64,000 bases of DNA, taken from contig NZ_CP042430.1 in the NCBI RefSeq assembly GCF_007970665.1, positions 2,728,001 through 2,792,000 on the forward strand, written 5' to 3'. Of this stretch, positions 1 through 64,000 are shown in pieces (within the stretch, counting starts at the first letter, position 1; each line of letters opens with the position of its first letter). The notes below the pieces were generated by a model. It did not search any database and was not told the DNA's origin. It saw only the letters and a program-made list of their open reading frames with translations. The position numbers and the translations under genes are program-made. This DNA comes from Baekduia soli. Its GTDB lineage: Bacteria > Actinomycetota > Thermoleophilia > Solirubrobacterales > Solirubrobacteraceae.

Positions 1-312
1 CTGGCCCAGATCGAGGAGGACCTCGCCGCCCTGGGCGCCGGCCTGGCACCGGCCCGCCCGCGCCGCGCGCCCGCCTCCCCGGCCCGGCGGGCGCCGCGCG
101 GGGCCACGCTGATGGCCGTCCTGCGCGCGATCCGCAACGGCGCCACGACGCCGGAGGAGATCGCCGCCCGGGCCGGCCTGCCGGCGGCCACCGTGCGCCG
201 CACCCTGTCCGGCGCCGCGGCCCGCGACCGCCTGGTCACCGAGGGGCCCAACGGGCTGACGCTCACGAAGGCCGGGCGCGAGCGGATGGCGCGTCTCGAG
301 GCCCGGCCCTAG
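1..312 (+). CDS. C-terminal part of a winged-helix (HTH) protein; start lies outside the window
   Basis: The frame is open from the first base, so the gene begins upstream. The 103 visible codons start with a charged helix, pass through a Pro/Ala/Arg-rich linker, and end in a compact helix-turn-helix-like unit: PEEIAARAGLPAATVRRTL looks like helices 2 and 3, and the following strand-turn-strand with GLTLTKAGRERM looks like a wing. MarR-type winged helices have this layout; DNA binding is inferred. Its TAG overlaps the stop of the convergent mutase gene by four bases, leaving no room for a separate terminator. No specific function can be given. Confidence 0.6.
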   Translation: MAQIEEDLAALGAGLAPARPRRAPASPARRAPRGATLMAVLRAIRNGATTPEEIAARAGLPAATVRRTLSGAAARDRLVTEGPNGLTLTKAGRERMARLEARP

Positions 313-1946
313 CCGCCACGCCGCGCCAGGTCGGCGGCCAGCGCCTCCTGCAGCGCCTCCAGCAGCGTGCCCGCCTGCGCCCGCTGCGCGGCGAGGTCCG
401 GGCCGGGCGGCCGCACGACCTCGAGGTAGGCCTTCAGCTTGGGCTCGGTCCCGCTCGGGCGCACGACGATCCTGGCGCCCGCGAGCGTGAGCACGAGCAC
501 GTCGGCGCGGGGCAGCGGCCCGCCGTCGCGGTCGAGGTCCTCGACGCGCTCCACGGCCGCGGGCCCGACCGCCGCGGGCGGCCCGGCGCGCAGGGCGGCC
601 ATGATGCGGGAGATCTGCTCGGGGCGCTGCACCCGGACGACGTGCTGGGCGGTGGCGTGCACGCCGTGGCGGCGCTCGAGGTCGTCGAGGCGGTCCAGCA
701 GCGTGCGGCCCGCCGCGCGCTGCGCGGCGGCCAGCTCGGCGACGAGCAGCGCGGCCGAGATCCCGTCCTTGTCGCGCACCACGTCGGGCCCGACGGCGTA
801 GCCCAGCGCCTCCTCGTAGGCGAAGACGAGGCCTCCGGCCGCGCGCATGAGCCACTTGAAGCCGGTCAGCGTGCGGTGGACGGGGACGCCGTGGGCCTCC
901 GCGATGCGCTCGAGCATCGCCGAGCTCACGATCGTCGTGGCCACCGGGCCCGGGCGATGGGCGAGGACGTGGTCGGCCAGGAGCCGGCCGACCTCGTCGC
1001 CGGTCAGGACGCGGTCGCCGACCGCGACCGCCAGCCGGTCGGCGTCGGGGTCGTTCGCGAGCACGACATCGGCCCCGATCCGGGCGCCGAGGGCGAGCAC
1101 GCGGTCCATGGCGCCGGCCTCCTCCGGATTGGGGAACGCGACCGTCGGGAAGTCGGGGTCCGGGCGGGCCTGGGAGGGCTCGGCGACCGGGGGCGCGAAG
1201 CCCGCGCGCGCGAACGCGGCACGGAGCGTCTCGTCGCCGACGCCGTGCAGGGACGTCACGGCGACGAGGACGTCGCGGGCGTCGCCGGTCGTCAGGCCGC
1301 AGATCGCGGTCACGTAGGCCGTCACGAGGTCCTCGCCGGCAGTCTCGAAGCCCGGGTCCAGCGGGATCCGGGCGACGGGGCCCACGGCGGCGATCCGCGC
1401 CTCGATCTCGGCGTCGGTCGGGGAGACGATCTGCGCCCCCTCGTCGCCGGGGCCGCCGAGGTAGATCTTGTAGCCGTTGTCGGTGGGCGGGTTGTGGCTC
1501 GCGGTGACCATGACGCCGGCGTCGGCGGCCAGTGCACGCACCGCGAAGGCCAGGACGGGCGTGGGCAGTGCGCGGGGAAGCAGGACGGCGTGCAGCCCGG
1601 CGCCGGCCATGACCGCGGCGCTCTCGCGGGCGAAGACGTCGCTGCGGTGCCGGGCGTCGTGGCCGATGACCACGCGGCGACCCGGCCCGAGGTGGGCGGC
1701 CAGGGCGGCCGCCGCGCGGCGCACGACGGCGCGGTTCATGCCGCTGGGCCCGGCTTGCAGGGGACCGCGCAGCCCGGCCGTGCCGAAGGCCAGCGGGGCG
1801 GCGAAGCGGTCGGCCAGCGCCGGGCCGTCGCCGACGTCCAGCAGGGCCTGCAGCTCCGCGCGGTCACCGGGATCGGGGTCCCCGGCGATCCACGCGCGCA
1901 CGCGCGCGGCGAGGTCGGCGTCGACGGTCGTGGCGGGCGACGGCAT
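309..1946 (-). CDS. phospho-sugar mutase (phosphoglucomutase/phosphomannomutase family)
   Basis: A 545-residue cytoplasmic alpha-D-phosphohexomutase that should interconvert hexose 1- and 6-phosphates for glycogen, trehalose or cell-wall sugar nucleotides. All four signature loops are visible: the phosphoserine loop TASHNP with Ser150, the Mg2+ loop DPDADR at residues 299-304, the sugar loop (TGFKW, then YEEALGY) and the C-terminal phosphate loop RPSGTEPKLK. Length matches the PgcA-like group rather than the shorter GlmM/ManB group, so glucose is the likelier substrate; that is inference. ATG at 1946 is the natural start, about 50 residues before the conserved GTAGLRG motif, although no strong ribosome site precedes it. 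It stands alone and converges on the preceding gene. Confidence 0.93.
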   Translation of the reverse strand: MPSPATTVDADLAARVRAWIAGDPDPGDRAELQALLDVGDGPALADRFAAPLAFGTAGLRGPLQAGPSGMNRAVVRRAAAALAAHLGPGRRVVIGHDARHRSDVFARESAAVMAGAGLHAVLLPRALPTPVLAFAVRALAADAGVMVTASHNPPTDNGYKIYLGGPGDEGAQIVSPTDAEIEARIAAVGPVARIPLDPGFETAGEDLVTAYVTAICGLTTGDARDVLVAVTSLHGVGDETLRAAFARAGFAPPVAEPSQARPDPDFPTVAFPNPEEAGAMDRVLALGARIGADVVLANDPDADRLAVAVGDRVLTGDEVGRLLADHVLAHRPGPVATTIVSSAMLERIAEAHGVPVHRTLTGFKWLMRAAGGLVFAYEEALGYAVGPDVVRDKDGISAALLVAELAAAQRAAGRTLLDRLDDLERRHGVHATAQHVVRVQRPEQISRIMAALRAGPPAAVGPAAVERVEDLDRDGGPLPRADVLVLTLAGARIVVRPSGTEPKLKAYLEVVRPPGPDLAAQRAQAGTLLEALQEALAADLARRGG

Positions 1947-2230
1947 GGAGGCAGGATGCCGACCGGGCCGCCCGCCTGCCGCCCGGCCTCGAGCGAGCCT
2001 TGACGGTCACCAGAAGGCGCCCAGAGGCGGGGCGCCCACCTTCCGGCGGCCGGTGCCTCCCGGCACAGCGATCCGGCATCCGAGGACCCCAGGCCGACCC
2101 GCGGGCCGCCGCACCCCTCCGCCCGCTCCTGCCCGCCGCCGGCGTGACCGGGCCGACCCGGCCTCGGCCATCCGGCCAGGGCGGCGCCCGCGGGGTCGCC
2201 CCGGAGGCTCGGACGGCCGACGGGAAGGAC

Positions 2231-2398
2231 ATGTCGTCCCCGGCTGCCGTCGCCGAGCACCCCGCCTCGAACCTCGAGGCCGAGCTCGCACGCCTGCGCG
2301 CCCTGCGCACGCACGCGGCCGGAGGGGACGAGCTGGGCGTGCTGGACGCCGCCATCGAGCGCCTGGAACGCGCGCTCGAGGCCATCTGGCGTCGCTAG
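2231..2398 (+). CDS. small hypothetical protein (55 aa), helical
   Basis: I read 55 residues from ATG 2231, with GGGAAGGAC just upstream as a possible ribosome site. The frame is open further upstream, but that part is Pro/Arg-rich and looks non-coding. After a short Ser/Ala leader the protein is one amphipathic helix rich in Leu, Ala, Glu and Arg (EAELARLRALR, then LDAAIERLERALEAIW), which suggests a small coiled-coil or helical hairpin. I do not recognise a family. The 284 bases between the mutase start and this gene show no other feature. It could be spurious, but codon pattern and ribosome site favour a real gene. Confidence 0.45.
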   Translation: MSSPAAVAEHPASNLEAELARLRALRTHAAGGDELGVLDAAIERLERALEAIWRR

Positions 2399-2468
2399 CC
2401 CGCGCGGAGACGCCGCGCCAGGTCTTGAGAGGACCTCGAGGGAGGCCAGAGCGCGCCGGAAGCGCCGC

Positions 2469-2829
2469 TCGTACGGTGCTCCCGACACTGCGGGCAGACT
2501 GCGCGTCGCCCACGCCGACAACAGCGACCAGGTGCGCGGGATCGTGCGGCGCCTCCTGGCGACGACCCCCTGCCCGGAGGTCGTCGCCGAGGTGCGGGAC
2601 GGGCCCGGGCTGCCGAGGCGCCCGACGCCGGCGTCGTCGACGCCGGCATGCCGCGGACTCATGGGCTGGACGCCGTGCGCCGCCTGCGGGCGACGGGCCA
2701 CGTGGGGCCCGTCATGGTGCTCTCGTGCAGCCTCGACGCAGTTCGCGCGGTCGCCTCACCGCCGGTGCCGACGCGTTCGTCGCCAGGCCGGACCTGCCCG
2801 CGCGGCACCGCGCACTCCTGCGCCCTGCG
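2469..2829 (+). pseudogene. remnant of a response-regulator receiver domain, two frameshifts
   Basis: Reading three successive frames gives a recognisable receiver domain. Frame one (to about 2590) reads LRVAHADNSDQVRGIVRRLL, the beta1-alpha1 part. Frame two (about 2600-2750) reads EAPDAGVVDAGMPRTHGLD and then AVRRLRATGHVGPVMVLS, with the phospho-acceptor region DAGMP and the Ser after beta4. Frame three (from 2752) reads RLTAGADAFVARPDLP, where the conserved KP is ARP. Each change of frame equals loss of one base. Part of helix 2 is also shorter than normal and the acidic pocket is HADN instead of DD, so I favour true decay over sequencing error. No start codon is clear and no output domain follows; it runs into the end of the convergent copper lipoprotein gene. 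Confidence 0.6.
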
Positions 2830-3378
2830 CTACTTGACGGTGAAGTCCGTGTACATGCCCGCCTGGTAGTGGCCGGGCAGGGCGCAGACGATGGCGTAGT
2901 GCCCTGCCTTGAGATGCTTGATGACCAGGGTCTTGGACGCGCCGGGCGCGATGGACGCGATCTCGCCGCGCGCTCCGGGGATGTCATCGTCGGGGTTGTG
3001 GCGGCTGAGCACACGGGCGGCGGGCTTGCTCGTGGCGATGACGGTGAACTGGTGCTTGACCTTTCCGGCGTTCGTCACGTGGAACGTGACGCGTCCCGCC
3101 CGGGCGGTGGCCGGTGTGGCGACGATCTTGAACTCGCTCAGCGTCGCCGCCACGGAGGAGGCGCCGGTGGTCGCCGCGGCAGGCGCCGCCGCCGCGGTGG
3201 TCGCCGCGGTGGTCGCCGCCGCCGTGGTGGTCGCTGCCGATGGCGAGCTGGCGGCACTCGTCGCCGGCGTGGCGGCCGTGCTCGATGAGCCGCCTCCGCA
3301 GGCCGTGAGGCCACCGGCGGCCAAGGTGGCCAGGCACGCGCCGGCCAGGGGCAGGCGTCGTCGGTCCAGAATGGACAT
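2830..3378 (-). CDS. cupredoxin-domain lipoprotein (type 1 copper, sulfocyanin/plastocyanin-like)
   Basis: A 182-residue exported protein. Start ATG 3378 is preceded by AAGGAAG at good spacing and opens a lipoprotein signal (positively charged MSILDRRR, hydrophobic stretch, lipobox LTAC with Cys27). Residues 28-75 are a low-complexity Ala/Thr/Ser linker, the usual cell-wall spacer. The rest is a cupredoxin fold with a complete type 1 copper site: His109 (KHQF), then Cys165, His170 and Met175 in CALPGHYQAGM. Electron transfer or copper handling at the outer membrane face is inferred; the partner is not visible. It is monocistronic. An in-frame extension upstream to 3654 is Arg/Pro-rich and not credible. 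Confidence 0.85.
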   Translation of the reverse strand: MSILDRRRLPLAGACLATLAAGGLTACGGGSSSTAATPATSAASSPSAATTTAAATTAATTAAAAPAAATTGASSVAATLSEFKIVATPATARAGRVTFHVTNAGKVKHQFTVIATSKPAARVLSRHNPDDDIPGARGEIASIAPGASKTLVIKHLKAGHYAIVCALPGHYQAGMYTDFTVK

Positions 3379-3539
3379 TGGGCACTTCCTTGCTCCGGCC
3401 CGACGGCCGGCGTAGGACGACCGCCTCAGGGTCGCGGCGGATGGGGGCGACGCTAGGTCAGGTCGGGCAAAGCCGCGGCAAAGGCGGGGCAAATCTCCGG
3501 CCGTCCGCGGTCGGCCGTGTCGGTCGCGGGGGATCCCCG

Positions 3540-3775
3540 ATGGCGCTGGGGCGAGAGCTGCGAGGCTCACCCGACAGCCTCGACGAGCTCCCGCCTGAGT
3601 TCCTTCGGGCCCTGGAGCACGTGCCCGTGCTCGTCCGGGACGACGGTGCGGCACGCGGGGCCTACGGGGTCCACCACGGTGCGGGCGTGGCGCATCCCGA
3701 CGTGGCGGCCCAGACCATCGTGTACCGCGACACGCTGCTGCGCGATCCCGGCCGCCTGGCCTCGGGCTGTGACGC
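3540..3775 (+). pseudogene. truncated N-terminus of a zincin-like metallopeptidase
   Basis: From ATG 3540 the frame reads SLDELPPEFLRALEHVPVLV, then AYGVHHGAGVAHPDVAAQTI and VYRDTLLRDPGRLA. This resembles the start of the short zincin-like metallopeptidase family (DUF1025 type), where such a segment precedes the catalytic HEVAHH helix. Here similarity stops at about 3775. No HExxH appears in any frame downstream, and the frame continues only as Arg/Pro-rich sequence overlapping a possible minus-strand gene. I conclude the 3' half, with the whole active site, has been lost. A one-base indel alone does not explain it. Confidence 0.45.
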
Positions 3776-3786
3776 CGCGCCGCGGG

Positions 3787-3999
3787 TCAGGCCGGCGCGC
3801 GCCCGGCGCGCAGGCGGCCGCCCATCGTGTCGTCGGCGGCCGTCGCGGGACGCGGACGGCGGCCGGGGCGCCCGGGCCCGGCCGGCGCCGTGCGGGTGCG
3901 GTCGCCCTCGGCGGGCCGCACCTCCGATCGCCGGGTGGCGCGTACCTGGCGCATCTCCAGGGCCACGAACGAGCAGAGGCGGTCGTCGAGCTCGAGCAC
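3787..3999 (-). CDS. hypothetical protein (70 aa), doubtful
   Basis: A possible small gene starting at GTG 3999, with AGGG about nine bases upstream. The first 25 residues (LELDDRLCSFVALEMRQVRA) look protein-like, with balanced hydrophobic and charged residues; the rest is Arg/Pro/Ala-rich and could be disordered or non-coding. No family is recognised. It lies in an eroded stretch between a truncated peptidase and an empty region, so it may be a fragment of a lost gene. Confidence 0.25.
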   Translation of the reverse strand: MLELDDRLCSFVALEMRQVRATRRSEVRPAEGDRTRTAPAGPGRPGRRPRPATAADDTMGGRLRAGRAPA

Positions 4000-4287
4000 A
4001 CGGCGACCCTATCGCTTGTGCGGATTGCCACAGCGTGTGGATGGCGACTTTGCCCAACTTCCCGGTCCGGGACCACGCAGAAGCGCTCAGGAGCCGGTGC
4101 GCCGGCGTGCCAGGCGGCGAGCACCTTCTGCTCGCACGCGGCCGGAAGGCCGGGGGCAGGTACGGGTGCAGCGGCGGCGCCAGCCCGGTGGACGGCACCC
4201 AGCGCCAGGTGTCGGTGACGGTGTCCAGCAGGGCCGGGTGCGCCGGCCGGCCGGTGCGGGGGGCGGCCGGCCGGGTAGGACCCCCGG
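4000..4287. other. gene-poor stretch, no supportable gene
   Basis: I find no frame here with convincing coding character on either strand. On the minus strand a short run reading HPALLDTVTDTWRWVPSTGL is the most protein-like piece and might be the relic of a lost gene, but I cannot name a family. Together with the flanking broken genes this marks 2.4-4.9 kb as an eroding part of the chromosome. Confidence 0.4.
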
Positions 4288-4485
4288 ATGAGCGACCAGC
4301 CCGACGAGCCCGCCGCACCCGACCTCCCGCCCGCACCCGAGCTGCCAGAGGTCGAGAGCCCGCCCGCCGGCGACGTGCTCGACGACGTGCCCAGCAGGGA
4401 GGAGATCATCGCGGGCGCGGAGTCGGCCCAGGAGATCCTCGCCCAGCAGCCCAGCGTGCAGGAGCTGCTCGGCGAGGACCGCTGA
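4288..4485 (+). CDS. small acidic hypothetical protein (65 aa)
   Basis: ATG 4288 follows GTAGGAC at ribosome-site distance. The 65 residues are strongly acidic and Pro-rich in the first half (PAAPDLPPAPELPEVESPPA) and then form a likely amphipathic helix (REEIIAGAESAQEILAQQPS), ending LGEDR. There is no signal peptide or membrane segment. Acidic disordered small proteins of this kind are common and uncharacterised in high-GC actinobacteria. Function unknown; a binding or chaperone-like role would be speculation. Confidence 0.6.
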   Translation: MSDQPDEPAAPDLPPAPELPEVESPPAGDVLDDVPSREEIIAGAESAQEILAQQPSVQELLGEDR

Positions 4486-4559
4486 GCCGGCGCGGCGGCT
4501 GCCGCCTCCGCTCCGGGTCGCAGGCGGCGGCCTCGTGGCCCATGCACGAGAGCGGGGCC

Positions 4560-4926
4560 ATGCACGAGATCGACGTCGCGCTGTTCCTGCACCTCCTCGG
4601 GGTGCTGGGGCTCGTCTCGGGCGTGACCGTGGCGGGCGTGGCTTCACCACCGTGCGCCGGCGCCGGGCGCCCGCCGAGATCGCGCTGCTGCCGCGGCTGA
4701 CGCGCCGGGGCGTGGTGCTCTTCGCCGTCGGGGCGCCCGTCGTGCTCGACTTCGGCCCGTGGTTCGTGCACCTCGAGCGGATCGGCCAGGGCACGGGCTG
4801 GGTCAGCCCAGCGATCGCGCTCTACGTCGTCAGGCCCTGCTGGACGACCGCGGCGCGTGGCTGGCCAACGGGCTGTCGTCGGCCGCGCCGGCCGCGGTGC
4901 TCGTGCCCTTGGTCTTCAGGCCCTGA
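4560..4926 (+). pseudogene. DUF2269-type integral membrane protein, two frameshifts
   Basis: Three frames join into one short membrane protein. Frame one from ATG 4560 gives MHEIDVALFLHLLGVLGLVS, the first membrane helix. From about 4640 frame two gives FTTVRRRRAPAEIALLPRLT followed by RRGVVLFAVGAPVVLDFG and an amphipathic stretch to ALYVV. From about 4832 frame three gives ALLDDRGAWLANGLSSAAPA, a last hydrophobic run, and the family-typical ending VFRP then TGA 4924-4926. Order and ending match DUF2269 proteins. Both breaks are single-base losses, so this may be an intact gene damaged only in the assembly. An extra upstream ATG (4542) comes from a tandem repeat of ATGCACGAG. Confidence 0.6.
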
Positions 4927-4951
4927 CGCCGCGCGAGCGTAGGATCCGGCG

Positions 4952-5824
4952 ATGCGCTTCCGCCCAGGGGCTCGGCTCGACACCGGTCAGGTTCAGGACG
5001 CCCGCGGCGGCGGACGCCGGGGTCTCGCGGTCGGCGGCGGGGCCGGCGGGCTCATCATCGTCGTCCTGCTCGCGCTGCTGGGCGTGAACGGCGGCGGCGG
5101 CGGCAGCGGCTCGGATCCCTTCTCGCTCGGCGTCGGGGAGGGCTCGACCACGCAGGCCGCCGAGCTCTCCTCGACCTGCCGCACGGGCAGCGACGCCAAC
5201 CAGCGCGAGGACTGCCGGATCGTCGGCGTCGTCAACTCCGTGCAGGCCTGGTGGGGCTCGGCGATCGACGGCTACCGGACCGCGCCGACGCGCTTCTTCA
5301 GCGGCCAGACGTCGACGGGGTGCGGGGCGGCCACCTCGGCGGTCGGGCCGTTCTACTGCCCCGCCGACCAGACGGTCTACATCGACCTGTCGTTCTACAG
5401 CGAGCTGCGCTCGCGCTTCGGGGCCCGCGGCGGGGCGTTCGCCGAGGCCTACGTCATCGCGCACGAGTACGGCCACCACGTCCAGCACCTCACGGGCACC
5501 GACGCCAAGGTCGGCCGCGACCGCCAGGGCGCGACCTCGGGCTCGGTGCGGCTCGAGCTGCAGGCCGACTGCTACGCGGGGGTCTGGGCCGCGCACGCCG
5601 TCGACACCCGCTTCATCGAGGACCTGACCCAGACCGACATCAGCGACGGGCTCGACGCCGCCGCCGCCGTGGGCGACGACCGGATCCAGAGGCAGGCGAC
5701 GGGCCGCGTCGATCCCGAGTCCTGGACGCACGGCTCCTCGGCCGAGCGTCAGCGCTGGTTCCAGACCGGCTTCGACGGCGGTGACGCGCGGCGCTGCGAC
5801 ACGTTCACCGCCGGCGCGCTGTAG
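4952..5824 (+). CDS. ypfJ: neutral zinc metallopeptidase, KPN_02809/YpfJ family
   Basis: A 290-residue membrane-anchored zinc peptidase. The N-terminus [20 protein letters not shown] is the family-typical cytoplasmic tail, followed by one membrane helix at about residues 33-46 and a Gly-rich linker. The catalytic motif HEYGHH is at 171-176 and the third ligand/helper region [11 protein letters not shown] starts near 201. Cys pairs at about 76/88 and 124/136 could form disulfides outside the cell. Physiological substrates of this family are unknown. It is monocistronic, starting 25 bases after a broken membrane-protein gene; the next gene follows after 55 bases. Confidence 0.9.
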
Positions 5825-5879
5825 GGCTCCCCACGCCGAGCCGGTGATCCGTTCGGCGCCGCGCGCCGAACATCCCGCC

Positions 5880-6227
5880 ATGTCCTGCTTCACCAAGCTG
5901 CTGGCGGCCGGCGCCATCGCCGCCGGCGCGACCGCCGCGATGCTCGCCCCGGCCGTGGCCTCCGGTCCGCCGGCGCGGACCGCCGGGGTGCGCGGGGTGG
6001 TCCTGAAGGACATCTCGTTCATGCCCGCCACGCTGCGCATCAGCCGGGGCACGACGGTGCGCTGGACCTGGATGGACGGCGACACCCCGCACAACGTCAC
6101 GTTCGCCGCGCGCCACAGCGCCACGAAGAAGACGGGGACCTACCGGGTGCGCTTCACCCGCCGCGGCACCTTCCGCTACCACTGCACGATCCATCCGGGG
6201 ATGGACGGACGGATCGTCGTCCGCTAG
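5880..6227 (+). CDS. secreted cupredoxin (plastocyanin-like copper protein)
   Basis: From ATG 5880 a 115-residue protein begins with a Sec-type signal peptide (short charged start, Ala/Gly-rich core, probable cleavage after AVASG near residue 29). The mature part is a minimal cupredoxin: ISFMPATLRISRGTTVRWTW is typical of the blue-copper strand region, and the copper ligands are His71 (TPHNV), Cys102, His105 and Met108 in HCTIHPGM. It is expected to carry electrons or bind copper outside the membrane. It is the second cupredoxin within 3 kb but is not closely similar to the lipoprotein one. Its stop codon sits in a perfect inverted repeat. Confidence 0.85.
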   Translation: MSCFTKLLAAGAIAAGATAAMLAPAVASGPPARTAGVRGVVLKDISFMPATLRISRGTTVRWTWMDGDTPHNVTFAARHSATKKTGTYRVRFTRRGTFRYHCTIHPGMDGRIVVR

Positions 6228-6242
6228 GACCGTTCGGTCCTA
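6225..6242. terminator. perfect 8-2-8 inverted repeat over the cupredoxin stop codon
   Basis: TAGGACCG, TT, CGGTCCTA form a perfect inverted repeat that includes the TAG stop. There is no T-run, as is common in GC-rich actinobacteria. A compact terminator is likeliest; with a 2-base loop it could instead be a protein-binding palindrome for the gene starting at 6325. Its core ACCGTTCGGT recurs at 44700-44709. Confidence 0.4.
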
Positions 6243-6324
6243 CGCTGGACGTCGGCGCCGCGGGCGCCGGTGGTCCGCCCGGCCCGGGCGGTACCAGCGC
6301 GGCAGCGGGCGATCGGAGGGCGCC

Positions 6325-6660
6325 GTGCCCGAAGGACCGTTCCCCGTGGACCCGTGGGACGAGGCCCAGAGCGCCTCGGACCTCGACCAGACGGCCTCCG
6401 ACCTGGATCAGTCGCTGGCCGACGGCGACGAGATGGACGCCGAGCGAGACCAGATGGCCTCCGACCGCGACCAGCGGATCTCCGGCCAGGAGGCGTCCGT
6501 CGAGGAGGCGCGGGGGCCGGTGGAAGACCCCGTCGGGCATGCCCGGCGGCGCGAGGCGCGCCACCGCAGCTCCGACGAGCGCGCCGCGTCCTCCGACGCC
6601 CGCCAAGAGCGCGGGCACGAGCCGCTGGACCGGCTCCTCGCCCGCGCCGCGCGCAGATGA
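6325..6660 (+). CDS. Asp-rich repeat protein with SDxDQ motifs (111 aa)
   Basis: Starts at GTG 6325 with GGAGGG four bases upstream. The first half contains imperfect 7-8 residue repeats: SDLDQTA, SDLDQSL, DGDEMDA, ERDQMAS, DRDQRIS. This is a strongly acidic, probably helical ladder, followed by an Arg/Glu-rich tail with no membrane segment. Similar SDxDQ or DRDQ repeats occur in actinobacterial proteins, often next to GGDEF or GAF domains, but here the repeat stands alone. Function is unknown; a scaffold or divalent-cation binder are possibilities. The short space to 6806 holds no gene I can support. Confidence 0.6.
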   Translation: MPEGPFPVDPWDEAQSASDLDQTASDLDQSLADGDEMDAERDQMASDRDQRISGQEASVEEARGPVEDPVGHARRREARHRSSDERAASSDARQERGHEPLDRLLARAARR

Positions 6661-6806
6661 TCGCCGCGCGCCGCGACGGCCGCCCCTGACGCGCCGGCCG
6701 GCCTCAGGGCCTGCAGCGCCGCGGAGGCCATGCCACGGGCCGTGACGCCGACGCGGTGTGGGCGGGCGTCGCGCGCATCATCGGCGGGGCGTGAGCCCGG
6801 CGGCGC

Positions 6807-7445
6807 TCAGGCGGCCGGGGCCGCGGCGGCCGTGAAGATCGCCACGGCCTCGTCGATGCCGACGACGTCGCCGTACTTGGCGTCGATGTCGGCCAGCGAC
6901 GCCTCGTGGGCGCTGCGCGCCCGGTCGGCGACGCCCTCGCGCGGCACGATCACCCGGTAGCCGTGCTGCAGGGCGTCGACGACGGTCGCCCGCACGCATC
7001 CCGACGTGGAGGCGCCCGTGATGATCACGGTGTCGCAGCCCTGCGAGGCCAGCAGGGCGCCGAGCGATGTCCCGTAGAACCCCGAGGCGAAGAGCTTCCA
7101 CAGCACCGGCTCGCCCTCGGCGGGCGCGATGCGCTCGTCGATCTCGATCCAGCGCGTGCCCGGCGCCAGCGTCAGCAGGCCCGGCGCCTTGGCGATGAAC
7201 GCGGCGGCGATGCGCTCGCCGGCGGGGTCGTACTCGATCGAGGTGAACGCGACGGGTGCGCCCGCGGCGCGGGCGGCCTCGAGCAGGCGCGCCGTCGCCG
7301 CCACGGCCTCCTCGCAGTCGCAGTGCAGCGGCGACTCCGGGTCGGTGAAGCCGTTGCAGAGGTCGATGACCACGAGGGCCGGGTGCCGGCCGGCACCGGA
7401 GCGGCCCCCGAACCCGCGATCGCGGTAGACGTCGATGCTGTCCAT
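6807..7445 (-). CDS. isochorismatase-family cysteine hydrolase (N-carbamoylsarcosine amidase/maleamate amidase-like)
   Basis: A 212-residue amidohydrolase of the isochorismatase fold. The opening GFGGRSGAGRHPALVVIDLC is typical of the N-carbamoylsarcosine amidase and maleamate amidohydrolase branch. The Asp-Lys-Cys triad is Asp28, Lys117 and Cys150 (STSGCVRA, with the expected cis-peptide region before Cys). It should hydrolyse a carbamoyl or amide group in the cytosol, fitting the hydantoin/amide theme of the island. It is the last gene of the minus-strand operon that begins with the CoA-transferase at 11269, nine bases after the SDR. Exact substrate unknown. Confidence 0.85.
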   Translation of the reverse strand: MDSIDVYRDRGFGGRSGAGRHPALVVIDLCNGFTDPESPLHCDCEEAVAATARLLEAARAAGAPVAFTSIEYDPAGERIAAAFIAKAPGLLTLAPGTRWIEIDERIAPAEGEPVLWKLFASGFYGTSLGALLASQGCDTVIITGASTSGCVRATVVDALQHGYRVIVPREGVADRARSAHEASLADIDAKYGDVVGIDEAVAIFTAAAAPAA

Positions 7446-7454
7446 GCCCTGAGC

Positions 7455-8203
7455 CTACGGGGTGGTCATGCCGCCGTCGATGGGCAGCACCGCGCCGGTC
7501 AGGAACTCCGGCGCCTCGGCGAGGAGCCAGACCACGAACGCGGCGATCTCCTCGGGCCGGCCGTAGCGCCCGACGGGGATGTTGTCCACGAAGCCGGAGG
7601 GGTCGCCGCCCTGGGCGCGCACCGTGGCCTCGATGTCGGCCATCATGCGCGTGTCGGTCGGCCCGGGGCACACGCAGTTGATGCGGATGCCCGGCGCCTC
7701 CTCCAGCGCCGCGCCGCGGCTGAGCCCGACGACCGCGTGCTTGCTGGCCGAGTAGGCCGAGAGGTTCGGCACGCCGCGGATGCCCGCCTGCGAGGAGACG
7801 TTGACGATCGAGCCGCCGCGCTCGCGCATCGCCGGGATGACGTGCTTGAGCCCGAGGAACACGCCGCGCACGTTGATGGCCATCGTGCGGTCGAAGATGT
7901 CGAGCGGGTACTCGGTGATGGGCGCGATCGCGCCCTCGAACGCGGCGTTGTTGAAGAACGCGCGGGGCGCGCCGTAGCGCTCGACGCAGGCGGCGACGTA
8001 GCCGGCCACCGCGTCGGCGTCGCTGACGTCGGCCGCGAAGGACGAGGCGGTGCCGCCCGCCGCGGTGATGCGGTCGGCCGTCGCCTGTGCCCGGTCGCCG
8101 TCGAGGTCGACGACGAGCACGGAGAAGCCGCGCTGCGCCAGGCCCTCGCAGGCCGCGCCGCCGATGGCGCCGCCCCGCCGGTGATGATCGCTGCTCCGCT
8201 CAT
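7455..8203 (-). CDS. SDR family NAD(P)-dependent oxidoreductase, frameshifted near the N-terminus
   Basis: Start ATG 8203 (AAAGGAC upstream, ATGA overlap with the preceding gene) encodes MSGAAIITGG, after which the frame breaks. One additional base near 8168-8175 would restore TGGAGAIG, the Rossmann dinucleotide motif, and continue into the frame that runs uninterrupted to 7455. The repaired protein would be 249 residues, the normal SDR length, with FNNAA, a catalytic Ser (VNVSSQ), YSASK, and the usual C-terminal PIDGG. The lost base is in a run of C/G, so an assembly error is likely; otherwise the first 28 codons are out of frame and cofactor binding is lost. Substrate unknown; probably a hydroxyacyl or sugar-acid step of this operon. 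Confidence 0.8.
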
Positions 8204-9129
8204 GTCGTGTCCTTTGGTCGGTCGCCGTCGGGCTGCACGCGCACGCCCCCCGCCAGGTCGCCGATCGCGTCGACGACGGTGTTGCTCACGCGGTCGCGGT
8301 AGCCCGTGGCCATGGCGACGGTGAAGGTCGTGCGGCAGGCGGCGCCCAGCGCGGCGGGCACGTCGAGCGCGTCGGCGAGCCCGAGGTAGAGGTCGAGGTC
8401 CTTGGCCATGAGCGCGTTGGTGAGCCCGCCCTCGATGTAGTCGCCCTCGACGATGCGCGGGAACCGGTGCTCGGAGGCCCAGTTGGCCCCCGTGCTGGCG
8501 TTGATGACCTCGAGCAGCTGGCGCGGATCCAGCCCGGCCTTGACGCCGACGACCAGCGCCTCGGCGGTCGCGGCAAGGTTCATGCCGTTGAGGTAGTTGT
8601 TGACGACCTTGGTCGCATGGCCCGCGCCGGCCGCGCCGCAGTGGAACACGCGCGACCCGATGACGTCGAAGACCCCCTGCGCGCGCTCGATCAGCTCGGC
8701 GCGGCCGCCGACCATGAGCGTCAGCGTCCCGGCGTCGGCGCCGCCAGGGCCGCCCGAGATCCCGGCATCCAGGAACGCCGCGCCGCGGGCCTCCAGCTCG
8801 CGCTCCCAACGCGCCGCGTTGCCCGGGGTCGCCGTGCTCAGGTCGATCACGAGCTGCCCGGGCCGGGCGGCGCCGATGACGCCGTCGGGGCCGGCCATGG
8901 CCGTCGCGATGGCGGCGTCGCTGGGCAGCGAGAGCAGGACGATGTCGGCGGCCGCGGTCGCCGCGCCGGTGCCGGCGGCGGGCTCGAGGCCGAGCTGCGC
9001 GGCGCGCCCGTCGACGACGTCGGAGCCGTGCACGACGTGGCCGGCGTCGCGCAGGCGCCCACCCATCCGGCTGCCCATGTTGCCCAGGCCGATCATCGCG
9101 ATCGACGGCATGGCGGGGGAGGCGCTCAC
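8200..9129 (-). CDS. NAD(P)-dependent beta-hydroxyacid dehydrogenase (3-hydroxyisobutyrate dehydrogenase family)
   Basis: A two-domain dehydrogenase of about 309 residues. The Rossmann motif is MIGLGNMG, the substrate loop reads DAGISGGPGGADAGTLTLMV, and the catalytic Lys lies in GHATKVVNN. These define the 3-hydroxyisobutyrate/tartronate semialdehyde reductase family, oxidising a beta-hydroxyacid or reducing a semialdehyde. I chose GTG 9129 because it overlaps the upstream stop as GTGA, the pattern used throughout this operon; ATG 9111 is an equally plausible start. The 3' end overlaps the SDR start as ATGA. Next to a CoA-transferase and an HMG-CoA lyase-like enzyme it probably acts on a branched C4-C6 intermediate. 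Confidence 0.88.
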   Translation of the reverse strand: MSASPAMPSIAMIGLGNMGSRMGGRLRDAGHVVHGSDVVDGRAAQLGLEPAAGTGAATAAADIVLLSLPSDAAIATAMAGPDGVIGAARPGQLVIDLSTATPGNAARWERELEARGAAFLDAGISGGPGGADAGTLTLMVGGRAELIERAQGVFDVIGSRVFHCGAAGAGHATKVVNNYLNGMNLAATAEALVVGVKAGLDPRQLLEVINASTGANWASEHRFPRIVEGDYIEGGLTNALMAKDLDLYLGLADALDVPAALGAACRTTFTVAMATGYRDRVSNTVVDAIGDLAGGVRVQPDGDRPKDTT

Positions 9130-10022
9130 GCGGCGACGGGGGCGAAGGTGCCCGCCTTGTAGGTCTGTCCGGGCAGCTCCTTGCCGAGCTGCTCGGACAG
9201 CCACGCGGCGGTCTCCAGCATGGCCTCGAGCGAGATCCCGGTCTCCAAGCCCATCCCGTGCAGCAGGTAGACGAGGTCCTCCGTGGCGATGTTGCCCGTG
9301 GCGCGCGGGGCGAAGGGGCAGCCGCCCGTGCCGCCGCTGGAGGCGTCCAGCAGGGCCACGCCGGACTCGACGGCCGCGACCGCGTTGGCGTAGCCCGTGT
9401 TGCGGGTGTTGTGGAAGTGGCAGCCGACGGGCAGGCCGAAGGCCGCGACGCCCGCGACGAGTTCGCGGACCTGCGACGGCACGCCGACCCCGATCGTGTC
9501 GGCGAGCATGAGCTCGTCGGGCCCGAAGCCGGTCAGCGTCTCGGCCAGGCCGAAGACCTTGGCGGGCTCGACGCGCCCCTCGAACGGGCAGCCGAACGCC
9601 ACGCTGATCGTGACCGACACGGGCAGGCCGTCATCGTGGGCCCGGCCGACGATCCGCTCGCCGACGCCCAGGGCGTCGGCGACCGTCATGCCCTGGTTGC
9701 GCTCGCAGAAGGTGTCGGTGGCCGGGAAGGCGTAGTGGATCTCGTCGACGCCCGCGGCGATGGCGCGGTCGTAGCCGCGCTCGTTGAGCACCAGGCCGGC
9801 GTAGACGACGCCCTCGACGCGGTGCAGCGCCGCCATCACCTCCTCGGCCCCGGCCATCTGGGGCACGCGCTTGGGATGCACGAAGCTCACGGCCTCCACG
9901 CGGGGGACGCCGGCGGCGGCCAGGCGGTCGCAGAGCTGGGCCCGGATCCCGGGGTCCAGCGTGCGGGCCTCGTTCTGCAGGCCGTCGCGCGGCCCCACGT
10001 CGCAGATCTCGATGCGGTTCAT
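9126..10022 (-). CDS. hydroxymethylglutaryl-CoA lyase family protein
   Basis: A 298-residue TIM-barrel lyase of the HMG-CoA lyase/isopropylmalate synthase superfamily. It has Arg12-Asp13 in GPRDGLQNE, metal ligands His202 and His204, and the complete HMGL signature with catalytic Cys235 in GGTGGCPFAPRATGN and Asn244. It should split a 3-hydroxy-3-methylglutaryl-CoA-like thioester into acetyl-CoA and a beta-keto acid. The gene overlaps the CoA-transferase stop (ATGA) and the next gene (GTGA), so CoA activation, cleavage and beta-hydroxyacid oxidation are made together. Leucine breakdown is a textbook alternative, but no methylcrotonyl-CoA carboxylase is present. Compare the divergent paralogue at 55234. 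Confidence 0.9.
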   Translation of the reverse strand: MNRIEICDVGPRDGLQNEARTLDPGIRAQLCDRLAAAGVPRVEAVSFVHPKRVPQMAGAEEVMAALHRVEGVVYAGLVLNERGYDRAIAAGVDEIHYAFPATDTFCERNQGMTVADALGVGERIVGRAHDDGLPVSVTISVAFGCPFEGRVEPAKVFGLAETLTGFGPDELMLADTIGVGVPSQVRELVAGVAAFGLPVGCHFHNTRNTGYANAVAAVESGVALLDASSGGTGGCPFAPRATGNIATEDLVYLLHGMGLETGISLEAMLETAAWLSEQLGKELPGQTYKAGTFAPVAA

Positions 10023-11269
10023 ACGACGTCGGCCTCCTTGAGGCGGGCGAGCTCGGCATCGTCGATGCCGAGCAGGCCGCCGTAGATCTCGGCGTTGTGC
10101 AGGCCCATCTCCCACGGGCCGGTCCAGACCGCGGCGCCCGGGGTCTCCGACAGCTTGGGGTGCACCGCGGGAGCCTTGAGCTCGCCGACCTCGGGATCGT
10201 GCATCTGGACGATCGCCTCGCGCGCGGCGTACTGCGGGTCCTGGAAGATGTCGGCGATGCTGTAGACCGGCCCACAGACGACGCCTGCGTCGTTGAGCAC
10301 GCGGTCGATCTCCGTGGCGTCGCGCTCGGCGGCCCACTCGGCGACGATGCGGTCGAGCTCCGTCGCGTTCTCACCGCGGGCGCGGTGGGTGGCGAAGCGC
10401 TCGTCGGTCAGCATGTCCTCGCGGTCCATGACCGTGCACAGCCGCATCCACAGGTTCTCGGCGTTGGCGGCGATCACGACCCACTTGCCGTCGCGCGACT
10501 TGTAGACGTTGGACGGCGCGATCCCGCTGAGGAACGTGCCCGAGGGCTCGCGCACGACGCCGAGCCGGTCGTACTCGGGCACCATCGACTCCAGCAGGCT
10601 GAAGCAGCTCTCCATGATGGAGGCGTCGATGACCTGGCCCTTGCCGCCTCGCGCGTCGCGGTGGTAGAGCGCCATGAGGACGCCCTGGGCGGCGAACATC
10701 GCCGCCAGCGAGTCGCCGAGCGAGATGCCCAGCCGCGGCGGCGCCTCGCCCGGCGTGCCGTTGATGTAGCGCAGGCCGCCCATCGCCTCGCCGGCCGAGG
10801 CGAAGCCCGCGCGCCCGGCGTAGGGGCCCGTCTGCCCGTAGCCCGAGACGCGGGCGATGACCAGACCCGGGTTGATCTCCCAGAGCTGCTCGGGGGAGAG
10901 GTTCCAGCGCTCGAGCGTGCCGGGGCGGAAGTTCTCGACGAGGACGTCGCTCTCGGCGACGAGGCGCTTGAGCAGCTCCTGGCCCTCCTCGACGCGGAGG
11001 TTCAGCGTGATGAGCTTCTTGTTGCGCGACTGCACCGGCCACCACAGGCCGCGGCCCTCGTAGTGCGCGGTGCCCCAGTCGCGGAGGGTGTCGCCGCGCT
11101 GGGGGGACTCGACCTTGATGATCTCGGCCCCGAAGTCGCCCAGGATGCGCCCGACGAACGGCCCGGCCAGCAGCACGCCGAGCTCGATGACCCGGACGCC
11201 CACCATCGGGCCCTGCTGCACGCCGGCCGCGGGTGAAGCGGTCGGGTTGACGGCGACCTCGTCGTTCAC
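10019..11269 (-). CDS. CaiB/BaiF family (class III) CoA-transferase
   Basis: A 416-residue family III CoA-transferase, moving CoA between acyl groups through an aspartyl-CoA intermediate. Family features are GVRVIELGVLLAGPFVGRIL, IKVESPQRGDTLRDWG, SRNKKLITLNLR, GYGQTGPYAGRAGF, and a probable catalytic Asp in LGISLGDSLAA. GTG 11269 is a confident start: GGAGG sits five bases upstream. It is the first gene of the minus-strand operon 6807-11269 and its promoter region carries the ATGTCCGACAT box. It is one of three CaiB-like genes in the window (others at 27275 and 60267), each in a different operon. The acyl substrate cannot be told from sequence. Confidence 0.92.
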   Translation of the reverse strand: MNDEVAVNPTASPAAGVQQGPMVGVRVIELGVLLAGPFVGRILGDFGAEIIKVESPQRGDTLRDWGTAHYEGRGLWWPVQSRNKKLITLNLRVEEGQELLKRLVAESDVLVENFRPGTLERWNLSPEQLWEINPGLVIARVSGYGQTGPYAGRAGFASAGEAMGGLRYINGTPGEAPPRLGISLGDSLAAMFAAQGVLMALYHRDARGGKGQVIDASIMESCFSLLESMVPEYDRLGVVREPSGTFLSGIAPSNVYKSRDGKWVVIAANAENLWMRLCTVMDREDMLTDERFATHRARGENATELDRIVAEWAAERDATEIDRVLNDAGVVCGPVYSIADIFQDPQYAAREAIVQMHDPEVGELKAPAVHPKLSETPGAAVWTGPWEMGLHNAEIYGGLLGIDDAELARLKEADVV

Positions 11270-11293
11270 GGTGACCTCCGGATCCCGCGGTGC

Positions 11294-11304
11294 ATGTCCG
11301 ACAT
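11294..11304. promoter_or_regulatory. ATGTCCGACAT box (perfect palindrome), candidate GntR operator
   Basis: A perfect 5-1-5 palindrome in the divergent region between the CoA-transferase operon (minus) and an SDR gene (plus), 25 bases upstream of the CoA-transferase start. The same box or a close variant recurs at eight other promoter regions of this island. The spacing and form fit FadR-subfamily GntR operators. Confidence 0.6.
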
Positions 11305-11313
11305 TACCGTGGC

Positions 11314-11325
11314 ATTGTATGCAAT
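11314..11325. promoter_or_regulatory. ATTGTATGCAAT element, second candidate GntR operator
   Basis: An AT-rich near-palindrome (arms ATTG/CAAT) in the same divergent promoter as the box at 11294. It resembles VanR-type GntR sites (ATTGTATACAAT) and the half sites of the operator at 44727-44746, so this promoter may be under two regulators. Confidence 0.4.
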
Positions 11326-11396
11326 TGGGTACCGACAAACCTAGGGCGGGTCGCGGCCCGCCTCGACCGTGGCCGACGCCGCGAGAGGAGACAGGC

Positions 11397-12176
11397 ATGA
11401 GCAGCAGGCTCGAGGGCAAGGTGGCGCTGGTCACGGGCGCCGGTTCCGGGATCGGCCGCCAGACGGCGCTGCGCTTCGCCCAGGAGGGGGCCAGGGTCGT
11501 GGCCGTCGACCTGCGCGGCGACACCGCCGCCGAGACGGCCGACCTCATCGCCCAGGACGGCGGCGAGGCGACGTCGGGCCAGATGGACGTGACGCGCAGC
11601 GCCGAGATCCGCGCGGGCGTCGACGAGGCGATCGCGCGCTTCGGCGGTGTCGACATCGTGGTCAACAACGCCGGCATCACGATCACCGGCGCGGCGCACG
11701 ACATGGACGAGGACGACTGGGACCGCGAGCTGGCGATCAACCTCAAGAGCGTCTACCTGGTCTCCAAGGCGCTGTGGCCGCACTTCGTGGAGCGGGGCGG
11801 CGGGTCCATCGTGTCGACCGCGTCCATCGCCGGCCTGTGGGCGATCCCCGACGACGCCGCCTACTGCGCGTCCAAGGCCGCCGTGATCATGCTGACCAAG
11901 TGCCTGGCCCTCGACGGCGCCAAGGCGGGCATCCGGGCCAACTGCGTCTGCCCGGGCTTCATCCAGACGCCGATGATCGAGGGCTACTTCTCCGACCAGG
12001 AGGACCCCGACGCCTCGCGCGAGTTCGCCGTCAAGCTGCACCCGCTGGGCCGACTCGGCGACCCGCTGGACATCGCCGACGGCTTCGTCTACCTGGCCTC
12101 CGACGAGGCGCGCTGGGTCACGGGCACCGCGCTGACGGTCGACGGCGGCCTGACCTCGGGCATCTGGGGCGGCTGA
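11397..12176 (+). CDS. SDR family oxidoreductase (3-oxoacyl reductase/glucose dehydrogenase-like)
   Basis: A 259-residue classical SDR starting at ATG 11397 behind AGAGGAG. It has TGAGSGIG for NAD(P), NNAG, catalytic Ser in STASIAG, YCASK (Tyr-Lys), PGF after beta6, and the C-terminal tetramer motif VDGG. It is transcribed alone, divergently from the CoA-transferase operon, over a region holding two operator-like palindromes. It is closely similar along its whole length to the SDR at 38183-38944, for example in the shared segment LASDEARWVTGT, so the two arose by duplication. Likely oxidises a hydroxy-acid or alcohol intermediate; substrate not known. Confidence 0.9.
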   Translation: MSSRLEGKVALVTGAGSGIGRQTALRFAQEGARVVAVDLRGDTAAETADLIAQDGGEATSGQMDVTRSAEIRAGVDEAIARFGGVDIVVNNAGITITGAAHDMDEDDWDRELAINLKSVYLVSKALWPHFVERGGGSIVSTASIAGLWAIPDDAAYCASKAAVIMLTKCLALDGAKAGIRANCVCPGFIQTPMIEGYFSDQEDPDASREFAVKLHPLGRLGDPLDIADGFVYLASDEARWVTGTALTVDGGLTSGIWGG

Positions 12177-12196
12177 GCGCGGCACGCCGGCCGCCC

Positions 12197-13045
12197 TCAC
12201 TCGACGCGCTGCAGCTCCTCGAGGCCCAGCAGCGCGTTGACGTCGTCGAACGACGCGAAGCGGTCGGCGTAGCCCGCGGTCGTGCCCGTGCGCAGCAGTT
12301 CGCGGCAGACCTCCTCGTAGGCGCGGGCGAACACCCAGGTCTGGGTGGCGGGGAAGATGACGACCCGGTAGCCCATCTCCTGCAGCTCGTCGGCGGTCAG
12401 CGCCGGGGTCTTGCCGGTCTCGGACATGTTGGCCACCGACGGCACGTCGACGCGGCGGGCGATCTCGGCCAGCTGCTCGCGGCTGCCGGGCGCGTCGACG
12501 AACGCGAGGTCGGCACCGGCCTCCGCGTAGGCGTTGCAGCGGTCGATGGCCTCGTCGAGGCCGAGGGGCTGCAGCGCGTCGGTGCGGGCGATGATGAGCA
12601 TCGACGGGTCGTGGCGCGTCGCGACGGCGGCGCGGATCTTGAGCACCATCTCGTCGACCGCGATGACCTGCTTGCCCTCCATGTGCCCGCACTTCTTCGG
12701 GAAGACCTGGTCCTCGATCTGGATCGCGCCGGCGCCGGCCCGCTCCATCTCGTGCACGGTGCGCTTGACGCCGGGGATCGCGCCGTACGCCGTGTCGCAG
12801 TCGACGATCACCGGGGTCGTGGAGACGTTGGTGACGCGGCGCACGCTCTCGACCATCTCCTCCAGGCCGACCATGCCGATGTCGGGGAGCCCGTGATGGT
12901 GGGCGGCCGCGGCGTAGCCGCCGTGGTAGAAGGCCTCGAAGCCGAGCTGTTGGGCGATCCGCGCGGTCAGGCCGTCGTGGACGCCCATGGCCACGAGGAT
13001 CCGCGGGTCCTGGAGGCGCTCGCGGAGGTTCGGTGCTTCGCTCAT
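12197..13045 (-). CDS. isocitrate lyase/PEP mutase superfamily lyase (2,3-dimethylmalate or methylisocitrate lyase-like)
   Basis: A 282-residue TIM barrel of the PEPM/ICL superfamily. It carries the Mg2+ region IVDCDTAYG, EDQVFPKKCGH with the lyase-type loop KKCGH, and the following GK. KKCGH separates C-C lyases (isocitrate, 2-methylisocitrate, 2,3-dimethylmalate) from PEP mutases. It is too short for isocitrate lyase proper. It closes an operon whose two preceding genes are a LeuC/LeuD-like dehydratase, linked by ATGA overlap. In nicotinate-fermenting bacteria an aconitase-type dimethylmaleate hydratase feeds 2,3-dimethylmalate lyase, giving propionate and pyruvate; this pairing suggests a similar reaction here (inference). 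Methylcitrate-cycle use is the main alternative. Confidence 0.85.
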   Translation of the reverse strand: MSEAPNLRERLQDPRILVAMGVHDGLTARIAQQLGFEAFYHGGYAAAAHHHGLPDIGMVGLEEMVESVRRVTNVSTTPVIVDCDTAYGAIPGVKRTVHEMERAGAGAIQIEDQVFPKKCGHMEGKQVIAVDEMVLKIRAAVATRHDPSMLIIARTDALQPLGLDEAIDRCNAYAEAGADLAFVDAPGSREQLAEIARRVDVPSVANMSETGKTPALTADELQEMGYRVVIFPATQTWVFARAYEEVCRELLRTGTTAGYADRFASFDDVNALLGLEELQRVE

Positions 13046-13560
13046 CGTCGTCCTTGGGTCGAGGAGGTCCGGCGCAGGCGCTCCTGGGCCCAGCCGACGA
13101 GACCGCCGGCCTCCAGGATCTCGCCGACGAACGGCGGCCGCGGCGGAATGGTCCAGGTGTCGTCGCCGCGCGTGATGGTGCCGGCGGTGAAGTCGATGCG
13201 CAGCTCGTCGCCGTCGGCGATGGCGGCGACCGCCTCCGGGGACTCGGCCACGGCGAGGCCGACGTTGATGCAGTTGCGCAGGAAGATGCGCGCGAAGCTG
13301 CCGGCGACGATGGCCTGCACGCCGCGTGCCATGATCGCGACCTGGGCCTGCTCGCGCGAGGAGCCCATCCCGAAGTTGCGCCCGCCCACCAGGATGTCGC
13401 CGGGGGCCACGGCCGCGCCGACCGCGGCGTCGTAGGTCTCCAGGAGGTGACGACCGAGCTCCTCCGGATCGGTGATGTTCAGGTAGGGCCCGGGGATGAT
13501 GTTGTCGGTGTTGACGTCGTCGCCGAGCACGACGGCGCGGCCGGTGATCACGTCGCTCAT
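13042..13560 (-). CDS. LeuD-like small subunit of an aconitase-family hydro-lyase
   Basis: A 172-residue swivel domain of the aconitase superfamily. VLGDDVNTDNIIPG and NFGMGSSREQA are the substrate-binding loops of isopropylmalate dehydratase small subunits; GSFARIFLRNCINVGLA is the conserved core. It forms a heterodimer with the large subunit encoded just upstream (ATGA overlap) and overlaps the lyase downstream in the same way. Size and two-subunit organisation match the archaeal-type LeuD/HACN and DmdB group. No leuA or leuB of the leucine pathway is near (the dehydrogenase at 37104 is of tartrate/malate type), so a catabolic role is preferred. Confidence 0.88.
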   Translation of the reverse strand: MSDVITGRAVVLGDDVNTDNIIPGPYLNITDPEELGRHLLETYDAAVGAAVAPGDILVGGRNFGMGSSREQAQVAIMARGVQAIVAGSFARIFLRNCINVGLAVAESPEAVAAIADGDELRIDFTAGTITRGDDTWTIPPRPPFVGEILEAGGLVGWAQERLRRTSSTQGRR

Positions 13561-14843
13561 GCCATCACCTCCGCCGGGTCCACCAGTTCGCCCGAGACCG
13601 CGGCGGCGCCCGCGACGTAGGCGTTGGCCAGGTAGACCGCCGAGTCGGCATGCCCCATCCTGCCGCGGAAGTTGCGGTTCGTCGTGGCCACGGCCACCTC
13701 CCCGGCGTCCAGGATGCCCATGTGGCCCCCGAAGCAGGCCCCGCAGGTCGGCATGGAGATCGCCCCGCCGGCCTCGACGATCTGCTCCAGCAGGCCCTCC
13801 TTCAGCGCCTGGCGGTACACGCGCTGGCTCGCGGGCACGACGATGAGCCGCGTCCCGCGCGCGACGCGGCGGCCGCCCAGCACCTCGCAGAGCTGGCGCA
13901 GGTCGGTCATCGTGCCGTTGGCGCAGTTGCCGACGTAGACCTGGTCGACCCGTACGCGGTCGACGGTGTCGACCGGCACGACGTCGGCCGGCGAGGGCGG
14001 GCGCGCGACGAGCGGGCGCATGCCGTCCAGGTCGATCTGCGCGCGCCCGGCGTAGGAGGCCCCCTCGTCGGGCAGGACGGGCTCCAGCGGCCGGCCGGTG
14101 ACCTTGTCGGCCAGCCACGCCAGCGTCGTGGCGTCGGCGGGCACGATCCCGGTCTTGGCGCCGGCCTCGACGGCCATGTTGCACAGCGCCATGCGCTCGT
14201 CGATGCTCGTCGCGTCGATGGGCGGCCCGGCGAACTCCAGCGCGGCGTACGTGCCGCCCGCCACGCCCGACTGCGCGAGGTAGGCGAGGATGAGGTCCTT
14301 GCCGGTGACCTGCGGCCCGGCGGTGCCGCGGTACTCGACCCGGATGGTCTGCGGGACGCGGACCCACAGCTCGCCGAGGGCCAGCGCGGCGGCGATGTCC
14401 GTCGAGCCCACGCCGGTGCCGAAGGCCCCGAAAGCCCCGTAGGTGCAGCTGTGGGAGTCCCCGCCCGGGATGAAGTCGCCCGGGGCGATGAGGCCCTCCT
14501 CGGCCAGCACGGTGTGCTCGATGCCGCCGTTGGGGGTGCTGCCGGCCTCCCAGTACTGCTCGATGCCCTGCTCGCGCGCGAAGCGGCGCAGGCGGCCGAC
14601 GAGCTGGGCGCTGCGGACGTCCTTGGCGGGGGCGAAGTGATCGGCGAACAGCGCGACGCGCGAGGGGTCGAACACCCGCCGCGCGCCGATCTTCTCGAAC
14701 TCGCGCAGCGCCACCGAGCCCGAGACGTCGTTGGTCATGACGAGATCGACGCGGGCCAGGCCGAAGGCGCCGGGCGTCAGGTCCTGCACCCCGTGGGCGG
14801 CGAGGATCTTCTGGGCCACGGTCCACGGTGCGGTCATCGTCAC
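13557..14843 (-). CDS. LeuC-like large subunit of an aconitase-family hydro-lyase ([4Fe-4S])
   Basis: About 428 residues with aconitase motifs: the substrate loop GGDSHSCTYG, the first cluster Cys in VYVGNCANG, and the other two in PTCGACFGG. The three Cys bind the catalytic [4Fe-4S] cluster that dehydrates or hydrates a hydroxy-di/tricarboxylate. Length matches the archaeal-type LeuC/DmdA group rather than bacterial LeuC. The start is GTG 14843, which overlaps the preceding stop as GTGA, or ATG 14837 six bases on. With LeuD-like and PEPM/ICL-like partners it forms a three-gene cassette that would hydrate an alkylmaleate-type acid and cleave the product (inference). Confidence 0.88.
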   Translation of the reverse strand: MTMTAPWTVAQKILAAHGVQDLTPGAFGLARVDLVMTNDVSGSVALREFEKIGARRVFDPSRVALFADHFAPAKDVRSAQLVGRLRRFAREQGIEQYWEAGSTPNGGIEHTVLAEEGLIAPGDFIPGGDSHSCTYGAFGAFGTGVGSTDIAAALALGELWVRVPQTIRVEYRGTAGPQVTGKDLILAYLAQSGVAGGTYAALEFAGPPIDATSIDERMALCNMAVEAGAKTGIVPADATTLAWLADKVTGRPLEPVLPDEGASYAGRAQIDLDGMRPLVARPPSPADVVPVDTVDRVRVDQVYVGNCANGTMTDLRQLCEVLGGRRVARGTRLIVVPASQRVYRQALKEGLLEQIVEAGGAISMPTCGACFGGHMGILDAGEVAVATTNRNFRGRMGHADSAVYLANAYVAGAAAVSGELVDPAEVMA

Positions 14844-15613
14844 GACGGTACGCCCCCGCCGGCCAGGCGCGCGCGAAGGATCTCGATGACGACGACCATC
14901 GTCGGGATCGCGACGACGAACCAGTCCAGGATCGCCGCGATCTCGCGCCGGGCGTCCTCGTCGCAGCCCAGCGCCGCGGGATCGGGAGCGGCCACGCCGG
15001 CGACCAGGCGCCGCGCGCCGTCGGTCACCGCGTCGCGGGCCGCCTCCAGGGCGGGGTCGCCGGCCAGCGGCCGTACCAGCGCCCAGGCCTGCCCGGCCAC
15101 CGCGGGGTGCCCGGCGGCCAGCTCGCGCCACAGCCCGGGGACCGTCAGGCCGGCGTGGCAGGCGCGGACGTCGTCGAGCAGGCCGGGCACGGGCGGCGGC
15201 AGCGGCGCGCGCAGCACGGGCGCGGGCGGGCGCGCCGTGTCGCCGCGCAGCGCCAGGACGAACGCGATGCCCCTCGGGTTGACGGTGTTGTAGCGCTCCA
15301 GCAGCGCCGCGACGGCCGGAGCCTCGCGCCCGGCGTCCAGGGCCGGGCCCGGCAGGCCCGCGGCGGCCGCGGCTCCGACCGCACGGCCGTCGGCGGCCAG
15401 CTGCTCCAGCGCGGACGCATCGGCGTGCTCGAGCACCGCGTCGACGCCGGCGGCCAGGTACGGGCCGTGGCGGCCCAGCATCCGGAACACCGTGGGCACG
15501 AACGCGGCGCCGAGCGCGTCGCGCAGGCGCGCATAGGCCCGTGCGGCCTCCCCGGAGGCCTCGTCCTCGGCGACCTCGCCGGGGCCGCGGAGCACGCCCG
15601 CGCCGGCGCCCAT
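14840..15613 (-). CDS. DehI-family (group I 2-haloacid dehalogenase-like) protein
   Basis: A 257-residue all-helical protein with the two-repeat architecture of DehI. Repeat one opens EASGEAARAYARLRDALG and contains FVPTVFRMLGRHGPYLAAGV; the linking motif YNTVNPRG matches the FNYGNP region of DehI; repeat two contains ELAAGHPAVAGQAWALVRPL and the last helix is IPTMVVVIEILRARL. Group I dehalogenases use an Asp in repeat two to activate water. Around the expected place (VPGLWREL) I see no Asp, so dehalogenation is doubtful. Start ATG 15613 lies two bases after the upstream stop. Its place between a racemase-like protein and an aconitase-like dehydratase suggests an acid-processing step. Confidence 0.7.
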   Translation of the reverse strand: MGAGAGVLRGPGEVAEDEASGEAARAYARLRDALGAAFVPTVFRMLGRHGPYLAAGVDAVLEHADASALEQLAADGRAVGAAAAAGLPGPALDAGREAPAVAALLERYNTVNPRGIAFVLALRGDTARPPAPVLRAPLPPPVPGLLDDVRACHAGLTVPGLWRELAAGHPAVAGQAWALVRPLAGDPALEAARDAVTDGARRLVAGVAAPDPAALGCDEDARREIAAILDWFVVAIPTMVVVIEILRARLAGGGVPS

Positions 15614-15615
15614 GC

Positions 15616-16386
15616 TCAGCCCGCCGCCGTGCGCGTGCCGCCGTCGGCGCCGATCATGGAGAAGAACTTCTCGTCCTGGATCGTGCCGGGGGAGGGGTAG
15701 GCGACCTTGGAGTGGCTGAGGCCCAGGCGCACGATCGTCTCGGCGAAGGCGACGGCCGCCGGTCCCGGGTTGATCACGGGCACGGGCAGGTGCTCGGTCA
15801 GGTACGACGCGGCCTGGTGCATCGTGGTCGAGCCGATCACGATGACGTCGGCGCCGTCGGACTCGATGGCCTTCATCGCCTCGGCAGCGAGCTTCTCGTA
15901 CATCTCCTCCTCCTTGCCGGCGAACAGCGCCTCGACGTCGGGCGGGATGTTCACGGCACGGATCGAGGCGACGTTCTCCGTCAGCCCGTACTCCTTGAAG
16001 AGCTTGCGGTAGAAGAACCGCCACGTGTCCCACATCGTGATGACCGAGAACTTCTGGCCGAGCAGGCCGGCGAGGTGGAACGCGACCTGGCCGGGCCCGA
16101 TGACCGGGATCGTCAGCCGCGAGCGCAGGATCTGCAGGCCGGAGTCCGAGACGGTGTCCATGACGACGGCGTCGTAGCCCTCGTCCTCGGCCTGGAGGCC
16201 GGCCTCGGCGACGTAGGCGTCGAAGAGGATCGACTCGTAGTAGGAGTCCAGCAGGAAGCAGCTGTTGCGCACCGGCACGAAGTCGATGGTGACCCCCGGC
16301 CCGAGGAGGTCGTCAGGGACCTGGGCGGCGCGGGCCTTGACCCCCGCGTCGTCGAACGGGAACGGGATGATGTACTTGATCCGCAC
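15616..16386 (-). CDS. Asp/Glu/hydantoin racemase-fold protein lacking both catalytic cysteines
   Basis: A 256-residue protein with the two-lobed Asp/Glu racemase fold: EDEGYDAVVMDTVSDSGL in lobe one, VIVIGSTTMHQ in lobe two, then PVINPGP. Cofactor-independent racemases carry one Cys in each lobe (ACFDDPG and LGCAGM in hydantoin racemases). Here these positions are Thr78 and Ser186, so classic two-base racemisation is not possible. The only Cys shared with the paralogue at 56199 is Cys43. First gene of its operon, with a TTGACA-17-TAGAAC promoter and an operator-like box across the start site. It probably isomerises, decarboxylates or binds a small diacid or hydantoin; a new activity is possible. 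Confidence 0.8.
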   Translation of the reverse strand: MRIKYIIPFPFDDAGVKARAAQVPDDLLGPGVTIDFVPVRNSCFLLDSYYESILFDAYVAEAGLQAEDEGYDAVVMDTVSDSGLQILRSRLTIPVIGPGQVAFHLAGLLGQKFSVITMWDTWRFFYRKLFKEYGLTENVASIRAVNIPPDVEALFAGKEEEMYEKLAAEAMKAIESDGADVIVIGSTTMHQAASYLTEHLPVPVINPGPAAVAFAETIVRLGLSHSKVAYPSPGTIQDEKFFSMIGADGGTRTAAG

Positions 16387-16421
16387 GCTACGACCTCCGT
16401 TGCTCCGACGATGACCGACTG

Positions 16422-16432
16422 ATGTCGGACTT
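16422..16432. promoter_or_regulatory. ATGTCGGACTT box (10/11), candidate GntR operator
   Basis: Lies just downstream of the -10 of the racemase-like operon promoter, where it would cover the transcription start. This is a repressor position. One mismatch from the palindrome ATGTCGGACAT. Confidence 0.55.
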
Positions 16433-16437
16433 TCGCC

Positions 16438-16466
16438 GTTCTAACGGGTCGCCGCGCGCGTGTCAA
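16438..16466 (-). promoter_or_regulatory. sigma70-type promoter for the racemase-like/DehI/LeuCD/lyase operon
   Basis: On the minus strand TTGACA (16466-16461), a 17-base spacer, then TAGAAC (16443-16438). The consensus -35, ideal spacing and position 50-80 bases before the start at 16386 make this convincing. Confidence 0.6.
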
Positions 16467-16486
16467 TCGCGGACGATCCCGGACGG

Positions 16487-17299
16487 CTACTCCGGGCGGG
16501 AGGTGCCGCGCCACATCTTCTTGTACGTGCGGCTGAGGTAGGCCATGTGCTTGCGCATCTCCTCGCCGGCCGCGTCGCTGTCGCCGGCCTCGATCGCACC
16601 GAGGATCGCCCGGTGGTCGTCGTTGAGGCGCCGGGCGAACCGGTCGCTCATCTCCTCGCGGCTCAGCCGCGTCTGCAGCACGGAGAACACGGGCTGGGCG
16701 GCGATGCAGATGAGCGCGTTGCCGCAGCCGTCGACGACGGCGGTGTGGAAGTCCTTGTTGTAGACGTAGTGCTGCTGGCTGCCGAGGATCGTGGGGTCGT
16801 CGACGATCGTCTCGCGCAGGCGCTCCAGGTCCTCCTCGCTGCGCCGCGCGGCGCACTGGCGCGCGGCGAAGACCTCGAGCAGCTCGCGCGCCTCGAGGAA
16901 CTCGCTGAGCGTCACGTCCTCGGACTCCGAGAGCAGGCTGATGTTCGCCTGCAGGAACGTCGAGATGTGGTCGACGGTCGGCAGCGTGACGAAGCTGCCG
17001 CCGCCGGCCCCCTTGGCCGTCCGGATGAGGTTCTGGGCGGCCAGCACCCGCAGCGCCTCGCGGACGGTGCCGCGGCTGACGCCGAACTCGCTGGCCAGGA
17101 CCGCCTCGTTGGGCAGGCGCGCGCCGCGACGCAGCTCGCCCCGCATGATGAGGTCGCGCAGCTGGTCGTAGACCTGCTCGTAGGCCTTGCGCACCCGCTT
17201 GACGGGCGTGGCCGCCGACGGCGGCTCGGCCGGCGCGAGCCGGGAGACCACGCGCGCCCGCCGCTCCTCGCTGCTCCCGTTGTCGATGGGCTCGGACAC
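16487..17299 (-). CDS. GntR family transcriptional regulator, FCD (FadR) subfamily
   Basis: A 270-residue regulator. Start GTG 17299 follows GGGAGACACC; the frame is open further upstream but without a better start. An N-terminal extension of about 30 residues precedes the winged helix (VYDQLRDLIMRGELRRGARL, then NEAVLASEFGVSRGTVREAL with GxVR-type recognition helix, wing GAGGGSFV). The helical FCD effector domain has metal-binding histidines in NKDFHTAVV, DDHRAIL and RKHMAYL, where carboxylate effectors usually bind. It lies between the acyl-CoA dehydrogenase and the racemase-like operon. FadR-type operators resemble the ATGTCSGACAT boxes found across the island, so this is the leading candidate for their regulator (inference). 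Confidence 0.9.
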   Translation of the reverse strand: MSEPIDNGSSEERRARVVSRLAPAEPPSAATPVKRVRKAYEQVYDQLRDLIMRGELRRGARLPNEAVLASEFGVSRGTVREALRVLAAQNLIRTAKGAGGGSFVTLPTVDHISTFLQANISLLSESEDVTLSEFLEARELLEVFAARQCAARRSEEDLERLRETIVDDPTILGSQQHYVYNKDFHTAVVDGCGNALICIAAQPVFSVLQTRLSREEMSDRFARRLNDDHRAILGAIEAGDSDAAGEEMRKHMAYLSRTYKKMWRGTSRPE

Positions 17300-17384
17300 G
17301 GTGTCTCCCAGGTCGTCGATGCGCGGCAGGATAGCCGGGGCGGCGGCCGTGTCCCCGCCCACGGCCGCGGGCGCCTGCCCGGGA

Positions 17385-18563
17385 TCAGATCTTGTGCAGC
17401 TCGAGCAGCCTCCGGGCGATCACGAGCTGCTGGATCTCGTTGGATCCCTCGCCGATCAGCAGGACGGGCGCGTCCCGGTACAGGCGCTCGATCGGGTACT
17501 CCTGGGAGTAGCCGTAGCCGCCGTGGATGCGCATCGCCTCCAACGCGTTCTCCTCGGCGACCTCCGTGGCGAACAGCTTGGCCATGCCGGCCTCGAGGTC
17601 GGCGCGCTCCCCGGTGTCCTTGCGCCGGGCGGCATCGATGGTCAGCAGCTCGGCGGCCCGCAGCTTGGTGGCCATCATCGCGAGCTTGGCCTGGATGAGC
17701 TGGTGGTTGGCGATCGGCTTGCCGAACGTCTCGCGCTCCTGCGCATAGCGCAGCGAGTTGTCCAGCGCCGACTGCGCGATCCCCAGGCCGCGGGCGGCCA
17801 CGTTGACCCGGCCGAGCTCGACGCCGGCCATGAACTGCTTGAAGCCCACGCCCTCCTCGCCGCCGAGGATGCTGTGGGCCGGGGTGCGGTAGTTCTCGAA
17901 GACCAGCTCCGTGGACTCCACGCCCTTGTAGCCGAGCTTCTTGAGCTTGGGCGGGATCGTCAGGCCGGGCTGCTCGTCGACGTCGGGGTCCTTCTCGATG
18001 ATGAACGTCGTCATGCCCCGGTGGCGCGGCTCGGCCGTCGGGTCGGTGACCGCGAGCAGCATCACGATGCCGGCCCGCAGGCCGTTGGTGACCCACATCT
18101 TCTGGCCGTTGATGACGTAGTCGTCGCCGTCGCGGACGGCCCGCGTGCGGATCGACTGCACGTCGGTGCCGGCGTGGGGCTCGGTCATCGAGAACGCGCA
18201 GCGCACCTCGCCCGTCGCCATCTTGGGCAACAGGCGGTCCTTCTGCTCCTGGGTGCCGAACGTCTTGATCATGAACGACGCGATGAAGTGCGTGTTCACG
18301 ACGCCCGACAGCGAGATCCAGCCGCGCGAGAGCTCCTTGACGATCAGCGCGTAGGTCGTCAGGTCCAGGCCCAGGCCGCCGTACTCCTCGGGAATCGTGG
18401 TCCCGAAGAGCCCCAGCTCCTTCATCGTCTCCACGAGCGGGCCGGGGAACTCGTCGGCACGCTCGTACTTCATGACGTTGGGCAGGACGTCCTTGTCGAC
18501 GAAGTCCCGGATCGTCCCGAGGATGTCCTGCTGGACGTCGGTGAGCTCCATGACGGTGCTCAT
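17385..18563 (-). CDS. acyl-CoA dehydrogenase
   Basis: A 392-residue FAD flavoprotein that should introduce a trans-2 double bond into an acyl-CoA. Landmarks: the FAD/substrate loop AFSMTEPHAGTDV, WVTNG, the region RVNVAARGLGIAQSALD, the FAD contact QLIQAKLAMMATKL, IHGGYGYSQEYPIERLYRD, and the segment GEGSNEIQQLVIARRLL that carries the probable catalytic Glu. Length and motifs are those of short/branched-chain enzymes. Start ATG 18563 overlaps the MmgE/PrpD stop as ATGA. In this operon it pairs with an MmgE/PrpD protein, a combination seen in methylcitrate-like or dicarboxylate catabolism. Chain specificity cannot be judged from sequence. Confidence 0.93.
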   Translation of the reverse strand: MSTVMELTDVQQDILGTIRDFVDKDVLPNVMKYERADEFPGPLVETMKELGLFGTTIPEEYGGLGLDLTTYALIVKELSRGWISLSGVVNTHFIASFMIKTFGTQEQKDRLLPKMATGEVRCAFSMTEPHAGTDVQSIRTRAVRDGDDYVINGQKMWVTNGLRAGIVMLLAVTDPTAEPRHRGMTTFIIEKDPDVDEQPGLTIPPKLKKLGYKGVESTELVFENYRTPAHSILGGEEGVGFKQFMAGVELGRVNVAARGLGIAQSALDNSLRYAQERETFGKPIANHQLIQAKLAMMATKLRAAELLTIDAARRKDTGERADLEAGMAKLFATEVAEENALEAMRIHGGYGYSQEYPIERLYRDAPVLLIGEGSNEIQQLVIARRLLELHKI

Positions 18564-19956
18564 GCGGCCACCTGCTCGCGGGCCGAGGCGTGGCCGAGCG
18601 CCTTGAACGCCTCCAGGTCGGCCAGCCCTCGAGGTGCAGGACCGCCTGCTCGATCGCGTCGACGTCGTCGTCGTCCAGGGCCAGCTCCGCGTTGGCGCGG
18701 TACTTGGCCTGCACGTCGGCATCGCTCAGCGGGTTCTCCTCGCCGCCGCGCTGGTGCTCGAGCTCGGCCTCCAGGACGGTCCCGTCGGTGAGCGTGATGC
18801 GCACGCCGCCGGGGAAGGCCTTGCCGAACGTGGGGTAGTCCTTGGTCTCGTAGGTGACCTTGTGGGCGAGCTCGAGGACCTTGGTCTCCCGGATCGCGTC
18901 GCCGACGAAGGTCATGACGTCGACCTTGCCGCGCACGAGGTAGGAGGCCACGGCGTACGGGATGCTGAACTTCGCGTCGTACTCGCTGCGCGGGTCGTGC
19001 TTGGCGGCCAGCGGCTCGAGGACGATCGGCACCACGTCGGCCGGGGCGATGGCCACGATGGAGGCGATGTCGTCGACGTCGAGCCTGCGGCCCGCGGTCG
19101 CCTGGATCGTGGCGTCCAGCGGTGCGTGCACGAAGTGGCAGGCCGCGTAGGGCTTGTAGGCGATCTTCGGCGTCTCCCAGCGCTCGCCGAGGTCGGCGAG
19201 CTGGCCCTCGATGTCGAGGTCGTCGCGGCGCAGGTAGGCGTTGTAGAGGCCGAAGCGCCCCTCGATGACCGTCTTGGGCCCGGTCTCGCCGTGGGCGGCG
19301 AGGGACGCGGCCAGCAGGCCGGAACGGGCGGCGAAGCCCGGGTGCAGGCGCTTGGTCGAGGAGCCGTCGGAGAGATGCTCGAGGATCCCGGAGGCCAGGC
19401 TGCCGGCGATGCCCAGGGCCTGGGTCGTCGTCGCGGCGTCGAGGCCGCGGATGCGCGCGGCGGCGGCGGTGGCGCCGTAGACGCCGAGCACGCCGGTGGG
19501 GTGGAAGCCGATCTGGTGGAAGAGCGGTCCGGCGGCCAGGCCGAGGCGCAGCACGACCTCGTTGCCGGCGACGAGGGCGGCGAGGAGGTCGGCGCCCGAG
19601 GCGCCGTGGGCCTCGGCGGCGGCCAGGGCGGCGGGCACGACGGCGACGCTGACGTGGGCGATGGCGCCCGTGTGCGTGTCGTCGAAGTCCAGCGCGTGGC
19701 AGGTGGCGCCGTTGGAGAAGGCGGCGTCGAAGCTCGGCAGGCCGTGGCCGGCGCCGAAGGCCGTGGCCGGGCCCGTGGTGCCGGGCTCGAGCATCGCCTC
19801 GCGCGCCCCGGAGGCCACCCCGAGGGCGCAGCCGGCCAGGCCGCAGCCCAGCGTGTCGAGGAGGTGCAGCTTGGCGGCCTGCGCGACCTCGGGCGGCAGC
19901 GCGTCGGCGGTGAGGGCGGAGGTGAACGCGGCAAGGCGTTCGGCGACAGTGCTCAT
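18560..19956 (-). CDS. MmgE/PrpD family protein, frameshift near the C-terminus
   Basis: From ATG 19956 the frame gives an MmgE/PrpD protein (2-methylcitrate dehydratase/cis-aconitate decarboxylase/immune-responsive-gene family): DTLGCGLAGCALG, NGATCHALDFDDTHTGAIAH with the conserved DFDD, HPTGVLGVYGATAAAARIRG, RLHPGFAARSG, KPYAACHFVHAPLDA. After AIEQAVLHLEG the frame breaks; one extra base near 18624-18629 would give LADLEAFKALGHASAREQVA and a TGA overlapping the next ATG as ATGA. The repaired protein is 465 residues, a normal length. The break lies in a CCC run and probably reflects a dropped base. First gene of the operon; promoter at 20059-20087. Confidence 0.85.
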
Positions 19957-20058
19957 GGGTCCTCTCAGACGTTCCGGTCGGTGTCGATGCCCGGCACAGG
20001 GCGGCGAGCTCGGGCGCCCCCGGTGGGGTCCCTCGCGCTCATCGGCCTATGCAAGGAG

Positions 20059-20087
20059 GTTATATGTCCGACATCACCCCGTGTCAA
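20059..20087 (-). promoter_or_regulatory. sigma70-type promoter with internal ATGTCCGACAT box (for MmgE/PrpD operon)
   Basis: On the minus strand TTGACA (20087-20082), exactly 17 bases, then TATAAC (20064-20059). The perfect palindrome at 20064-20074 fills the spacer up to the -10, an ideal repressor position. Confidence 0.7.
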
Positions 20088-20143
20088 CCGGCGGATCCGG
20101 GGCTCTGAGGGCCGTTTCGGCGCTGCTGGGCGGGTTTTGCTGC

Positions 20144-20172
20144 TTGACATTGTCTGATGTCCGGCATATGAA
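20144..20172 (+). promoter_or_regulatory. sigma70-type promoter with internal ATGTCCGGCAT box (for MDR-HyuAB operon)
   Basis: TTGACA (20144-20149), 17 bases, TATGAA (20167-20172), with a 10/11 copy of the box at 20157-20167 directly before the -10. It mirrors the promoter at 20059-20087. The 293 bases between the two starts hold nothing else recognisable. Confidence 0.7.
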
Positions 20173-20249
20173 TCGGAGCCGGGCGCCGGGCCCTCCTCGG
20201 CCCACGGCTGGGTCGCACCCGGAACATTCGAGCGAAGGAAGAGGACCAC

Positions 20250-21227
20250 GTGAAAGCCGCAGTGATGCGCGAGTTCGGAGGATCGTCGGTACTCAACGTC
20301 GAGGACGTCGAGGATCCCGAGCCCGGACCCGGCCATGTGCGCATCAAGGTCGACGCCTGTGCGCTGAACCACGTCGACGTCGACATCCGCGACGGCATCT
20401 CGCGGTTCGACATCACGTTCCCGCACATCCCGGGCATCGAGATCGTCGGGCGCGTCGACGCCCTCGGCGACGGGGTGGAGGACTACGCGGTCGGCGACCG
20501 CGTCATGCCCTATCTGCTCGGCGGGGAGGTCTTCATCGGCGTCGCCGGACCCGGCGGCTTCGCCGAGTACGTGACGGCACCCGCCGGCCAGCTCGTCCGC
20601 GTCCCCGAGGCCATCTCCGACGATGACGCCGCGGCCCTGCAGGTCGCGTTCGGCACGGCCTGGCACATGCTCTTCACCCGCGGCGGCCTGCGCATCGGCG
20701 AGACCGTCCTGATCAACTCGATCTCGAGCGGCATCGGCTCGGCCGCCGTGCAGCTCGCCCACCTGGCCGGCGCGTACGTCATCGGCACCTCGAGCTCGGC
20801 CGAGAAGCTCGCCCAGGCCTCCGCGCTGGGGATGGACGACGGCATCGACTACACCACGGAGGACGTCCCGGCGCGCGTGGCCGAGCTCACCGGCGGCAAG
20901 GGCGCCGACCTCGCGTTCGAGCACGTCGGCGGCGAGCTGTTCCAGAAGGCCATCGAGTCTCTCGGCCAGGACGGCCGGCTCGTGACCTGCGGCGGCCACT
21001 CGGGCGAGGTCGTGCCGTTCGACGTCATCCCGTTCTTCCGGTCCCAGCACACGATCATCGGCTCGTTCGTCTACACCCGCGACGAGCTCGAGAAGGCGCT
21101 GGACTTCGCCGCCCGCGGCCTCATCAAGCCCCTCGTCTCGGCCTCCTTCGGCCTGGACGAGATCCAGGAGGCCTACAGCGCGCTCGAGGCGCGCAAGCAC
21201 TTCGGAAAGATCCTGGTCCGTCCATGA
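20250..21227 (+). CDS. quinone oxidoreductase-like MDR (zinc-binding dehydrogenase superfamily)
   Basis: A 325-residue medium-chain reductase starting at GTG 20250 behind GGAAGAGGA. The N-terminal GroES-like domain has LNHVDVDIRDG, but a structural-zinc Cys cluster is absent, and the Rossmann domain carries SISSGIGSAAVQLAHLAGA. The conserved FEHVGGELF and the end HFGKILVRP are shared with paralogues at 45526 and 62446. Zinc-free MDRs are usually NADPH quinone or enoyl reductases. It is the first gene of the operon with HyuA and HyuB, under an operator-containing promoter. It may reduce an unsaturated intermediate before ring opening (inference). Confidence 0.87.
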   Translation: MKAAVMREFGGSSVLNVEDVEDPEPGPGHVRIKVDACALNHVDVDIRDGISRFDITFPHIPGIEIVGRVDALGDGVEDYAVGDRVMPYLLGGEVFIGVAGPGGFAEYVTAPAGQLVRVPEAISDDDAAALQVAFGTAWHMLFTRGGLRIGETVLINSISSGIGSAAVQLAHLAGAYVIGTSSSAEKLAQASALGMDDGIDYTTEDVPARVAELTGGKGADLAFEHVGGELFQKAIESLGQDGRLVTCGGHSGEVVPFDVIPFFRSQHTIIGSFVYTRDELEKALDFAARGLIKPLVSASFGLDEIQEAYSALEARKHFGKILVRP

Positions 21228-21270
21228 GCGGAGCCTTGAACAGCACACCCTGCGACGTGGGAGCGACCAC

Positions 21271-23388
21271 ATGAAGCGACTCGGAGTAGACGTCGGCGGC
21301 ACCTTCACGGACCTCATCTATGTGGACGACGAGGCCGGGAAGATCCTCATCCACAAGCTTCCGTCGACGCCCGACGACCCGTCGCGCGGCACGATCGAGG
21401 GCATCAAGCAGCTCACGGAGCAGGCCGAGGTCGTCCCCGGCGACCTGGATCAGGTCTTCCACGGCACGACGATCGCCACCAACATCGTCATCGAGCACAA
21501 CGGCGCCAAGGTGGGGATGATCACCACCGAGGGGTACCGCGACATCCTGCACATCGCGCGGCACAAGAAGCCGATGAACTTCTCGAACTACCAGGACCTT
21601 CCCTGGCAGGCCTATCCGCTCGCGCGCCGCCGCTACCGCCTCACGGTCCCCGAGCGCGTCACGGGCGACGGCGAGATCCTCGTCCCGCTCGACGAGGATC
21701 GCGCCCGCGAGCAGGTGCTCAAGCTCAAGGAGGCCGGCGTCGAGGCGATCGCCGTCTGCTTCCTGTTCTCCTTCCTCAAGCCCGACCACGAGCAGCGCGT
21801 CGCCGAGATCATCCGCGAGGAGTTCCCGGAGGCGTTCCTGTCGGTCTCCTCCGACGTGCTGCCCCAGTACCGCGAGTACGAGCGCTTCTCGACCGTGGCG
21901 CTCAACGCCTACGTCGGGCCGAAGGTCGCCACCTACGTGCGCCGCCTGGAGGACGAGCTGCGCGCGCTCAACGTGCGCACGGGCGTGCATCTCATGACGT
22001 CGGGCAGCGGCGTCTCCACCGCCCAGGGCGCGATCGACCGTCCCGTCAACCTGCTCATGTCGGGCCCCGTGGCCGGCGTGGTGGGCGGCATCTGGGTCGG
22101 CAAGTCGGCCGGATTCGACAGCGTCATCACCCTCGACGTCGGCGGCACCTCGGCCGACATCGGCCTGGCCCAGGGCGGCCACCTGCGGATGAAGCACCTG
22201 CTCGACACACGGGTCGGGCCGTACCAGGCGATGATCCCGATGGTCGACGTCGACACGATCGGCGCAGGCGGCGGCTCCATCGCCTACGTCGACGGCGGCG
22301 GCATCTTCCGGTCGGGCCCGCGCTCGGCCGGCGCCCAGCCCGGGCCGGCGGCCTACGACCGCGGCGGCACCGAGCCGACCTCGACCGACGCCATGGTCAA
22401 CCTCGGCTGGCTGCTGCCCGAGGACTTCCTCGGCGGGGCCATGACGCTCAAGCCCGAGCTCGCGCGCACCGCGTTCGAGCCGGTCGCCGAGAAGCTCGGC
22501 ATGACCGTCGAGGAGGCCTCGATGGGCGCCGTGCAGATCGCGAGCCACTCCATGGTGCAGTCCATCGAGGAGAACTCGGTCCGCAAGGGCTTCGACCCGC
22601 GCGACTTCGCGCTCGTCGCCGAGGGCGGCGCCGGCCCGGCGTTCGCCGCGCACATCGCGATCGAGGTCGGCACGCCGGCCGTCGTGGTGCCGCCCTTCCC
22701 GGGCGTCACCGCCGCGCTGGGCCTGCTCGTGACCGACGAGGTCTACGAGTACGTCACGACGACCTACCAGCGGCTCTCGGCGCTCAACGCCTCCGAGCTC
22801 GAGGCGCGCTACGTCGAGCTCGAGCAGCAGGCCGCCAAGCAGCTGGCCGACGACGGCATCGCGCCGGAGAACCAGGTCATCCAGCGCCTGGCCGACTGCC
22901 GCTACCTCGGGCAGGGCTACGAGCTGCGCATCGAGGTCGGCTCCGGTGACCTCGACGCCGCCTGGTCGGAGGACGTCGCGTCCAAGTTCCACGACGCGCA
23001 CGAGAAGGAGTACTCGCGCCGCTTCGAGGACTCCGACATCGAGATCCCCAACATCCGCGTCCGCGGCATCGGGCTCATCCCCTCGCTCGAGATGCCCGAG
23101 GTCGAGAAGGGCGGCGCGTCCGCGGAGGCCGCGCTGCGCCACGAGCGCGACGCCTGGTTCCCGATCGACGGCAAGCTCCAGCAGGTGCCGACGCGCTTCT
23201 ACGCGCGTGAGGCGCTGCTGGCCGGCAACACGATCGAGGGCCCGGCCGTCGTCAACCAGTACGACTCGACGACGGTGATCCCGCCCGGCCTGAAGGCGGA
23301 GATCGACCGCTACGGCAACATCGTCATCCGCGTCGACGCGTCGGCCCAGACCGACATCATCAGCACCGCCGCCACCACGGGCTCCTAG
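21271..23388 (+). CDS. hydantoinase/oxoprolinase family protein, HyuA-type subunit
   Basis: A 705-residue HyuA-like ATPase subunit. It has the ASKHA phosphate loops DVGGTFTDLIYVD and LDVGGTSADIG, the HGTTIATNIVIEHNG motif, SGPVAGVVGG, and GAGGGSIAYVD. Such proteins pair with HyuB subunits to use ATP in opening cyclic amides (N-methylhydantoin, 5-oxoproline, caprolactam) or in carboxylating ketones (acetone and acetophenone carboxylases). HyuB follows after 31 bases. No gamma subunit of an acetone carboxylase is nearby and amidases are, so lactam or hydantoin hydrolysis is favoured. It is the most upstream of three HyuA genes in the window and shares the same domain order with the others. Confidence 0.92.
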   Translation: MKRLGVDVGGTFTDLIYVDDEAGKILIHKLPSTPDDPSRGTIEGIKQLTEQAEVVPGDLDQVFHGTTIATNIVIEHNGAKVGMITTEGYRDILHIARHKKPMNFSNYQDLPWQAYPLARRRYRLTVPERVTGDGEILVPLDEDRAREQVLKLKEAGVEAIAVCFLFSFLKPDHEQRVAEIIREEFPEAFLSVSSDVLPQYREYERFSTVALNAYVGPKVATYVRRLEDELRALNVRTGVHLMTSGSGVSTAQGAIDRPVNLLMSGPVAGVVGGIWVGKSAGFDSVITLDVGGTSADIGLAQGGHLRMKHLLDTRVGPYQAMIPMVDVDTIGAGGGSIAYVDGGGIFRSGPRSAGAQPGPAAYDRGGTEPTSTDAMVNLGWLLPEDFLGGAMTLKPELARTAFEPVAEKLGMTVEEASMGAVQIASHSMVQSIEENSVRKGFDPRDFALVAEGGAGPAFAAHIAIEVGTPAVVVPPFPGVTAALGLLVTDEVYEYVTTTYQRLSALNASELEARYVELEQQAAKQLADDGIAPENQVIQRLADCRYLGQGYELRIEVGSGDLDAAWSEDVASKFHDAHEKEYSRRFEDSDIEIPNIRVRGIGLIPSLEMPEVEKGGASAEAALRHERDAWFPIDGKLQQVPTRFYAREALLAGNTIEGPAVVNQYDSTTVIPPGLKAEIDRYGNIVIRVDASAQTDIISTAATTGS

Positions 23389-23419
23389 GGCTCACGAGCG
23401 AGAAGAGAGGAACCACTTC

Positions 23420-25345
23420 ATGTCCCTTGTGACCTACGAGGTCGGCCGGACCCCCGGGAACCCCACGCGCGAGCGGGTCGAGGTCGACCCCATCACCATG
23501 CGGGTGCTCGGCGGGGCCTTCCACGCGATCGCCGCCGAGATGGCGGGCGTGCTGTTCCGCATGTCCTACAGCTCGATCATCCGCGAGTCCGAAGACCTCG
23601 GCGCCGGGATCTTCGACGCCCAGGGCCGCGAGCTCTGCGAGTCGGACTCCACGCCGATGCACATCGGTTCGCTGCCCTGGTACATCCGCGGCTTCATGGA
23701 CCGGCTGGAGGGGAAGATCAAGGAGGGCGACGTCATCGTCCACAACCACCCCTACCTCGGCGCCTCGCACAGCCCGGACATCGCGGTGGCGGTGCCGATC
23801 TTCGCCGAGGGCGAGCTGCTGGGCTTCGCCGCGGTGACCGCGCACGTCCTCGACGTCGGCGGCTCCTACCCGGGCATCAACGCCGACGCCTACGACGTGT
23901 ACGCCGAGGCCAAGCTCTACAACGCGCTGCGCTGGTACAACGAGGGCGAGCTCAACGAGGACGTCGACCGCCTCATCTTCGACAACGTCCGCACCGAGTC
24001 CATGAACCGCGGCGACATGAACGCCATGCTCGCCGCGTGCCAGCTCGGGCGCGACCGGTTCCTGCGCCTGACCGGGCGCTACGGCGTCGAGACGGTCATG
24101 AGCTCGGCCTACGGGTGGATGGACTACTCGGAGAAGATGCTGCGCGAGCAGATCTCCAAGCTCCCCGACGGCGAGTACAAGGCGCCGACGGCGTGGCTCG
24201 ACGACGACGCGCGCAACCGCGGGGTGCGCCTGCGCGTGGAGACCAAGGTCATCGTCGAGGGCGACTCGATCACCATCGACCTGACCGGATCGCAGGCCGA
24301 GGTGCCCACGGGCTTCAACGTGCCCTTCGAGGGCTCGCTGCTGGTCGGGGCGTACTACGCCATCCGCACGCTCCTGCTCGACGAGGACACGTTCCCCGAG
24401 CACGTGCCCCAGAACGACGGCGTCTTCCGGCCCGTCAACGTCATCGCGCCGAAGGGGACGATCTTCAACCCCAACTTCCCGCGGGCGTGCTTCTCGCGGT
24501 TCTGCCAGGTCCAGCGCGTGGTCGACAACACGATCCTGGCCATGGGCGAGGTCCTGCCCCAGCAGGTCACGGCCGGCAACTCGGCGGCGATCCACTTCTG
24601 CGCCTACTCCGGGTTCACCACGGAGTCGGGCGAGTACTGGCTCTACCTCGAGGTCAACGAGGGCTCCTACGGCGGCCGCTACGGCAAGGACGCCATGGAC
24701 TCCGTCGACAACCTGATGGCCAACACGCGCAACAACCCGATCGAGGAGCTCGACCTGCGGTTCCCGCTGCGCTGCGACCAGTACGAGCTGCGGCCCGAGC
24801 CGGCCGCGCCCGGCAAGTGGCGCGGCGGCGTCGGCGTCATCCGGCGCAACCGCTTCCTGGTCGACGGCACCTACTCGTGCGAGGGCGATCGCCAGTGGGA
24901 CCCGCCGCGCGGGATCTTCGGCGGCTGGGACGGGCTCGTGGCCTCCACGCACAAGAACCCCGGCACGCCGCAGGAGGAGTACCTGGAGGCCAAGGTGACC
25001 GGCGTCGACTTCAAGGCCGGCGAGTTCATCGAGTTCCGCCAGCCCAACGCGGGCGGCTACGGCGATCCGCTGGAGCGCGAGCCCGCCATGGTCCGCGAGG
25101 ACGTGCTCGACGACTTCACGACGATCGAGCTGGCGCGTGACGCCTACGGCGTGATCTTCGTGGACGAGAAGGACCTGGAGATCGACGAGGCGGCCACCAA
25201 GGCCCGCCGCGAGGAGCTCCGCGCGTCGCGCAACGGCGGCCCGAGCGGCTCGCTGAACGACCTGTTCAGCCGGGATGCCGGCAAGCTCATCCCGTCCAAG
25301 AGCCCGACCTCCGAGGCCGGCAACGCGGCGTTCGGGCTCCTGTAG
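23420..25345 (+). CDS. hydantoinase B/oxoprolinase family protein, HyuB-type subunit
   Basis: A 641-residue HyuB-like subunit beginning at ATG 23420 behind AGAGGAACC. Family landmarks: DPITMRVLGGAFHAIAAEM, RESEDLGAGIFDAQGRELC, DSTPMHIGSLPWYIRG, HNHPYLGASHSPDIAVAVP, NEGSYGGRYGKDAMDSVDNL and GGYGDPLEREP. The His/Asp-rich segment HNHPYLGASHSPDI is the likely metal site. It completes the ATP-dependent amidase or carboxylase with the HyuA encoded directly upstream. The C-terminal tail after residue 590 is longer than in the other two HyuB proteins of the window. RidA-like and amidase genes follow within 20 bases and in overlap, suggesting processing of the opened product. Confidence 0.92.
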   Translation: MSLVTYEVGRTPGNPTRERVEVDPITMRVLGGAFHAIAAEMAGVLFRMSYSSIIRESEDLGAGIFDAQGRELCESDSTPMHIGSLPWYIRGFMDRLEGKIKEGDVIVHNHPYLGASHSPDIAVAVPIFAEGELLGFAAVTAHVLDVGGSYPGINADAYDVYAEAKLYNALRWYNEGELNEDVDRLIFDNVRTESMNRGDMNAMLAACQLGRDRFLRLTGRYGVETVMSSAYGWMDYSEKMLREQISKLPDGEYKAPTAWLDDDARNRGVRLRVETKVIVEGDSITIDLTGSQAEVPTGFNVPFEGSLLVGAYYAIRTLLLDEDTFPEHVPQNDGVFRPVNVIAPKGTIFNPNFPRACFSRFCQVQRVVDNTILAMGEVLPQQVTAGNSAAIHFCAYSGFTTESGEYWLYLEVNEGSYGGRYGKDAMDSVDNLMANTRNNPIEELDLRFPLRCDQYELRPEPAAPGKWRGGVGVIRRNRFLVDGTYSCEGDRQWDPPRGIFGGWDGLVASTHKNPGTPQEEYLEAKVTGVDFKAGEFIEFRQPNAGGYGDPLEREPAMVREDVLDDFTTIELARDAYGVIFVDEKDLEIDEAATKARREELRASRNGGPSGSLNDLFSRDAGKLIPSKSPTSEAGNAAFGLL

Positions 25346-25358
25346 GCGATCGGACCCG

Positions 25359-25745
25359 ATGACGATCCAGCAGCATCCCGCGGGCGAGTCCACGACGGCC
25401 ACGCCGGTGGCGCAGGGCGCCTACTGGCGGGTCGGCGGCTTCGTGTTCACCAACACCCACCACGGCACCGGACCCGACGGCGCGCTGGTCGCGCCCGACG
25501 ACTGCGAGCGGCAGCTGGAGCAGGCGCTGGCCAACCTCGGCAGGACGCTGAGGGCGGCCGGCTCGGCGCCCGAGCGCGTCGTCAAGATCGTGTACTACGT
25601 TCGCGACGCCGCCGAGCTGCCCGACCACGCCCGGCTGGCGTGGTTCGTGGACTGCTGGCCGGAGAGCTCGGTCGTCGAGCTGCGCACGCTGGCCCCGGGC
25701 GTCCGGGTCGAGATCGAGGCCGTCGCGACCCTCGAGGCGGCATGA
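25359..25745 (+). CDS. RidA/YjgF/UK114 family protein, active-site Arg replaced
   Basis: A 128-residue trimer-forming RidA-fold protein from ATG 25359. Segments WRVGGFVFTNTHHGTGPDG, QLEQALANLGRTLRAAG, VVKIVYYVRDAAEL and the C-terminal VRVEIEAVATL fit the family. In imine/enamine deaminases an Arg sits in the PxRxxVEV motif; here the motif is PESSVVEL with Ser103 at that place, so 2-aminoacrylate deaminase activity is unlikely. Rid-family members in catabolic operons sometimes hydrolyse carbamoyl or imino intermediates (uracil and nitroaromatic pathways), and such a role after HyuAB is plausible. Its stop overlaps the amidase start (ATGA). Confidence 0.85.
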   Translation: MTIQQHPAGESTTATPVAQGAYWRVGGFVFTNTHHGTGPDGALVAPDDCERQLEQALANLGRTLRAAGSAPERVVKIVYYVRDAAELPDHARLAWFVDCWPESSVVELRTLAPGVRVEIEAVATLEAA

Positions 25746-27148
25746 GCAGCGCGCCCCCCGACCGGTCCATCGCGCAGACGACCGCGGCGATCGCCGCGGG
25801 CGAGCTGTCGGCCGTCGCGGTGGCCCAGGAGTACCTGGATCGCATCGACGCCCACGACGCGGCGCTCAACGTGTACCGGACGGTCACGCGTGAGCTCGCG
25901 CTGGAGCAGGCCGCGGCGGTCGACGCCGCGGCGCAGCGCGGGGAGCCCGTCGGGCCGCTGGCGGGCGTGCCCGTCGCCCTCAAGGACAACATCGCGGTCG
26001 CCGGCGTGGAGATGACCGCCGGCACCCGCCACCGCGCCGGCCGCATCGCCGACGAGGACGCCCCAGCCTACGCCGCCCTGCGCGACGCGGGCGCCGTGCT
26101 CCTGGGCAAGGTCAGCATGTCGGAGTGGGCGATCGGCGGGACGAACCAGAACATCCACTACGGCGACGTCCACAACCCGTGGGACGTCGCGCGGGTGAGC
26201 GGCGGGTCCAGCGGAGGATCCGGCGCGGCGATCGGCGCCGACCTGGCGTTGGCGACGCTGGGCACCGACACGGGAGGGTCGGTGCGCCTGCCGGCGTCGC
26301 TCAACGGCTGCTGCGGCCTGCGCGGCACCGCCGGGCGGGTCAGCAACCGCGGCTCGATCCCCGTGGCGTGGACATTCGACACGATCGGCCCGCTCGCGCG
26401 GCGCGCCGAGGACGTCGCGGCGATCCTGCAGGTCATCGCGGGCTACGACCACGAGGACCCGATCAGCCCCGATGTCCCCGTCGACGATTACCTCGGGGCG
26501 CTCGACGGCGGCGTGGCCGGCCTGCGCATCGGGCTGCTGTCGGGGCCCTACCTCGACGAGGTCGACGCCGGGTTCGCCGCCGCCCTGCGGGCGGCCGCCG
26601 ACCAGTACGCCGCCCTGGGGGCCGAGATCGTGCCGGTGGACCTGCCCGGGCACGACGACGCGGCCACCTGCACCGCCGAGCTCCTGCTCGCCGAGGCCGC
26701 CTACGTGCACCGCAACCACCTGCGCGACTGCCCGGAGATCTTCGCCCCCGACGTGCTGACGCGGCTGCGGCGCGGCGAGGCGGTCACCGGTCCGCAGTAC
26801 GCCCACCAGCGCCAGGAGCAGCGGCGCTGGCGCCGGCAGGTCCTCGACGCGCTGGAGGGCTGCGACGTGCTCATGTGCCCCGGCGCGGCCCGTACGGCGC
26901 CGCTGGCCTCCGAGAGCGAGCCGCTGGCGATGACCGCCGTGCTCGCGCGCTTCACCGGCCTGTGGGTGCTCTCCCGCACGCCGGCGCTCGTCGTGCCCTG
27001 CGGCCTGGTGGACGGCCTCCCGGTGTCCTTCCAGCTCGTCGGCCGTCCGTTCGACGAGGCGACGGTGCTGCGCGCGGCCCACGGCTACCAGCAGGCGACG
27101 GACTGGCACCTGCGCCGGCCCGACCCGGCGGGCTGGGTCGCGGCGTAG
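25742..27148 (+). CDS. amidase signature (AS) family amidase
   Basis: A 468-residue AS hydrolase with the Ser-cisSer-Lys triad visible: Lys81 (ALKDNIAV), the cis-Ser in SGGSSGGSG around 156-157, and the nucleophile Ser180 in GTDTGGSVRLP. It should hydrolyse a linear amide, for example the N-carbamoyl or amide product released by the HyuAB pair, but AtzF-like or GatA-like specificity cannot be told from sequence. ATG 25742 overlaps the RidA-like gene. It is the last gene of this operon and is followed by a clear hairpin. A second AS amidase lies at 57196. Confidence 0.9.
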   Translation: MSSAPPDRSIAQTTAAIAAGELSAVAVAQEYLDRIDAHDAALNVYRTVTRELALEQAAAVDAAAQRGEPVGPLAGVPVALKDNIAVAGVEMTAGTRHRAGRIADEDAPAYAALRDAGAVLLGKVSMSEWAIGGTNQNIHYGDVHNPWDVARVSGGSSGGSGAAIGADLALATLGTDTGGSVRLPASLNGCCGLRGTAGRVSNRGSIPVAWTFDTIGPLARRAEDVAAILQVIAGYDHEDPISPDVPVDDYLGALDGGVAGLRIGLLSGPYLDEVDAGFAAALRAAADQYAALGAEIVPVDLPGHDDAATCTAELLLAEAAYVHRNHLRDCPEIFAPDVLTRLRRGEAVTGPQYAHQRQEQRRWRRQVLDALEGCDVLMCPGAARTAPLASESEPLAMTAVLARFTGLWVLSRTPALVVPCGLVDGLPVSFQLVGRPFDEATVLRAAHGYQQATDWHLRRPDPAGWVAA

Positions 27149-27160
27149 GAGGCCCGGCGC

Positions 27161-27177
27161 GGGCGCCGGTGGCGCCC
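27161..27177 (+). terminator. GC-rich hairpin after the amidase gene
   Basis: GGGCGCC, loop GGT, GGCGCCC: a perfect 7-base stem starting 12 bases after the stop, followed by CTT. Likely ends the MDR-HyuAB-RidA-amidase transcript. Confidence 0.5.
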
Positions 27178-27202
27178 CTTCAGCCCGCGGTGGTCAGGTC
27201 GA

Positions 27203-27217
27203 CGTGCATATGGCACG
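27203..27217. repeat. 5-5-5 inverted repeat CGTGC-ATATG-GCACG
   Basis: Sits between two convergent operons, 55 bases after the amidase stop and 58 bases before the CoA-transferase stop. The AT-rich loop makes it unlike the other terminators here. It could be a terminator for the minus-strand operon or a protein site. Confidence 0.25.
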
Positions 27218-27274
27218 TTCAGGTGTCCGGGAGTGTCACGGAACGCGCACGGGCGGCCCCGAGCGGCCCGCGGC

Positions 27275-28471
27275 CTATCCGAACGTCCCGCCGTCGCGCA
27301 GCTCGGCGATCTCGTCGGCCGAGTAGCCGCAGAGGTCGGTCAGCAGTGCGTCGGTGTGCTCGCCGCGCTGCGGGGCGCGCTGCAGGGGGTTGGGCTCGCC
27401 GCTGAGGCGAAGGGGGGAGGCCAGCTGGCGGACGCCGCCGAAGCGCGGGTGGTCGATCTCGACGATGTCGCCGCGGGCCGCGACGTGCGGGTCCTCGAGC
27501 GCCTCGGCCACCTCGTAGATCGGCCCGTGCGGCACACCGGCGCCGGCGAGGATCGTCAGCCACTCGTCGGTCGGCCGCGCCGCGAAGATCTCGCGCAGCG
27601 TGGGGAGGAGCTCCTCGCGGTGCACGTCGCGCGAGGCGAAGTCGACGAAGCGCGGGTCGGTGATCAGGTCCTCGCGGTCCAGCGTCCGGCAGAGCAGCTC
27701 GTAGAACTTCTGCTTGGCGCACGCGACGGTGATCCAGCCGTCGGAGGTCGCGAAGGCCTGGAACGGCACGATCGACGGGTGGGCGGACTCGGGCATGCGC
27801 CGCGGGGTGTAGCCGCCGTTGGCCGTCCACGTCCCGATGTACATGAGCTGGTGCAGCGCCGTCTCGTACAGCGAGATGTCGCAGTCGCAGCCCACGCCCT
27901 CGCGGCGGGCGCGCCAGAGGCCGCCGAGCAGCGCGATCGCCGACACATAGCCGCCCGAGAGATCGACGAGCGACAGCCCGCTCTTGGTCGGCGGCCCGCC
28001 GGGGTCGCCGGTGAGGCTCATCCACCCGGCCATGCCCTGCATGATGTAGTCGTAGCCCGCCTCGCTCGCGCGCGGCCCGGTCATGCCGAAGCCCGACAGC
28101 GAGCAGCAGACGATCCGCGGGTTGATGGGGGCGAGGTCGTCGTAGGTCAGCCGCAGCTTGGCGGGCTGGTCACCGCGCAGGTTGGAGTAGACGGCGTCGG
28201 CCCGGGCCACCAGCCGCTCGAACACCTCGCGGCCCCGCGGCGAGCGCAGGTCGAGCGAGATCGACTTCTTGTTGCGGTTGAACGTCTCGAAGAACAGCGA
28301 GTCCTCGCCCTCCTGGAAGGGCGGGACGTAGCGCCCCACGTCGCCGGCCGAGGCGGGGTCCTCGATCTTGATGACCTCGGCCCCGAGATCGGCGAGCTGC
28401 AGCGTCCCCCAGGGGCCGGCGCCGTACTGCTCGACGGCGATGATGCGGACGTCGGAGAGCGGAAGCGTCAT
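27275..28471 (-). CDS. CaiB/BaiF family (class III) CoA-transferase
   Basis: A 398-residue class III CoA-transferase. The N-terminus reads LSDVRIIAVEQYGAGPWGTL, then IKIEDPASAGDVGRYVPP, NRNKKSISLDLRSP, and the probable catalytic Asp in LSLVDLSGGYVS. I use ATG 28471; an in-frame TTG 27 bases upstream is less likely because it falls inside the operator-like box. A family feature is the GGYTPRRMPESAHPSIVPFQ segment, seen in enzymes acting on small dicarboxylates, but substrate prediction is unsafe. It is transcribed with or directly after the MFS gene upstream, 36 bases away, with a box ATGTCCGACAT between them. Distinct in sequence from the other two CaiB genes. Confidence 0.92.
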   Translation of the reverse strand: MTLPLSDVRIIAVEQYGAGPWGTLQLADLGAEVIKIEDPASAGDVGRYVPPFQEGEDSLFFETFNRNKKSISLDLRSPRGREVFERLVARADAVYSNLRGDQPAKLRLTYDDLAPINPRIVCCSLSGFGMTGPRASEAGYDYIMQGMAGWMSLTGDPGGPPTKSGLSLVDLSGGYVSAIALLGGLWRARREGVGCDCDISLYETALHQLMYIGTWTANGGYTPRRMPESAHPSIVPFQAFATSDGWITVACAKQKFYELLCRTLDREDLITDPRFVDFASRDVHREELLPTLREIFAARPTDEWLTILAGAGVPHGPIYEVAEALEDPHVAARGDIVEIDHPRFGGVRQLASPLRLSGEPNPLQRAPQRGEHTDALLTDLCGYSADEIAELRDGGTFG

Positions 28472-28497
28472 CCCCGAGGACCCTACCGGAGACGGCA

Positions 28498-28508
28498 ATG
28501 TCCGACAT
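28498..28508. promoter_or_regulatory. ATGTCCGACAT box (perfect), candidate GntR operator
   Basis: Lies 27 bases upstream of the CoA-transferase start and touches the stop codon of the MFS gene, so it could give the CoA-transferase its own regulated promoter. I cannot fix -35/-10 elements here. Confidence 0.5.
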
Positions 28509-29728
28509 CAACTTTCCGACAGCTCTCCCGGGGTTCCGTCCTCGCGCACCCAGGCCTCCCGCGGCCCGACCCGGCGGATGGCGTCCAGCGGCCACAGCGA
28601 GAGGAGCAGGGCCGTCCCCAGCAGCACCCAGGACCAGCGGAAGCTGCCGGTGAGGTCGGCCGTCAGGCCGAGCAGCGGCGGCCAGATGACGATGCCCGCG
28701 TTCGTGAACAGCAGGGCGAAGCCGACGGCTGTCGCGGAGCTGCCCTCCGGCGCCAGCTCGGAGACCATCGTGACCCACAGCCCCTGCCACCCGATGAGGC
28801 AGAACCCGCCCAGCGCGGCTCCCGCCGAGGCCATGACGATCGCGCCGTGCACGGGCGCCGCGCCCAGCAGCGCCGCCGACAGGACTCCCGCGACGGTCAC
28901 CGCGATGAGCCCCGGCCGCCGGCGGCTGTCGAAGAAGCGGTCGCTGAGCCAGCCCCAGGCCAGGCGCCCGACGAAGCCCGACGCGTTGGAGACCGCCAGG
29001 AGCGTGAACGCCGCGGTGCGCGAGAAGCCGAGGTCGTCCTCGAGGTAGAGCGCGAGGTAGGTCAGCAGCGCGTACTGACCGCCGACGAACAGCAGCGCCC
29101 AGATCCCCGCGTAGGTGATCTTGCGGTTGCGGGCGATCTCCGCGAGCGTGCCGCGACGGGCCGCCGCCGACGTGGGGACGTTGGTCGGCGTGCGCGCCGC
29201 GATGGCGGCGGCCGTGCCGACCAGCGGGATCGCCGCGGCGATCGCCAGCGTCAACCGCCAGCCCCACGCGTCGGCCATGAGGGGCAGCGCGATGGAGGCC
29301 GCCAGCGCGCCGAGGGGGATCGCGGCCTGCCGGATGCCCATCGGCAGCCCCCGCCGCTCGCGCGGGAACGCGACGAGGACGAGCTTGCTGCCCGCCGGCG
29401 TCGCGGCCCCGCTGAAGATCCCGGCCAGTGCGAGGGCGAGCAGGAGCAGCCCGTAGCCGGCGCCCGCGGCGAGGGCGGCGAACACCGTCAACCCCAGGCC
29501 GCTGGCCACCAGCACGAGGCGCTCCCCGATGCGGTCGGCGACCTGCCCGGCCGGGACCGAGCCGATGAAGCGCCCGACGTTCAGCGACGTGACGACGATG
29601 CCGACCGCGAACGCCGACAGGCCGAAGCCGTCCTTGATGTAGGGCGCGAGGACGGGGACGCCGAGCTCGACGAACGAGATCGCGCCCTGGGCGGCGAACG
29701 CGATCGCCAGCAGCTGCCACGGCCCCAT
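28508..29728 (-). CDS. MFS transporter
   Basis: A 406-residue permease with 12 predicted membrane helices; start ATG 29728 (MGPWQLLAIAFAAQG). The MFS loop 2-3 signature is GQVADRIGERLVL and the equivalent in the second half is GWLSDRFFDSRRRPGL. Residues in helix 4-5 (SGAATPAGSKLVLVAFPRER) and GIRQAAIPLG resemble organic-acid or aromatic-acid importers. It precedes a CoA-transferase and diverges from an alpha/beta hydrolase, with an operator box in between, so it is likely the uptake carrier for the compound degraded here (inference). Earlier in-frame starts extend into the neighbouring promoter and are not credible. Confidence 0.9.
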   Translation of the reverse strand: MGPWQLLAIAFAAQGAISFVELGVPVLAPYIKDGFGLSAFAVGIVVTSLNVGRFIGSVPAGQVADRIGERLVLVASGLGLTVFAALAAGAGYGLLLLALALAGIFSGAATPAGSKLVLVAFPRERRGLPMGIRQAAIPLGALAASIALPLMADAWGWRLTLAIAAAIPLVGTAAAIAARTPTNVPTSAAARRGTLAEIARNRKITYAGIWALLFVGGQYALLTYLALYLEDDLGFSRTAAFTLLAVSNASGFVGRLAWGWLSDRFFDSRRRPGLIAVTVAGVLSAALLGAAPVHGAIVMASAGAALGGFCLIGWQGLWVTMVSELAPEGSSATAVGFALLFTNAGIVIWPPLLGLTADLTGSFRWSWVLLGTALLLSLWPLDAIRRVGPREAWVREDGTPGELSES

Positions 29729-29770
29729 GGCGGGCCGGTCATGTCGTCGCAAAGTCGCCCCCGACCATAG

Positions 29771-29786
29771 ATGTCCGACATATACT
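29771..29786 (+). promoter_or_regulatory. ATGTCCGACAT box overlapping a TATACT -10 (alpha/beta hydrolase promoter)
   Basis: The perfect palindrome at 29771-29781 shares its last base with TATACT (29781-29786), 34 bases before the ATG at 29820. No clear -35 is seen, so the promoter may need an activator or be weak. Divergent to the MFS gene. Confidence 0.5.
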
Positions 29787-29819
29787 GTCGCGGCGTCCAA
29801 GCCTACGAGAGGAGATGCG

Positions 29820-30656
29820 ATGACCGACAGCATGATCGAGGTGCGCGGCGCGCGCCTGTGGCACGAGATCAGCGGCGAGGGGGAGCCGGTCCTCCAGATC
29901 CACGGATCCGGCTTCGGGCACTTCAACTTCGGCCCCATCACGCCGATCCTCAGCAAGACGTTCCGCTGCATCGACTACGACCAGCGGGGCTACGGCGCCT
30001 CCGAGAAGCCCGAGCAGCACTACGACCTCGAGGTCTGGGCCGACGACGCCGTCGGCATGCTCGACGCCCTGGGCATCGAGAAGGCCCACATCCACGGCAC
30101 CTCGATGGGCGGCATGGTCGCCACGATCGTCGCGGGCAAGTACCCCGACCGCGTGCAGTCGGTGGTCATCAACTGCGCGGCGGCCAAGCTCGGGTTCTCC
30201 GGGCGGCTCGTCTTCAAGAACTGGATCGACCTCATCAAGCTCGAGGGCTGCGGCAGCCGCATCCTGGCCGAGCTCATCGCCTGGCAGTGCCTCTCGCGCG
30301 CCTACATGGCCACGCCGGAAGGCCAGGAGGGCGTCGAGGTCATCCAGCAGATCCTCCGCGACGCCAACGAGGACCGCGTCATGATCCAGGCCTGCGAGGC
30401 CATGAACGCCATGGACAACCGCGACTGGGTCAAGAAGATCACGTCCCCGGCGCTGGTGATCGGCGGTGACGAGGACGTCATGACCCCGTGGGACCAGGGG
30501 CCCGACGGCGCCGGCCAGCAGTGGATCGCCGACAACCTGCCCAACGGCGAGACCTACGTCGTCAAGGGCGGCAACCACTCGACGATCTTCGACAGCACCG
30601 AGGACCACGCCCAGGCGGTCACCGCGTTCTTCACCAAGCACGCGGGCGCCGCCTGA
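29820..30656 (+). CDS. alpha/beta hydrolase
   Basis: A 278-residue alpha/beta-hydrolase fold enzyme from ATG 29820 (GAGAGGAG upstream). The oxyanion segment is LQIHGSGFG, the nucleophile elbow HGTSMGGM with Ser95, the acid in GGDEDVMTP, and the His in KGGNHSTIF. C-C hydrolases, esterases and enol-lactonases share this pattern; the absence of a cap insertion beyond about 60 residues suggests a small substrate. It is the only gene of its transcript, under an operator box shared with the MFS transporter. The convergent gene at 30718 encodes a paralogue with the nucleophile at the same residue number. Confidence 0.88.
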   Translation: MTDSMIEVRGARLWHEISGEGEPVLQIHGSGFGHFNFGPITPILSKTFRCIDYDQRGYGASEKPEQHYDLEVWADDAVGMLDALGIEKAHIHGTSMGGMVATIVAGKYPDRVQSVVINCAAAKLGFSGRLVFKNWIDLIKLEGCGSRILAELIAWQCLSRAYMATPEGQEGVEVIQQILRDANEDRVMIQACEAMNAMDNRDWVKKITSPALVIGGDEDVMTPWDQGPDGAGQQWIADNLPNGETYVVKGGNHSTIFDSTEDHAQAVTAFFTKHAGAA

Positions 30657-30675
30657 TCCGGTCGCGCCGGGCGCC

Positions 30676-30702
30676 GCGGCCGGCTGGGTCACAGCCGGCC
30701 GC
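30676..30702. terminator. bidirectional hairpin between convergent alpha/beta hydrolase genes
   Basis: GCGGCCGGCTG, loop GGTCA, CAGCCGGCCGC: a perfect 11-base stem centred between the two stops. It is the strongest terminator-like structure in the window and should serve both strands. Confidence 0.7.
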
Positions 30703-30717
30703 ATCCGCCCGCGGCGC

Positions 30718-31575
30718 TCAGGCCAGGTCGGCGTAGACGCCCGCCCCGTCGGGCTCGCCGGCGAGGACCTCGTGGAAGAACGCCGTGACGACGCGCACCG
30801 CCTCATCGGGCACCTCGAGGAGGTCGGCGTGGCCGATGTCGGGGAACTCGTGCAGGCGTGCGTACTCCGGCACGGCCTCGGCGATCTGCTTGGCGCTGTA
30901 GCCCGACGGCGCCAGCTCGGCCGGCGTCATGATGTCCGTGCTGCCGTTGGTCAGCAGCAGCGGGCGCGCGATGTCCTTCACGAGCGGCTCGAGGTCCATG
31001 TGCTCCATGGCCAGGCACGCCTGGCGCACGGTGTAAGGCGAGTTGGCGTTCACGATGCGCTTGACCGCGTCGAAGATGTCGGGGTGCTCCTCCACGTACT
31101 TCGCGCCGACGGCCTGGATCGTGAGCAGGTCGACGAAGTCGTCCATCGGCAGCGCCTCGCACTGCTGGCGCCAGTTGCGGAACAGGATGCGGCGGTAGGT
31201 GTCGCAGCGCGCCATCCCGCAGTCGGCGACGGAGGCGATCGTCTTGTCGCCGTGCAGCGCGGTGAACGCGATGGCGATCATGCCGCCCATCGACGTGCCG
31301 TGCGTCAGCGCCCGCTCGATGCCCAGGGCGTCGAGCAGCCCGGCGGCCTCGTTGGCCCAGTTCTCCATGGAGTACGAGGTCAGCGGCTGCGTCGACCGGC
31401 CGTAGCCGCTGGCGTCGAAGCTCAGCAGCCGGAAGTTCTCGCGCATCCCGTCGTTGACGAAGTCGAAGTTCTGGCGCCCGAACAGCGATCCACCGAACTG
31501 CAGGATGATCGGCTTGTCGACGGGCCCGGTGAGCTCGTAGTACAGACGGACGTCGCCGACGTCGGCAAAGGGCAT
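30718..31575 (-). CDS. alpha/beta hydrolase
   Basis: A 285-residue alpha/beta hydrolase; ATG 31575 overlaps the HyuB stop by one base (TGATG). The nucleophile elbow is HGTSMGGM with Ser95; the oxyanion region is ILQFGGSLFG, which differs from the usual HG. The acid is probably Asp in NGSTDIMTP and the His is in FPDIGHADLL. It is the third gene of the operon HyuA-HyuB-hydrolase, so it may hydrolyse a product of that pair. It is a diverged paralogue of the convergent gene at 29820, sharing DALGIE and the exact nucleophile spacing. Confidence 0.88.
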   Translation of the reverse strand: MPFADVGDVRLYYELTGPVDKPIILQFGGSLFGRQNFDFVNDGMRENFRLLSFDASGYGRSTQPLTSYSMENWANEAAGLLDALGIERALTHGTSMGGMIAIAFTALHGDKTIASVADCGMARCDTYRRILFRNWRQQCEALPMDDFVDLLTIQAVGAKYVEEHPDIFDAVKRIVNANSPYTVRQACLAMEHMDLEPLVKDIARPLLLTNGSTDIMTPAELAPSGYSAKQIAEAVPEYARLHEFPDIGHADLLEVPDEAVRVVTAFFHEVLAGEPDGAGVYADLA

Positions 31576-33365
31576 CAGGGAGTCTCCTCTCGTGTGGTGG
31601 CCTTGGCGCGCAGCTGCGCGCGAAGCTGCTGGGTGGCAGCGGCGTCGAACGTCCGACCGTCGATGACGACGCCGTAGATGTCGCGAGCCTGCTCGCCGCT
31701 GATGAGCTCGTCGAGGCAGTCGCTGAGGACGCGCTCGGGCTCCCGGTCCAGCGGGTCGCCGTAGCCGCCACTGGTGACGCCCTCGATGACGAGGCGGTCG
31801 CCCGCGGCGAAGCGGTAGGCGTTGACCTTGGAGTACAGCTGCTCGACGGTGCCGTCGGCCCGGTGGTGCCAGAAGCGCCCCGGCCGGCCCGGCGTGCCGC
31901 CGAAGACGCCGGGCGGCGGGTCGACGTCGGCGTGGCGCTCGGACTCCGTGGTCACCACCGACGGGGTCAGGAACGCGTAGTCGCGCACCGCGCTCGTCCC
32001 GCCGCGCCACTCGCCGTGCCCGAACTCCTGCTCGATGAGCTCGTAGCGGTGGAAGCGGAACGGCAGGTGCATCTCGATGTCCTCGATGGGCTGGTTGCGG
32101 ATGTTGGCCGACAGGCAGTCGACCGCGTCCATCCCGTCCTTGCCCGGGCGCCCACCGTAGCTGCCCTCGTCGACCTCGATCGTGATCCAGTAGCTGCCGT
32201 CCTCGTACGTCCCGCTCATGTACATGCCGTTGAGCTGGGCCGAGTTGCCGGCGGTCGTGCGGTCGGGCATGACCGGCGCCAGCGCCTGGAGGATGAGGTC
32301 GGCGACCCGGTTGATGGGGTTGAACCGGATCTGCGTGGCGGCGGGGAAGCGCGGGTTGAAGATGCAGCCCTCGGGGGCGATGACCGTGATGGGCCGGAAG
32401 CCGCCGGAGTTCCCCGGCACGTAGGCGTCGGTCAGGAACGTGTCGAGCAGCAGCGTGCGGAACAGGCTGTAGACGCCGACCAGCGTCGAGCCGCCGTAGG
32501 GCGTGTTGAGCGCGTTGGGACGCTGCGGCGGGGTCTCGGTGAGGTCGACGGTCACGTCGTCGCCCTCCACGATGACCGTCACGGCGAGCTTCTCGGGCAC
32601 GCCCCGATGGATGCCGTCGTCGTCGAGCCAGCCCTCGGCGCGGTACCGGCCGTCGGGGATCTTGGCGATCTCGGTGCGCAGCATGCGCTCGGAGTAGTCG
32701 ATCAGCGCCTCGGAGTAGGCCTCCACCACGGGCCACGAGTGCTTGGCGATCAGCCCCTCGAGCCGCCGCGCGCCGTGCTGGGCCGCCGCGATCTGGCACG
32801 AGAGGTCGCCCATCACCTCGCGTGGGACGCGGTTGTTGTCGGTGAAGAAGTACCACATGTTGTCGTCGCGGACGCCCTCGCGGTAGATGAACGTCGCGTT
32901 GAAGATGCGGCCCTCGGCGTACATGTCGAACAGGTCGATCGCCGCGCCGGGCTGGGCCCCGCCGATGTCGAGGTGGTGCGCGGTGTTGGCCGAGAAGGCG
33001 ATGAGCTCGCCGTCGCAGAACACCGGGACGATCACCGCGATGTCCAGCGAGTGGCTCGCGCCGAGGTAGGGGTGGTTGTGCAGCAGGACGTCGCCCGGCC
33101 GCAGCTCGATGTCGCGCTTGGCGACGGTCTCGAGCATGCCCTTGGTGTAGGCCACGAGCGACCCGACGTGGAACGGCGTGTTGTCGGACTCGGCGATCTC
33201 CTCGCAGCGCGTGTTCAGCAGCGCGCTCCCGATGTCCTCGGACTCGCGGATGAGCACGGAGTAGGAACTGCGGATGAGCTGGTGGGCCATCTCCTTGGCG
33301 ATGGAGTCCAGCTCGCCCCCGATGATCTGCATCATCACGGGGTCGATGTCGACCTGCGCGCTCAT
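31575..33365 (-). CDS. hydantoinase B/oxoprolinase family protein, HyuB-type subunit
   Basis: A 596-residue HyuB-like subunit. Landmarks: DPVMMQIIGGELDSIAKEM, RESEDIGSALLNTRCEEIA, NTPFHVGSLVAYTKGML, HNHPYLGASHSLDIAVIVP (probable metal site), DEGSYGGRPGKDGMDAVDCL and SGGYGDPLDREP. ATG 33365 overlaps the stop of the partner HyuA (ATGA). It should form an ATP-dependent cyclic-amide hydrolase or ketone carboxylase with that partner. Compared with the HyuB at 23420 it is shorter at the C-terminus and the substrate-side segments differ, so the two pairs likely act on different compounds. Confidence 0.92.
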   Translation of the reverse strand: MSAQVDIDPVMMQIIGGELDSIAKEMAHQLIRSSYSVLIRESEDIGSALLNTRCEEIAESDNTPFHVGSLVAYTKGMLETVAKRDIELRPGDVLLHNHPYLGASHSLDIAVIVPVFCDGELIAFSANTAHHLDIGGAQPGAAIDLFDMYAEGRIFNATFIYREGVRDDNMWYFFTDNNRVPREVMGDLSCQIAAAQHGARRLEGLIAKHSWPVVEAYSEALIDYSERMLRTEIAKIPDGRYRAEGWLDDDGIHRGVPEKLAVTVIVEGDDVTVDLTETPPQRPNALNTPYGGSTLVGVYSLFRTLLLDTFLTDAYVPGNSGGFRPITVIAPEGCIFNPRFPAATQIRFNPINRVADLILQALAPVMPDRTTAGNSAQLNGMYMSGTYEDGSYWITIEVDEGSYGGRPGKDGMDAVDCLSANIRNQPIEDIEMHLPFRFHRYELIEQEFGHGEWRGGTSAVRDYAFLTPSVVTTESERHADVDPPPGVFGGTPGRPGRFWHHRADGTVEQLYSKVNAYRFAAGDRLVIEGVTSGGYGDPLDREPERVLSDCLDELISGEQARDIYGVVIDGRTFDAAATQQLRAQLRAKATTREETP

Positions 33366-35427
33366 GTCCGCTCCTCGCCGTCGGTGGTGAGCCTGATCGT
33401 GCCGTCGCCCAGGACCTCCCCGGCCCAGCGGGGGAGATGACGACGGTGGAGTCCATCTCGTGGACGATCGCCGGCCCGGGGATCCGGTTGCCGGCCCGCA
33501 GGCGCGCCCGCGTGTAGATCGCGACCTCGTGCGCCGCGTGGCCGGCGCCGTCGGCGAACGTCACGCGGGAGGTCCCGGTCCGGGCCGCCGAGGGGTCGGC
33601 GTCGCCGGGCCCCACGCTGGTGTGCGGCCGGGCCGCGATGGCCGCGGTGGCCACGACCCGCAGGTTGATGATCTCGATCGGGTCGCCCGCGAAGTCGAAG
33701 CCGTACTCGTGGAAGTGCTGGGAGCGGAAGCTCTCGGCGATCTGCTCGCGCCAGTCCTCGCCCAGCGCGTCGCAGTCGGCGGCGAGCTCATAGCCCTGCC
33801 CGGCGTAGCGGCAGGCGGCCTCGCGGTGCAGGACGGGCTCGGCGCCGTCGTGGCCGGCGAAGCGCGCACGCAGCTCGTCCTCCATCTCGCCGAAGCGCGC
33901 CTCGAGCGCCTCGCGCTCCGCCGCCGCGAGCATGACCCCGACGGTGCGGATGTTGTCGTAGCGCAGGTCGGTGGCCAGCAGGCCCATCGCCGAGGTGATG
34001 CCGGGCGCCGGCGGCAGCAGGATGACGGGGATCTCGAGCTGCTCGGCGATCTCGCACCCGTGCAGCGGGCCGGCCCCGCCGAAGGCGACGAGCGCGCACT
34101 CGCGCGGGTCGTAGCCGCGGCGGACGGAGTGCACGCGGATCTCGCGGACCATGTTGGCGTTGACGATCGTCAGGATCGCCAGCGCCGCCTGCTCGACGTC
34201 CATGCCGAACTCGCCGCCGATCCGGGTCACGGCCTCCCGCGCCGCGGCGGCGTCCAGGCGCAGGCGGCCGTCGAGGAACTGGTCGGGGTCGATGCGCCCG
34301 AGGACGACGTGGGCGTCGGTCACCGTCGGCTCCGTCCCGCCCTGGCCGTAGGCCGCCGGGCCGGGCTGCGCGCCCGCGCTGCGCGGGCCGACGTTGAACG
34401 CGCCGCCCTGGTCGCGCCACGCGATGGAGCCGCCCCCGGCGCCGATGGCGGTGACGTCGAGCTTGGGGGAGAGGATGGGGTAGCCGCCCATCTGGCTCTC
34501 GCGCGCGTTCATCTCCAGCAGCCGGCCGGGGATGACGCTGATGTCCGCCGACGTGCCGCCGATGTCGAGCGTGATGAGCTGGTCGTGGCCGTTGGTGGTG
34601 CCGATGTGGCGGCCGGCGATGACCCCGGCGGCGGGCCCCGACAGCAGGACGTTGACCGCGTGGGAGGCCGCCTGGTCGATGGCCGCCACGCCGCCGTTGG
34701 ACTGCATGACGTGGATCGGGCACCGCACGCCCGCCTCGCGCCACCCGGCCTCGAGGCGCTCGAGGTAGCGGCGCACCTTCGGCTTGACGTAGGCGTTGGC
34801 CGCCGTCGTCGTGAAGCGCTCGAACTCGCGGAACTGGGCGACGATCTGGTGCGAGAGGGAGATCTCGGCGTCGGGATGGTGCTCGGCGATGAGCTCGCCG
34901 GCGCGCAGCTCGTGGCTCGGGTCCAGGAAGGAGAACAGGAAGCAGACGCAGATCGACTCCACGCCCCAGTCCTTGAGCTCGAGGATCGCCTCGACCGTGC
35001 GCGCCTCGTCGAGCGGGATCGTGATCTCGCCCGGGGGCACGACGCGCTCGGGGATCGCCTTGCGGTGCTTGCGCTCCACCAGCGGCCAGCGCTGGTAGGC
35101 GATGTCCTGCATGAGCGAGAAGTTGTGCGGCCGCTGGTGGCGGCCGATGTGGATGATGTCGCGGAAGCCCTCCGTCGTCAGCATCCCGGTGCGCCCGCCG
35201 TCGTGCTCGAGGAGCGCGTTGGTGGCGACCGTGGTGCCGTGGAGGACCAGGTCGATGTCCGCGGGCGTGATGCCGGCGATGTCGCAGATCTCGTGCGTGC
35301 CCTGGACGGTGCCGCGCGCCGGATCATCGTTCGTCGACGGCAGCTTGTGGACGATGACGCCCTGCTCGAGGCCCCCGAGGATGATGTCGGTGTTCGTTCC
35401 GCCCACGTCGACGCCGAGGCTGATCAC
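33362..35427 (-). CDS. hydantoinase/oxoprolinase family protein, HyuA-type subunit, frameshift near the C-terminus
   Basis: Start GTG 35427 follows AGGGAG at good spacing and encodes ISLGVDVGGTNTDIIL. Further motifs: HGTTVATNALLEHDG, LDIGGTSADIS, SGPAAGVIAG and GAGGGSIAWRD. After HEMDSTVVISP the frame breaks; one additional base near 33429-33435, in a GGGGG run, would give WAGEVLGDGTIRLTTDGEER and a TGA overlapping the HyuB start as ATGA. The repaired protein has 688 residues, normal for the family. Because only the last 20 residues are affected and the join is perfect, a dropped base in the assembly is likely. Partner of the following HyuB; promoter region carries the box variant at 35488. 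Confidence 0.87.
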
Positions 35428-35461
35428 GCTGCTCCCTGTGTGTCGTGCCGCTGGTCTGGCG

Positions 35462-35498
35462 TACGATCGTATACTGAATGAGGTCGTAAGTTCGACAT
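35462..35498. promoter_or_regulatory. HyuA/GAF divergent promoter region: AAGTTCGACAT box and TACGATCGTA palindrome
   Basis: A 9/11 variant of the island box lies at 35488-35498 and a perfect 10-base palindrome TACGATCGTA at 35462-35471. On the minus strand TATACG (35474-35469) is a possible -10 for HyuA. The box would lie over its -35, consistent with repression. Confidence 0.45.
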
Positions 35499-35518
35499 TC
35501 GTCACGGGGGCGATTCTG

Positions 35519-35989
35519 GTGGAGCCGGTCGCGGGCGGTCCCGACATCGCAGGGCTTCGGGCGGCGGCGTTGCAGGCCATCGTCGACGCGCTGCGCGAGC
35601 AGTACGGCGTCGGACGGTGCACCCTCCGCCTCGACGTCGAGGATGACGTCTACCCCGTGGCCTTCGAGGCGCGTGCCGACGGCGTCGGCACGCTCATCGG
35701 GGACACGACCGTCGTCCTCAAGGGCCAGCCCGTGGTCGAGGCGATGCTCGCCGGCGCCGGGCAGGTCGTCCAGCACGACAGCGCCCGGGCCTCGGGCGAC
35801 CCCGCGTTCCAGCGGATGCTGGTGGCCTACGGAGGGATGGCCGCCCAGATCGTCACCGCGGTGCGGGCCGACGGCCGGCTGCTCGGCCTGCTGTCCCTCC
35901 ACGAGCTCGGCGCGCCGCGCATGTGGACGGAGGCCGAGACCCGCGGCGCCGTGGAGGCCTGCGGCCTGATCGCGCAGGTGCTCGCATGA
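35519..35989 (+). CDS. stand-alone GAF-domain protein
   Basis: A 156-residue protein starting at GTG 35519 with GGGGG eight bases upstream. Almost the whole length is one GAF fold: AIVDALREQYGVGRCTLRLD, VYPVAFEARADGVGTL, then DPAFQRMLVAYGGMAAQIVT and the final strand DGRLLGLLSLHELGAPRMWT with the helix TEAETRGAVEACGLIAQVLA. No kinase, HTH or other output domain is attached. The stop overlaps the acetamidase start (ATGA), so it is made with that enzyme. A similar single GAF protein lies at 49895 next to a GMC oxidoreductase. A ligand sensor or a small-molecule-binding accessory is possible; function unknown. Confidence 0.75.
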   Translation: MEPVAGGPDIAGLRAAALQAIVDALREQYGVGRCTLRLDVEDDVYPVAFEARADGVGTLIGDTTVVLKGQPVVEAMLAGAGQVVQHDSARASGDPAFQRMLVAYGGMAAQIVTAVRADGRLLGLLSLHELGAPRMWTEAETRGAVEACGLIAQVLA

Positions 35990-37083
35990 GTCCGCGCATC
36001 GCCCTGGACCGCGACAGCTCGATCCTGGCCGGGCCCGGGCCCGGCCACAACCGACTGCATCCCGAGGTCCCGCCCGTGGCGGCGATCGACCCCGGTGACG
36101 AGCTCGTCGTCGACTGCCGCGACGGGATGGACGGTGCGCTGCGCCGCGCGGCGCCCGACCTGGCCGGCCTGGAGCTCGACGCCAACCACCCGCTGACCGG
36201 GCCCGTGGCCGTCCGCGGCGCGCAGCCGGGCGACGTGCTCGTCGTCGAGCTGCGCGCGCTGGAGTGCGACCCGGTCGGGAGCACCGCGGTCATCCCGGGC
36301 TTCGGCCTGCTCGGCGATCGCTTCACCGAGCCGTTCCTCGTGCGCTGGGACATCGCGGGCGGGGTGGCGCGCTCCGAGCAGCTGCCCGGCGTGGCCATCC
36401 ACGGCCGGCCGTTCCTGGGCTGCGTGGCCGTCGCGCCGTCGCCGGAGCTGCTGGTCCGGGCCACCGCGCGCGAGGCGGCGCTGGGCGCGACGGGCGCCGT
36501 GGTGCTCGGCCCCGACCCTCACGGCGCGGTGCCGGCCGGCGGCGCGGTCGCCCGCGACGGGCTGCGGACGATCCCGCCGCGGGAGAACGGGGGCAACCTC
36601 GACATCCGCCACCTCACGGTGGGCAGCCGGCTGCTGCTTCCGGTCGGGGTGCCCGAGGCCATGCTCTCGCTCGGCGACCCGCATTTCGCCCAGGGCGACG
36701 GCGAGTCGTGCGGCACGGCCATCGAGGTCGCGGGCGTCGCGACCGTCGCGGTGCAACTGCGCGCGGCGGCCGACCTGCGCTTCCGTCCCACGATGCCCGC
36801 CTACGAGTACGTCGAGGAGCCCGCCACCGGGCCCCGGACGTGGTTCGCGACGACGGGGATCCCGGTCGCCGCCGACGGCTCCAACCGCGACCTCGACCTG
36901 CACCTCGCCGCGCGCAACGCGGTGGGCGACCTCGTCGACTGGCTCGTCGCCGAACGCGGCCTGACGGCCGAGCAGGCCTATGTGGTGTTCAGCGTGGCCG
37001 GCGACCTGCGCGTGAGCGAGATCGTCAACGTGCCCAACGCGCTGGTGTCTGCCGCGCTGCCGCTCGACGTGTTCGAGGGGTAG
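35986..37083 (+). CDS. acetamidase/formamidase family protein
   Basis: A 365-residue FmdA/AmdA-family amidohydrolase, all-beta, normally metal-dependent. Landmarks: GPGHNRLHPEVPPVA, NHPLTGPVAVRGAQPGDVLV, HGRPFLGCVAVAPS, PRENGGNLDIRHLTVGSRLL, LSLGDPHFAQGDGESCGTAIE. The His and Asp/Glu in GGNLDIRHL and GDPHFAQGDGE are probable metal ligands. It should release ammonia from formamide, acetamide or a small amide. ATG 35986 overlaps the GAF gene. It fits the theme of stripping nitrogen from amides; no ammonium transporter or urease accompanies it. Confidence 0.88.
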   Translation: MSPRIALDRDSSILAGPGPGHNRLHPEVPPVAAIDPGDELVVDCRDGMDGALRRAAPDLAGLELDANHPLTGPVAVRGAQPGDVLVVELRALECDPVGSTAVIPGFGLLGDRFTEPFLVRWDIAGGVARSEQLPGVAIHGRPFLGCVAVAPSPELLVRATAREAALGATGAVVLGPDPHGAVPAGGAVARDGLRTIPPRENGGNLDIRHLTVGSRLLLPVGVPEAMLSLGDPHFAQGDGESCGTAIEVAGVATVAVQLRAAADLRFRPTMPAYEYVEEPATGPRTWFATTGIPVAADGSNRDLDLHLAARNAVGDLVDWLVAERGLTAEQAYVVFSVAGDLRVSEIVNVPNALVSAALPLDVFEG

Positions 37084-37103
37084 GTGGGCGGGGCGCCCCC
37101 CGC

Positions 37104-38182
<1,079 letters not shown>

Positions 38183-38183
<1 letters not shown>

Positions 38184-38944
38184 CAGTGGGCCCCCGCGGC
38201 GAAGCCGCCGTCGACGGCCAGCGTCGTCCCGGTCACCCATCGCGCCTCGTCGGAGGCCAGGTAGACGAAGGCGTCGGCGATGTCGCGCGGCTCGCCGAGG
38301 CGCCCGAGCGGGTGCATCGCCTCCACGTCGGTCCGGGCGGCGGCCGGGTCGTCCTGCTCGGCGAGGTAGCGCTCGAGCATGGGGGTGGCCACGAAGCCGG
38401 GGTTGACCGCGTTGACGCGGATCTGCGCCGCGGCGCCCTCGAGGGCCATGCACCGGGTGAGCATGATGACCCCCGCCTTGGCCGTGGCGTAGGCGGCCTG
38501 GCCCGCCGTACCGACCTGCCCCGCGATGGAGGCGGTCGACGCGATCACGCCGCCGCCGGCGGCCTCGAGGTGCGGCCAGGCCGCCTGCGAGACCAGGAAC
38601 ACCGACTTGAGATCGACGGCCAGCGCGCGGTCCCAATCCTCCTCGGCCAGGTCGCGCACCGCCCCGACCATCGGGATGCCCGCGTTGTTGACCACCACGT
38701 CGAGGCCGCCCAGCGCGGAGACCGCCTCGGCCACGGCGGCCCGCACGGCCGCGCCGTCGGTCACGTCGGCCGCCGCGGTCGCGACGATCCCGTCGCCGAG
38801 CTCGCCGGCCAGCGCCCCCAGCGCGCCGGCGTCGAGGTCGAGCAGGGCCACGCGCGCCCCCTCCTGCACGAAGCGCCGGGCGACCTCGCGGCCGATGCCC
38901 GATCCGGCGCCCGTGATGATGGTCCGCTTGTCCTGCAATCGCAT
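38183..38944 (-). CDS. SDR family oxidoreductase
   Basis: A 253-residue classical SDR with TGAGSGIG, NNAG, STASIAG (Ser), YATAK (Tyr-Lys), NPGFVATPM and VDGG. It starts at ATG 38944. Large blocks, for example LASDEARWVTGT, ADAFVYLASDEARW and EEDWDRALAVDLKSV, are shared with the SDR at 11397-12176, so the two are duplicates lying 27 kb apart on opposite strands. It is in the minus-strand operon aldehyde dehydrogenase, luciferase-like oxidoreductase, SDR, tartrate-type dehydrogenase. Probably oxidises an alcohol or hydroxyacyl intermediate. Confidence 0.9.
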
Positions 38945-38967
38945 GGCTGTCTCCTGGATGGCGGTGG

Positions 38968-39975
38968 TCACGGGCCCAGCCGCGGAGCGACCTCGTGGGC
39001 GAGCAGGCGCAGCGTACGCAGCACGTGCTCCTGGGGCATGCCGGGCCACTGGGCGCGGCAGATGATGTGGTCGACGCCCAGGCGCGCGACGTGCTCGGCC
39101 AGGATGGCGGCACAGGTCTGCGGCGACCCGATGACGAAGCGCCCTCCCGCGGTCAGCTCGGCGAAGGCCCGGCGCAGCGTGTCGCCCTCGGGCAGCACGT
39201 CGCTCTGGCCCCAGGCCACGTAGGCGTCGTACTTGCCCTCCAGGTAGGGGCGGGCGGCGGCCAGCGCGGCCTCGTCGGTCTCGGCGACGCAGATCTCCTT
39301 GATGACCGGCATCCGGGTCACCGGCGCCAGCCCCGCCTCGGCGCGCGCGGCGTGGAACAGGCCGACCTGGCGCTCGAGCTCGTCCAGGCGCGTGTGCGGG
39401 TTGACCAGCCAGGCGTCGGAGAGGCGCGCGGCGCGCTGCACGGCGCGGTCGCCGTTGGCGGCCATCCAGATCGGCGGCGGGCGCTCGGAGCGCAGCGCTA
39501 GCTCGGCGTCGGTGAGAACGTAGCCCTCGCCCCGGGCGGTGACGCGCTCGCCGGCCAGGAGGCGGCGCACGACGTCGAGCTTGGCCTCGAAGGTCGCCAC
39601 GCGGCCGGTGGAGATGCCGAACGCGGCGTTCTCGACGTCGCGGTAGCCGAAGCCGACGCCGAGCACGAAGCGCCCGTCGCAGATCGCGTCCAGCGTGGCG
39701 ACGTTCTCGGCCACCTCGAGCGGGTTGAGCAGCGTGAGCAGCAGGACGCCGGCGCCGACGGTCATGCCCTCGGCCTCGGCGGCGACGCGCGCGAGCATCG
39801 GGATGCTCTGGTACATCGCGAACGGCTGGGACAGGAAGTGCTGGCCCGCCCAGATCGACGTGTAGCCCAGCTCCCGCGCGGCCGCGACCTGCTCGAGGTG
39901 CTCGCGCACGCCCTCGGCCGGCGGCCGGCCGGGCGGGTGCTGGTCGGAGAGGAACAGCCCGAGATCGATGGCCAC
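38968..39975 (-). CDS. LLM class (luciferase-like) flavin-dependent oxidoreductase
   Basis: A 335-residue TIM barrel of the bacterial luciferase-like family, using FMN or F420. Visible motifs: GLFLSDQHPPG, LGYTSIWAGQHFLSQPF, PLEVAENVATLDAICDGRFV, LGVGFGYRDVENAAFG, PPPIWMAANGDRAVQRAARL, SDAWLVNPHT. GTG 39975 starts three bases after the aldehyde dehydrogenase stop. Members with this VGFGY motif include monooxygenases cleaving C-N or C-S bonds and F420-dependent dehydrogenases. Next to an aldehyde dehydrogenase, oxidation of an amine or heterocycle to an aldehyde is a reasonable guess. Cofactor identity cannot be settled from sequence. Confidence 0.87.
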   Translation of the reverse strand: MAIDLGLFLSDQHPPGRPPAEGVREHLEQVAAARELGYTSIWAGQHFLSQPFAMYQSIPMLARVAAEAEGMTVGAGVLLLTLLNPLEVAENVATLDAICDGRFVLGVGFGYRDVENAAFGISTGRVATFEAKLDVVRRLLAGERVTARGEGYVLTDAELALRSERPPPIWMAANGDRAVQRAARLSDAWLVNPHTRLDELERQVGLFHAARAEAGLAPVTRMPVIKEICVAETDEAALAAARPYLEGKYDAYVAWGQSDVLPEGDTLRRAFAELTAGGRFVIGSPQTCAAILAEHVARLGVDHIICRAQWPGMPQEHVLRTLRLLAHEVAPRLGP

Positions 39976-39978
39976 GGC

Positions 39979-41466
39979 TCAGACGCGCAGGACGAACGGG
40001 TCCTGCACCTCCTCCGACAGCTCGATCCACACGCTCTTGGTCTTCGTGTAGGCGTTCATCGCCTCGATGCCGCTCTCGCGGCCATGGCCGCTGAGCCCCG
40101 AGCCGCCGAACGGCATGAGCGGCGAGACCGCGCGGTAGGTGTTGACCCAGACCGTGCCGGCGTCCAGGGCGCGGGCCACGCGGTGCGCGCGCTTGACGTC
40201 GCGCGTCCAGATCCCCGCGGCCAGGGAGTAGCGCGTGCCGTTGGCGATCTCGACCGCCTCGGCCTCGTCCTCGAAGGTCAGCACGGACAGGACCGGCCCG
40301 AAGACCTCGTTCTGGGCGATGTGGTCGTCGGGCCGCAGGCCGGTCAGCACGGTCGGCGGGTAGAAGAGCCCGGCGGCCAGGCGCTCCTCGTCGGGGCGCC
40401 GCCCGCCGGTGGCCACCGTCGCCCCGGCCGCCACGGCGTCCTCCACCATGCCGACGATGCGCTCGAGCTGGGGCGGGGTTGCGGCCGGGCCCATCTGGGT
40501 GTCCTCCGCCGTCGGGTCGCCGAGCCGGATCGTCTCGGCCCGGGCGGCGATCCGCGCGACGAACGCGTCGGCGATGTCGCGCTGGACGAGCAGGCGCGAG
40601 CCGGCGATGCAGGTCTGCCCGGACGCGGCGAAGATCCCGGCCAGGACCCCGGCCTCGGCGGCGTCGAGGTCGGCGTCGGCGAAGACGACGTTGGCCGACT
40701 TGCCGCCGAGCTCGAACGTGGTCGGGGTCAACGAGTCCGCCGCGGCACGCCCGATCGCCTTGGCCGACTCGGGACCCCCCGTGAAGGCGATGTGGTCGAT
40801 GTCGGGGTGCGACGTCAGCGCGGCGCCGGCGCCGGCGCCGGTGCCGGTGACGACGTTGACCACGCCGGGCGGGAACCCGGCCTCGACGAAGAGCTCGACG
40901 AGCTCGACGAGCGACGCCGACGTGTACTCGCTCGGCTTGGCCACGACCGTGTTGCCGGCCGCCAGCGCGGGGGCCAGCTTCCACGTCGCCAGCAGCAGCG
41001 GCGAGTTCCACGGGGCGATCGCGGCGACGACGCCCACCGGCTCGCGCACGGTGTAGCCCATGATGGTGGGGAAGTCCATCGGCGGGACGGTGCCGTCGAC
41101 CTTGTCGGCCAGGCCGCCGAAGAAGCGGTACCAGCGCCCGAGCGCGAGCGCCTGGGCCTTCATCTCGCGCAGCAGCTTGCCGTTGTCGCGCGTCTCCGTC
41201 CGGGCCAGGCTGTCGGCGTTGGCGTCGACGAGGTCGGCCACGCGGTTGAGCAGGCGACCGCGGGCGGTCGCGGTCAGGCCGGCCCACGCCGGGTCGCGGA
41301 AGGCGGCGCGCGCGGCGGCGACGGCGGTGTCGACGTCCTGCGCCGTGGCGTCCGGGATGCGCGCCCAGACCTCGCCGGTGGCGGGGTCCACGCTGTCCAG
41401 CGTGCGCCCCCCGGAGGCCGCCATCGGCGCTCCTCCGACGTGCATCAAATAGTCGCGCGGCGTCAT
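39979..41466 (-). CDS. aldehyde dehydrogenase family protein
   Basis: A 495-residue NAD(P)+-dependent aldehyde dehydrogenase. Catalytic residues are visible: Asn in APWNSPLLL, the general-base Glu in ELGGKSANVVF, and the nucleophile Cys in ASGQTCIAGSR (near residue 300). The end NTYRAVSPLMPFGGSGLSGHGRE is typical of betaine/aminobutyraldehyde and hydroxymuconic-semialdehyde dehydrogenases. First gene of the minus-strand operon down to 37104, divergent to an SDR, with a box variant (AAGTTCGACAT) in the shared promoter region. It converts an aldehyde intermediate to the acid; substrate unknown. Confidence 0.93.
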   Translation of the reverse strand: MTPRDYLMHVGGAPMAASGGRTLDSVDPATGEVWARIPDATAQDVDTAVAAARAAFRDPAWAGLTATARGRLLNRVADLVDANADSLARTETRDNGKLLREMKAQALALGRWYRFFGGLADKVDGTVPPMDFPTIMGYTVREPVGVVAAIAPWNSPLLLATWKLAPALAAGNTVVAKPSEYTSASLVELVELFVEAGFPPGVVNVVTGTGAGAGAALTSHPDIDHIAFTGGPESAKAIGRAAADSLTPTTFELGGKSANVVFADADLDAAEAGVLAGIFAASGQTCIAGSRLLVQRDIADAFVARIAARAETIRLGDPTAEDTQMGPAATPPQLERIVGMVEDAVAAGATVATGGRRPDEERLAAGLFYPPTVLTGLRPDDHIAQNEVFGPVLSVLTFEDEAEAVEIANGTRYSLAAGIWTRDVKRAHRVARALDAGTVWVNTYRAVSPLMPFGGSGLSGHGRESGIEAMNAYTKTKSVWIELSEEVQDPFVLRV

Positions 41467-41517
41467 CAGGGGGTTCTATCAGGCCCGGCGCCGAAGATCG
41501 ACGCGCCGGCCCGGCGA

Positions 41518-41559
41518 AAGTTCGACATCGCCGACGGCGGCGGTGACGGGTGATATAAG
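41518..41559. promoter_or_regulatory. AAGTTCGACAT box variant and TATAAG -10 between aldehyde dehydrogenase and SDR operons
   Basis: The 9/11 box at 41518-41528 is identical to that before HyuA at 35488. TATAAG at 41554-41559 is a likely -10 for the SDR at 41608. No good -35 is seen 17 bases upstream. Confidence 0.45.
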
Positions 41560-41607
41560 CACGGCGCAGAACCACTGGTATCCATCGTTCGAGCAAGAGG
41601 TGAGGCA

Positions 41608-42399
41608 ATGTCGGACTTCGAAGTGTCCTTCGGTCTCGAAGGTCGCGTCATCGCCGTGACCGGTGCCGCGCAGGGCATCGGGCAGGGCGTCGCGGTCGCG
41701 GCCGCGGGCGCCGGGGCCGACGTCGCGCTCATCGACCTCGACGAGGACCGCCTGGCCGAGACCAAGGCGCTCGTGGAGGCCACGGGCCGCCGGGCGCAGG
41801 CCGTCGGCGTCGACATCGGCGACCGCGACGCGGTGCTCGCCGCGTTCGCCCGGATCGACGGCGACCTCGGCGCGCCCCACGGGCTCGTCAACTGCGCGGC
41901 GATCATCTGCGAGAACCTCCCGGCCGAGGAGGCCGCCGAGGCCGACATGGACCGCCTGTGGCGTGTCAACGTCAAGGGCAGCCTGTGGGCCGCCCAGGCC
42001 GCGTTCGCGGGCATGAAGGCCGCCGGTGGCGGCTCGATCGTCAACCTCGCCTCGCAGGCGGCGATCCTCTCGCTGCCCAACCAGGTCGTCTACACCGCGA
42101 CGAAGGGCGCCATCGCCGCGATGACGCGCAGCCAGGCGATCGACTGGGCGCCGCACGGCATCCGTGTCAACGCGATCGCGCCGACGTTCGTCTGGACGCC
42201 GATGGCCGCGCCGATGCTCGAGATCCAGCAGGTCCACGACGCGTCGGTCAAGCGCATCCCGCTCGGGCGCATCGGGCAGCCGAAGGACATCGCGGGCGCC
42301 GCGGTGTTCCTCTGCACCGACGCCGCGTCGATGATCACCGGCCACCTGCTGCCCGTCGACGGCGGCTGGACCGCCGGCGAGCCGGGTCTCGACCTGTAG
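41608..42399 (+). CDS. SDR family oxidoreductase
   Basis: A 263-residue SDR from ATG 41608 (GAGGTGAGGCA upstream). TGAAQGIGQGV binds the nucleotide; VNCAA stands where most have NNAG; Ser is in NLASQAA; YTATK gives Tyr-Lys; the end has PVDGGWTAG. The Asp after beta2 (LIDLDED) suggests NAD+ rather than NADP+. It is monocistronic, divergent from the aldehyde dehydrogenase operon, and ends in a compact hairpin shared with the convergent permease gene. Less similar to the other SDRs than those at 11397 and 38183 are to each other. Confidence 0.9.
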   Translation: MSDFEVSFGLEGRVIAVTGAAQGIGQGVAVAAAGAGADVALIDLDEDRLAETKALVEATGRRAQAVGVDIGDRDAVLAAFARIDGDLGAPHGLVNCAAIICENLPAEEAAEADMDRLWRVNVKGSLWAAQAAFAGMKAAGGGSIVNLASQAAILSLPNQVVYTATKGAIAAMTRSQAIDWAPHGIRVNAIAPTFVWTPMAAPMLEIQQVHDASVKRIPLGRIGQPKDIAGAAVFLCTDAASMITGHLLPVDGGWTAGEPGLDL

Positions 42400-42410
42400 G
42401 GGCGCCCTAC
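42396..42410. terminator. short hairpin over both stop codons (SDR / EamA permease)
   Basis: GTAGGG, loop GCG, CCCTAC: a perfect 6-base stem that contains the stop codons of both convergent genes, which end only seven bases apart. A minimal bidirectional terminator. Confidence 0.4.
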
Positions 42411-43351
42411 GGGACGGCGGGCTCGGCGGCCGCGGGCGGCGGCGCCGGCGCGCGGCTGACGACCGCGACGCCGAGGATCACGATCGCCATCCCGGCCAGC
42501 ACGACGGCCTCGGGCGCGTTGCCTCGCGCGACCTCCACGACGACGGCCACGACCGGCGCGAGGAACTGCCAGGCGCTGGCGCGGGTGGCCGGGATGGACC
42601 GCAGCGCGGTCGTGTAGGCGACGGCCGCGAACGCCGAGGAGCCCGCGGCCACCCAGGCCACCGACGTCCACAGCGATCCGGCGCCCCAGCTCGTGTCGCC
42701 CACGTGCCCGTAGAGCAGCGCGAGCGGGACGAGGGCGACGCCGCCGACGAGGTGCTGGACGGCCGTGAAGGCCACGATGTCGGTCCCGGGATACCGCTGT
42801 ACGGTGGCCTTGACGAGCAGCGTGCCGACGGCGAAGCCCGCGCCGGCCATCAGCGCGATCGCCATGCCCAGGACCATGCGGCCGGTGTCGGTGCCGCCCG
42901 ACAGCTGCGACGAGACCATCGTCACGATGCCGATGAACGCCGTCACGAGCCCGACCACGCCCCAGGGGGCGATGCGCTCGCCGAGCGTGAAGCGCGCGAG
43001 GACCAGGACGAAGAACGGCGTCGTGTTCAGGAGGATCGCGGCGTTGCCCGCGCCGGCCATCGACGTGCCCTCGGCGATCCCCTCGAAGGCCAGGGTGACC
43101 ATGAACAGCCCCGACAGCGCGGCCCAGGCCAGCGTCCGTCCGCGGGGCAGCGTGCCGTGGCGCAGCGCCGTGATCGCCAGCAGCAGCGCGGCGGCGGGCA
43201 GCGCGCGCAGCGTCGAGAACACGACGGGCGAGGCGTGCTGTGTGCCGACCGCGGTCGCGCGGAACGCCGAGCCCCAGAGGACCACGGTCGCCGCGAGCAG
43301 CAGGTAGGGTACGACGTTCGTCGCCGGGGCGGGGCGCGGGCCGCGCGTCAT
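42407..43351 (-). CDS. EamA/DMT family transporter
   Basis: A 314-residue inner-membrane carrier with ten predicted helices in two EamA repeats: repeat one starts VVPYLLLAATVVLWGSAFRA, repeat two MVLGMAIALMAGAGFAVGTL. Typical signatures are LRALPAAALLL, NAAILLNTTPFFVLVLARFT and STAFAAVAYTTALRSIPATR-like sequence. The family usually exports amino acids, purines or other metabolites. ATG 43351 overlaps the stop of the NCS2-like permease upstream (ATGA), so a probable importer and a probable exporter are made together. The Pro/Ala-rich tail (APAPPPAAAEPAVP) is cytoplasmic. Confidence 0.88.
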   Translation of the reverse strand: MTRGPRPAPATNVVPYLLLAATVVLWGSAFRATAVGTQHASPVVFSTLRALPAAALLLAITALRHGTLPRGRTLAWAALSGLFMVTLAFEGIAEGTSMAGAGNAAILLNTTPFFVLVLARFTLGERIAPWGVVGLVTAFIGIVTMVSSQLSGGTDTGRMVLGMAIALMAGAGFAVGTLLVKATVQRYPGTDIVAFTAVQHLVGGVALVPLALLYGHVGDTSWGAGSLWTSVAWVAAGSSAFAAVAYTTALRSIPATRASAWQFLAPVVAVVVEVARGNAPEAVVLAGMAIVILGVAVVSRAPAPPPAAAEPAVP

Positions 43352-44742
43352 GCTCGCTCCGCCAGGGCCGTGGCCGGGGCCCGGCCGGTGCGGCGCTCGA
43401 GCACCCGCTCGAGCACGAGGCCGGCGGCCACGCCCCACAGCATGGGGTTGCCGAGCAGCTTGGCCGTGGGGGACAGCAGGTGCTGCAGCGGGGTCCACGC
43501 GATGCTCGGCGCCAGCGCGACGGCGGCGACCATGCGGGCATGCGCCCCGAGCGGCCACAGCCGCTGCAGCGTCTGCACGATCATCGAGCAGAACATGAGC
43601 GCCAGCAGCGCGGCCGAGACCGTGAGCGGCAGGGCCGCCACGAGCCCGAGGAAGGGCTGCACGAGCGCGAGGGCCATGACGAGCAGCGCCGCGATGGCCA
43701 GCGCGGTGCGTCGGCGGTTGCCCAGGAGCTGGACGATGGGCACGGAGTCCAGGCGGGCCACCGTGCCGAGCACGTTGCCGGCCAGCGCCCCGACGGCCTG
43801 CACCGCGCCGTGGACGACGAGCCCGCGCGCGGACGCCAGTCGCGCCTTCTCGACCTCCTGCATGGCCGAGCCGACCTCGACGGCGGCCACCGTGTTGAAC
43901 GCGATGAGGCCGGCGGCGATCACGAACGGGACGATGACCTGCACGCTGAACTGCGGCGCGCCCCACGGCAGCGCGCTGGGGAGCGCCAGGCCGCCGGAGA
44001 GGTCGGCGTGCGGCACGCCGCCGACGGCGATGGCCGCTGCGGCGCCGACCAGCAGCGCGACGAGCAGGGCGTAGGGCCGCGTGACGCGCGGGCGCTGCAG
44101 CCCGACGCCGACGGCGACGACGGCCAGCGCGGCGACCCAGCCCGCCGTGGTGCCCCACGGGTGCACGTGGCTGGTGGCCAGCGCCCGGGCGACCGTGGTC
44201 GGGAGCACCGCGACCGTGACGACCAGGACGAACACCATGCCCGTCAGCGGCGTGAAGACCCGCAGCAGCAGGCGGTCGAAGCGCAGCACGCCCAGCAGCG
44301 CGACCGTCGCCCCGCCCACGAGCAGGCCCGCGCCGATCGCGGCCAGGCCGTGGCCGCCGGCGGCGACCACGACGACCGCGGCGAGGTAGGCGGCCGCCGG
44401 GCCCTCGTAGAGCGTGAGCCGGTAGCCCACGACGACCTGGGCCAACGTCGCCAGGCCGAGGGTGAGCATGGCGGCGAGGACGAACGTCCGCGTCTGGCCC
44501 GGCTGCACGCCGGCGACGTCGCCGGCGACCAGCCAGAACCCGAACGCCTGCGGCACCACGGCCAGGACCCACAGGACGGCCGTGCGCAGGTCGCCGGCGG
44601 CCGGGCGCGCAAGGATGCTGCGGCGGGCGCTGCCCGCGTGGTGAGGAGGCCTCCAGATGCTCAAAACCCGGTGAACGCGGCGCGACGCTTGCCAGCCGTA
44701 CCGTTCGGTCCGTACGATAGACGCGATTGTATGCAAAGGCAT
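43348..44742 (-). CDS. NCS2-type (xanthine/uracil permease) family transporter, start uncertain
   Basis: A polytopic protein of up to 464 residues with 12-14 hydrophobic stretches. TAVLWVLAVVPQAFGFWLVA opens the membrane part; NTVAAVEVGSAMQEVEKARL resembles the NCS2 helix 8 motif, and GNVLGTVARLDSVPIVQLLG the following amphipathic segment. Such carriers import nucleobases, urate or related rings, which fits a cyclic-amide island. The first ATG (44742) lies inside the operator at 44727-44746, so the true start is probably downstream (a TTG or other codon around residues 25-45). Divergent from a GntR gene that likely controls it; the EamA gene follows in overlap. Confidence 0.8.
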   Translation of the reverse strand: MPLHTIASIVRTERYGWQASRRVHRVLSIWRPPHHAGSARRSILARPAAGDLRTAVLWVLAVVPQAFGFWLVAGDVAGVQPGQTRTFVLAAMLTLGLATLAQVVVGYRLTLYEGPAAAYLAAVVVVAAGGHGLAAIGAGLLVGGATVALLGVLRFDRLLLRVFTPLTGMVFVLVVTVAVLPTTVARALATSHVHPWGTTAGWVAALAVVAVGVGLQRPRVTRPYALLVALLVGAAAAIAVGGVPHADLSGGLALPSALPWGAPQFSVQVIVPFVIAAGLIAFNTVAAVEVGSAMQEVEKARLASARGLVVHGAVQAVGALAGNVLGTVARLDSVPIVQLLGNRRRTALAIAALLVMALALVQPFLGLVAALPLTVSAALLALMFCSMIVQTLQRLWPLGAHARMVAAVALAPSIAWTPLQHLLSPTAKLLGNPMLWGVAAGLVLERVLERRTGRAPATALAERA

Positions 44743-44746
44743 ACAA
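44727..44746. promoter_or_regulatory. 8-4-8 palindrome TTGTATGC-AAAG-GCATACAA, likely GntR operator
   Basis: A perfect inverted repeat centred between the NCS2-like permease (minus) and the GntR gene starting at 44787. Form and place are those of an autoregulatory GntR operator. Related sequence occurs at 11314 (ATTGTATGCAAT), 51356 (GTATACAAAC) and 63563 (two GTATAC). Confidence 0.65.
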
Positions 44747-44786
44747 AGGTTCCGGCTCGGCGTCGCCAGCCTCCGAGAGCCCGCCG

Positions 44787-45503
44787 ATGACCGAGCCCGA
44801 CACCACGATCTTCAGCCCGTCGACGACGATCTCCAGCAGCGAGGAGGCCTACGAGGCCATCCGCCGCGCGATCCTCGACGGGACCCTGCGCCCCGGCGAG
44901 CGGATCGTGGAGCAGCGCCTGGCGCGGATGCTCGCCGTGAGCCGCACGCCCGTGCGCGAGGCGCTGCACAAGCTCGAGCGCGAGAACCTCGTCGCCCGCT
45001 CGGGCCGCGGCATGGCGGTCCAGACGTTCTCGCCCGACGAGGTCCGCGACATCTACGACCTGCGGGCCCACCTCGAGAGCTACGCCGCCCGCCGGGCCGC
45101 CGATCGGATCACCGAGCACGAGATCGCCGAGCTGCGCGCCGTCCAGGAGCAGCTCGCGGCCAAGGTCGCCCGCGACGTCAGCGACGACGTCGAGTGGCTG
45201 CGCGAGCCCGCGCGCCTGAACCATCAGTTCCACCTGCTCGTCGTGCGCGCCGCCCGCTCGGGCTCGCTGGAGCGGACGGTCGGCAGCGTCGGCCAGACGC
45301 CGCTCATCTACAAGGCCTACCTCTGGTACGGCGACGATGAGAAGCGCCGCTCGGGCTCCGGGCACGAGACCCTCATCGACCTTCTGGCCGCCGGCGACGG
45401 TGCCGGCGCCGAGGCGACGTGGCGCGCCCACATCGAGTTCGGGCGCGACGTGCTGATCGAGCGACTGCTCGCCCAGCGCTCCCGCGCCGACGCGGGATTC
45501 TGA
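44787..45503 (+). CDS. GntR family transcriptional regulator, FCD/VanR type
   Basis: A 238-residue regulator from ATG 44787. Winged helix: AYEAIRRAILDGTLRPGERI, then LARMLAVSRTPVREALHKLE with the canonical SRTPVREAL recognition helix, and wing GRGMAVQTF. The helical FCD domain has effector/metal histidines in LNHQFHLLV, SGHETLIDL and RAHIEFGRD. It is the first gene of an operon with an MDR dehydrogenase and a cysteine hydrolase and faces a perfect palindrome 40 bases upstream, so autoregulation and control of the divergent permease are expected. It is one of three FCD-GntR genes in the window. Confidence 0.92.
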   Translation: MTEPDTTIFSPSTTISSSEEAYEAIRRAILDGTLRPGERIVEQRLARMLAVSRTPVREALHKLERENLVARSGRGMAVQTFSPDEVRDIYDLRAHLESYAARRAADRITEHEIAELRAVQEQLAAKVARDVSDDVEWLREPARLNHQFHLLVVRAARSGSLERTVGSVGQTPLIYKAYLWYGDDEKRRSGSGHETLIDLLAAGDGAGAEATWRAHIEFGRDVLIERLLAQRSRADAGF

Positions 45504-45525
45504 GCAACCGACAGAAGGAGCTGGT

Positions 45526-46554
45526 GTGAAGGCGGTCCGCTATCACGAGTACGGCACGGCCGACGTCCTGCGCTACGAGGACGTCGAGAAGCCCGTGCCG
45601 GGGCCCGGCGAGGTCCTGATCCGCGTGGAGGCCTGCGGCGTCAACCACTTCGACATCGACCTGCGCGCCGGGGTGTCGCGCTGGCCGCTGCCGCTGCCCC
45701 ACCAGCTCGGCGTCGAGTTCGCCGGAACGGTCGACGCGGTCGGCGAGGGCGTCGAGCACCTGGCCGTCGGCGACGGGGTGTGGCCGCAGCACGAGGTGGA
45801 GTGCCTGACCTGCCGCTACTGCAGGGCCGGCCAGCCCAACCTCTGCCTCGACGCGAAGATGATGAGCGTCCAGTTCCCCGGCGGCTACGCGGAGTACGTG
45901 CTGGCACCGGCCCGCGCGACACACCTGCTGCCCGACGGCGTGACCGCCGAGATGGCCGCCGCCGGGCAGGTCGCGTTCGCGACGGCCTGGCACATGATCG
46001 TCACGCGCGGGAGGCTGCAGCCCGGCCAGACCGTCGTCGTGCAGTCCGCGGGCAGCGGCATCGGCCACGGCGCGATCCAGATCGCGGCGCTCAACGGCGC
46101 GCGGGTGATCGCGACGGCCGGCGCCGAGCACAAGCTGCAGACCGCGCGCGAGCTTGGCGCGAGCGAGACCATCAACTACAACGAGGAGTCGATCGCCGAG
46201 CGCGTGCTCGAGATGACCGACGGCGAGGGCGCCGACCTGTTCATCGAGCACGTCGGGGGCGACCTCTTCATGGACAGCCTGCGCGCGCTGCGCAAGGATG
46301 GGCGCCTCGTGACCTGTGGTGGCCACGGTGGGGAGACCCCGCCGATCGACCTCGTGGAGCTGTTCCGCCACGAGTGGCAGGTCATCGGGTCGCGGATCGG
46401 CACGCCCGCCGAGATGATCCTGACCATGAAGCTCATGGGGGAGGGCAAGCTGAAGCCCCACGTGCACGCGGCGCTGCCGCTGTCGGAGGCCCCCGAGGCC
46501 CACCGCATCATCGAAGGACGCAAGCAGACAGGAAAGGTGGTGCTGGTCCCGTGA
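45526..46554 (+). CDS. zinc-binding alcohol dehydrogenase-type MDR
   Basis: A 342-residue MDR from GTG 45526 behind GAAGGAG. NHFDIDLRAG in the GroES domain is shared with paralogues at 20250 and 62446. A Cys cluster (CLTCRYCRAGQPNLC, four Cys) for structural zinc is present, unlike in the 20250 protein. The nucleotide fold has SAGSGIGHGAIQIAALNGA, then IEHVGGDLFMDSLRALRKDG and GGHGGETPPIDLVELFRHEW. It oxidises an alcohol or reduces an enone with NAD(P)H. Its stop overlaps the next start (GTGA). Confidence 0.9.
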   Translation: MKAVRYHEYGTADVLRYEDVEKPVPGPGEVLIRVEACGVNHFDIDLRAGVSRWPLPLPHQLGVEFAGTVDAVGEGVEHLAVGDGVWPQHEVECLTCRYCRAGQPNLCLDAKMMSVQFPGGYAEYVLAPARATHLLPDGVTAEMAAAGQVAFATAWHMIVTRGRLQPGQTVVVQSAGSGIGHGAIQIAALNGARVIATAGAEHKLQTARELGASETINYNEESIAERVLEMTDGEGADLFIEHVGGDLFMDSLRALRKDGRLVTCGGHGGETPPIDLVELFRHEWQVIGSRIGTPAEMILTMKLMGEGKLKPHVHAALPLSEAPEAHRIIEGRKQTGKVVLVP

Positions 46555-47255
46555 CGTACCGTGCTCCCGACGACTACGTCTCGACCTACACGCGCGACGT
46601 CGACCTCGACCCGGCCACCACGTGCCTGGTCATCGTCGACCTCATGTACGCCACCGGCCACCGCGACCACGGCCTCGGCAAGCTGCTCGACGAGCAGGGG
46701 CGGCTGGACGACGCGGCCTACCGCTTCGAGCGCATCGACGACCTCGTGGTGCCCAACACGCTGCGGCTGCTGGCCTGGGCGCGCGAGCACGACATGCGCC
46801 GCATCTTCCTGACCTACGGCTCCGAGGTCGAGGACTACAGCGACCTCTCGCCGCAGATGGAGGCCCTGTGCCGGGCCACGCGCAACCGGGAGGGCTGCCG
46901 CGAGCACCAGCTCCTGGACTGCCTCGAGGTACAGCCCACCGAGCGCGTCATCAACAAGATCACGCCGAGCGCGTTCACCTCCAGCCCGATCGAGCTCATC
47001 CTCCACACCTACGGCGTCCAGGACCTCATCTTCACCGGGGTCTCGACGAACATGTGCGTCGAGGGGACGCTGCGCGACGCCGCCGACAAGGGCTTCGGCT
47101 GCCTGCTCGTCGACGACGCGTGCGGCGCCGACAGCCAGGAGTACCACGACAACGCGCTGCTGACGCTGCAGCGCCTGTACTGCTCGGTCTCCTCGACCGA
47201 CGACGTGCTGGGCCGCCTGGACGCCCAGGTCGGCCACGCCGCCCGGTCGGCCTGA
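46551..47255 (+). CDS. isochorismatase-family cysteine hydrolase
   Basis: A 234-residue hydrolase from GTG 46551. The catalytic triad is Asp30 (LVIVDLMYATG), Lys136 (VINKITPSAF) and Cys169 (STNMCVEGT). An insertion of about 25 residues after beta1 (residues 38-62) and the STNMC motif place it near biuret amidohydrolase/ureidoacrylate amidohydrolase-like members rather than nicotinamidases; this is a tentative reading. It should cleave a carbamoyl or amide group in the cytosol. Last gene of the GntR operon, meeting a convergent SDR gene at a shared terminator. Different from the cysteine hydrolase at 6807. Confidence 0.87.
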   Translation: MTYRAPDDYVSTYTRDVDLDPATTCLVIVDLMYATGHRDHGLGKLLDEQGRLDDAAYRFERIDDLVVPNTLRLLAWAREHDMRRIFLTYGSEVEDYSDLSPQMEALCRATRNREGCREHQLLDCLEVQPTERVINKITPSAFTSSPIELILHTYGVQDLIFTGVSTNMCVEGTLRDAADKGFGCLLVDDACGADSQEYHDNALLTLQRLYCSVSSTDDVLGRLDAQVGHAARSA

Positions 47256-47264
47256 GCCGTGCCG

Positions 47265-47281
47265 GGCGCGCTCAGCGCGCC
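47265..47281. terminator. 7-3-7 hairpin with the convergent stop codon in its loop
   Basis: GGCGCGC, TCA, GCGCGCC. The loop TCA is the TGA stop of the minus-strand SDR gene, and the stem starts 10 bases after the plus-strand stop. A bidirectional terminator is likely. Confidence 0.5.
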
Positions 47282-48057
47282 ACGAACCCGCCGTCGACGG
47301 GGAGCGCCACCCCGGTGGTCCCCGACGACGCCGGCGTCCCCAGGAACACGATCGCGGAGGCCACCTCCGCGGGCGTGTTCATGCGCGCGATCGGCTGGAT
47401 CGCGTGCAGCTCGGCCTTGACCTTCGCGCGCTCGGCGTCGTCCGGGAACTGGGTGGCCAGGAAGTCGTCGATCATCGGCGTGTCGGTGAGGCACGGGCAG
47501 ACGCAGTTGACCCGGATGTCCTGCTCGGCGTAGTCGACGGCCAGCGCCTTGGTGAGCAGCACGACCGCGCCCTTGGACGCCACGTAGGCCGGCTGGTTTG
47601 GCAGCCCGGCGACCAGGCCCATGTCCGACGCGGTGTTGACGATCGCGCCGCCGCCCGCGACGAGCATGTGCTCGATGACGTACTTGCAGGCGAAGAACGT
47701 GGCCTTGAGGTTGACGTCCAGGACCGCGTCGAACTGCGCCTCGTCGATGTCCTCGATGCGGATGGCCATCGGGCGCCCGGCGTTGTTGACCAGGACGTCG
47801 ATGCGCCCGCGCTCTGCGACGACCTCGTCGACGGCGGCGCGCAGGTCGGCCAGGTCGGTGACGTCGAGCGCTCGGACCCGCCCGTCGCCGCCGGCCGCGC
47901 GCACGAGCGCCAGGGTCTCCTCCGCGCGCGCGGCGTTGCGGTCGGCGATCAGGACCCAGCAGCCCAGGCGGGCGAACGCGACCGCGGTGGCCCGCCCGAT
48001 GCCCGTCGCCGCGCCCGTGACGACGACGGTCTGCGGGTCGCGCGCGGGAGGCCTCAC
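47272..48057 (-). CDS. SDR family oxidoreductase
   Basis: A 261-residue SDR. GTG 48057 overlaps the stop of the GlcG-like gene (GTGA). Motifs: TGAATGIGRAT, NNAG, Ser in NTASDMG, YVASK, CPCLTDTPM and PVDGG. Asp after beta2 (IADRNAAR) suggests NAD+ use. It is the last gene of the minus-strand operon GAF, GMC oxidoreductase, GlcG-like, SDR; a flavin alcohol oxidase plus SDR suggests stepwise oxidation of a hydroxylated substrate. Confidence 0.9.
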   Translation of the reverse strand: MRPPARDPQTVVVTGAATGIGRATAVAFARLGCWVLIADRNAARAEETLALVRAAGGDGRVRALDVTDLADLRAAVDEVVAERGRIDVLVNNAGRPMAIRIEDIDEAQFDAVLDVNLKATFFACKYVIEHMLVAGGGAIVNTASDMGLVAGLPNQPAYVASKGAVVLLTKALAVDYAEQDIRVNCVCPCLTDTPMIDDFLATQFPDDAERAKVKAELHAIQPIARMNTPAEVASAIVFLGTPASSGTTGVALPVDGGFVAR

Positions 48058-48451
48058 GTGACCGACCGCACGGCGGCCTGGGCGATCTCGACGTCCTGCT
48101 CGGTCGTGCCGCCGCTGACGCCGATGGCGCCGGAGACGCCGCCGGCGGCGTCGCGGACCGGGACGCCGCCGCCGAACGGGACGACCCGCCCGGACTGCAC
48201 GACGTTGAGGCCGTGCAGGTACCCGCCGGGCAGGACGAGCTCGGCCAGCCCGTCGGAGGGCATCTCCAGCGCGACCGCGGTATAGGCCTTGTCGTCGGCG
48301 AGCCCCACGCACAGCAGGGTCGAGCCGTCCATGCGGGCCTTGGCGACGACGTGGCCGCCGCGGTCGACGACCGAGACGACGATCGACGCGCCGAGCGACT
48401 CGGCGTGGGCCAGTGCGGCGTCCACGAGGGCACGGCGGTGGCGAGGTCCAT
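48054..48451 (-). CDS. GlcG/HbpS (DUF336) heme-binding-like protein, frameshifted near the N-terminus
   Basis: From ATG 48451 (one-base overlap with the GMC gene, TGATG) the frame reads MDLATA and then breaks. One extra base near 48431-48441 restores RALVDAALAHAESLGASIVV, and the frame is intact to 48054. The body has the GlcG/HbpS pattern: SVVDRGGHVVAKARMDGSTL, DKAYTAVALEMPSDGLAELV, GRVVPFGGGVPVRDAAGGVS, GAIGVSGGTTEQDVEIAQA. Repaired length is 132 residues, normal for the family. HbpS-type proteins bind heme or small ligands; GlcG-like members accompany glycolate, propanediol or aromatic oxidation. The break lies beside a GG/CC run and is probably an assembly drop. Confidence 0.8.
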
Positions 48452-49902
48452 CAGGCGCTCCTCCGGTCGTCGGCGTCGACGAGCTGCGCGGCGCGCTCGC
48501 CCACCACGAAGCAGGTCAGGTTCGTGTTGTTGGTGATGTTGGTCGGGAAGACGGAGGCGTCGGCGACGTGCAGGCCCTCGACCCCGAGGACGCCGAGGCG
48601 CTCGTCGACCACGCGGCCGATCGCGCACGAGCAGGCCGGGTGGCGGGCGGTCGCCAGGCGCTCGCGCAGGACCTCGGCCGGGTCGCGCCCGGCGTCGCGG
48701 CCGCCGATCCCCAGGCCAGAGAACGTGCGGGTGCCCACCAGCGCGCGGAACGTCTCGTAGGCCTCGTCGAACGCCCCGCGGTCGATGACCTGCTGGCTGT
48801 TGTGGACGATGACCGGCGCCTCGAGGGGGTCGGTGGACGCCAGCCGCACGGTGCCCTGCGGCTCCTGGCTGGTCAGCGCCATCGCCACCGCGCACACGCC
48901 GTCGCGCTCGTCGAGCGCGACGGGGAAGGCCCACCACCCGACGCCGCGGGCCACGACGGCCAGGCCGGGGCCGGCCATCTCGGCCACCGCCGGGGGCGTC
49001 GCGAGCTCGAACATCGTCTGGGGATGGTCGCGCAGCCCGTCGCCCACGGGCAGGTCGGCGACGACATCGATCCCCAGGTCGCCCAGGTGCTCGGCGGGGC
49101 CGACGCCCGAGCGCAGCAGGATGGCCGGGGTGCCGTAGGCCCCGGCGCAGACCACGACGCGGCCCGCCTCCACCTCGTGCGCGCGGCCGTGCGGGTCGAG
49201 GTAGCGCACGCCGGTCGCGCGGCCGCCGCGCACGAGCACGCGGTCGACGTGCGCGTGGCCGCGCACCTGCACGTTCGCGCGCCGCCGGGCCTGGCGGACG
49301 TAGGTCACGAGGCTGCCCTGGCGGATCTCGTTGCGCCGGTTCTGGGGCCAGGCGCCCGTCGCGTCGTCCCACGCGTCGGGCGCGTTCATGTCGGCCACCT
49401 CGCGGAAGCCCAGCTCCACGAAGGCGTCGACGAACGCCGCCTGGAACGGCTGCCAGCGCGGGCGCTCGTAGCGCTTGACCGACAGCTCGTCCTCGACGCG
49501 CGCGAAGATCGGCTGCACGACGTCCCAGCCCCAGCCCGTCGCGCCCGCCGCCTCCCAGTCGGCGAAGTCGGACGGCTTGCCGCGAACGGCGATGCAGCCG
49601 TTGATCATCGAGCTGCCGCCGACGAGGCGCCCGCGATCGAGCCGGATCCGCCGGCCGCCGGCCAGCGGCTCGCCGTGGTACTGCCAGTCGTGGGCGGGGA
49701 TCGCGGCGCCCACGCCCGCGAACCAGCCGCCGATGACGTTGCCGCCGGTCACGAAGCTCGGCGGGGCGGTCTCCTCGTCGGGGAAGTCCTCGCCGGCCTC
49801 CAGGAGCAGGACGGTGCGCGACGGGTCCTCCGAGAGCCGCGCGGCGACGGCGCCGCCGGCCGACCCGGCGCCGATCACCACGACGTCGGCGTGCTCAGCC
49901 AC
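48451..49902 (-). CDS. GMC family FAD-dependent oxidoreductase
   Basis: A 483-residue glucose-methanol-choline flavoenzyme from GTG 49902. FAD motif: VVVIGAGSAGGAVAARLSED ending LLLEAG; GMC signature 1 region GRLVGGSSMINGCIAVRG; signature 2 GAYGTPAILLRSGVGPAEHL; C-terminal HPACSCAIGRVVDERLGVLG and VADASVFPTNITNNTNLT, which supplies the active-site pair region. It oxidises a primary or secondary alcohol with O2 or another acceptor. The start lies inside the end of the GAF gene (8-base overlap), and the GlcG-like gene follows by TGATG. No signal peptide, so cytosolic. Confidence 0.92.
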   Translation of the reverse strand: MAEHADVVVIGAGSAGGAVAARLSEDPSRTVLLLEAGEDFPDEETAPPSFVTGGNVIGGWFAGVGAAIPAHDWQYHGEPLAGGRRIRLDRGRLVGGSSMINGCIAVRGKPSDFADWEAAGATGWGWDVVQPIFARVEDELSVKRYERPRWQPFQAAFVDAFVELGFREVADMNAPDAWDDATGAWPQNRRNEIRQGSLVTYVRQARRRANVQVRGHAHVDRVLVRGGRATGVRYLDPHGRAHEVEAGRVVVCAGAYGTPAILLRSGVGPAEHLGDLGIDVVADLPVGDGLRDHPQTMFELATPPAVAEMAGPGLAVVARGVGWWAFPVALDERDGVCAVAMALTSQEPQGTVRLASTDPLEAPVIVHNSQQVIDRGAFDEAYETFRALVGTRTFSGLGIGGRDAGRDPAEVLRERLATARHPACSCAIGRVVDERLGVLGVEGLHVADASVFPTNITNNTNLTCFVVGERAAQLVDADDRRSA

Positions 49903-50356
49903 GGTCGGCTCCGGTCACGGCGGCGGCCACCAGCGCGGCGAGCTCGTCGGCCGCGCGCTGCAGCGCGGCGACGTCGCTCTCGCTCCACGGCCGCGGCCCG
50001 CGCACCTCGTGGACGGAGACGATGCCGACCAGGTGCCCGTCGGGCGCGCTGAGCGGTGCGAGCATCTGGGCCCGCGCGCCGTAGAGGGCGACGAGGTCCG
50101 GGGGCGGGGCGGGGTCGGCGTCGGTGAGGTCGTCCTGCACCAGCGGCCGGCGGTCGCGCTCCAGCGCCTGGAAGGTGGCCGCGGCGCGCAGGTCGCCGAC
50201 CGAGCCGCCGCGCAGGGTGCGGACACCCTCGGCCGCGGCCTCGGCGACGATCGGGAACCCGCCGTCGGCTGGGTCCTCGACGCGCAGCGTCGTCCGTCCG
50301 GCGCCGGTCTCGGCGAGCAGTCGTTCGATGATCCGGTCCAAGGTGGGCTGGTCCAT
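49895..50356 (-). CDS. stand-alone GAF-domain protein
   Basis: A 153-residue protein from ATG 50356 (AAGGACGACC upstream). It aligns in outline with the GAF protein at 35519: LDRIIERLLAETGAGRTTLR, FPIVAEAAAEGVRTL, DRRPLVQDDL, YGARAQMLAPLSAPDGHLVG, IVSVHEVRGPRPWSESDVAA. A HEVRGPRPWSE-type ending corresponds to HELGAPRMWTE in the other, so they are true paralogues. No output domain. First gene of the operon with GMC oxidoreductase, GlcG-like protein and SDR. The DNA upstream (50357-50426) may hold its promoter (TTGCGACGGCGACG region), not assigned. Confidence 0.75.
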   Translation of the reverse strand: MDQPTLDRIIERLLAETGAGRTTLRVEDPADGGFPIVAEAAAEGVRTLRGGSVGDLRAAATFQALERDRRPLVQDDLTDADPAPPPDLVALYGARAQMLAPLSAPDGHLVGIVSVHEVRGPRPWSESDVAALQRAADELAALVAAAVTGADRG

Positions 50357-50426
50357 GGTCGTCCTTGGCTGGTGGCAACGAATATTGCGACGGCGACGCT
50401 AACGCAACGTGCGGACCCGCACAAGC

Positions 50427-51281
50427 TCAGCCGTCGATGACGCCGAGCTCGCCGAACAGGCCGTCGAGGCGCTCGAGGCGCCGGCGGGCGTCCTCGGCCC
50501 CGGCGGCGACGACCCGCGAGGCCAGCACGTTGAGCAGCGAGAGCATCCCGGTCATGGACTGGCTCAGCAGCGGGGCCCCGTCGCTGGCCAGCAGGACCGT
50601 GTGCGCCTGGCGCGTCACGGGTGCCACGCGGTTGTCGGTGACCGCGATGCCGGTCGCGCCGGCGGCCACCGCGGCGTCGAACAGGCGCGAGGTGTCGGCG
50701 ATGTAGCGCCAGACCGCGATGCCCACGACCGCGTCGCCCGGCGCCGTGGCGGCCAGCTCCAGCGTGGTCGCCGACAGGCCGGGGTCGCCGAGCCTGCGGC
50801 TGTCGAGCCCGGCGCGCCCCAGCGCGACGGCCAGGATCTCGGCCAGCGGGGCCTCGATGCCCAGCCCGACGACGAGGACCCGGCGGGCGGACGTCAGCGC
50901 ATCGGTGGCGGCCTGCAGCGCCTCCGGCGGGTTCAGGCGCGCGGTCTCCTGGACGTTGTGCACGTCCTGGGCAACGACCGCGGCGTCGACGCCGGGGCCG
51001 GCGCCGATCCGCGCGGCGGGCGCATCGAGCCGCTCGAGCGCGGTGACGAGGTTGGGCACCTCGCCGCGCAGCGTCTCGCGGAGCTCGGCCCATCCGCGGT
51101 AGCCGAGCGCCTGGGCGAAGCGGACGATCGTGGCCGCGTTGGTGTCGGCGCGGCGGCCGAGCGCGTCGGCGGAGCACAGCGCCGCGGCGACGCGGTCGTC
51201 GAGCACGACGCGCGCGATCCGCTGGTGGGCGGGGCTCAGCCCTTCGAAGGCCTCGACGATACGCGCCTCGGTCGCGGTCAT
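50427..51281 (-). CDS. MurR/RpiR family transcriptional regulator
   Basis: A 284-residue regulator with an N-terminal HTH_6 domain (LSPAHQRIARVVLDDRVAAA, then ADTNAATIVRFAQALGYRGW, the typical recognition helix ending in LGYxG) and a C-terminal SIS domain (ARRVLVVGLGIEAPLAEILA, GDAVVGIAVWRYIADTSRLF, GIAVTDNRVAPVTRQAHTVL). RpiR proteins sense phosphosugars or other small ligands. It is separated by 70 bases from the GAF operon and is divergent from the third HyuAB operon, starting 103 bases from the HyuA start; it is the natural candidate to regulate that operon. Confidence 0.9.
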   Translation of the reverse strand: MTATEARIVEAFEGLSPAHQRIARVVLDDRVAAALCSADALGRRADTNAATIVRFAQALGYRGWAELRETLRGEVPNLVTALERLDAPAARIGAGPGVDAAVVAQDVHNVQETARLNPPEALQAATDALTSARRVLVVGLGIEAPLAEILAVALGRAGLDSRRLGDPGLSATTLELAATAPGDAVVGIAVWRYIADTSRLFDAAVAAGATGIAVTDNRVAPVTRQAHTVLLASDGAPLLSQSMTGMLSLLNVLASRVVAAGAEDARRRLERLDGLFGELGVIDG

Positions 51282-51383
51282 GGGGCAAGGCTACGGGCGG
51301 AGATGCCGCGGCCGGGCCGACCCCGTCAGGACCATATGTATTCTACGGGATGCATCGGTATACAAACGGGGACGGACGAGCAC

Positions 51384-53477
51384 GTGCTGAGAGTTGGGAT
51401 CGACGTCGGTGGCACCTTCACCGATCTGATGCTGGTCGACGACGACACGGGCTCGGTGACGGTGCACAAGGTGCCGAGCACCCCGGCCGACCCGTCCGTG
51501 GCGACGATGCAGGGGCTGCGCGAGCTCTGCGAGCTGGGCGGCGCGACCCCGGCGGGCGTCGACCAGCTGCTGCACGGCACGACCGTCGCGACCAACATCG
51601 TCCTCGAGCGCAAGGGCTCGCGCACGGGGATGATCACCACCAAGGGGTTCCGCGACATCATCTACATCGGGCGCCACCGGCGCCCGAAGACGTTCTCGAT
51701 CTATCAGGACCTGCCGTGGCGCGAGCCCACGCTCGTGCCGCGCCGGCACCGCCTCGTCGTCGACGAGCGCATCGTGCCGCCGGGCGACGTCGTCGTGCCG
51801 CTCGACGACGACGAGGTCCGCGCCTGCGCCGCTCGGCTGCGCGACGCCGGGGTCGAGGCCGTCGCCGTCTGCCTGCTCTTCTCGTTCCTCAACCCCGAGC
51901 ACGAGCGCCGCATCAAGGCGATCCTCGAGGAGGAGCTGCCGGGCGTGCACCTCTCCATCAGCCACGAGGTCGTGCCCCAGCACCGCGAGTACGAACGCTT
52001 CTCGACGACCGCGCTCAACGCCTACATCGGCCCCAAGACGAGCGAGTACCTGCGCCGGATGCACGGCGCGCTGCGCGATCTGGCCCCCGACACCGACTTC
52101 CACCTCATGGCCTCCAACGGCGGCACGCTGACCGTCGACGGCGCCGTGTCGCGCCCGGCGCAGCTGCTCATGTCCGGCCCCGTGGCGGGCATCGTCGGCG
52201 GGATCGCCGCGGGCCGCTCGGCCGGCTACGAGAGCGTCATCACGCTCGACGTCGGCGGCACGTCGGCCGACATCGGCGTCGCCCCGGACGCGATCGTCCG
52301 GATGAAGCACCTCTACGACACCAACCTCGGGGGCTACGAGGTCATGGTGCCCATGGTCGACCTCGACACGATCGGCGCCGGCGGCGGCTCGCTCGCGCGC
52401 GTCGACGCCGGCGGCCTGCTGCGCGTCGGCCCCAGCAGCGCGGGGGCCGTGCCCGGCCCGGCCTGCTACGGCCGCGGCGGCACCGAGCCCGCGGCCACCG
52501 ACGCTCAGGCCGTGCTCGGGCGCATGCGCCCCGACGCCCGGCTGGCCGGCGGGCTGGAGCTCGACGTCGAGGCGGCACGGGCGGCGATCGGCCGCCTGGG
52601 CGACAAGCTCGGCCTCGACCTGACCGAGACCGCGGTGGGCATCACCCAGATCCTCACGCAGAACATGGTCAACGCGATCAGCGTCAACAGCGTGCAGAAG
52701 GGCTTCGACCCGCGCGACTTCAGCCTGGTGGCCTTCGGCGGCGGGGGCCCGCTCTACGGCGCCGACATCGCACGCGAGCTGTCGATCCCGCGCGTGATCG
52801 TGCCGCCGCACCCGGGCATCACCTCGGCGATGGGCCTGCTGGACTCCGACCTCAAGTATGAGTCCCAGCGCACCGTGATGGTCGAGGCGCCCGAGGCCGA
52901 CGCGGTCGCGCTGGAGGCCGTGTTCGCCGAGCTGGAGGCCGGCGGGCGCGCGGCCCTGGACGCCGACGAGGTCGCCGACGCCGACCGCCTCTTCCAGCGC
53001 TGGGCCGACTGCCGCTACGTGGGGCAGGCCTACGAGCTGCTCGTGCCCGTGCCGCCCGGCCCGCTCGACGAGGCCGGCGTCCTCGCGCTGGCCGAGGCCT
53101 TCGAGCAGACCCACGAGCGCGAGTACTTCTACCGCTTCCCCGAGAAGGCGGTGCAGATCGTCCACCTGCGGTCCTACGCGATCGGGCTCATGCCGTCGGT
53201 CACGCTGCGGCCGATCGAGGCCGGCGACGCCGAGCCGCCGGCCGACGCGGTCGTGGAGACGCGGCCGGTCGTGTTCGCCCAGGGCGACGACCGTACGCCG
53301 GGCGAGCTGGCCACCCCGTTCTACGCCCGCGACCGGCTGCGCGCCGGCAACGTCCTGACCGGCCCGGCGATCGTCGAGCAGCTCGACTCGACGACCGTCA
53401 TCCCGCCGGGAACCACCGCCCGGGTCCTGCCCGACGGCGCGATCGTCATCGACGTCACCACGGAGGCCGGAGCATGA
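51384..53477 (+). CDS. hydantoinase/oxoprolinase family protein, HyuA-type subunit
   Basis: A 697-residue HyuA-like ATPase subunit from GTG 51384, preceded by GGGGACGGACGA. Motifs: GIDVGGTFTDLMLVDDD, HGTTVATNIVLERKG, LDVGGTSADIGVAPDA, SGPVAGIVGG, GAGGGSLARVDAGG. It is closer to the HyuA at 21271 (shared RDLPWREPxL-like region and DVGGTFTDL) than to that at 33362. HyuB overlaps its stop (ATGA). With HyuB it should drive ATP-dependent opening of a cyclic amide, or a carboxylation; the downstream HMG-CoA lyase-like enzyme would also suit a carboxylated branched product. Upstream lies an AT-rich stretch with GTATACAAAC at 51357. Confidence 0.92.
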   Translation: MLRVGIDVGGTFTDLMLVDDDTGSVTVHKVPSTPADPSVATMQGLRELCELGGATPAGVDQLLHGTTVATNIVLERKGSRTGMITTKGFRDIIYIGRHRRPKTFSIYQDLPWREPTLVPRRHRLVVDERIVPPGDVVVPLDDDEVRACAARLRDAGVEAVAVCLLFSFLNPEHERRIKAILEEELPGVHLSISHEVVPQHREYERFSTTALNAYIGPKTSEYLRRMHGALRDLAPDTDFHLMASNGGTLTVDGAVSRPAQLLMSGPVAGIVGGIAAGRSAGYESVITLDVGGTSADIGVAPDAIVRMKHLYDTNLGGYEVMVPMVDLDTIGAGGGSLARVDAGGLLRVGPSSAGAVPGPACYGRGGTEPAATDAQAVLGRMRPDARLAGGLELDVEAARAAIGRLGDKLGLDLTETAVGITQILTQNMVNAISVNSVQKGFDPRDFSLVAFGGGGPLYGADIARELSIPRVIVPPHPGITSAMGLLDSDLKYESQRTVMVEAPEADAVALEAVFAELEAGGRAALDADEVADADRLFQRWADCRYVGQAYELLVPVPPGPLDEAGVLALAEAFEQTHEREYFYRFPEKAVQIVHLRSYAIGLMPSVTLRPIEAGDAEPPADAVVETRPVVFAQGDDRTPGELATPFYARDRLRAGNVLTGPAIVEQLDSTTVIPPGTTARVLPDGAIVIDVTTEAGA

Positions 53478-55237
53478 GCGACACCCAGGGGCGTATCGAC
53501 CCCATCACCCTCGGCGTCCTCGGCGGCGCGTTCCAGGCCATCGGCCTCGAGATGGGCCACGCGCTCAAGCGCATGGCCTACAGCCCGGCGGCTCAGCAGG
53601 TCGAGGACCTCGGCGGCGGCCTGTTCACCGTCGACGGGCGCGAGATCTGCGAGTCGGACACGACGCCGATGCACATCGGTTCGATCCCGGCCTACATCCG
53701 CGGGTTCATGCGGCGCCTGGAGGGCAACGTCAACCCGGGCGACATCATCATCCACAACAACCCCTACCACGGGGCCTCGCACTCGCCCGACCTGTGCGTG
53801 GCGATCCCGATCTTCTGGGAGGGCGAGCTGACCGCGTGGTCGGCCTCCACGATCCACCTGTCCGACACCGGCGGCGTGTTCCCGGGCATCGCGATCGACG
53901 TGCACGACGTCTGGGCCGAGTCCAAGATCTACGACTCGCTCAAGCTGTACGAGAACGGCGTGCGCAACGAGCAGCTGTGGCAGTTCTTCATCGACAACAC
54001 CCGTACGCCGAGCTACGTCATCGGCGACACGGAGGCCATGATCGCCGCGGGCCGGCTGGGGGAGAAGCGCTTCCTCGGCCTGCTCGAGCGCTACGGCAAG
54101 GAGACCGTGACGGGGGCCATCGAGGAGTTCCTCGACTACTGCGAGCGCATGATGCGCGCTCAGATCGAGCAGGTGCCCGACGGGACCTGGGAGGCCGACG
54201 GCTGGCTCGACGATGACGGGCGCAACCGCGGCGAGCCGCTCTACGTCCACACGAAGATCACGATCGAGGGCTCCGACATCACCGTCGACCTCTCGAAGTC
54301 GTGCGACAACGTCGTCACCGGGTTCAACGTGCCGTTCGGCGGCAGCGTGCTGCCGGGCATCTACACCGTCATCCGCTCGGTCTTCCTCGACGAGGCGACC
54401 TTCGACGACTTCATCCCCCAGAACGACGGCATCTTCCGCCCGATCAAGGTCATCGCGCGCGAGGGCAGCATCTTCAACCCGTCGTTCCCGCGCTCGGCGC
54501 TGTCGCGCGTGTGCCCGATCCTGCGGGCCTCGGACGCCGCGATCCAGGCGCTCGCCGAGGTCGTGCCCGACCGCGTCGCGGCCGGCTCCAGCGCCATCGG
54601 CGTCGGCGTCTACACGGGCTACATCCCGGAGAAGTCCGAGTACTGGGTGCATGTGGAGATCAACGAGGGCTCCTACGGCGGGCGCTGCGGCAAGGACGGG
54701 ATGGACGCCATCGACGTCCTCACCGTCAACTCACGCAACACGCCGATCGAGGAGACCGACTGGCTGTTCCCGATGCGCACCGAGCGCTACGAGCTGCGCG
54801 ACGTCGAGCCCGCCCCGGGCCGCTGGCGCGGCGGCATCGGCATCATCCGCGCCAACCGCTTCATGGGCGACGGCGCGTTCACGTCGGAGACCGACCGGGC
54901 CTACGAGGCGCCGTCGGGCCTGTTCGGCGGCTCGCCGGGGACGACGCTGCGCCTGTACCGCGTCGACCCCGACGGGACCGAGGAGCCGCTGGAGTCCAAG
55001 CAGACCAACTTCTCGATGAGCGCCGGCTCGACGCTGGTCTGGGAGCAGGCCTGCGGCGGCGGCTACGGCGACCCGCTGGAGCGCGAGCCCGAGGCCGTGC
55101 TCAACGACTACCTGGAGGAGTTCGTCAGCCTCGAGTCCGCCGCTCGCGACTACGGCGTGGTCATCGACGCCGCGAGCGACAGCGTCGACGCCGAGGCGAC
55201 CGCGCGCCTGCGCGCCGAGCGTGCCGCCGGGACATGA
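53474..55237 (+). CDS. hydantoinase B/oxoprolinase family protein, HyuB-type subunit
   Basis: A 587-residue HyuB-like subunit, ATG 53474 overlapping HyuA. Motifs: DPITLGVLGGAFQAIGLEMG, QVEDLGGGLFTVDGREICES, TPMHIGSIPAYIRGFMRRLE, HNNPYHGASHSPDLCVAIP (probable metal site, HNN instead of HNH), NEGSYGGRCGKDGMDAIDVL, GGGYGDPLEREP. The sequence RMAYSPAAQQVEDLG replaces RMSYSSIIRESEDLG of the 23420 protein, a visible difference in a conserved region. Its stop overlaps the lyase gene (ATGA). Confidence 0.92.
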   Translation: MSDTQGRIDPITLGVLGGAFQAIGLEMGHALKRMAYSPAAQQVEDLGGGLFTVDGREICESDTTPMHIGSIPAYIRGFMRRLEGNVNPGDIIIHNNPYHGASHSPDLCVAIPIFWEGELTAWSASTIHLSDTGGVFPGIAIDVHDVWAESKIYDSLKLYENGVRNEQLWQFFIDNTRTPSYVIGDTEAMIAAGRLGEKRFLGLLERYGKETVTGAIEEFLDYCERMMRAQIEQVPDGTWEADGWLDDDGRNRGEPLYVHTKITIEGSDITVDLSKSCDNVVTGFNVPFGGSVLPGIYTVIRSVFLDEATFDDFIPQNDGIFRPIKVIAREGSIFNPSFPRSALSRVCPILRASDAAIQALAEVVPDRVAAGSSAIGVGVYTGYIPEKSEYWVHVEINEGSYGGRCGKDGMDAIDVLTVNSRNTPIEETDWLFPMRTERYELRDVEPAPGRWRGGIGIIRANRFMGDGAFTSETDRAYEAPSGLFGGSPGTTLRLYRVDPDGTEEPLESKQTNFSMSAGSTLVWEQACGGGYGDPLEREPEAVLNDYLEEFVSLESAARDYGVVIDAASDSVDAEATARLRAERAAGT

Positions 55238-56175
55238 GCCTGAGCTACCCGGAGTCGGTGGAGGTCGTCGAGGTCTCGCCGCGCGACGGGTTGCAGGCCC
55301 TGGGCCGGACGATCTCCACCGATGACAAGCTGACGCTGATCGGCCTGCTGGCCGACGCCGGGTTCCGGACGATCGAGGTGACGTCGCTCGTGCGCCCCGA
55401 CGCGGTGCCCGAGCTGGCCGACGCCGACGAGCTGCTGGCCCGGCTGCCGCGGCGCGAGGGGGTGGCCTACCGCGTGCTGATCGCCAACCGGCGCGGCGCC
55501 GAGCGGGCGGTGACCGCGGGCGTCGACGAGGCGATGGCCGTCGTCTGCTGCAGCGAGCAGTACAGCCTGCGCAACCAGGGTATGACCGTGGAGCAGGCGC
55601 TGGCGGAGGCGCTGGCGGGCCATCCGATCCTCGACGGGGCGGGCGTTGGCCTGACCGTCGGCCTCGGCCTGGCGTTCTTCTGCCCCTACGAGGGCACGAT
55701 GCCGATGCACCGGCCGCTGGCGCTGGTCGACGCGCTCATGGCGGCGGGCGTGAGGCGCATGTACCTGTCGACGAGCGCGGGCATGGCCGACCCCGGCCAC
55801 GTGCACCGCCTGTGCACCGCGGTCCGCGCGCGCCACCCGGGCATCGCGCTCGGCCTGCACCTGCACGACATCGACGGCACCGCGCTGGCCTGCGCGCTGG
55901 CCGGGATGGACGCGGGCGTCGAGTGGCTGGAGGGCTCGATCTGCGGCCTGGGCGGCGGGGTCGCGATGCCGCCGTCGCTCATGGACATCGGCAACGTCGC
56001 GTCCGAGGACCTCGTCGCGATGCTCGAGGGCATGGGCATCGACACGGGCGTCGACCTCGACGCGCTGCGCAGGGCCGGCTGCGCCGTGGAGGAGCTGCTC
56101 GGGATCCGCTCACGCGGGCGGTTCCTGCGCGTCGGCACCCGGCAGGACGTGCTGCGCGAGGCCGCGCAGTACTGA
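55234..56175 (+). CDS. HMG-CoA lyase-like protein, catalytic Cys replaced
   Basis: A 313-residue DRE-TIM lyase from ATG 55234. It keeps Arg17-Asp18 (VSPRDGLQAL), metal ligands His209 and His211 (LHLHDIDG) and Asn254 (DIGNVASED). The signature loop reads ICGLGGGVAMPPS: where HMG-CoA lyases have GLGGCP with the catalytic Cys, this protein has Gly242, while a Cys stands five positions earlier (Cys237). The chemistry may therefore use another general acid or a different substrate. It is the third gene of the operon HyuA-HyuB-lyase-racemase-like. The paralogue at 9126 is canonical. Confidence 0.85.
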   Translation: MSLSYPESVEVVEVSPRDGLQALGRTISTDDKLTLIGLLADAGFRTIEVTSLVRPDAVPELADADELLARLPRREGVAYRVLIANRRGAERAVTAGVDEAMAVVCCSEQYSLRNQGMTVEQALAEALAGHPILDGAGVGLTVGLGLAFFCPYEGTMPMHRPLALVDALMAAGVRRMYLSTSAGMADPGHVHRLCTAVRARHPGIALGLHLHDIDGTALACALAGMDAGVEWLEGSICGLGGGVAMPPSLMDIGNVASEDLVAMLEGMGIDTGVDLDALRRAGCAVEELLGIRSRGRFLRVGTRQDVLREAAQY

Positions 56176-56198
56176 CCCAGACCATCAAGGAGAGACGC

Positions 56199-56942
56199 AT
56201 GCGGATCAAGTACATCGTGCCGTTCCCGTTCGACGAGGTCGGGCTGGCCAACCGCGCGTCGCAGCTGCCCGACGAGCTGCGCACCCCGGGCGTCGACTAC
56301 GAGTTCGTGCCCGTCAAGAACTCGTGCCACAACGCCGACAGTCCCTACGAGCTGCTCATCCTCGACGCCTACATCGCCGAGGCCGGGCTGGCCAGTGAGG
56401 ACGAGGGCTACGACGCGGTCATCATGGACACGGTCTCGGACTCCGGGCTGGCCGCCCTGCGCTCGCGGCTGACGATCCCGGTCCTCGGACCGGGCCTCGT
56501 CCAGCAGCACGTCGCGGCGATGCTGGGCAAGCGCTTCACGATCCTGACGATGTGGGAGCGCTGGCGCTCGCTGTACGAGAAGACGATGGCCGAGTACGGC
56601 ACGGCGCACTACTGCGCGTCGATCCGCTCCATCGACAAGCGCCCCGACCAGGAGCAGCTCCTGGCCGGCCGCGAGGACATCGTGTTCGAGGCGCTCGAGC
56701 GCGAGGGCCGCGCCGCGATCGCCGAGGACCACGCCGACGTGATCCTCCTGGGCTCGACGACGATGCACCAGTCCGTCGAGCACCTGCGCCGGACGCTCGA
56801 CGTGCCGGTCATCAATCCGGGGCCGCTGACCATCAAGCTCGCCGAGCTCTTCGTGACGCTGGGCCTGTCGCACTCCAAGCAGGCGTACATGTCGCCCGAG
56901 GTCCTGCAGGACGAGAAGTTCAACTCGCTGATGGGGGTCTAG
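56199..56942 (+). CDS. Asp/Glu/hydantoin racemase-fold protein lacking both catalytic cysteines
   Basis: A 247-residue paralogue of the protein at 15616, alignable without a gap over at least the first 210 residues. ATG 56199 follows AGGAGAGACGC. The motif EDEGYDAVIMDTVSDSGL has Thr78 and VILLGSTTMHQ has Ser186 where racemases have Cys; Cys43 (KNSCH) is the only Cys shared by both copies. A second shared block is LSHSK near the C-terminus. Retention of identical substitutions in two diverged copies argues for a real function. It ends the third HyuAB operon, so it may act on the ring or the ring-opened product (inference). Confidence 0.8.
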   Translation: MRIKYIVPFPFDEVGLANRASQLPDELRTPGVDYEFVPVKNSCHNADSPYELLILDAYIAEAGLASEDEGYDAVIMDTVSDSGLAALRSRLTIPVLGPGLVQQHVAAMLGKRFTILTMWERWRSLYEKTMAEYGTAHYCASIRSIDKRPDQEQLLAGREDIVFEALEREGRAAIAEDHADVILLGSTTMHQSVEHLRRTLDVPVINPGPLTIKLAELFVTLGLSHSKQAYMSPEVLQDEKFNSLMGV

Positions 56943-56973
56943 GCGGGCGCGCTCCCGCGCGCGTGCGCGGGGG

Positions 56974-56987
56974 CCCGGGCGCCCGGG
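56974..56987. terminator. 14-base perfect palindrome after the third HyuAB operon
   Basis: CCCGGGCGCCCGGG, 31 bases after the stop, within very GC-rich sequence that offers further pairing. Probable terminator. The remaining bases to 57195 hold no gene I can support; a weaker GGTGG/CCACC hairpin lies near 57110. Confidence 0.4.
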
Positions 56988-57195
56988 GACGTCCGCCGGC
57001 GCCGGGGGCGGTCGTGGGCAGCTGGGTGTGGTCATGCCCCAGCCAGGTGCCATCGAAATCGGGAACGCGCGCGTCCGCGCTCGTGGCCGGCGCCGGTGGC
57101 GCGGAGGTGGGGCATGGCCACCCCTTTGCGCCATCCGGCGACGTCGGACGCCCGCCGGCGCCGGCGCCGGCCGTTGCCTCGGCCGGCCCGCCCGA

Positions 57196-58581
57196 CTACG
57201 CCAGGCCCGGCGGGCGGCGCAGGTGCCAGTCCGTCGCCTGCTGGAACGCGTGGCCGGCGCGCAGCGCCGTCGCGTCGTTCCACGGGGCCGCCCCGAGCTG
57301 GACGCCGAGCGGCATCCCGTTCTCGTGCGGCCGGGCGGGCACCGAGACCGCCGGCATCCCGGCCAGGCTCCACGAGTACGTGAACCGGGTCAGGCGGGCG
57401 GTCATCTCGATCATGTCGTCGGCGCCCAGGCGCGGCGCCGGCGCGTTGGTCGTCGGCGTGAGGAGGAGGTCGACGCCGTCGAAGGCCTGCAGCATGCGCA
57501 CGCGCCAGGCGCGCATCTGCTCCAGGGCGCGTCCGACGGCGGGGGCGCCGATCTCGTCGCCGAGCCGCAGCCGGCGCAGGACGTCGGGGTCGAAGCGCCC
57601 GGGGTCGGTGTCGATGCGCTCGCGGTGCACGCCGGTGGCCTCGGCCTTGACGAGCACGTTGGTGATCGCGAAGGCCTCCTCGGCGCCCTCGAGCTCGACG
57701 TCGAAGACCTCGGCGCCCAGGGCCGCGAGCTGCTCGGCGGCCTCCTCGGTGGAGCGCGCGACGCTGGGGTCGAGGTCCTCGAAGAAGAAGCGCCGCGGCA
57801 CGCCGATGCGCAGCCCGGCGACGCCGTCGCCCAGCGTCGCGAGCGGATCGGCGTAGGGGTGGTCGACCCCGTTGGGGTCGTCGCGGTCGTAGCCGGCGAT
57901 GACCGCGAAGAGGTGGGCGACGTCCCGCATCGCGCGGGCCATCGGGCCGATCGTGTCGAACAGGGCGCTGACCGGGAACGTCCCGCGCGTGCTGACCAGC
58001 CCGAACGTGGGGCGCAGCGCGCTGACGTTGTTCAGGGCCGCCGGGATGCGCACCGACCCGCCGGTGTCGGTGCCCAGCGCGCCGATGCACAGGTCGGCGC
58101 CCAGCGCCGCGCCCGACCCGCCGCTGGACCCGCCGGGGACGCGCTCGCGGTCCCACGGGTTGCGGCACGCGCCGAAGTGCAGGTTGTCGGTCGTCGCGCC
58201 GAACGCGAACTCGTGGAGCTGGACCTTGCCGACGATGATCGCGCCGGCCGCCCGCAGGCGGCGGATGACCTCGGCGTCCTCGGTGGCGATGCGGTCGGCG
58301 AAGAACGCCGAGCCCCGGGTCGACAGCAGACCGGCGACGTCGATGTTGTCCTTGATCCCCAGCGGCATCCCGTCCAGCGGGCCGAGCGTCTCGCCGCGCG
58401 CGCGCCGGGCGTCGGTGGCCTGCGCCGCGGCGCGGGCGCCGTCGGCGTCGACCGTGATGTAGGCGTTGATCGCCTGGTGCGTCTCGGCGATGCGGGCCAG
58501 GAGCAGCTCCACGAGCTCGGCGGCCGGCAGCTGCGCGCGCAGCCCCGGGTCGTCGATGGCGCCTCGAAGGTCCTGGTTCAT
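57196..58581 (-). CDS. amidase signature (AS) family amidase
   Basis: A 461-residue AS amidase with Lys77 (GIKDNIDV), the cis-Ser in PGGSSGGSGAA (about 152-153) and nucleophile Ser176 in GTDTGGSVRIP. The end QQATDWHLRRP is shared with the amidase at 25742, so the two are related copies, but the central substrate region differs. ATG 58581 overlaps the stop of the GntR regulator upstream (ATGA), an arrangement that usually means the regulator responds to the substrate or product of the amidase. Terminal hydrolysis of a linear amide is expected. Confidence 0.92.
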   Translation of the reverse strand: MNQDLRGAIDDPGLRAQLPAAELVELLLARIAETHQAINAYITVDADGARAAAQATDARRARGETLGPLDGMPLGIKDNIDVAGLLSTRGSAFFADRIATEDAEVIRRLRAAGAIIVGKVQLHEFAFGATTDNLHFGACRNPWDRERVPGGSSGGSGAALGADLCIGALGTDTGGSVRIPAALNNVSALRPTFGLVSTRGTFPVSALFDTIGPMARAMRDVAHLFAVIAGYDRDDPNGVDHPYADPLATLGDGVAGLRIGVPRRFFFEDLDPSVARSTEEAAEQLAALGAEVFDVELEGAEEAFAITNVLVKAEATGVHRERIDTDPGRFDPDVLRRLRLGDEIGAPAVGRALEQMRAWRVRMLQAFDGVDLLLTPTTNAPAPRLGADDMIEMTARLTRFTYSWSLAGMPAVSVPARPHENGMPLGVQLGAAPWNDATALRAGHAFQQATDWHLRRPPGLA

Positions 58582-59285
58582 GCTGCTCGTCCTCCGGGGT
58601 CGGCGTGGCCGAGCGTACGCAGGTGCTCGACGGTGGAGAGCGCGCCGCGCTCGATGTGCTCGCGCATGCACGCGTGCGCGGCCCGCGGGTCCCGGGCCTC
58701 GATGGCCTGGGTCACGCGGTCGTGCTGGGAGTACGAGAGCGGTGCGCGGTCGGTCAGCCAGATCGCGCGCACGGGCACGGCCTGCCAGAGGCGGGCGATG
58801 AACTCCTGCAGGTACCGCGACGCCGCGGCGTTGGAGATCGCCCGGTGCCAGGCGGCGTTGAGGTCGGCCGCGTCGGTGCGGTGGGGGTCCTGGAGGGCGA
58901 CGCCGAGCTCGTCGTGCACCCGCCGGATCTCGGCGACGTCGTCGGGGCTGCCCTCGACCGCGGCGCGCTCGGCGGCCATCGGCTCGAGGATGACCCGCAG
59001 GCCGTAGACCTCGACGGCGTCCTCGGGGGAGAACTCGGCCACGGCGGTGCCGCGGTGGGCGTGGTGGACGACGAGGCCCTCGGACTGCAGCAGGCGCAGG
59101 GCCTCACGGATGGGGGTGGGGCTCATCTCGAGCTCCTCGACCAGCCGCGCGACGCGCAGGTGCTCGCCGGGGTGGTAGCGACCGTGCTCGATGGCCTCGC
59201 GCAGGGCGCGGAACGCGGCCTCGGTCTTCGTCAGTGAGGGATGATCGGCGGCCATCAGGTGGCGGATCGGATGGCGGGACCGCAT
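58578..59285 (-). CDS. GntR family transcriptional regulator, FCD subfamily
   Basis: A 235-residue regulator. Winged helix: TEAAFRALREAIEHGRYHPG, then LVEELEMSPTPIREALRLLQ (recognition helix SPTPIREAL), wing HRGTAVAEF. FCD-domain histidines appear in LNAAWHRAIS, SQHDRVTQA and MREHIERGA. The start is ATG 59285 or ATG 59255; neither has an ideal ribosome site. It is divergent from the CitE-like operon, with an AT-rich promoter between them, and co-transcribed with an amidase. It probably controls both directions. Confidence 0.9.
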   Translation of the reverse strand: MRSRHPIRHLMAADHPSLTKTEAAFRALREAIEHGRYHPGEHLRVARLVEELEMSPTPIREALRLLQSEGLVVHHAHRGTAVAEFSPEDAVEVYGLRVILEPMAAERAAVEGSPDDVAEIRRVHDELGVALQDPHRTDAADLNAAWHRAISNAAASRYLQEFIARLWQAVPVRAIWLTDRAPLSYSQHDRVTQAIEARDPRAAHACMREHIERGALSTVEHLRTLGHADPGGRAA

Positions 59286-59298
59286 CGGCGATGCCGGC

Positions 59299-59338
59299 TT
59301 GCCTCCCTGCCGCGTTCCATACTATATTTGATTTTCAA
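59299..59338 (+). promoter_or_regulatory. AT-rich promoter of the CitE/CaiB/PuuE-type operon with TTGA-TTT-TCAA element
   Basis: TTGCCT (59299-59304), 18 bases, TATATT (59323-59328), then the short inverted repeat TTGA-TTT-TCAA (59328-59338) at the expected start site. The strikingly AT-rich block (59320-59342) in GC-rich DNA supports a promoter; the repeat could bind the divergent GntR. Confidence 0.5.
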
Positions 59339-59358
59339 TACAACGGGGGAGACATTCG

Positions 59359-60270
59359 TTGATCGATTGGACCGAGCAGCTGCTGCGTTCGGTCCTGTTC
59401 GTGCCCGGCATTGACGAGCGCAAGCTCGCCAAGGTCGGGTCGTTCGGGGCCGATGCGATCGTGATCGACCTGGAGGACGCGGTCGCCGACGATCAGAAGA
59501 TCGCGGCGCGCCAGACCACGAGGGCCGCGGTGCCGACCTACGGCGACGCGGGGGCGGCGGTCGTGGTCCGGGTCAACGGCATCACGACCGGGAGGATGGA
59601 GGGCGACATCGAGGCGGTCGTCACCCCCGGGCTCGACGCCATGATGGTGCCCAAGGTCGAGGACGTCGAGACGCTCCCGCGGGTCGACGAGCTGCTCGCC
59701 GACGCCGAGCGCGCCGCCGGCATCGAGGTGGGCACGATCCGCGTGCTCGGCCTCCTCGAGACCCCCAAGGCCCTCGCCCACTGCGAGGAGATCCTCGCCG
59801 CGGCGCCGCCGCGCGTGCACACCGCGGTCTTCGGCGCGGGCGACTACACGACCGAGCTGGGCATCGACCTCACGCGCGACGCGACGGAGATCCTCTGGGC
59901 GCGCTGCCGCCTGGTCAACGCGGTCCGCGCCGCCGGCCTGGCGGCGCCGATCGACGGCCCGTGGCTGGCCCTGGAGGACGTCGAGGGCCTCGAGGCCGAC
60001 TGCCGCCGCGCCCGTGGGCTCGGCTACCAGGGCCGCGTGACCGTCTACCCGCCGCAGGTCGAGGTCGTCCTGCGCGCGTACTCCGCCCTCACCGACGAGG
60101 AGGAGCAGCGCGCACGGCAGGTCATCGAGGAGTTCGAGGAGGCGCTGGCGCGCGACGTCGCGTCGATCCGCATCGCCGGGCGCTTCGTCGACTACCCCAT
60201 CTACAGGCTGGCGAAGGCCAGGATCGCGCGCCTGGACACCTGGCGCGCCCGGACGGAGGTGGCGTCATGA
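59359..60270 (+). CDS. HpcH/HpaI aldolase/citrate lyase (CitE-like) family protein
   Basis: A 303-residue TIM-barrel lyase of the CitE-like group, starting at TTG 59359 behind GGGGGAG. Motifs: RSVLFVPGIDERKLAKVG, IVIDLEDAVADDQK (Mg2+ Asp/Glu), VVVRVNGI (Arg), MMVPKVED (Lys), VLGLLETPKALAHCEEI (Glu), FGAGDYTTELGID (Asp), then VTVYPPQVEVV. CitE-like proteins cleave citramalyl-CoA, malyl-CoA or methylmalyl-CoA. Directly followed (ATGA) by a CaiB CoA-transferase, as in itaconate/citramalate degradation, so a 3-hydroxyacyl-CoA lyase role is likely. No mesaconyl-CoA hydratase is seen nearby. Confidence 0.9.
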   Translation: MIDWTEQLLRSVLFVPGIDERKLAKVGSFGADAIVIDLEDAVADDQKIAARQTTRAAVPTYGDAGAAVVVRVNGITTGRMEGDIEAVVTPGLDAMMVPKVEDVETLPRVDELLADAERAAGIEVGTIRVLGLLETPKALAHCEEILAAAPPRVHTAVFGAGDYTTELGIDLTRDATEILWARCRLVNAVRAAGLAAPIDGPWLALEDVEGLEADCRRARGLGYQGRVTVYPPQVEVVLRAYSALTDEEEQRARQVIEEFEEALARDVASIRIAGRFVDYPIYRLAKARIARLDTWRARTEVAS

Positions 60271-61487
60271 CCGACGGGCCGCTGAAGGGCATCCGCGTCG
60301 TCGACTCGGCGTCGCTGTTCGCGGGGCCGGTGATCGGGACGATGCTCGGCGACTACGGCGCCGACGTCATCAAGGTCGAGCAGCCGACGGGCGACAACCT
60401 GCGCACCCTGGGCTGGGAGAAGGACGGCGTGTCGCTCTGGTGGGCGCTCATCGGGCGCAACAAGCGCTCCGTGACCCTCAAGCTCTCCGAGCCCGAGGGC
60501 GCCGAGGTGATGAAGAAGCTGCTGTCGACCGCGGACATCTACATCGAGAACTTCCGCACGGGGACGCTCGAGCGCTGGGGCCTGGGCTGGGACGTCCTGC
60601 ACGAGCTCAACCCCAAGCTCATCATGGTCCGCACGACCGGCTTCGGGCAGACCGGCCCGTACGCCACGCGGCCGGGGTTCGGGACGCTGGCGGAGTCCAT
60701 GAGCGGCTACGCCCACATCAACGGCTTCCCCGACGGACCGCCGACGCTGCCCCCGTTCGCCCTGGGCGACGGCGTCGCGGCGCTGACCGGAGCGTTCGCG
60801 GCGATGATGGCCCTCTGGTACCGCGATCAGAAGAGCGGCACCGGGCAGGTCATCGACCTGTCGATCTACGAGCCGCTGTTCTGGATCCTGGGCCCCGGCG
60901 CCTCGGTCTACCAGCAGCTCGGCATCGTCCAGGGGCGTACGGGCAACCGCGCGCCGTTCACCGCGCCGCGCAACGCCTACCTGTCCAAGGACGGCGTGTG
61001 GCTCGGCGTGTCGGCCAGCGCCCAGTCCATCGCCGAGCGCGTCATGCGGCTCGTCGGGCACCCGGAGTTCGTCGACGAGCCCTGGTTCGCCAACCACACC
61101 GGGCGCCTCGAGCACCAGGACGAGCTGGACGAGCCGATCGCCGCCTGGATCGCCGAGCGCGACGCCGACGAGGTCGTGCGGGCCTTCGAGGAGGTCCACG
61201 CCGCGATCGCGCCGGTCCTCTCGATCGACCAGATCGTCAAGGACCCGCAGTTCATCGCGCGCGAGACGATCACCGAGGTCGACCATCCCAAGCTCGGCAA
61301 GCTCCAGATGCAGAACGTGATCCCGCGGCTCGTCGAGACCCCGGGGTCCATCCGCTGGCCCGGGCCCGAGCTGGGCTCCAGCAACGTCGCCATCCTGCGC
61401 GACGAGCTCGGACTGACCGACGAGCAGATCGCCGGGCTCATCGCCAAGGGCATCGTCGCGGAGTCCGTCGACGACGACCCGTCCTGA
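60267..61487 (+). CDS. CaiB/BaiF family (class III) CoA-transferase
   Basis: A 406-residue class III CoA-transferase from ATG 60267, overlapping the CitE-like gene. Motifs: KGIRVVDSASLFAGPVIGTM, IKVEQPTGDNLRTLGW, GRNKRSVTLKLSEP, GFGQTGPYATRPGFGTLAES, and probable catalytic Asp in PFALGDGVAAL. It should make the CoA ester that the CitE-like lyase cleaves, as succinyl-CoA:itaconate or citramalate CoA-transferases do (inference). It is closer in motif pattern to the CaiB at 10019 than to that at 27275. A 26-base gap separates it from the next gene. Confidence 0.93.
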   Translation: MTDGPLKGIRVVDSASLFAGPVIGTMLGDYGADVIKVEQPTGDNLRTLGWEKDGVSLWWALIGRNKRSVTLKLSEPEGAEVMKKLLSTADIYIENFRTGTLERWGLGWDVLHELNPKLIMVRTTGFGQTGPYATRPGFGTLAESMSGYAHINGFPDGPPTLPPFALGDGVAALTGAFAAMMALWYRDQKSGTGQVIDLSIYEPLFWILGPGASVYQQLGIVQGRTGNRAPFTAPRNAYLSKDGVWLGVSASAQSIAERVMRLVGHPEFVDEPWFANHTGRLEHQDELDEPIAAWIAERDADEVVRAFEEVHAAIAPVLSIDQIVKDPQFIARETITEVDHPKLGKLQMQNVIPRLVETPGSIRWPGPELGSSNVAILRDELGLTDEQIAGLIAKGIVAESVDDDPS

Positions 61488-61513
61488 CCACCCGAGAACG
61501 AGAGGACGACCGG

Positions 61514-62449
61514 ATGCCCACATTCACCGAGGCCGACGGCCCCGGCCCCGCACGCGACGTCGTCGGCTACGGCCGCCACGTCCCGAAGGTCACGTGGCCC
61601 AACGGCGCGCGCGTCGCCGTGAGCATCGTGCTCAACTGGGAGGAGGGCTCGGAGTACTCGAAGATCGCCGGCGACGGCCGCAACGAGGGCCTGGCCGAGA
61701 TCCCCTACGTCATGGAGCCGCAGTTCCGTGACCTGGCCGCGGAGTCGGTGTACGAGTACGGCGGGCGCGCCGGCGTGTGGCGCCTGCAGCGCCTGTTCGA
61801 CGAGTTCAAGATCCCCGTCACGTTCTTCGGCGCGGCCGTCGCGTTCGAGCGCAACCCCGAGGTCGCGGCCTACCTGCGCGAGGCCGGGCACGAGCCCTGC
61901 TCGCATGGATGGCGCTGGGAGGAGGTCTGGACGCTCTCGCGCGAGGAGGAGCGCGAACACATGCTCGAGGCCATCCGCTCGATCGAGCAGACGTGCGGCG
62001 TGCGGCCCCAGGGCTGGTACTGCCGCTACGGACCGTCGGTCAACACGAGGGAACTGCTCGTCGAGGAGGGCGGCTTCGTGTATGACTCCGACGCCTACAA
62101 CGATGATCTGCCCTATTACACCCAGGTCGGCGACACGCGGCACCTCATCGTGCCCTACAGCTTCACCTACAACGACGGCCGCTATGTGCTGGCCCAGGGC
62201 TTCTCGGACCCGTCGTCCTTCTACGACCAATGCCGTCGCGGCCTGGACTACCTGTGGGAGGAGGGCGCCACGCACCCGCGGATGATGTCCATCGGGCTGC
62301 ACTCCCGTTGGGCGGGCCAGGCCGGCCGCACCAGCGGCCTGCGCGACTTCCTGGAGTACGCGCACGAGAAGGGCGACGTCTGGTTCGCGCGGCGCATCGA
62401 CATCGCGAACTGGTGGAACGAGCACCACGAGGAGTTCCCCACCGGATGA
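61514..62449 (+). CDS. polysaccharide deacetylase-fold protein of the PuuE (allantoinase) type
   Basis: A 311-residue NodB-fold amidohydrolase starting at ATG 61514 (GAGGACGACC upstream). It resembles PuuE-type allantoinases rather than sugar deacetylases: VAVSIVLNWEEGSEYSKIAG corresponds to the NYEEGGE segment, and HEPCSHGWRWEEVWTLSREE to the HGWRW region of that group. PuuE opens the hydantoin ring of allantoin without ATP, so this enzyme is a second, unrelated solution to ring opening beside the HyuAB pairs. No signal peptide, in keeping with a cytosolic enzyme. Its stop overlaps the MDR start (ATGA). Allantoin itself is one candidate, but urate-pathway genes are missing. Confidence 0.87.
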   Translation: MPTFTEADGPGPARDVVGYGRHVPKVTWPNGARVAVSIVLNWEEGSEYSKIAGDGRNEGLAEIPYVMEPQFRDLAAESVYEYGGRAGVWRLQRLFDEFKIPVTFFGAAVAFERNPEVAAYLREAGHEPCSHGWRWEEVWTLSREEEREHMLEAIRSIEQTCGVRPQGWYCRYGPSVNTRELLVEEGGFVYDSDAYNDDLPYYTQVGDTRHLIVPYSFTYNDGRYVLAQGFSDPSSFYDQCRRGLDYLWEEGATHPRMMSIGLHSRWAGQAGRTSGLRDFLEYAHEKGDVWFARRIDIANWWNEHHEEFPTG

Positions 62450-63474
62450 AGGCCGTCCGCTTCCACGACTACGGAGACGCCGACGTCCTGCGCTACGAGG
62501 ACGTCCCCGATCCCGAGCCGGGCCCGGGCGAGGTGGTCATCCGCATCCGTGCCGCGGGCCTGAACCACGTCGACATCGACATGCGGGCCGGGACCTCCCG
62601 GCTGCCGCTGAACCTGCCGCACACGCTGGGCTTCGAGGGCGGCGGCGACATCGCCGCCGTCGGGGCCGGGGTGGAGGGCTTCGCCGAGGGCGACCGCGTC
62701 ACCCCGCTCTACCAGATCGCCTGCCGGCACTGCGAGCCCTGCCTGGCCGGCCGCCAGCAGTTCTGCGCCCGGCTGCAGATGCTCGGCGTCCAGCGGGCCG
62801 GGACCTACGCCGAATACCTGCTGGTGCCCGCCGACAGCGTCGTGCACCTGCCCGACGCGATGACCTACGAGCAGGCGGCCTCGACGCAGACGACGTTCGC
62901 GACCGCGTGGCACTGCCTTATTACCCGCGCGCGCGTGCGGGCCGGGGAGACCGTCCTGATCTCGGCGGCCGGCAGCGGCGTGGGATCGTCGGGCATCCAG
63001 GTGGCCAAGCGCGCGGGCGCGCGCGTGATCACCTCGGCCGGCAGCGATGAGAAGCTGGCGCGCGCACTGGAGCTCGGCGCCGACGTCGGGATCAACTACA
63101 CCACCGAGGACCTCACCGAGCGCGGGCGCGAGGCCACGGACGGGCGCGGGGTCGACGTCGTGCTCGAGCACGTCGGCGGCAGCGTGTTCGAGCGCAGCCT
63201 GGCGGCCGTGGCCGACGGCGGCCGCGTCGTCGTCTGCGGCGGCCACGCCGGGGAGGTGGTCGACCTCGACCTCATCGAGCTGTTCCGACACGAATGGTCG
63301 GTGATCGGTTGTGCGAGGGCCACGGAGGCGGAGCTGCGCCACGTCATCGAGCTCGTCGGCCGGGGTGAGCTGCACCCGGTGATCTCGGAGACGATGCCCC
63401 TGTCGGAGGCGGCTGCGGCGCACCGCCGGATGGAGGACCGCCGTCAGTTCGGGAAGGTGCTCCTGATCCCGTGA
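62446..63474 (+). CDS. zinc-binding alcohol dehydrogenase-type MDR
   Basis: A 342-residue MDR from ATG 62446. It shares MKAVRFHDYGDADVLRYEDV with the start of the 45526 protein almost exactly (RYHEYGTADVLRYEDV) and has LNHVDIDMRAG, the Cys-rich CRHCEPCLAGRQQFC zinc cluster, SAAGSGVGSSGIQVAKRAGA, LEHVGGSVFERSLAAVADGG and the end QFGKVLLIP. The two are clear duplicates, with the zinc-free 20250 protein a more distant member. Last gene of the operon CitE-like, CaiB, PuuE-type, MDR. Probable reductase or dehydrogenase of an unsaturated or hydroxy intermediate. Confidence 0.9.
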   Translation: MKAVRFHDYGDADVLRYEDVPDPEPGPGEVVIRIRAAGLNHVDIDMRAGTSRLPLNLPHTLGFEGGGDIAAVGAGVEGFAEGDRVTPLYQIACRHCEPCLAGRQQFCARLQMLGVQRAGTYAEYLLVPADSVVHLPDAMTYEQAASTQTTFATAWHCLITRARVRAGETVLISAAGSGVGSSGIQVAKRAGARVITSAGSDEKLARALELGADVGINYTTEDLTERGREATDGRGVDVVLEHVGGSVFERSLAAVADGGRVVVCGGHAGEVVDLDLIELFRHEWSVIGCARATEAELRHVIELVGRGELHPVISETMPLSEAAAAHRRMEDRRQFGKVLLIP

Positions 63475-63512
63475 CCCGACAGTCGGTCCGAGCCGTTCCG
63501 ACAAAAGGCTCA

Positions 63513-63557
63513 ATGTCCAACTTTTACTTGACTTACGGAATGACCGGCGCTTAGCTT
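63513..63557 (+). promoter_or_regulatory. promoter of the substrate-binding protein with ATGTCCAACTT box variant
   Basis: A 9/11 variant of the island box (63513-63523) lies just upstream of TTGACT (63528-63533), an 18-base gap and TAGCTT (63552-63557), a weak -10. The box position differs from the repressor-like sites elsewhere. Confidence 0.4.
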
Positions 63558-63562
63558 GCGCC

Positions 63563-63578
63563 GTATACGACTGTATAC
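63563..63578 (+). promoter_or_regulatory. paired GTATAC motifs, 10 bases apart
   Basis: GTATAC at 63563-63568 and 63573-63578, one helical turn apart, downstream of the putative -10. Similar to GntR-type GTATAC sites; it could be a second operator. Confidence 0.4.
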
Positions 63579-63584
63579 CGCTTA

Positions 63585-63606
63585 GGCTGGGGCGGACGCC
63601 CCAGCC
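63585..63606 (+). promoter_or_regulatory. perfect 9-4-9 hairpin in the leader of the substrate-binding protein
   Basis: GGCTGGGGC, loop GGAC, GCCCCAGCC, followed five bases later by the ribosome site GGAGGAGG. Without a T-run it is unlikely to stop transcription by itself; mRNA stability or translational control are possible. Confidence 0.45.
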
Positions 63607-63618
63607 GTGAGGAGGAGG

Positions 63619-64000
63619 ATGGAAGTGCGCGAAGCGGAGTTTCGTCGGACGAGATACACCCTGGGAGCCGCGCTTGCCGCCGGCGCCCTGATGCTGGGGG
63701 CCACGGCCTGCGGCAGCAGCAAGTCCAACAGCGGCGGCAGCAGCGGTGGTACGAGCACCGCAGCGGCCGGCGGCACCAGCACGACCGCGGCCGGCGGCGG
63801 CGACAGCGCCAAGGCCAAGGCGCAGGCCGTCATCGACAAGGCCAAGCAGGTCCCGGTGTGGAAGGTCGACGCCCAGCCCTTCGACGTGACCAAGGTCAAG
63901 GGCAAGACGATCTTCAACATCCCGGTCTCGAGCACGGTGCCGTACGTCGCCGCGGTCGACAAGCAGATGCAGAAGGTTGCCACCGAGCAGGGCGTCAAGT
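63619..64000 (+). CDS. substrate-binding lipoprotein of an ABC transporter (3' end outside window)
   Basis: The visible 127 codons start at ATG 63619 (GGAGG three bases upstream) or GTG 63625, which has better spacing. A lipoprotein signal (charged start, hydrophobic core, Cys in LGATAC) precedes a Gly/Ser/Thr-rich linker of about 35 residues. The mature part begins KTIFNIPVSSTVPYVAAVDK and QMQKVATEQG, the first strand and helix of a type I periplasmic-binding fold (Peripla_BP_4, sugar or small-molecule ABC importers). It has an elaborate promoter: box variant, GTATAC pair and leader hairpin. The permease and ATPase genes should lie just beyond the window. Probable uptake of the compound degraded by the island. 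Confidence 0.75.
   Translation, partial: MEVREAEFRRTRYTLGAALAAGALMLGATACGSSKSNSGGSSGGTSTAAAGGTSTTAAGGGDSAKAKAQAVIDKAKQVPVWKVDAQPFDVTKVKGKTIFNIPVSSTVPYVAAVDKQMQKVATEQGVK

What the first reader, a model, noticed from the sequence alone, without database searches (positions are those of the whole stretch)
15616..16386. Asp/Glu-racemase-fold proteins that have lost both catalytic cysteines, in two conserved copies
Seen: Thr78 in MDTVSDSG and Ser186 in LGSTTMHQ/IGSTTMHQ replace the two Cys of hydantoin, aspartate and glutamate racemases, both here and in the paralogue at 56199-56942, with gap-free alignment over at least 210 residues. Only Cys43 is shared. Known: racemases and maleate isomerase need two Cys; arylmalonate decarboxylase needs one. 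Inference: a different chemistry, for example decarboxylation, isomerisation with Ser/Thr or Cys43, or ligand binding.
Basis: partly seen in the sequence, partly recalled or inferred. Interest (0 to 1): 0.75.

Follow-up and report, generated by a model that had tools for sequence, protein, structure and literature searches.

The report
Racemase-like enzymes without catalytic cysteines
A widespread family of bacterial proteins keeps the shape of a well-known class of enzymes but has swapped both of that class's essential cysteines, nearly always for a threonine and a serine, and it often sits among genes that look made for breaking down ring-shaped nitrogen compounds, so it probably does a reaction not yet assigned to this fold.

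Summary
The gene at 15616-16386 lies on the minus strand. It and its paralogue at 56199-56942 (+) are 58% identical, match PF01177, and carry Thr78 and Ser186 where allantoin/hydantoin racemases have their catalytic cysteines. The genome has a third copy. They belong to a sharply bounded clade (100/100 support; 305-433 bits against at most 151 for other full-length rows) seen in several phyla. Of 96 distinct members none has Cys at either site; Ser186 is invariant. Cys43 is no candidate (5 of 96). The racemases' substrate-binding Asn is also lost, while Ser80, Trp119, Trp122, Thr187, Thr188, His190 and Asn206 are near-invariant and clade-specific. In OpaE, a characterised relative, Cys-to-Ser changes leave 4.8% or at most 0.3% activity. 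Many copies lie near HyuAB-type lactam hydrolases, amidases, CoA-transferases and C-C lyases, though 13 of 52 have no recognised amide hydrolase nearby. Likeliest reading: a cysteine-free catabolic enzyme of cyclic-amide or N-heterocycle breakdown, most likely an isomerase of the ring-opened acid; that step is inferred. No described function was found in the library searched. New variant of a known fold family.

The parts
15616..16386 (-). Copy A: cysteine-free-site racemase-fold protein, 256 aa
   Evidence: PF01177 8.1e-33; pLDDT 92.7
16138..16161 (-). Motif MDTVSDSG, residues 76-83; Thr78 codon 16153-16155 at the first catalytic Cys site
15814..15834 (-). Motif GSTTMHQ, residues 185-191; Ser186 codon 15829-15831 at the second catalytic Cys site; His190 clade-specific
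56199..56942 (+). Copy B, 247 aa, 58% identical; Thr78 at 56430-56432, Ser186 at 56754-56756
16487..17362 (-). GntR/FCD regulator next to copy A
13557..14840 (-). Aconitase/3-isopropylmalate dehydratase family large subunit (start approximate)
13042..13614 (-). LeuD/DmdB family small subunit, TIGR02087 over its cut-off (start approximate)
12197..13045 (-). PEP-mutase/isocitrate-lyase family protein (methylisocitrate-lyase-like, below that model's cut-off)
18541..19956 (-). MmgE/PrpD family (end of gene uncertain)
17385..18572 (-). Acyl-CoA dehydrogenase (start approximate)
10019..11248 (-). CoA-transferase family III (start approximate)
9126..10034 (-). HMG-CoA-lyase-like, PF00682 (start approximate)
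21271..23388 (+). HyuA, nearest to caprolactamase alpha (584.5 bits, cut-off 1000)
23420..25345 (+). HyuB
51375..53477 (+). HyuA upstream of copy B (start approximate; 549.4 bits to caprolactamase alpha, cut-off 1000)
53474..55237 (+). HyuB upstream of copy B
55231..56175 (+). HMG-CoA-lyase-like, directly upstream of copy B (start approximate)
57196..58584 (-). Amidase near copy B (start approximate)
58578..59285 (-). GntR/FCD regulator near copy B
59359..60270 (+). HpcH/HpaI aldolase/citrate lyase family protein
61487..62449 (+). Polysaccharide-deacetylase-family protein, PuuE allantoinase-like (341 bits, cut-off 425; start approximate)

Best explanation
[quoted passage not shown] They cannot use the two-cysteine proton relay (follows from the sequence; mutants of a relative agree). 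They are dedicated enzymes in gene clusters that look built for breaking down cyclic amides and N-heterocycles: HyuAB or a PuuE-like amidase opens the ring, amidases or isochorismatase-type amidohydrolases remove the nitrogen, and CoA-transferases and C-C lyases finish the carbon skeleton (gene content shown for many but not all copies; substrates and reaction order inferred). The step I think most likely is an isomerisation of the ring-opened unsaturated acid or half-amide (cis-trans or double-bond shift), with Thr78, Ser80, Ser186 and Thr187/188 holding the carboxylate and His190 or Asp81 moving the proton (inferred). This would parallel where maleate isomerase, also of this superfamily, sits in nicotinate breakdown (recalled). 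Class (non-racemase catabolic enzyme of such pathways): about 0.75. With this particular step: about 0.35, the figure given below.
For: Clade: HMM scores 305-433 bits inside and at most 151 among the other rows; 62 tree rows (3 of them RAC2) on one branch of length 1.65 with 100/100 support. Residues: 96 of 96 members without Cys at 78 and 186, Asp81 96/96, His190 95/96, Thr188 96/96, Asn206 94/96, Trp119 93/96; 36 outgroup members are Cys/Cys 29, Gly/Cys 4, other 3. The Asn of the outgroup's NPN motif (25 of 36) is I/V/F in 96 of 96. Fold: pLDDT 92.7, best matches allantoin racemases 5LFD Z 27.8 and 3QVK Z 27.6. OpaE C90S keeps 4.8%, C199S and the double mutant at most 0.3% (PMC12661438, passages). 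Context: amide or lactam hydrolase within 10 kb in 39 of 52 full-flank copies; 4 of 6 clade genes from a Pseudomonadota sample lie near one of the genome's 1-5 HyuA matches, chance about 1e-7; LeuD/DmdB, PEP-mutase/ICL-family and MmgE/PrpD genes beside copy A.
Against: No substrate or activity is known; the isomerase step rests on gene company alone. HyuA is near only 19 of 52 copies, and 13 of 52 have no recognised amide hydrolase within 10 kb (12 of those have a SnoaL gene, several OYE-type, CoA-transferase or HMGL genes). Other PF01177 genes also lie near HyuA in 3 of 10 cases against 10 of 17 for the clade; the three are in the home genome and its family member G044, both rich in HyuA. In the home genome alone the link is weak (3 of 3, but 12% of the genome is that close). 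Known maleate isomerase needs a nucleophilic Cys (recalled). No coordinates were available to check which residues face the pocket.
Confidence: 0.35

Rival explanations
1. Still a racemase or epimerase, with Thr78/Ser186 or His190/Asp81 as the acid-base pair, supplying one enantiomer of a hydantoin, lactam or carbamoyl acid to HyuAB or amidases.
For: Fold nearest to allantoin racemases; racemases beside hydantoinases are the classical arrangement (recalled); lack of the first Cys is seen in 5LFD.
Against: Ser variants of OpaE keep 4.8% or at most 0.3% activity; the outgroup's NPN Asn is gone in 96 of 96; many other positions changed with it.
Confidence: 0.15
2. A cofactor-free decarboxylase in the manner of arylmalonate decarboxylase, with the hydroxyl-rich site stabilising the enediolate and His190 as proton donor.
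For: Arylmalonate decarboxylase shares the fold (3DG9 Z 16.7, 3IXL Z 16.6) and shows that one of the two Cys can be absent (PMC4996985, passages).
Against: In that enzyme Cys188 is the only proton donor, and the residue aligned with it here is Ser186; it is not among the sequence hits.
Confidence: 0.15
3. A serine-type hydrolase on the racemase fold: Ser186 nucleophile, His190 base, backbone NH of 79 and 187 as oxyanion hole, acting on a cyclic amide, imide or half-amide.
For: Ser186 96/96, His190 95/96, Asp81 96/96; in OpaE the oxyanion hole is said to be backbone NH just after each Cys, i.e. residues 79 and 187 here; many neighbours handle amides.
Against: Amidases, isochorismatases and HyuAB are often already there; I know of no precedent in the fold; geometry not checked.
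Confidence: 0.12
4. Not an enzyme: a ligand-binding, scaffold or regulatory pseudoenzyme.
For: Both catalytic residues lost; a further degenerate paralogue (RAC2) lies directly downstream in Neorhizobium, Rhizobium, Tistrella and Variovorax loci.
Against: The replaced site is frozen (Ser186 96/96), unlike RAC2, whose motifs differ from locus to locus and whose branches are long; the gene sits in catabolic clusters.
Confidence: 0.15

Closest known systems
Allantoin racemase KpAllR (3QVJ, 3QVK) and Pseudomonas AllR (5LFD)
   Same: Fold over 234-243 residues (Z 27.6-27.8), 28-29% identity; Asp81, Gly185 shared with Cys-bearing relatives
   Different: KpAllR's two Cys are Thr78/Ser186 here; NPN Asn lost; clade-specific Ser80, Trp119, Trp122, Thr187/188, His190, Asn206. 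5LFD itself has Gly at the first site
OpaE, fungal epimerase of the same family (9QBX)
   Same: Same family and fold, Z 22.7
   Different: Keeps the Cys90/Cys199 dyad, which is essential
Arylmalonate decarboxylase (3DG9, 3IXL)
   Same: Fold, Z about 16.6; one of the two Cys missing naturally
   Different: Keeps Cys188 as the only proton donor; no sequence hit
Maleate cis-trans isomerase (4FQ5, 2XED)
   Same: Fold, Z about 15; similar place in an N-heterocycle pathway (recalled)
   Different: Needs a nucleophilic Cys (recalled; the 2XED title names a covalent succinylcysteine intermediate)

Membership tests
Asp/Glu racemase superfamily (PF01177) | Profile match above curated cut-off | tested here: met
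   114.4 and 94.7 bits against 31
Asp/Glu racemase superfamily (PF01177) | Fold | tested here: met
   Model pLDDT 92.7; 5LFD Z 27.8, rmsd 2.2 over 234
Allantoin/hydantoin racemase | Two catalytic cysteines | tested here: not met
   Thr/Ser/Ala at 78 and Ser at 186 in 96 of 96; but 5LFD itself lacks the first
Allantoin/hydantoin racemase | Substrate-binding Asn12 and Thr118/Thr119 (KpAllR numbering) | tested here: inconclusive
   NPN Asn is I/V/F in 96/96; residue 117 Thr in 90/96, residue 118 Met in 86/96; the match to KpAllR numbering was made by eye
Allantoin/hydantoin racemase | Racemase activity | not testable with these tools
   needs an assay
Arylmalonate decarboxylase | Cys188 as proton donor | tested here: not met
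   Aligned residue is Ser186; the N-terminal half of that alignment is unreliable and hhalign did not find the match
Maleate isomerase | Nucleophilic Cys at the first site | tested here: inconclusive
   No Cys at 78 in any of 96 members, but maleate isomerase was compared by fold only, not residue by residue

The most novel reading that the evidence does not exclude
A whole enzyme family on the Asp/Glu racemase fold that has moved to serine/histidine chemistry: Ser186 as nucleophile beside the ancestral oxyanion hole and His190 as base, splitting or isomerising a cyclic amide or its ring-opened product, with no cysteine, metal or cofactor.
Probability: 0.15. Interest if true: 0.75.

Novelty: new variant of a known kind. 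Interest (0 to 1): 0.52.

Why it matters
The Asp/Glu racemase superfamily is a textbook case of cysteine acid-base chemistry. Clade members in the plasmid records seen are named 'aspartate/glutamate racemase family protein' or 'hydrogenase expression protein HupH'. If a clade found in several phyla uses Thr/Ser and perhaps His instead, such names mislead, the fold has a further chemistry, and an unassigned step in the breakdown of lactams, imides or N-heteroaromatics becomes directly testable.

Tried and rejected
Cys43 as replacement nucleophile: rejected, Cys in 5 of 96 members. Another universal pocket Cys: rejected; Cys75 is common (74 of 96) but absent from A and B, and member L140 has a single Cys, which by eye aligns near residue 221. 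A decayed gene pair: rejected, dN/dS 0.235 (A/L030), 0.216 (B/L035), 0.129 (B/L039). 'Always beside HyuAB or LeuCD': rejected as stated, HyuA 19 of 52 and LeuC-like 2 of 52 full-flank copies. Mapping the site onto arylmalonate decarboxylase residue by residue led nowhere: the N-terminal half did not align reliably and hhalign gave 2.9% probability. Pocket geometry: no model file was in the Python box. A published account of such a clade: not found in searches of the held library, which lacks most subscription journals.

Limits of the counts. One of the two peptide patterns covered the MDTVSDSG motif, so conservation of residues 76-83 is partly by construction; the GSTTMH motif was not bait. 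The profile searches (three-row alignment A2; 30-row A4, built mostly sequences) used no pattern. Frames under 150 aa were left out, which drops a clade fragment at a contig start (G392:C65, 150.8 bits over positions 138-247). Five RAC2 rows were left out of the counts. The 52 full-flank copies are not independent (near relatives such as L107 and L113) and exclude copies B and C, whose flanks held were too short. The distance of 11.5 kb was set after the distances were known. The gene clustering found the clade gene in 78 of 82 sources (L062, L064, L071 and L085 missed, apparently because an overlapping longer frame was chosen); one search replaces it.

Full report
Observation. Window 15616-16386 holds a 256-aa gene on the minus strand and 56199-56942 a 247-aa gene on the plus strand. 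They are 58% identical, with no gap in the first 247 columns. Both match PF01177 (8.1e-33 and 9e-27) and no NCBIfam model above its cut-off. Against Klebsiella allantoin racemase 3QVJ, Thr78 falls on the first and Ser186 on the second catalytic Cys. The PDB also holds a variant of that enzyme (3QVK) with Ser at the two aligned sites, and it matches the clade profile slightly better than the wild type (117.6 against 113.6 bits).

Copies in the genome. The genome held is one contig of 5.21 Mb with seven PF01177 matches. Three belong to this clade: A, B and a third, C, at 1012722-1013477 with IDTMSDSG and GSTTMHQ but no Cys43. Of the other four, by reading, L001 keeps both Cys, L002 and L007 look like aspartate and glutamate racemases, and L006 keeps only the first.

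The clade. With A, B, C, L009 and L010 these give 85 rows: residue 78 is Thr in 82 and Ser in 3, residue 186 Ser in 85, Cys43 in 4. One of the two bait patterns covered the first motif. Profile searches without bait: with A2 (three rows), 3 of 101 relatives of the window's genome, itself included, have a clade-level match (G000, G038, G044) and 2 of 296 genomes of its phylum (G000, G038, overlapping); with A4 (30 rows), 6 of 398 Pseudomonadota genomes do, one of them (G388) being the centre chosen because it holds a member, i.e. 5 of the other 397. Scores are bimodal: 305-433 bits inside and at most 151 among the other rows. After removing repeats there are 96 members: Thr/Ser 90, Ser/Ser 5, Ala/Ser 1; 36 outgroup members are Cys/Cys 29, Gly/Cys 4 and one each of three other kinds.

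Tree. On 95 rows the clade is one branch of length 1.65 with 100/100 support, 62 rows (three of them RAC2), spanning Actinomycetota, Pseudomonadota, Bacillota and single MAGs labelled Bacteroidota, Dormiibacterota and Nitrososphaerota. A groups with a Solirubrobacterales MAG (L030), B with L035 and L039, C with L009. Two rows outside the clade also lack both Cys (L130, L134) and five lack one, so the label 'no Cys' needs 3 changes on the tree. The tool flagged long branches, among them L010 and two RAC2 rows, whose places are unsure; the root is a midpoint.

Residues. Clade-specific and near-invariant: Ser80 95/96, Trp119 93/96, Trp122 93/96, Tyr126 95/96, Thr187 95/96, Thr188 96/96, His190 95/96, Asn206 94/96. 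The NPN Asn, which I take by eye for KpAllR's substrate-binding Asn12, is I/V/F in 96/96. Asp81, Gly185 and Arg88 are shared with the Cys-bearing relatives. The site was rebuilt and then frozen, which speaks for function rather than decay; dN/dS is 0.13-0.24 for A and B against near relatives.

Structure. AlphaFold with A4 gave pLDDT 92.7, pTM 0.89. Nearest solved structures are allantoin racemases: 5LFD Z 27.8, rmsd 2.2 over 234; 3QVK Z 27.6, rmsd 2.5 over 243 (Foldseek agrees). Decarboxylase and maleate isomerase follow at Z 15-17. Coordinates could not be examined.

Why probably not a racemase. In OpaE, C90S keeps 4.8% and C199S or the double mutant at most 0.3% of activity, and the paper calls the pair conserved across the superfamily (PMC12661438; passages, sections 6 and 8). 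This clade resembles such a double mutant fixed in nature. Against this, 5LFD, deposited as an allantoin racemase, has Gly at the first aligned site.

Company. Beside A: GntR, an aconitase-family pair (small subunit over the LeuD/DmdB cut-off), a PEP-mutase/isocitrate-lyase-family protein, MmgE/PrpD, acyl-CoA dehydrogenase, CoA-transferase, HMGL, and divergent HyuAB resembling caprolactamase (584.5 bits, below that model's cut-off of 1000). Caprolactamase, an ATP-dependent HyuAB-type lactam hydrolase, is described in PMC6061476 (passages). Beside B: HyuAB, HMGL, amidase, GntR, a citrate-lyase-family protein, a PuuE-like protein (same calls). Beside C: HyuB and HyuA at 0.4 and 2.4 kb. Elsewhere three broad settings recur, with variation: HyuAB, isochorismatase, CoA-transferase, HMGL and SnoaL (several sphingomonads, Lysinibacillus, others); a PF11723 Rieske oxygenase, an iron-sulphur flavin reductase, amidases, a peptidase-like protein (42 bits to PRK06915, cut-off 428; called M20 here from recall), a glyoxalase/dioxygenase-superfamily protein and an HsaD/BphD-like hydrolase below cut-off (best seen in Pseudomonas L069; parts of it in Zoogloea, Herbaspirillum and Acinetobacter loci); and, on plasmids, MmgE/PrpD with an isocitrate lyase/PEP mutase family gene (Tistrella) or with a gene annotated oxaloacetate decarboxylase, HyuAB and a cysteine hydrolase (Neorhizobium). 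A Variovorax copy has a cysteine hydrolase and two polysaccharide deacetylases. Of 98 clade genes in 96 sources, 52 have at least 9 kb on both sides; of these, within 10 kb, HyuA 19, amidase 19, isochorismatase 14, the M20-like gene 14, CoA-transferase 20, HMGL 17, SnoaL 27; any of the amide-hydrolase types 39; none of them 13.

Is the HyuA link chance? In the 6 genomes of the Pseudomonadota sample, with 1 to 5 HyuA matches each, 4 clade genes lie 3.4-10.5 kb from one, start to start; chance about 1e-7 with a distance limit set afterwards. G738 and G388 have none near. In the own genome all 3 do, but it has 33 distinct HyuA genes and 12% of it is that close (0.0019). Over the 14 genomes, 10 of 17 clade genes and 3 of 10 other PF01177-type genes are near one; the three are in the own genome and G044, both rich in HyuA. 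The link is good in the Pseudomonadota sample and weak evidence at home.

Mechanism. Shown: fold, loss of both Cys, frozen Thr/Ser site, gene company. Inferred: the substrate is a cyclic amide or, more likely, its ring-opened acid. A LeuCD/DmdB-like hydratase with a PEP-mutase/ICL-type lyase recalls the dimethylmaleate-to-dimethylmalate ending of anaerobic nicotinate breakdown, and an isochorismatase-type amidase with a racemase-fold protein recalls the maleamate-to-fumarate ending of aerobic nicotinate breakdown (both recalled; one search found no paper). An isomerase is what this gene set seems to lack. I rate the class at 0.75 and class plus step at 0.35.

Verdict. No characterised member was found in the searches named. 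New variant of a known kind.

Noticed in passing
L107, L109, L111, L112, L113, directly downstream of the clade gene: RAC2, a degenerate paralogue nested in the clade on the tree (motifs such as ADFGDYG and AGGTQKSG, differing between loci), possibly a partner subunit.
   Followed up: partly
window 18541-19956 (-) and 35622-30718 (-): The MmgE/PrpD and the third HyuA frames reach no stop of their own and read on through the next genes; three HyuA genes elsewhere appear as two rows each. Suggests frameshifts or assembly indels in this genome.
   Followed up: no
own genome: 36 HyuA rows, 33 distinct genes after merging neighbours, in one 5.2 Mb genome (1 to 14 rows in the other 13 genomes searched); three HyuAB pairs lie in this window.
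   Followed up: partly
window 14843-15598 (-): Neighbour of copy A with no Pfam or NCBIfam match at the limits used.
   Followed up: no
L006, G000:C1:2300689: Another PF01177 paralogue of this genome that keeps the first Cys (IGCFFDPA) but not the second (VPGDGV).
   Followed up: no
L025, L026, L027, L128 and 5LFD: Allantoin-racemase-like sequences with Gly at the first site and Cys at the second; the four loci form one supported group.
   Followed up: no
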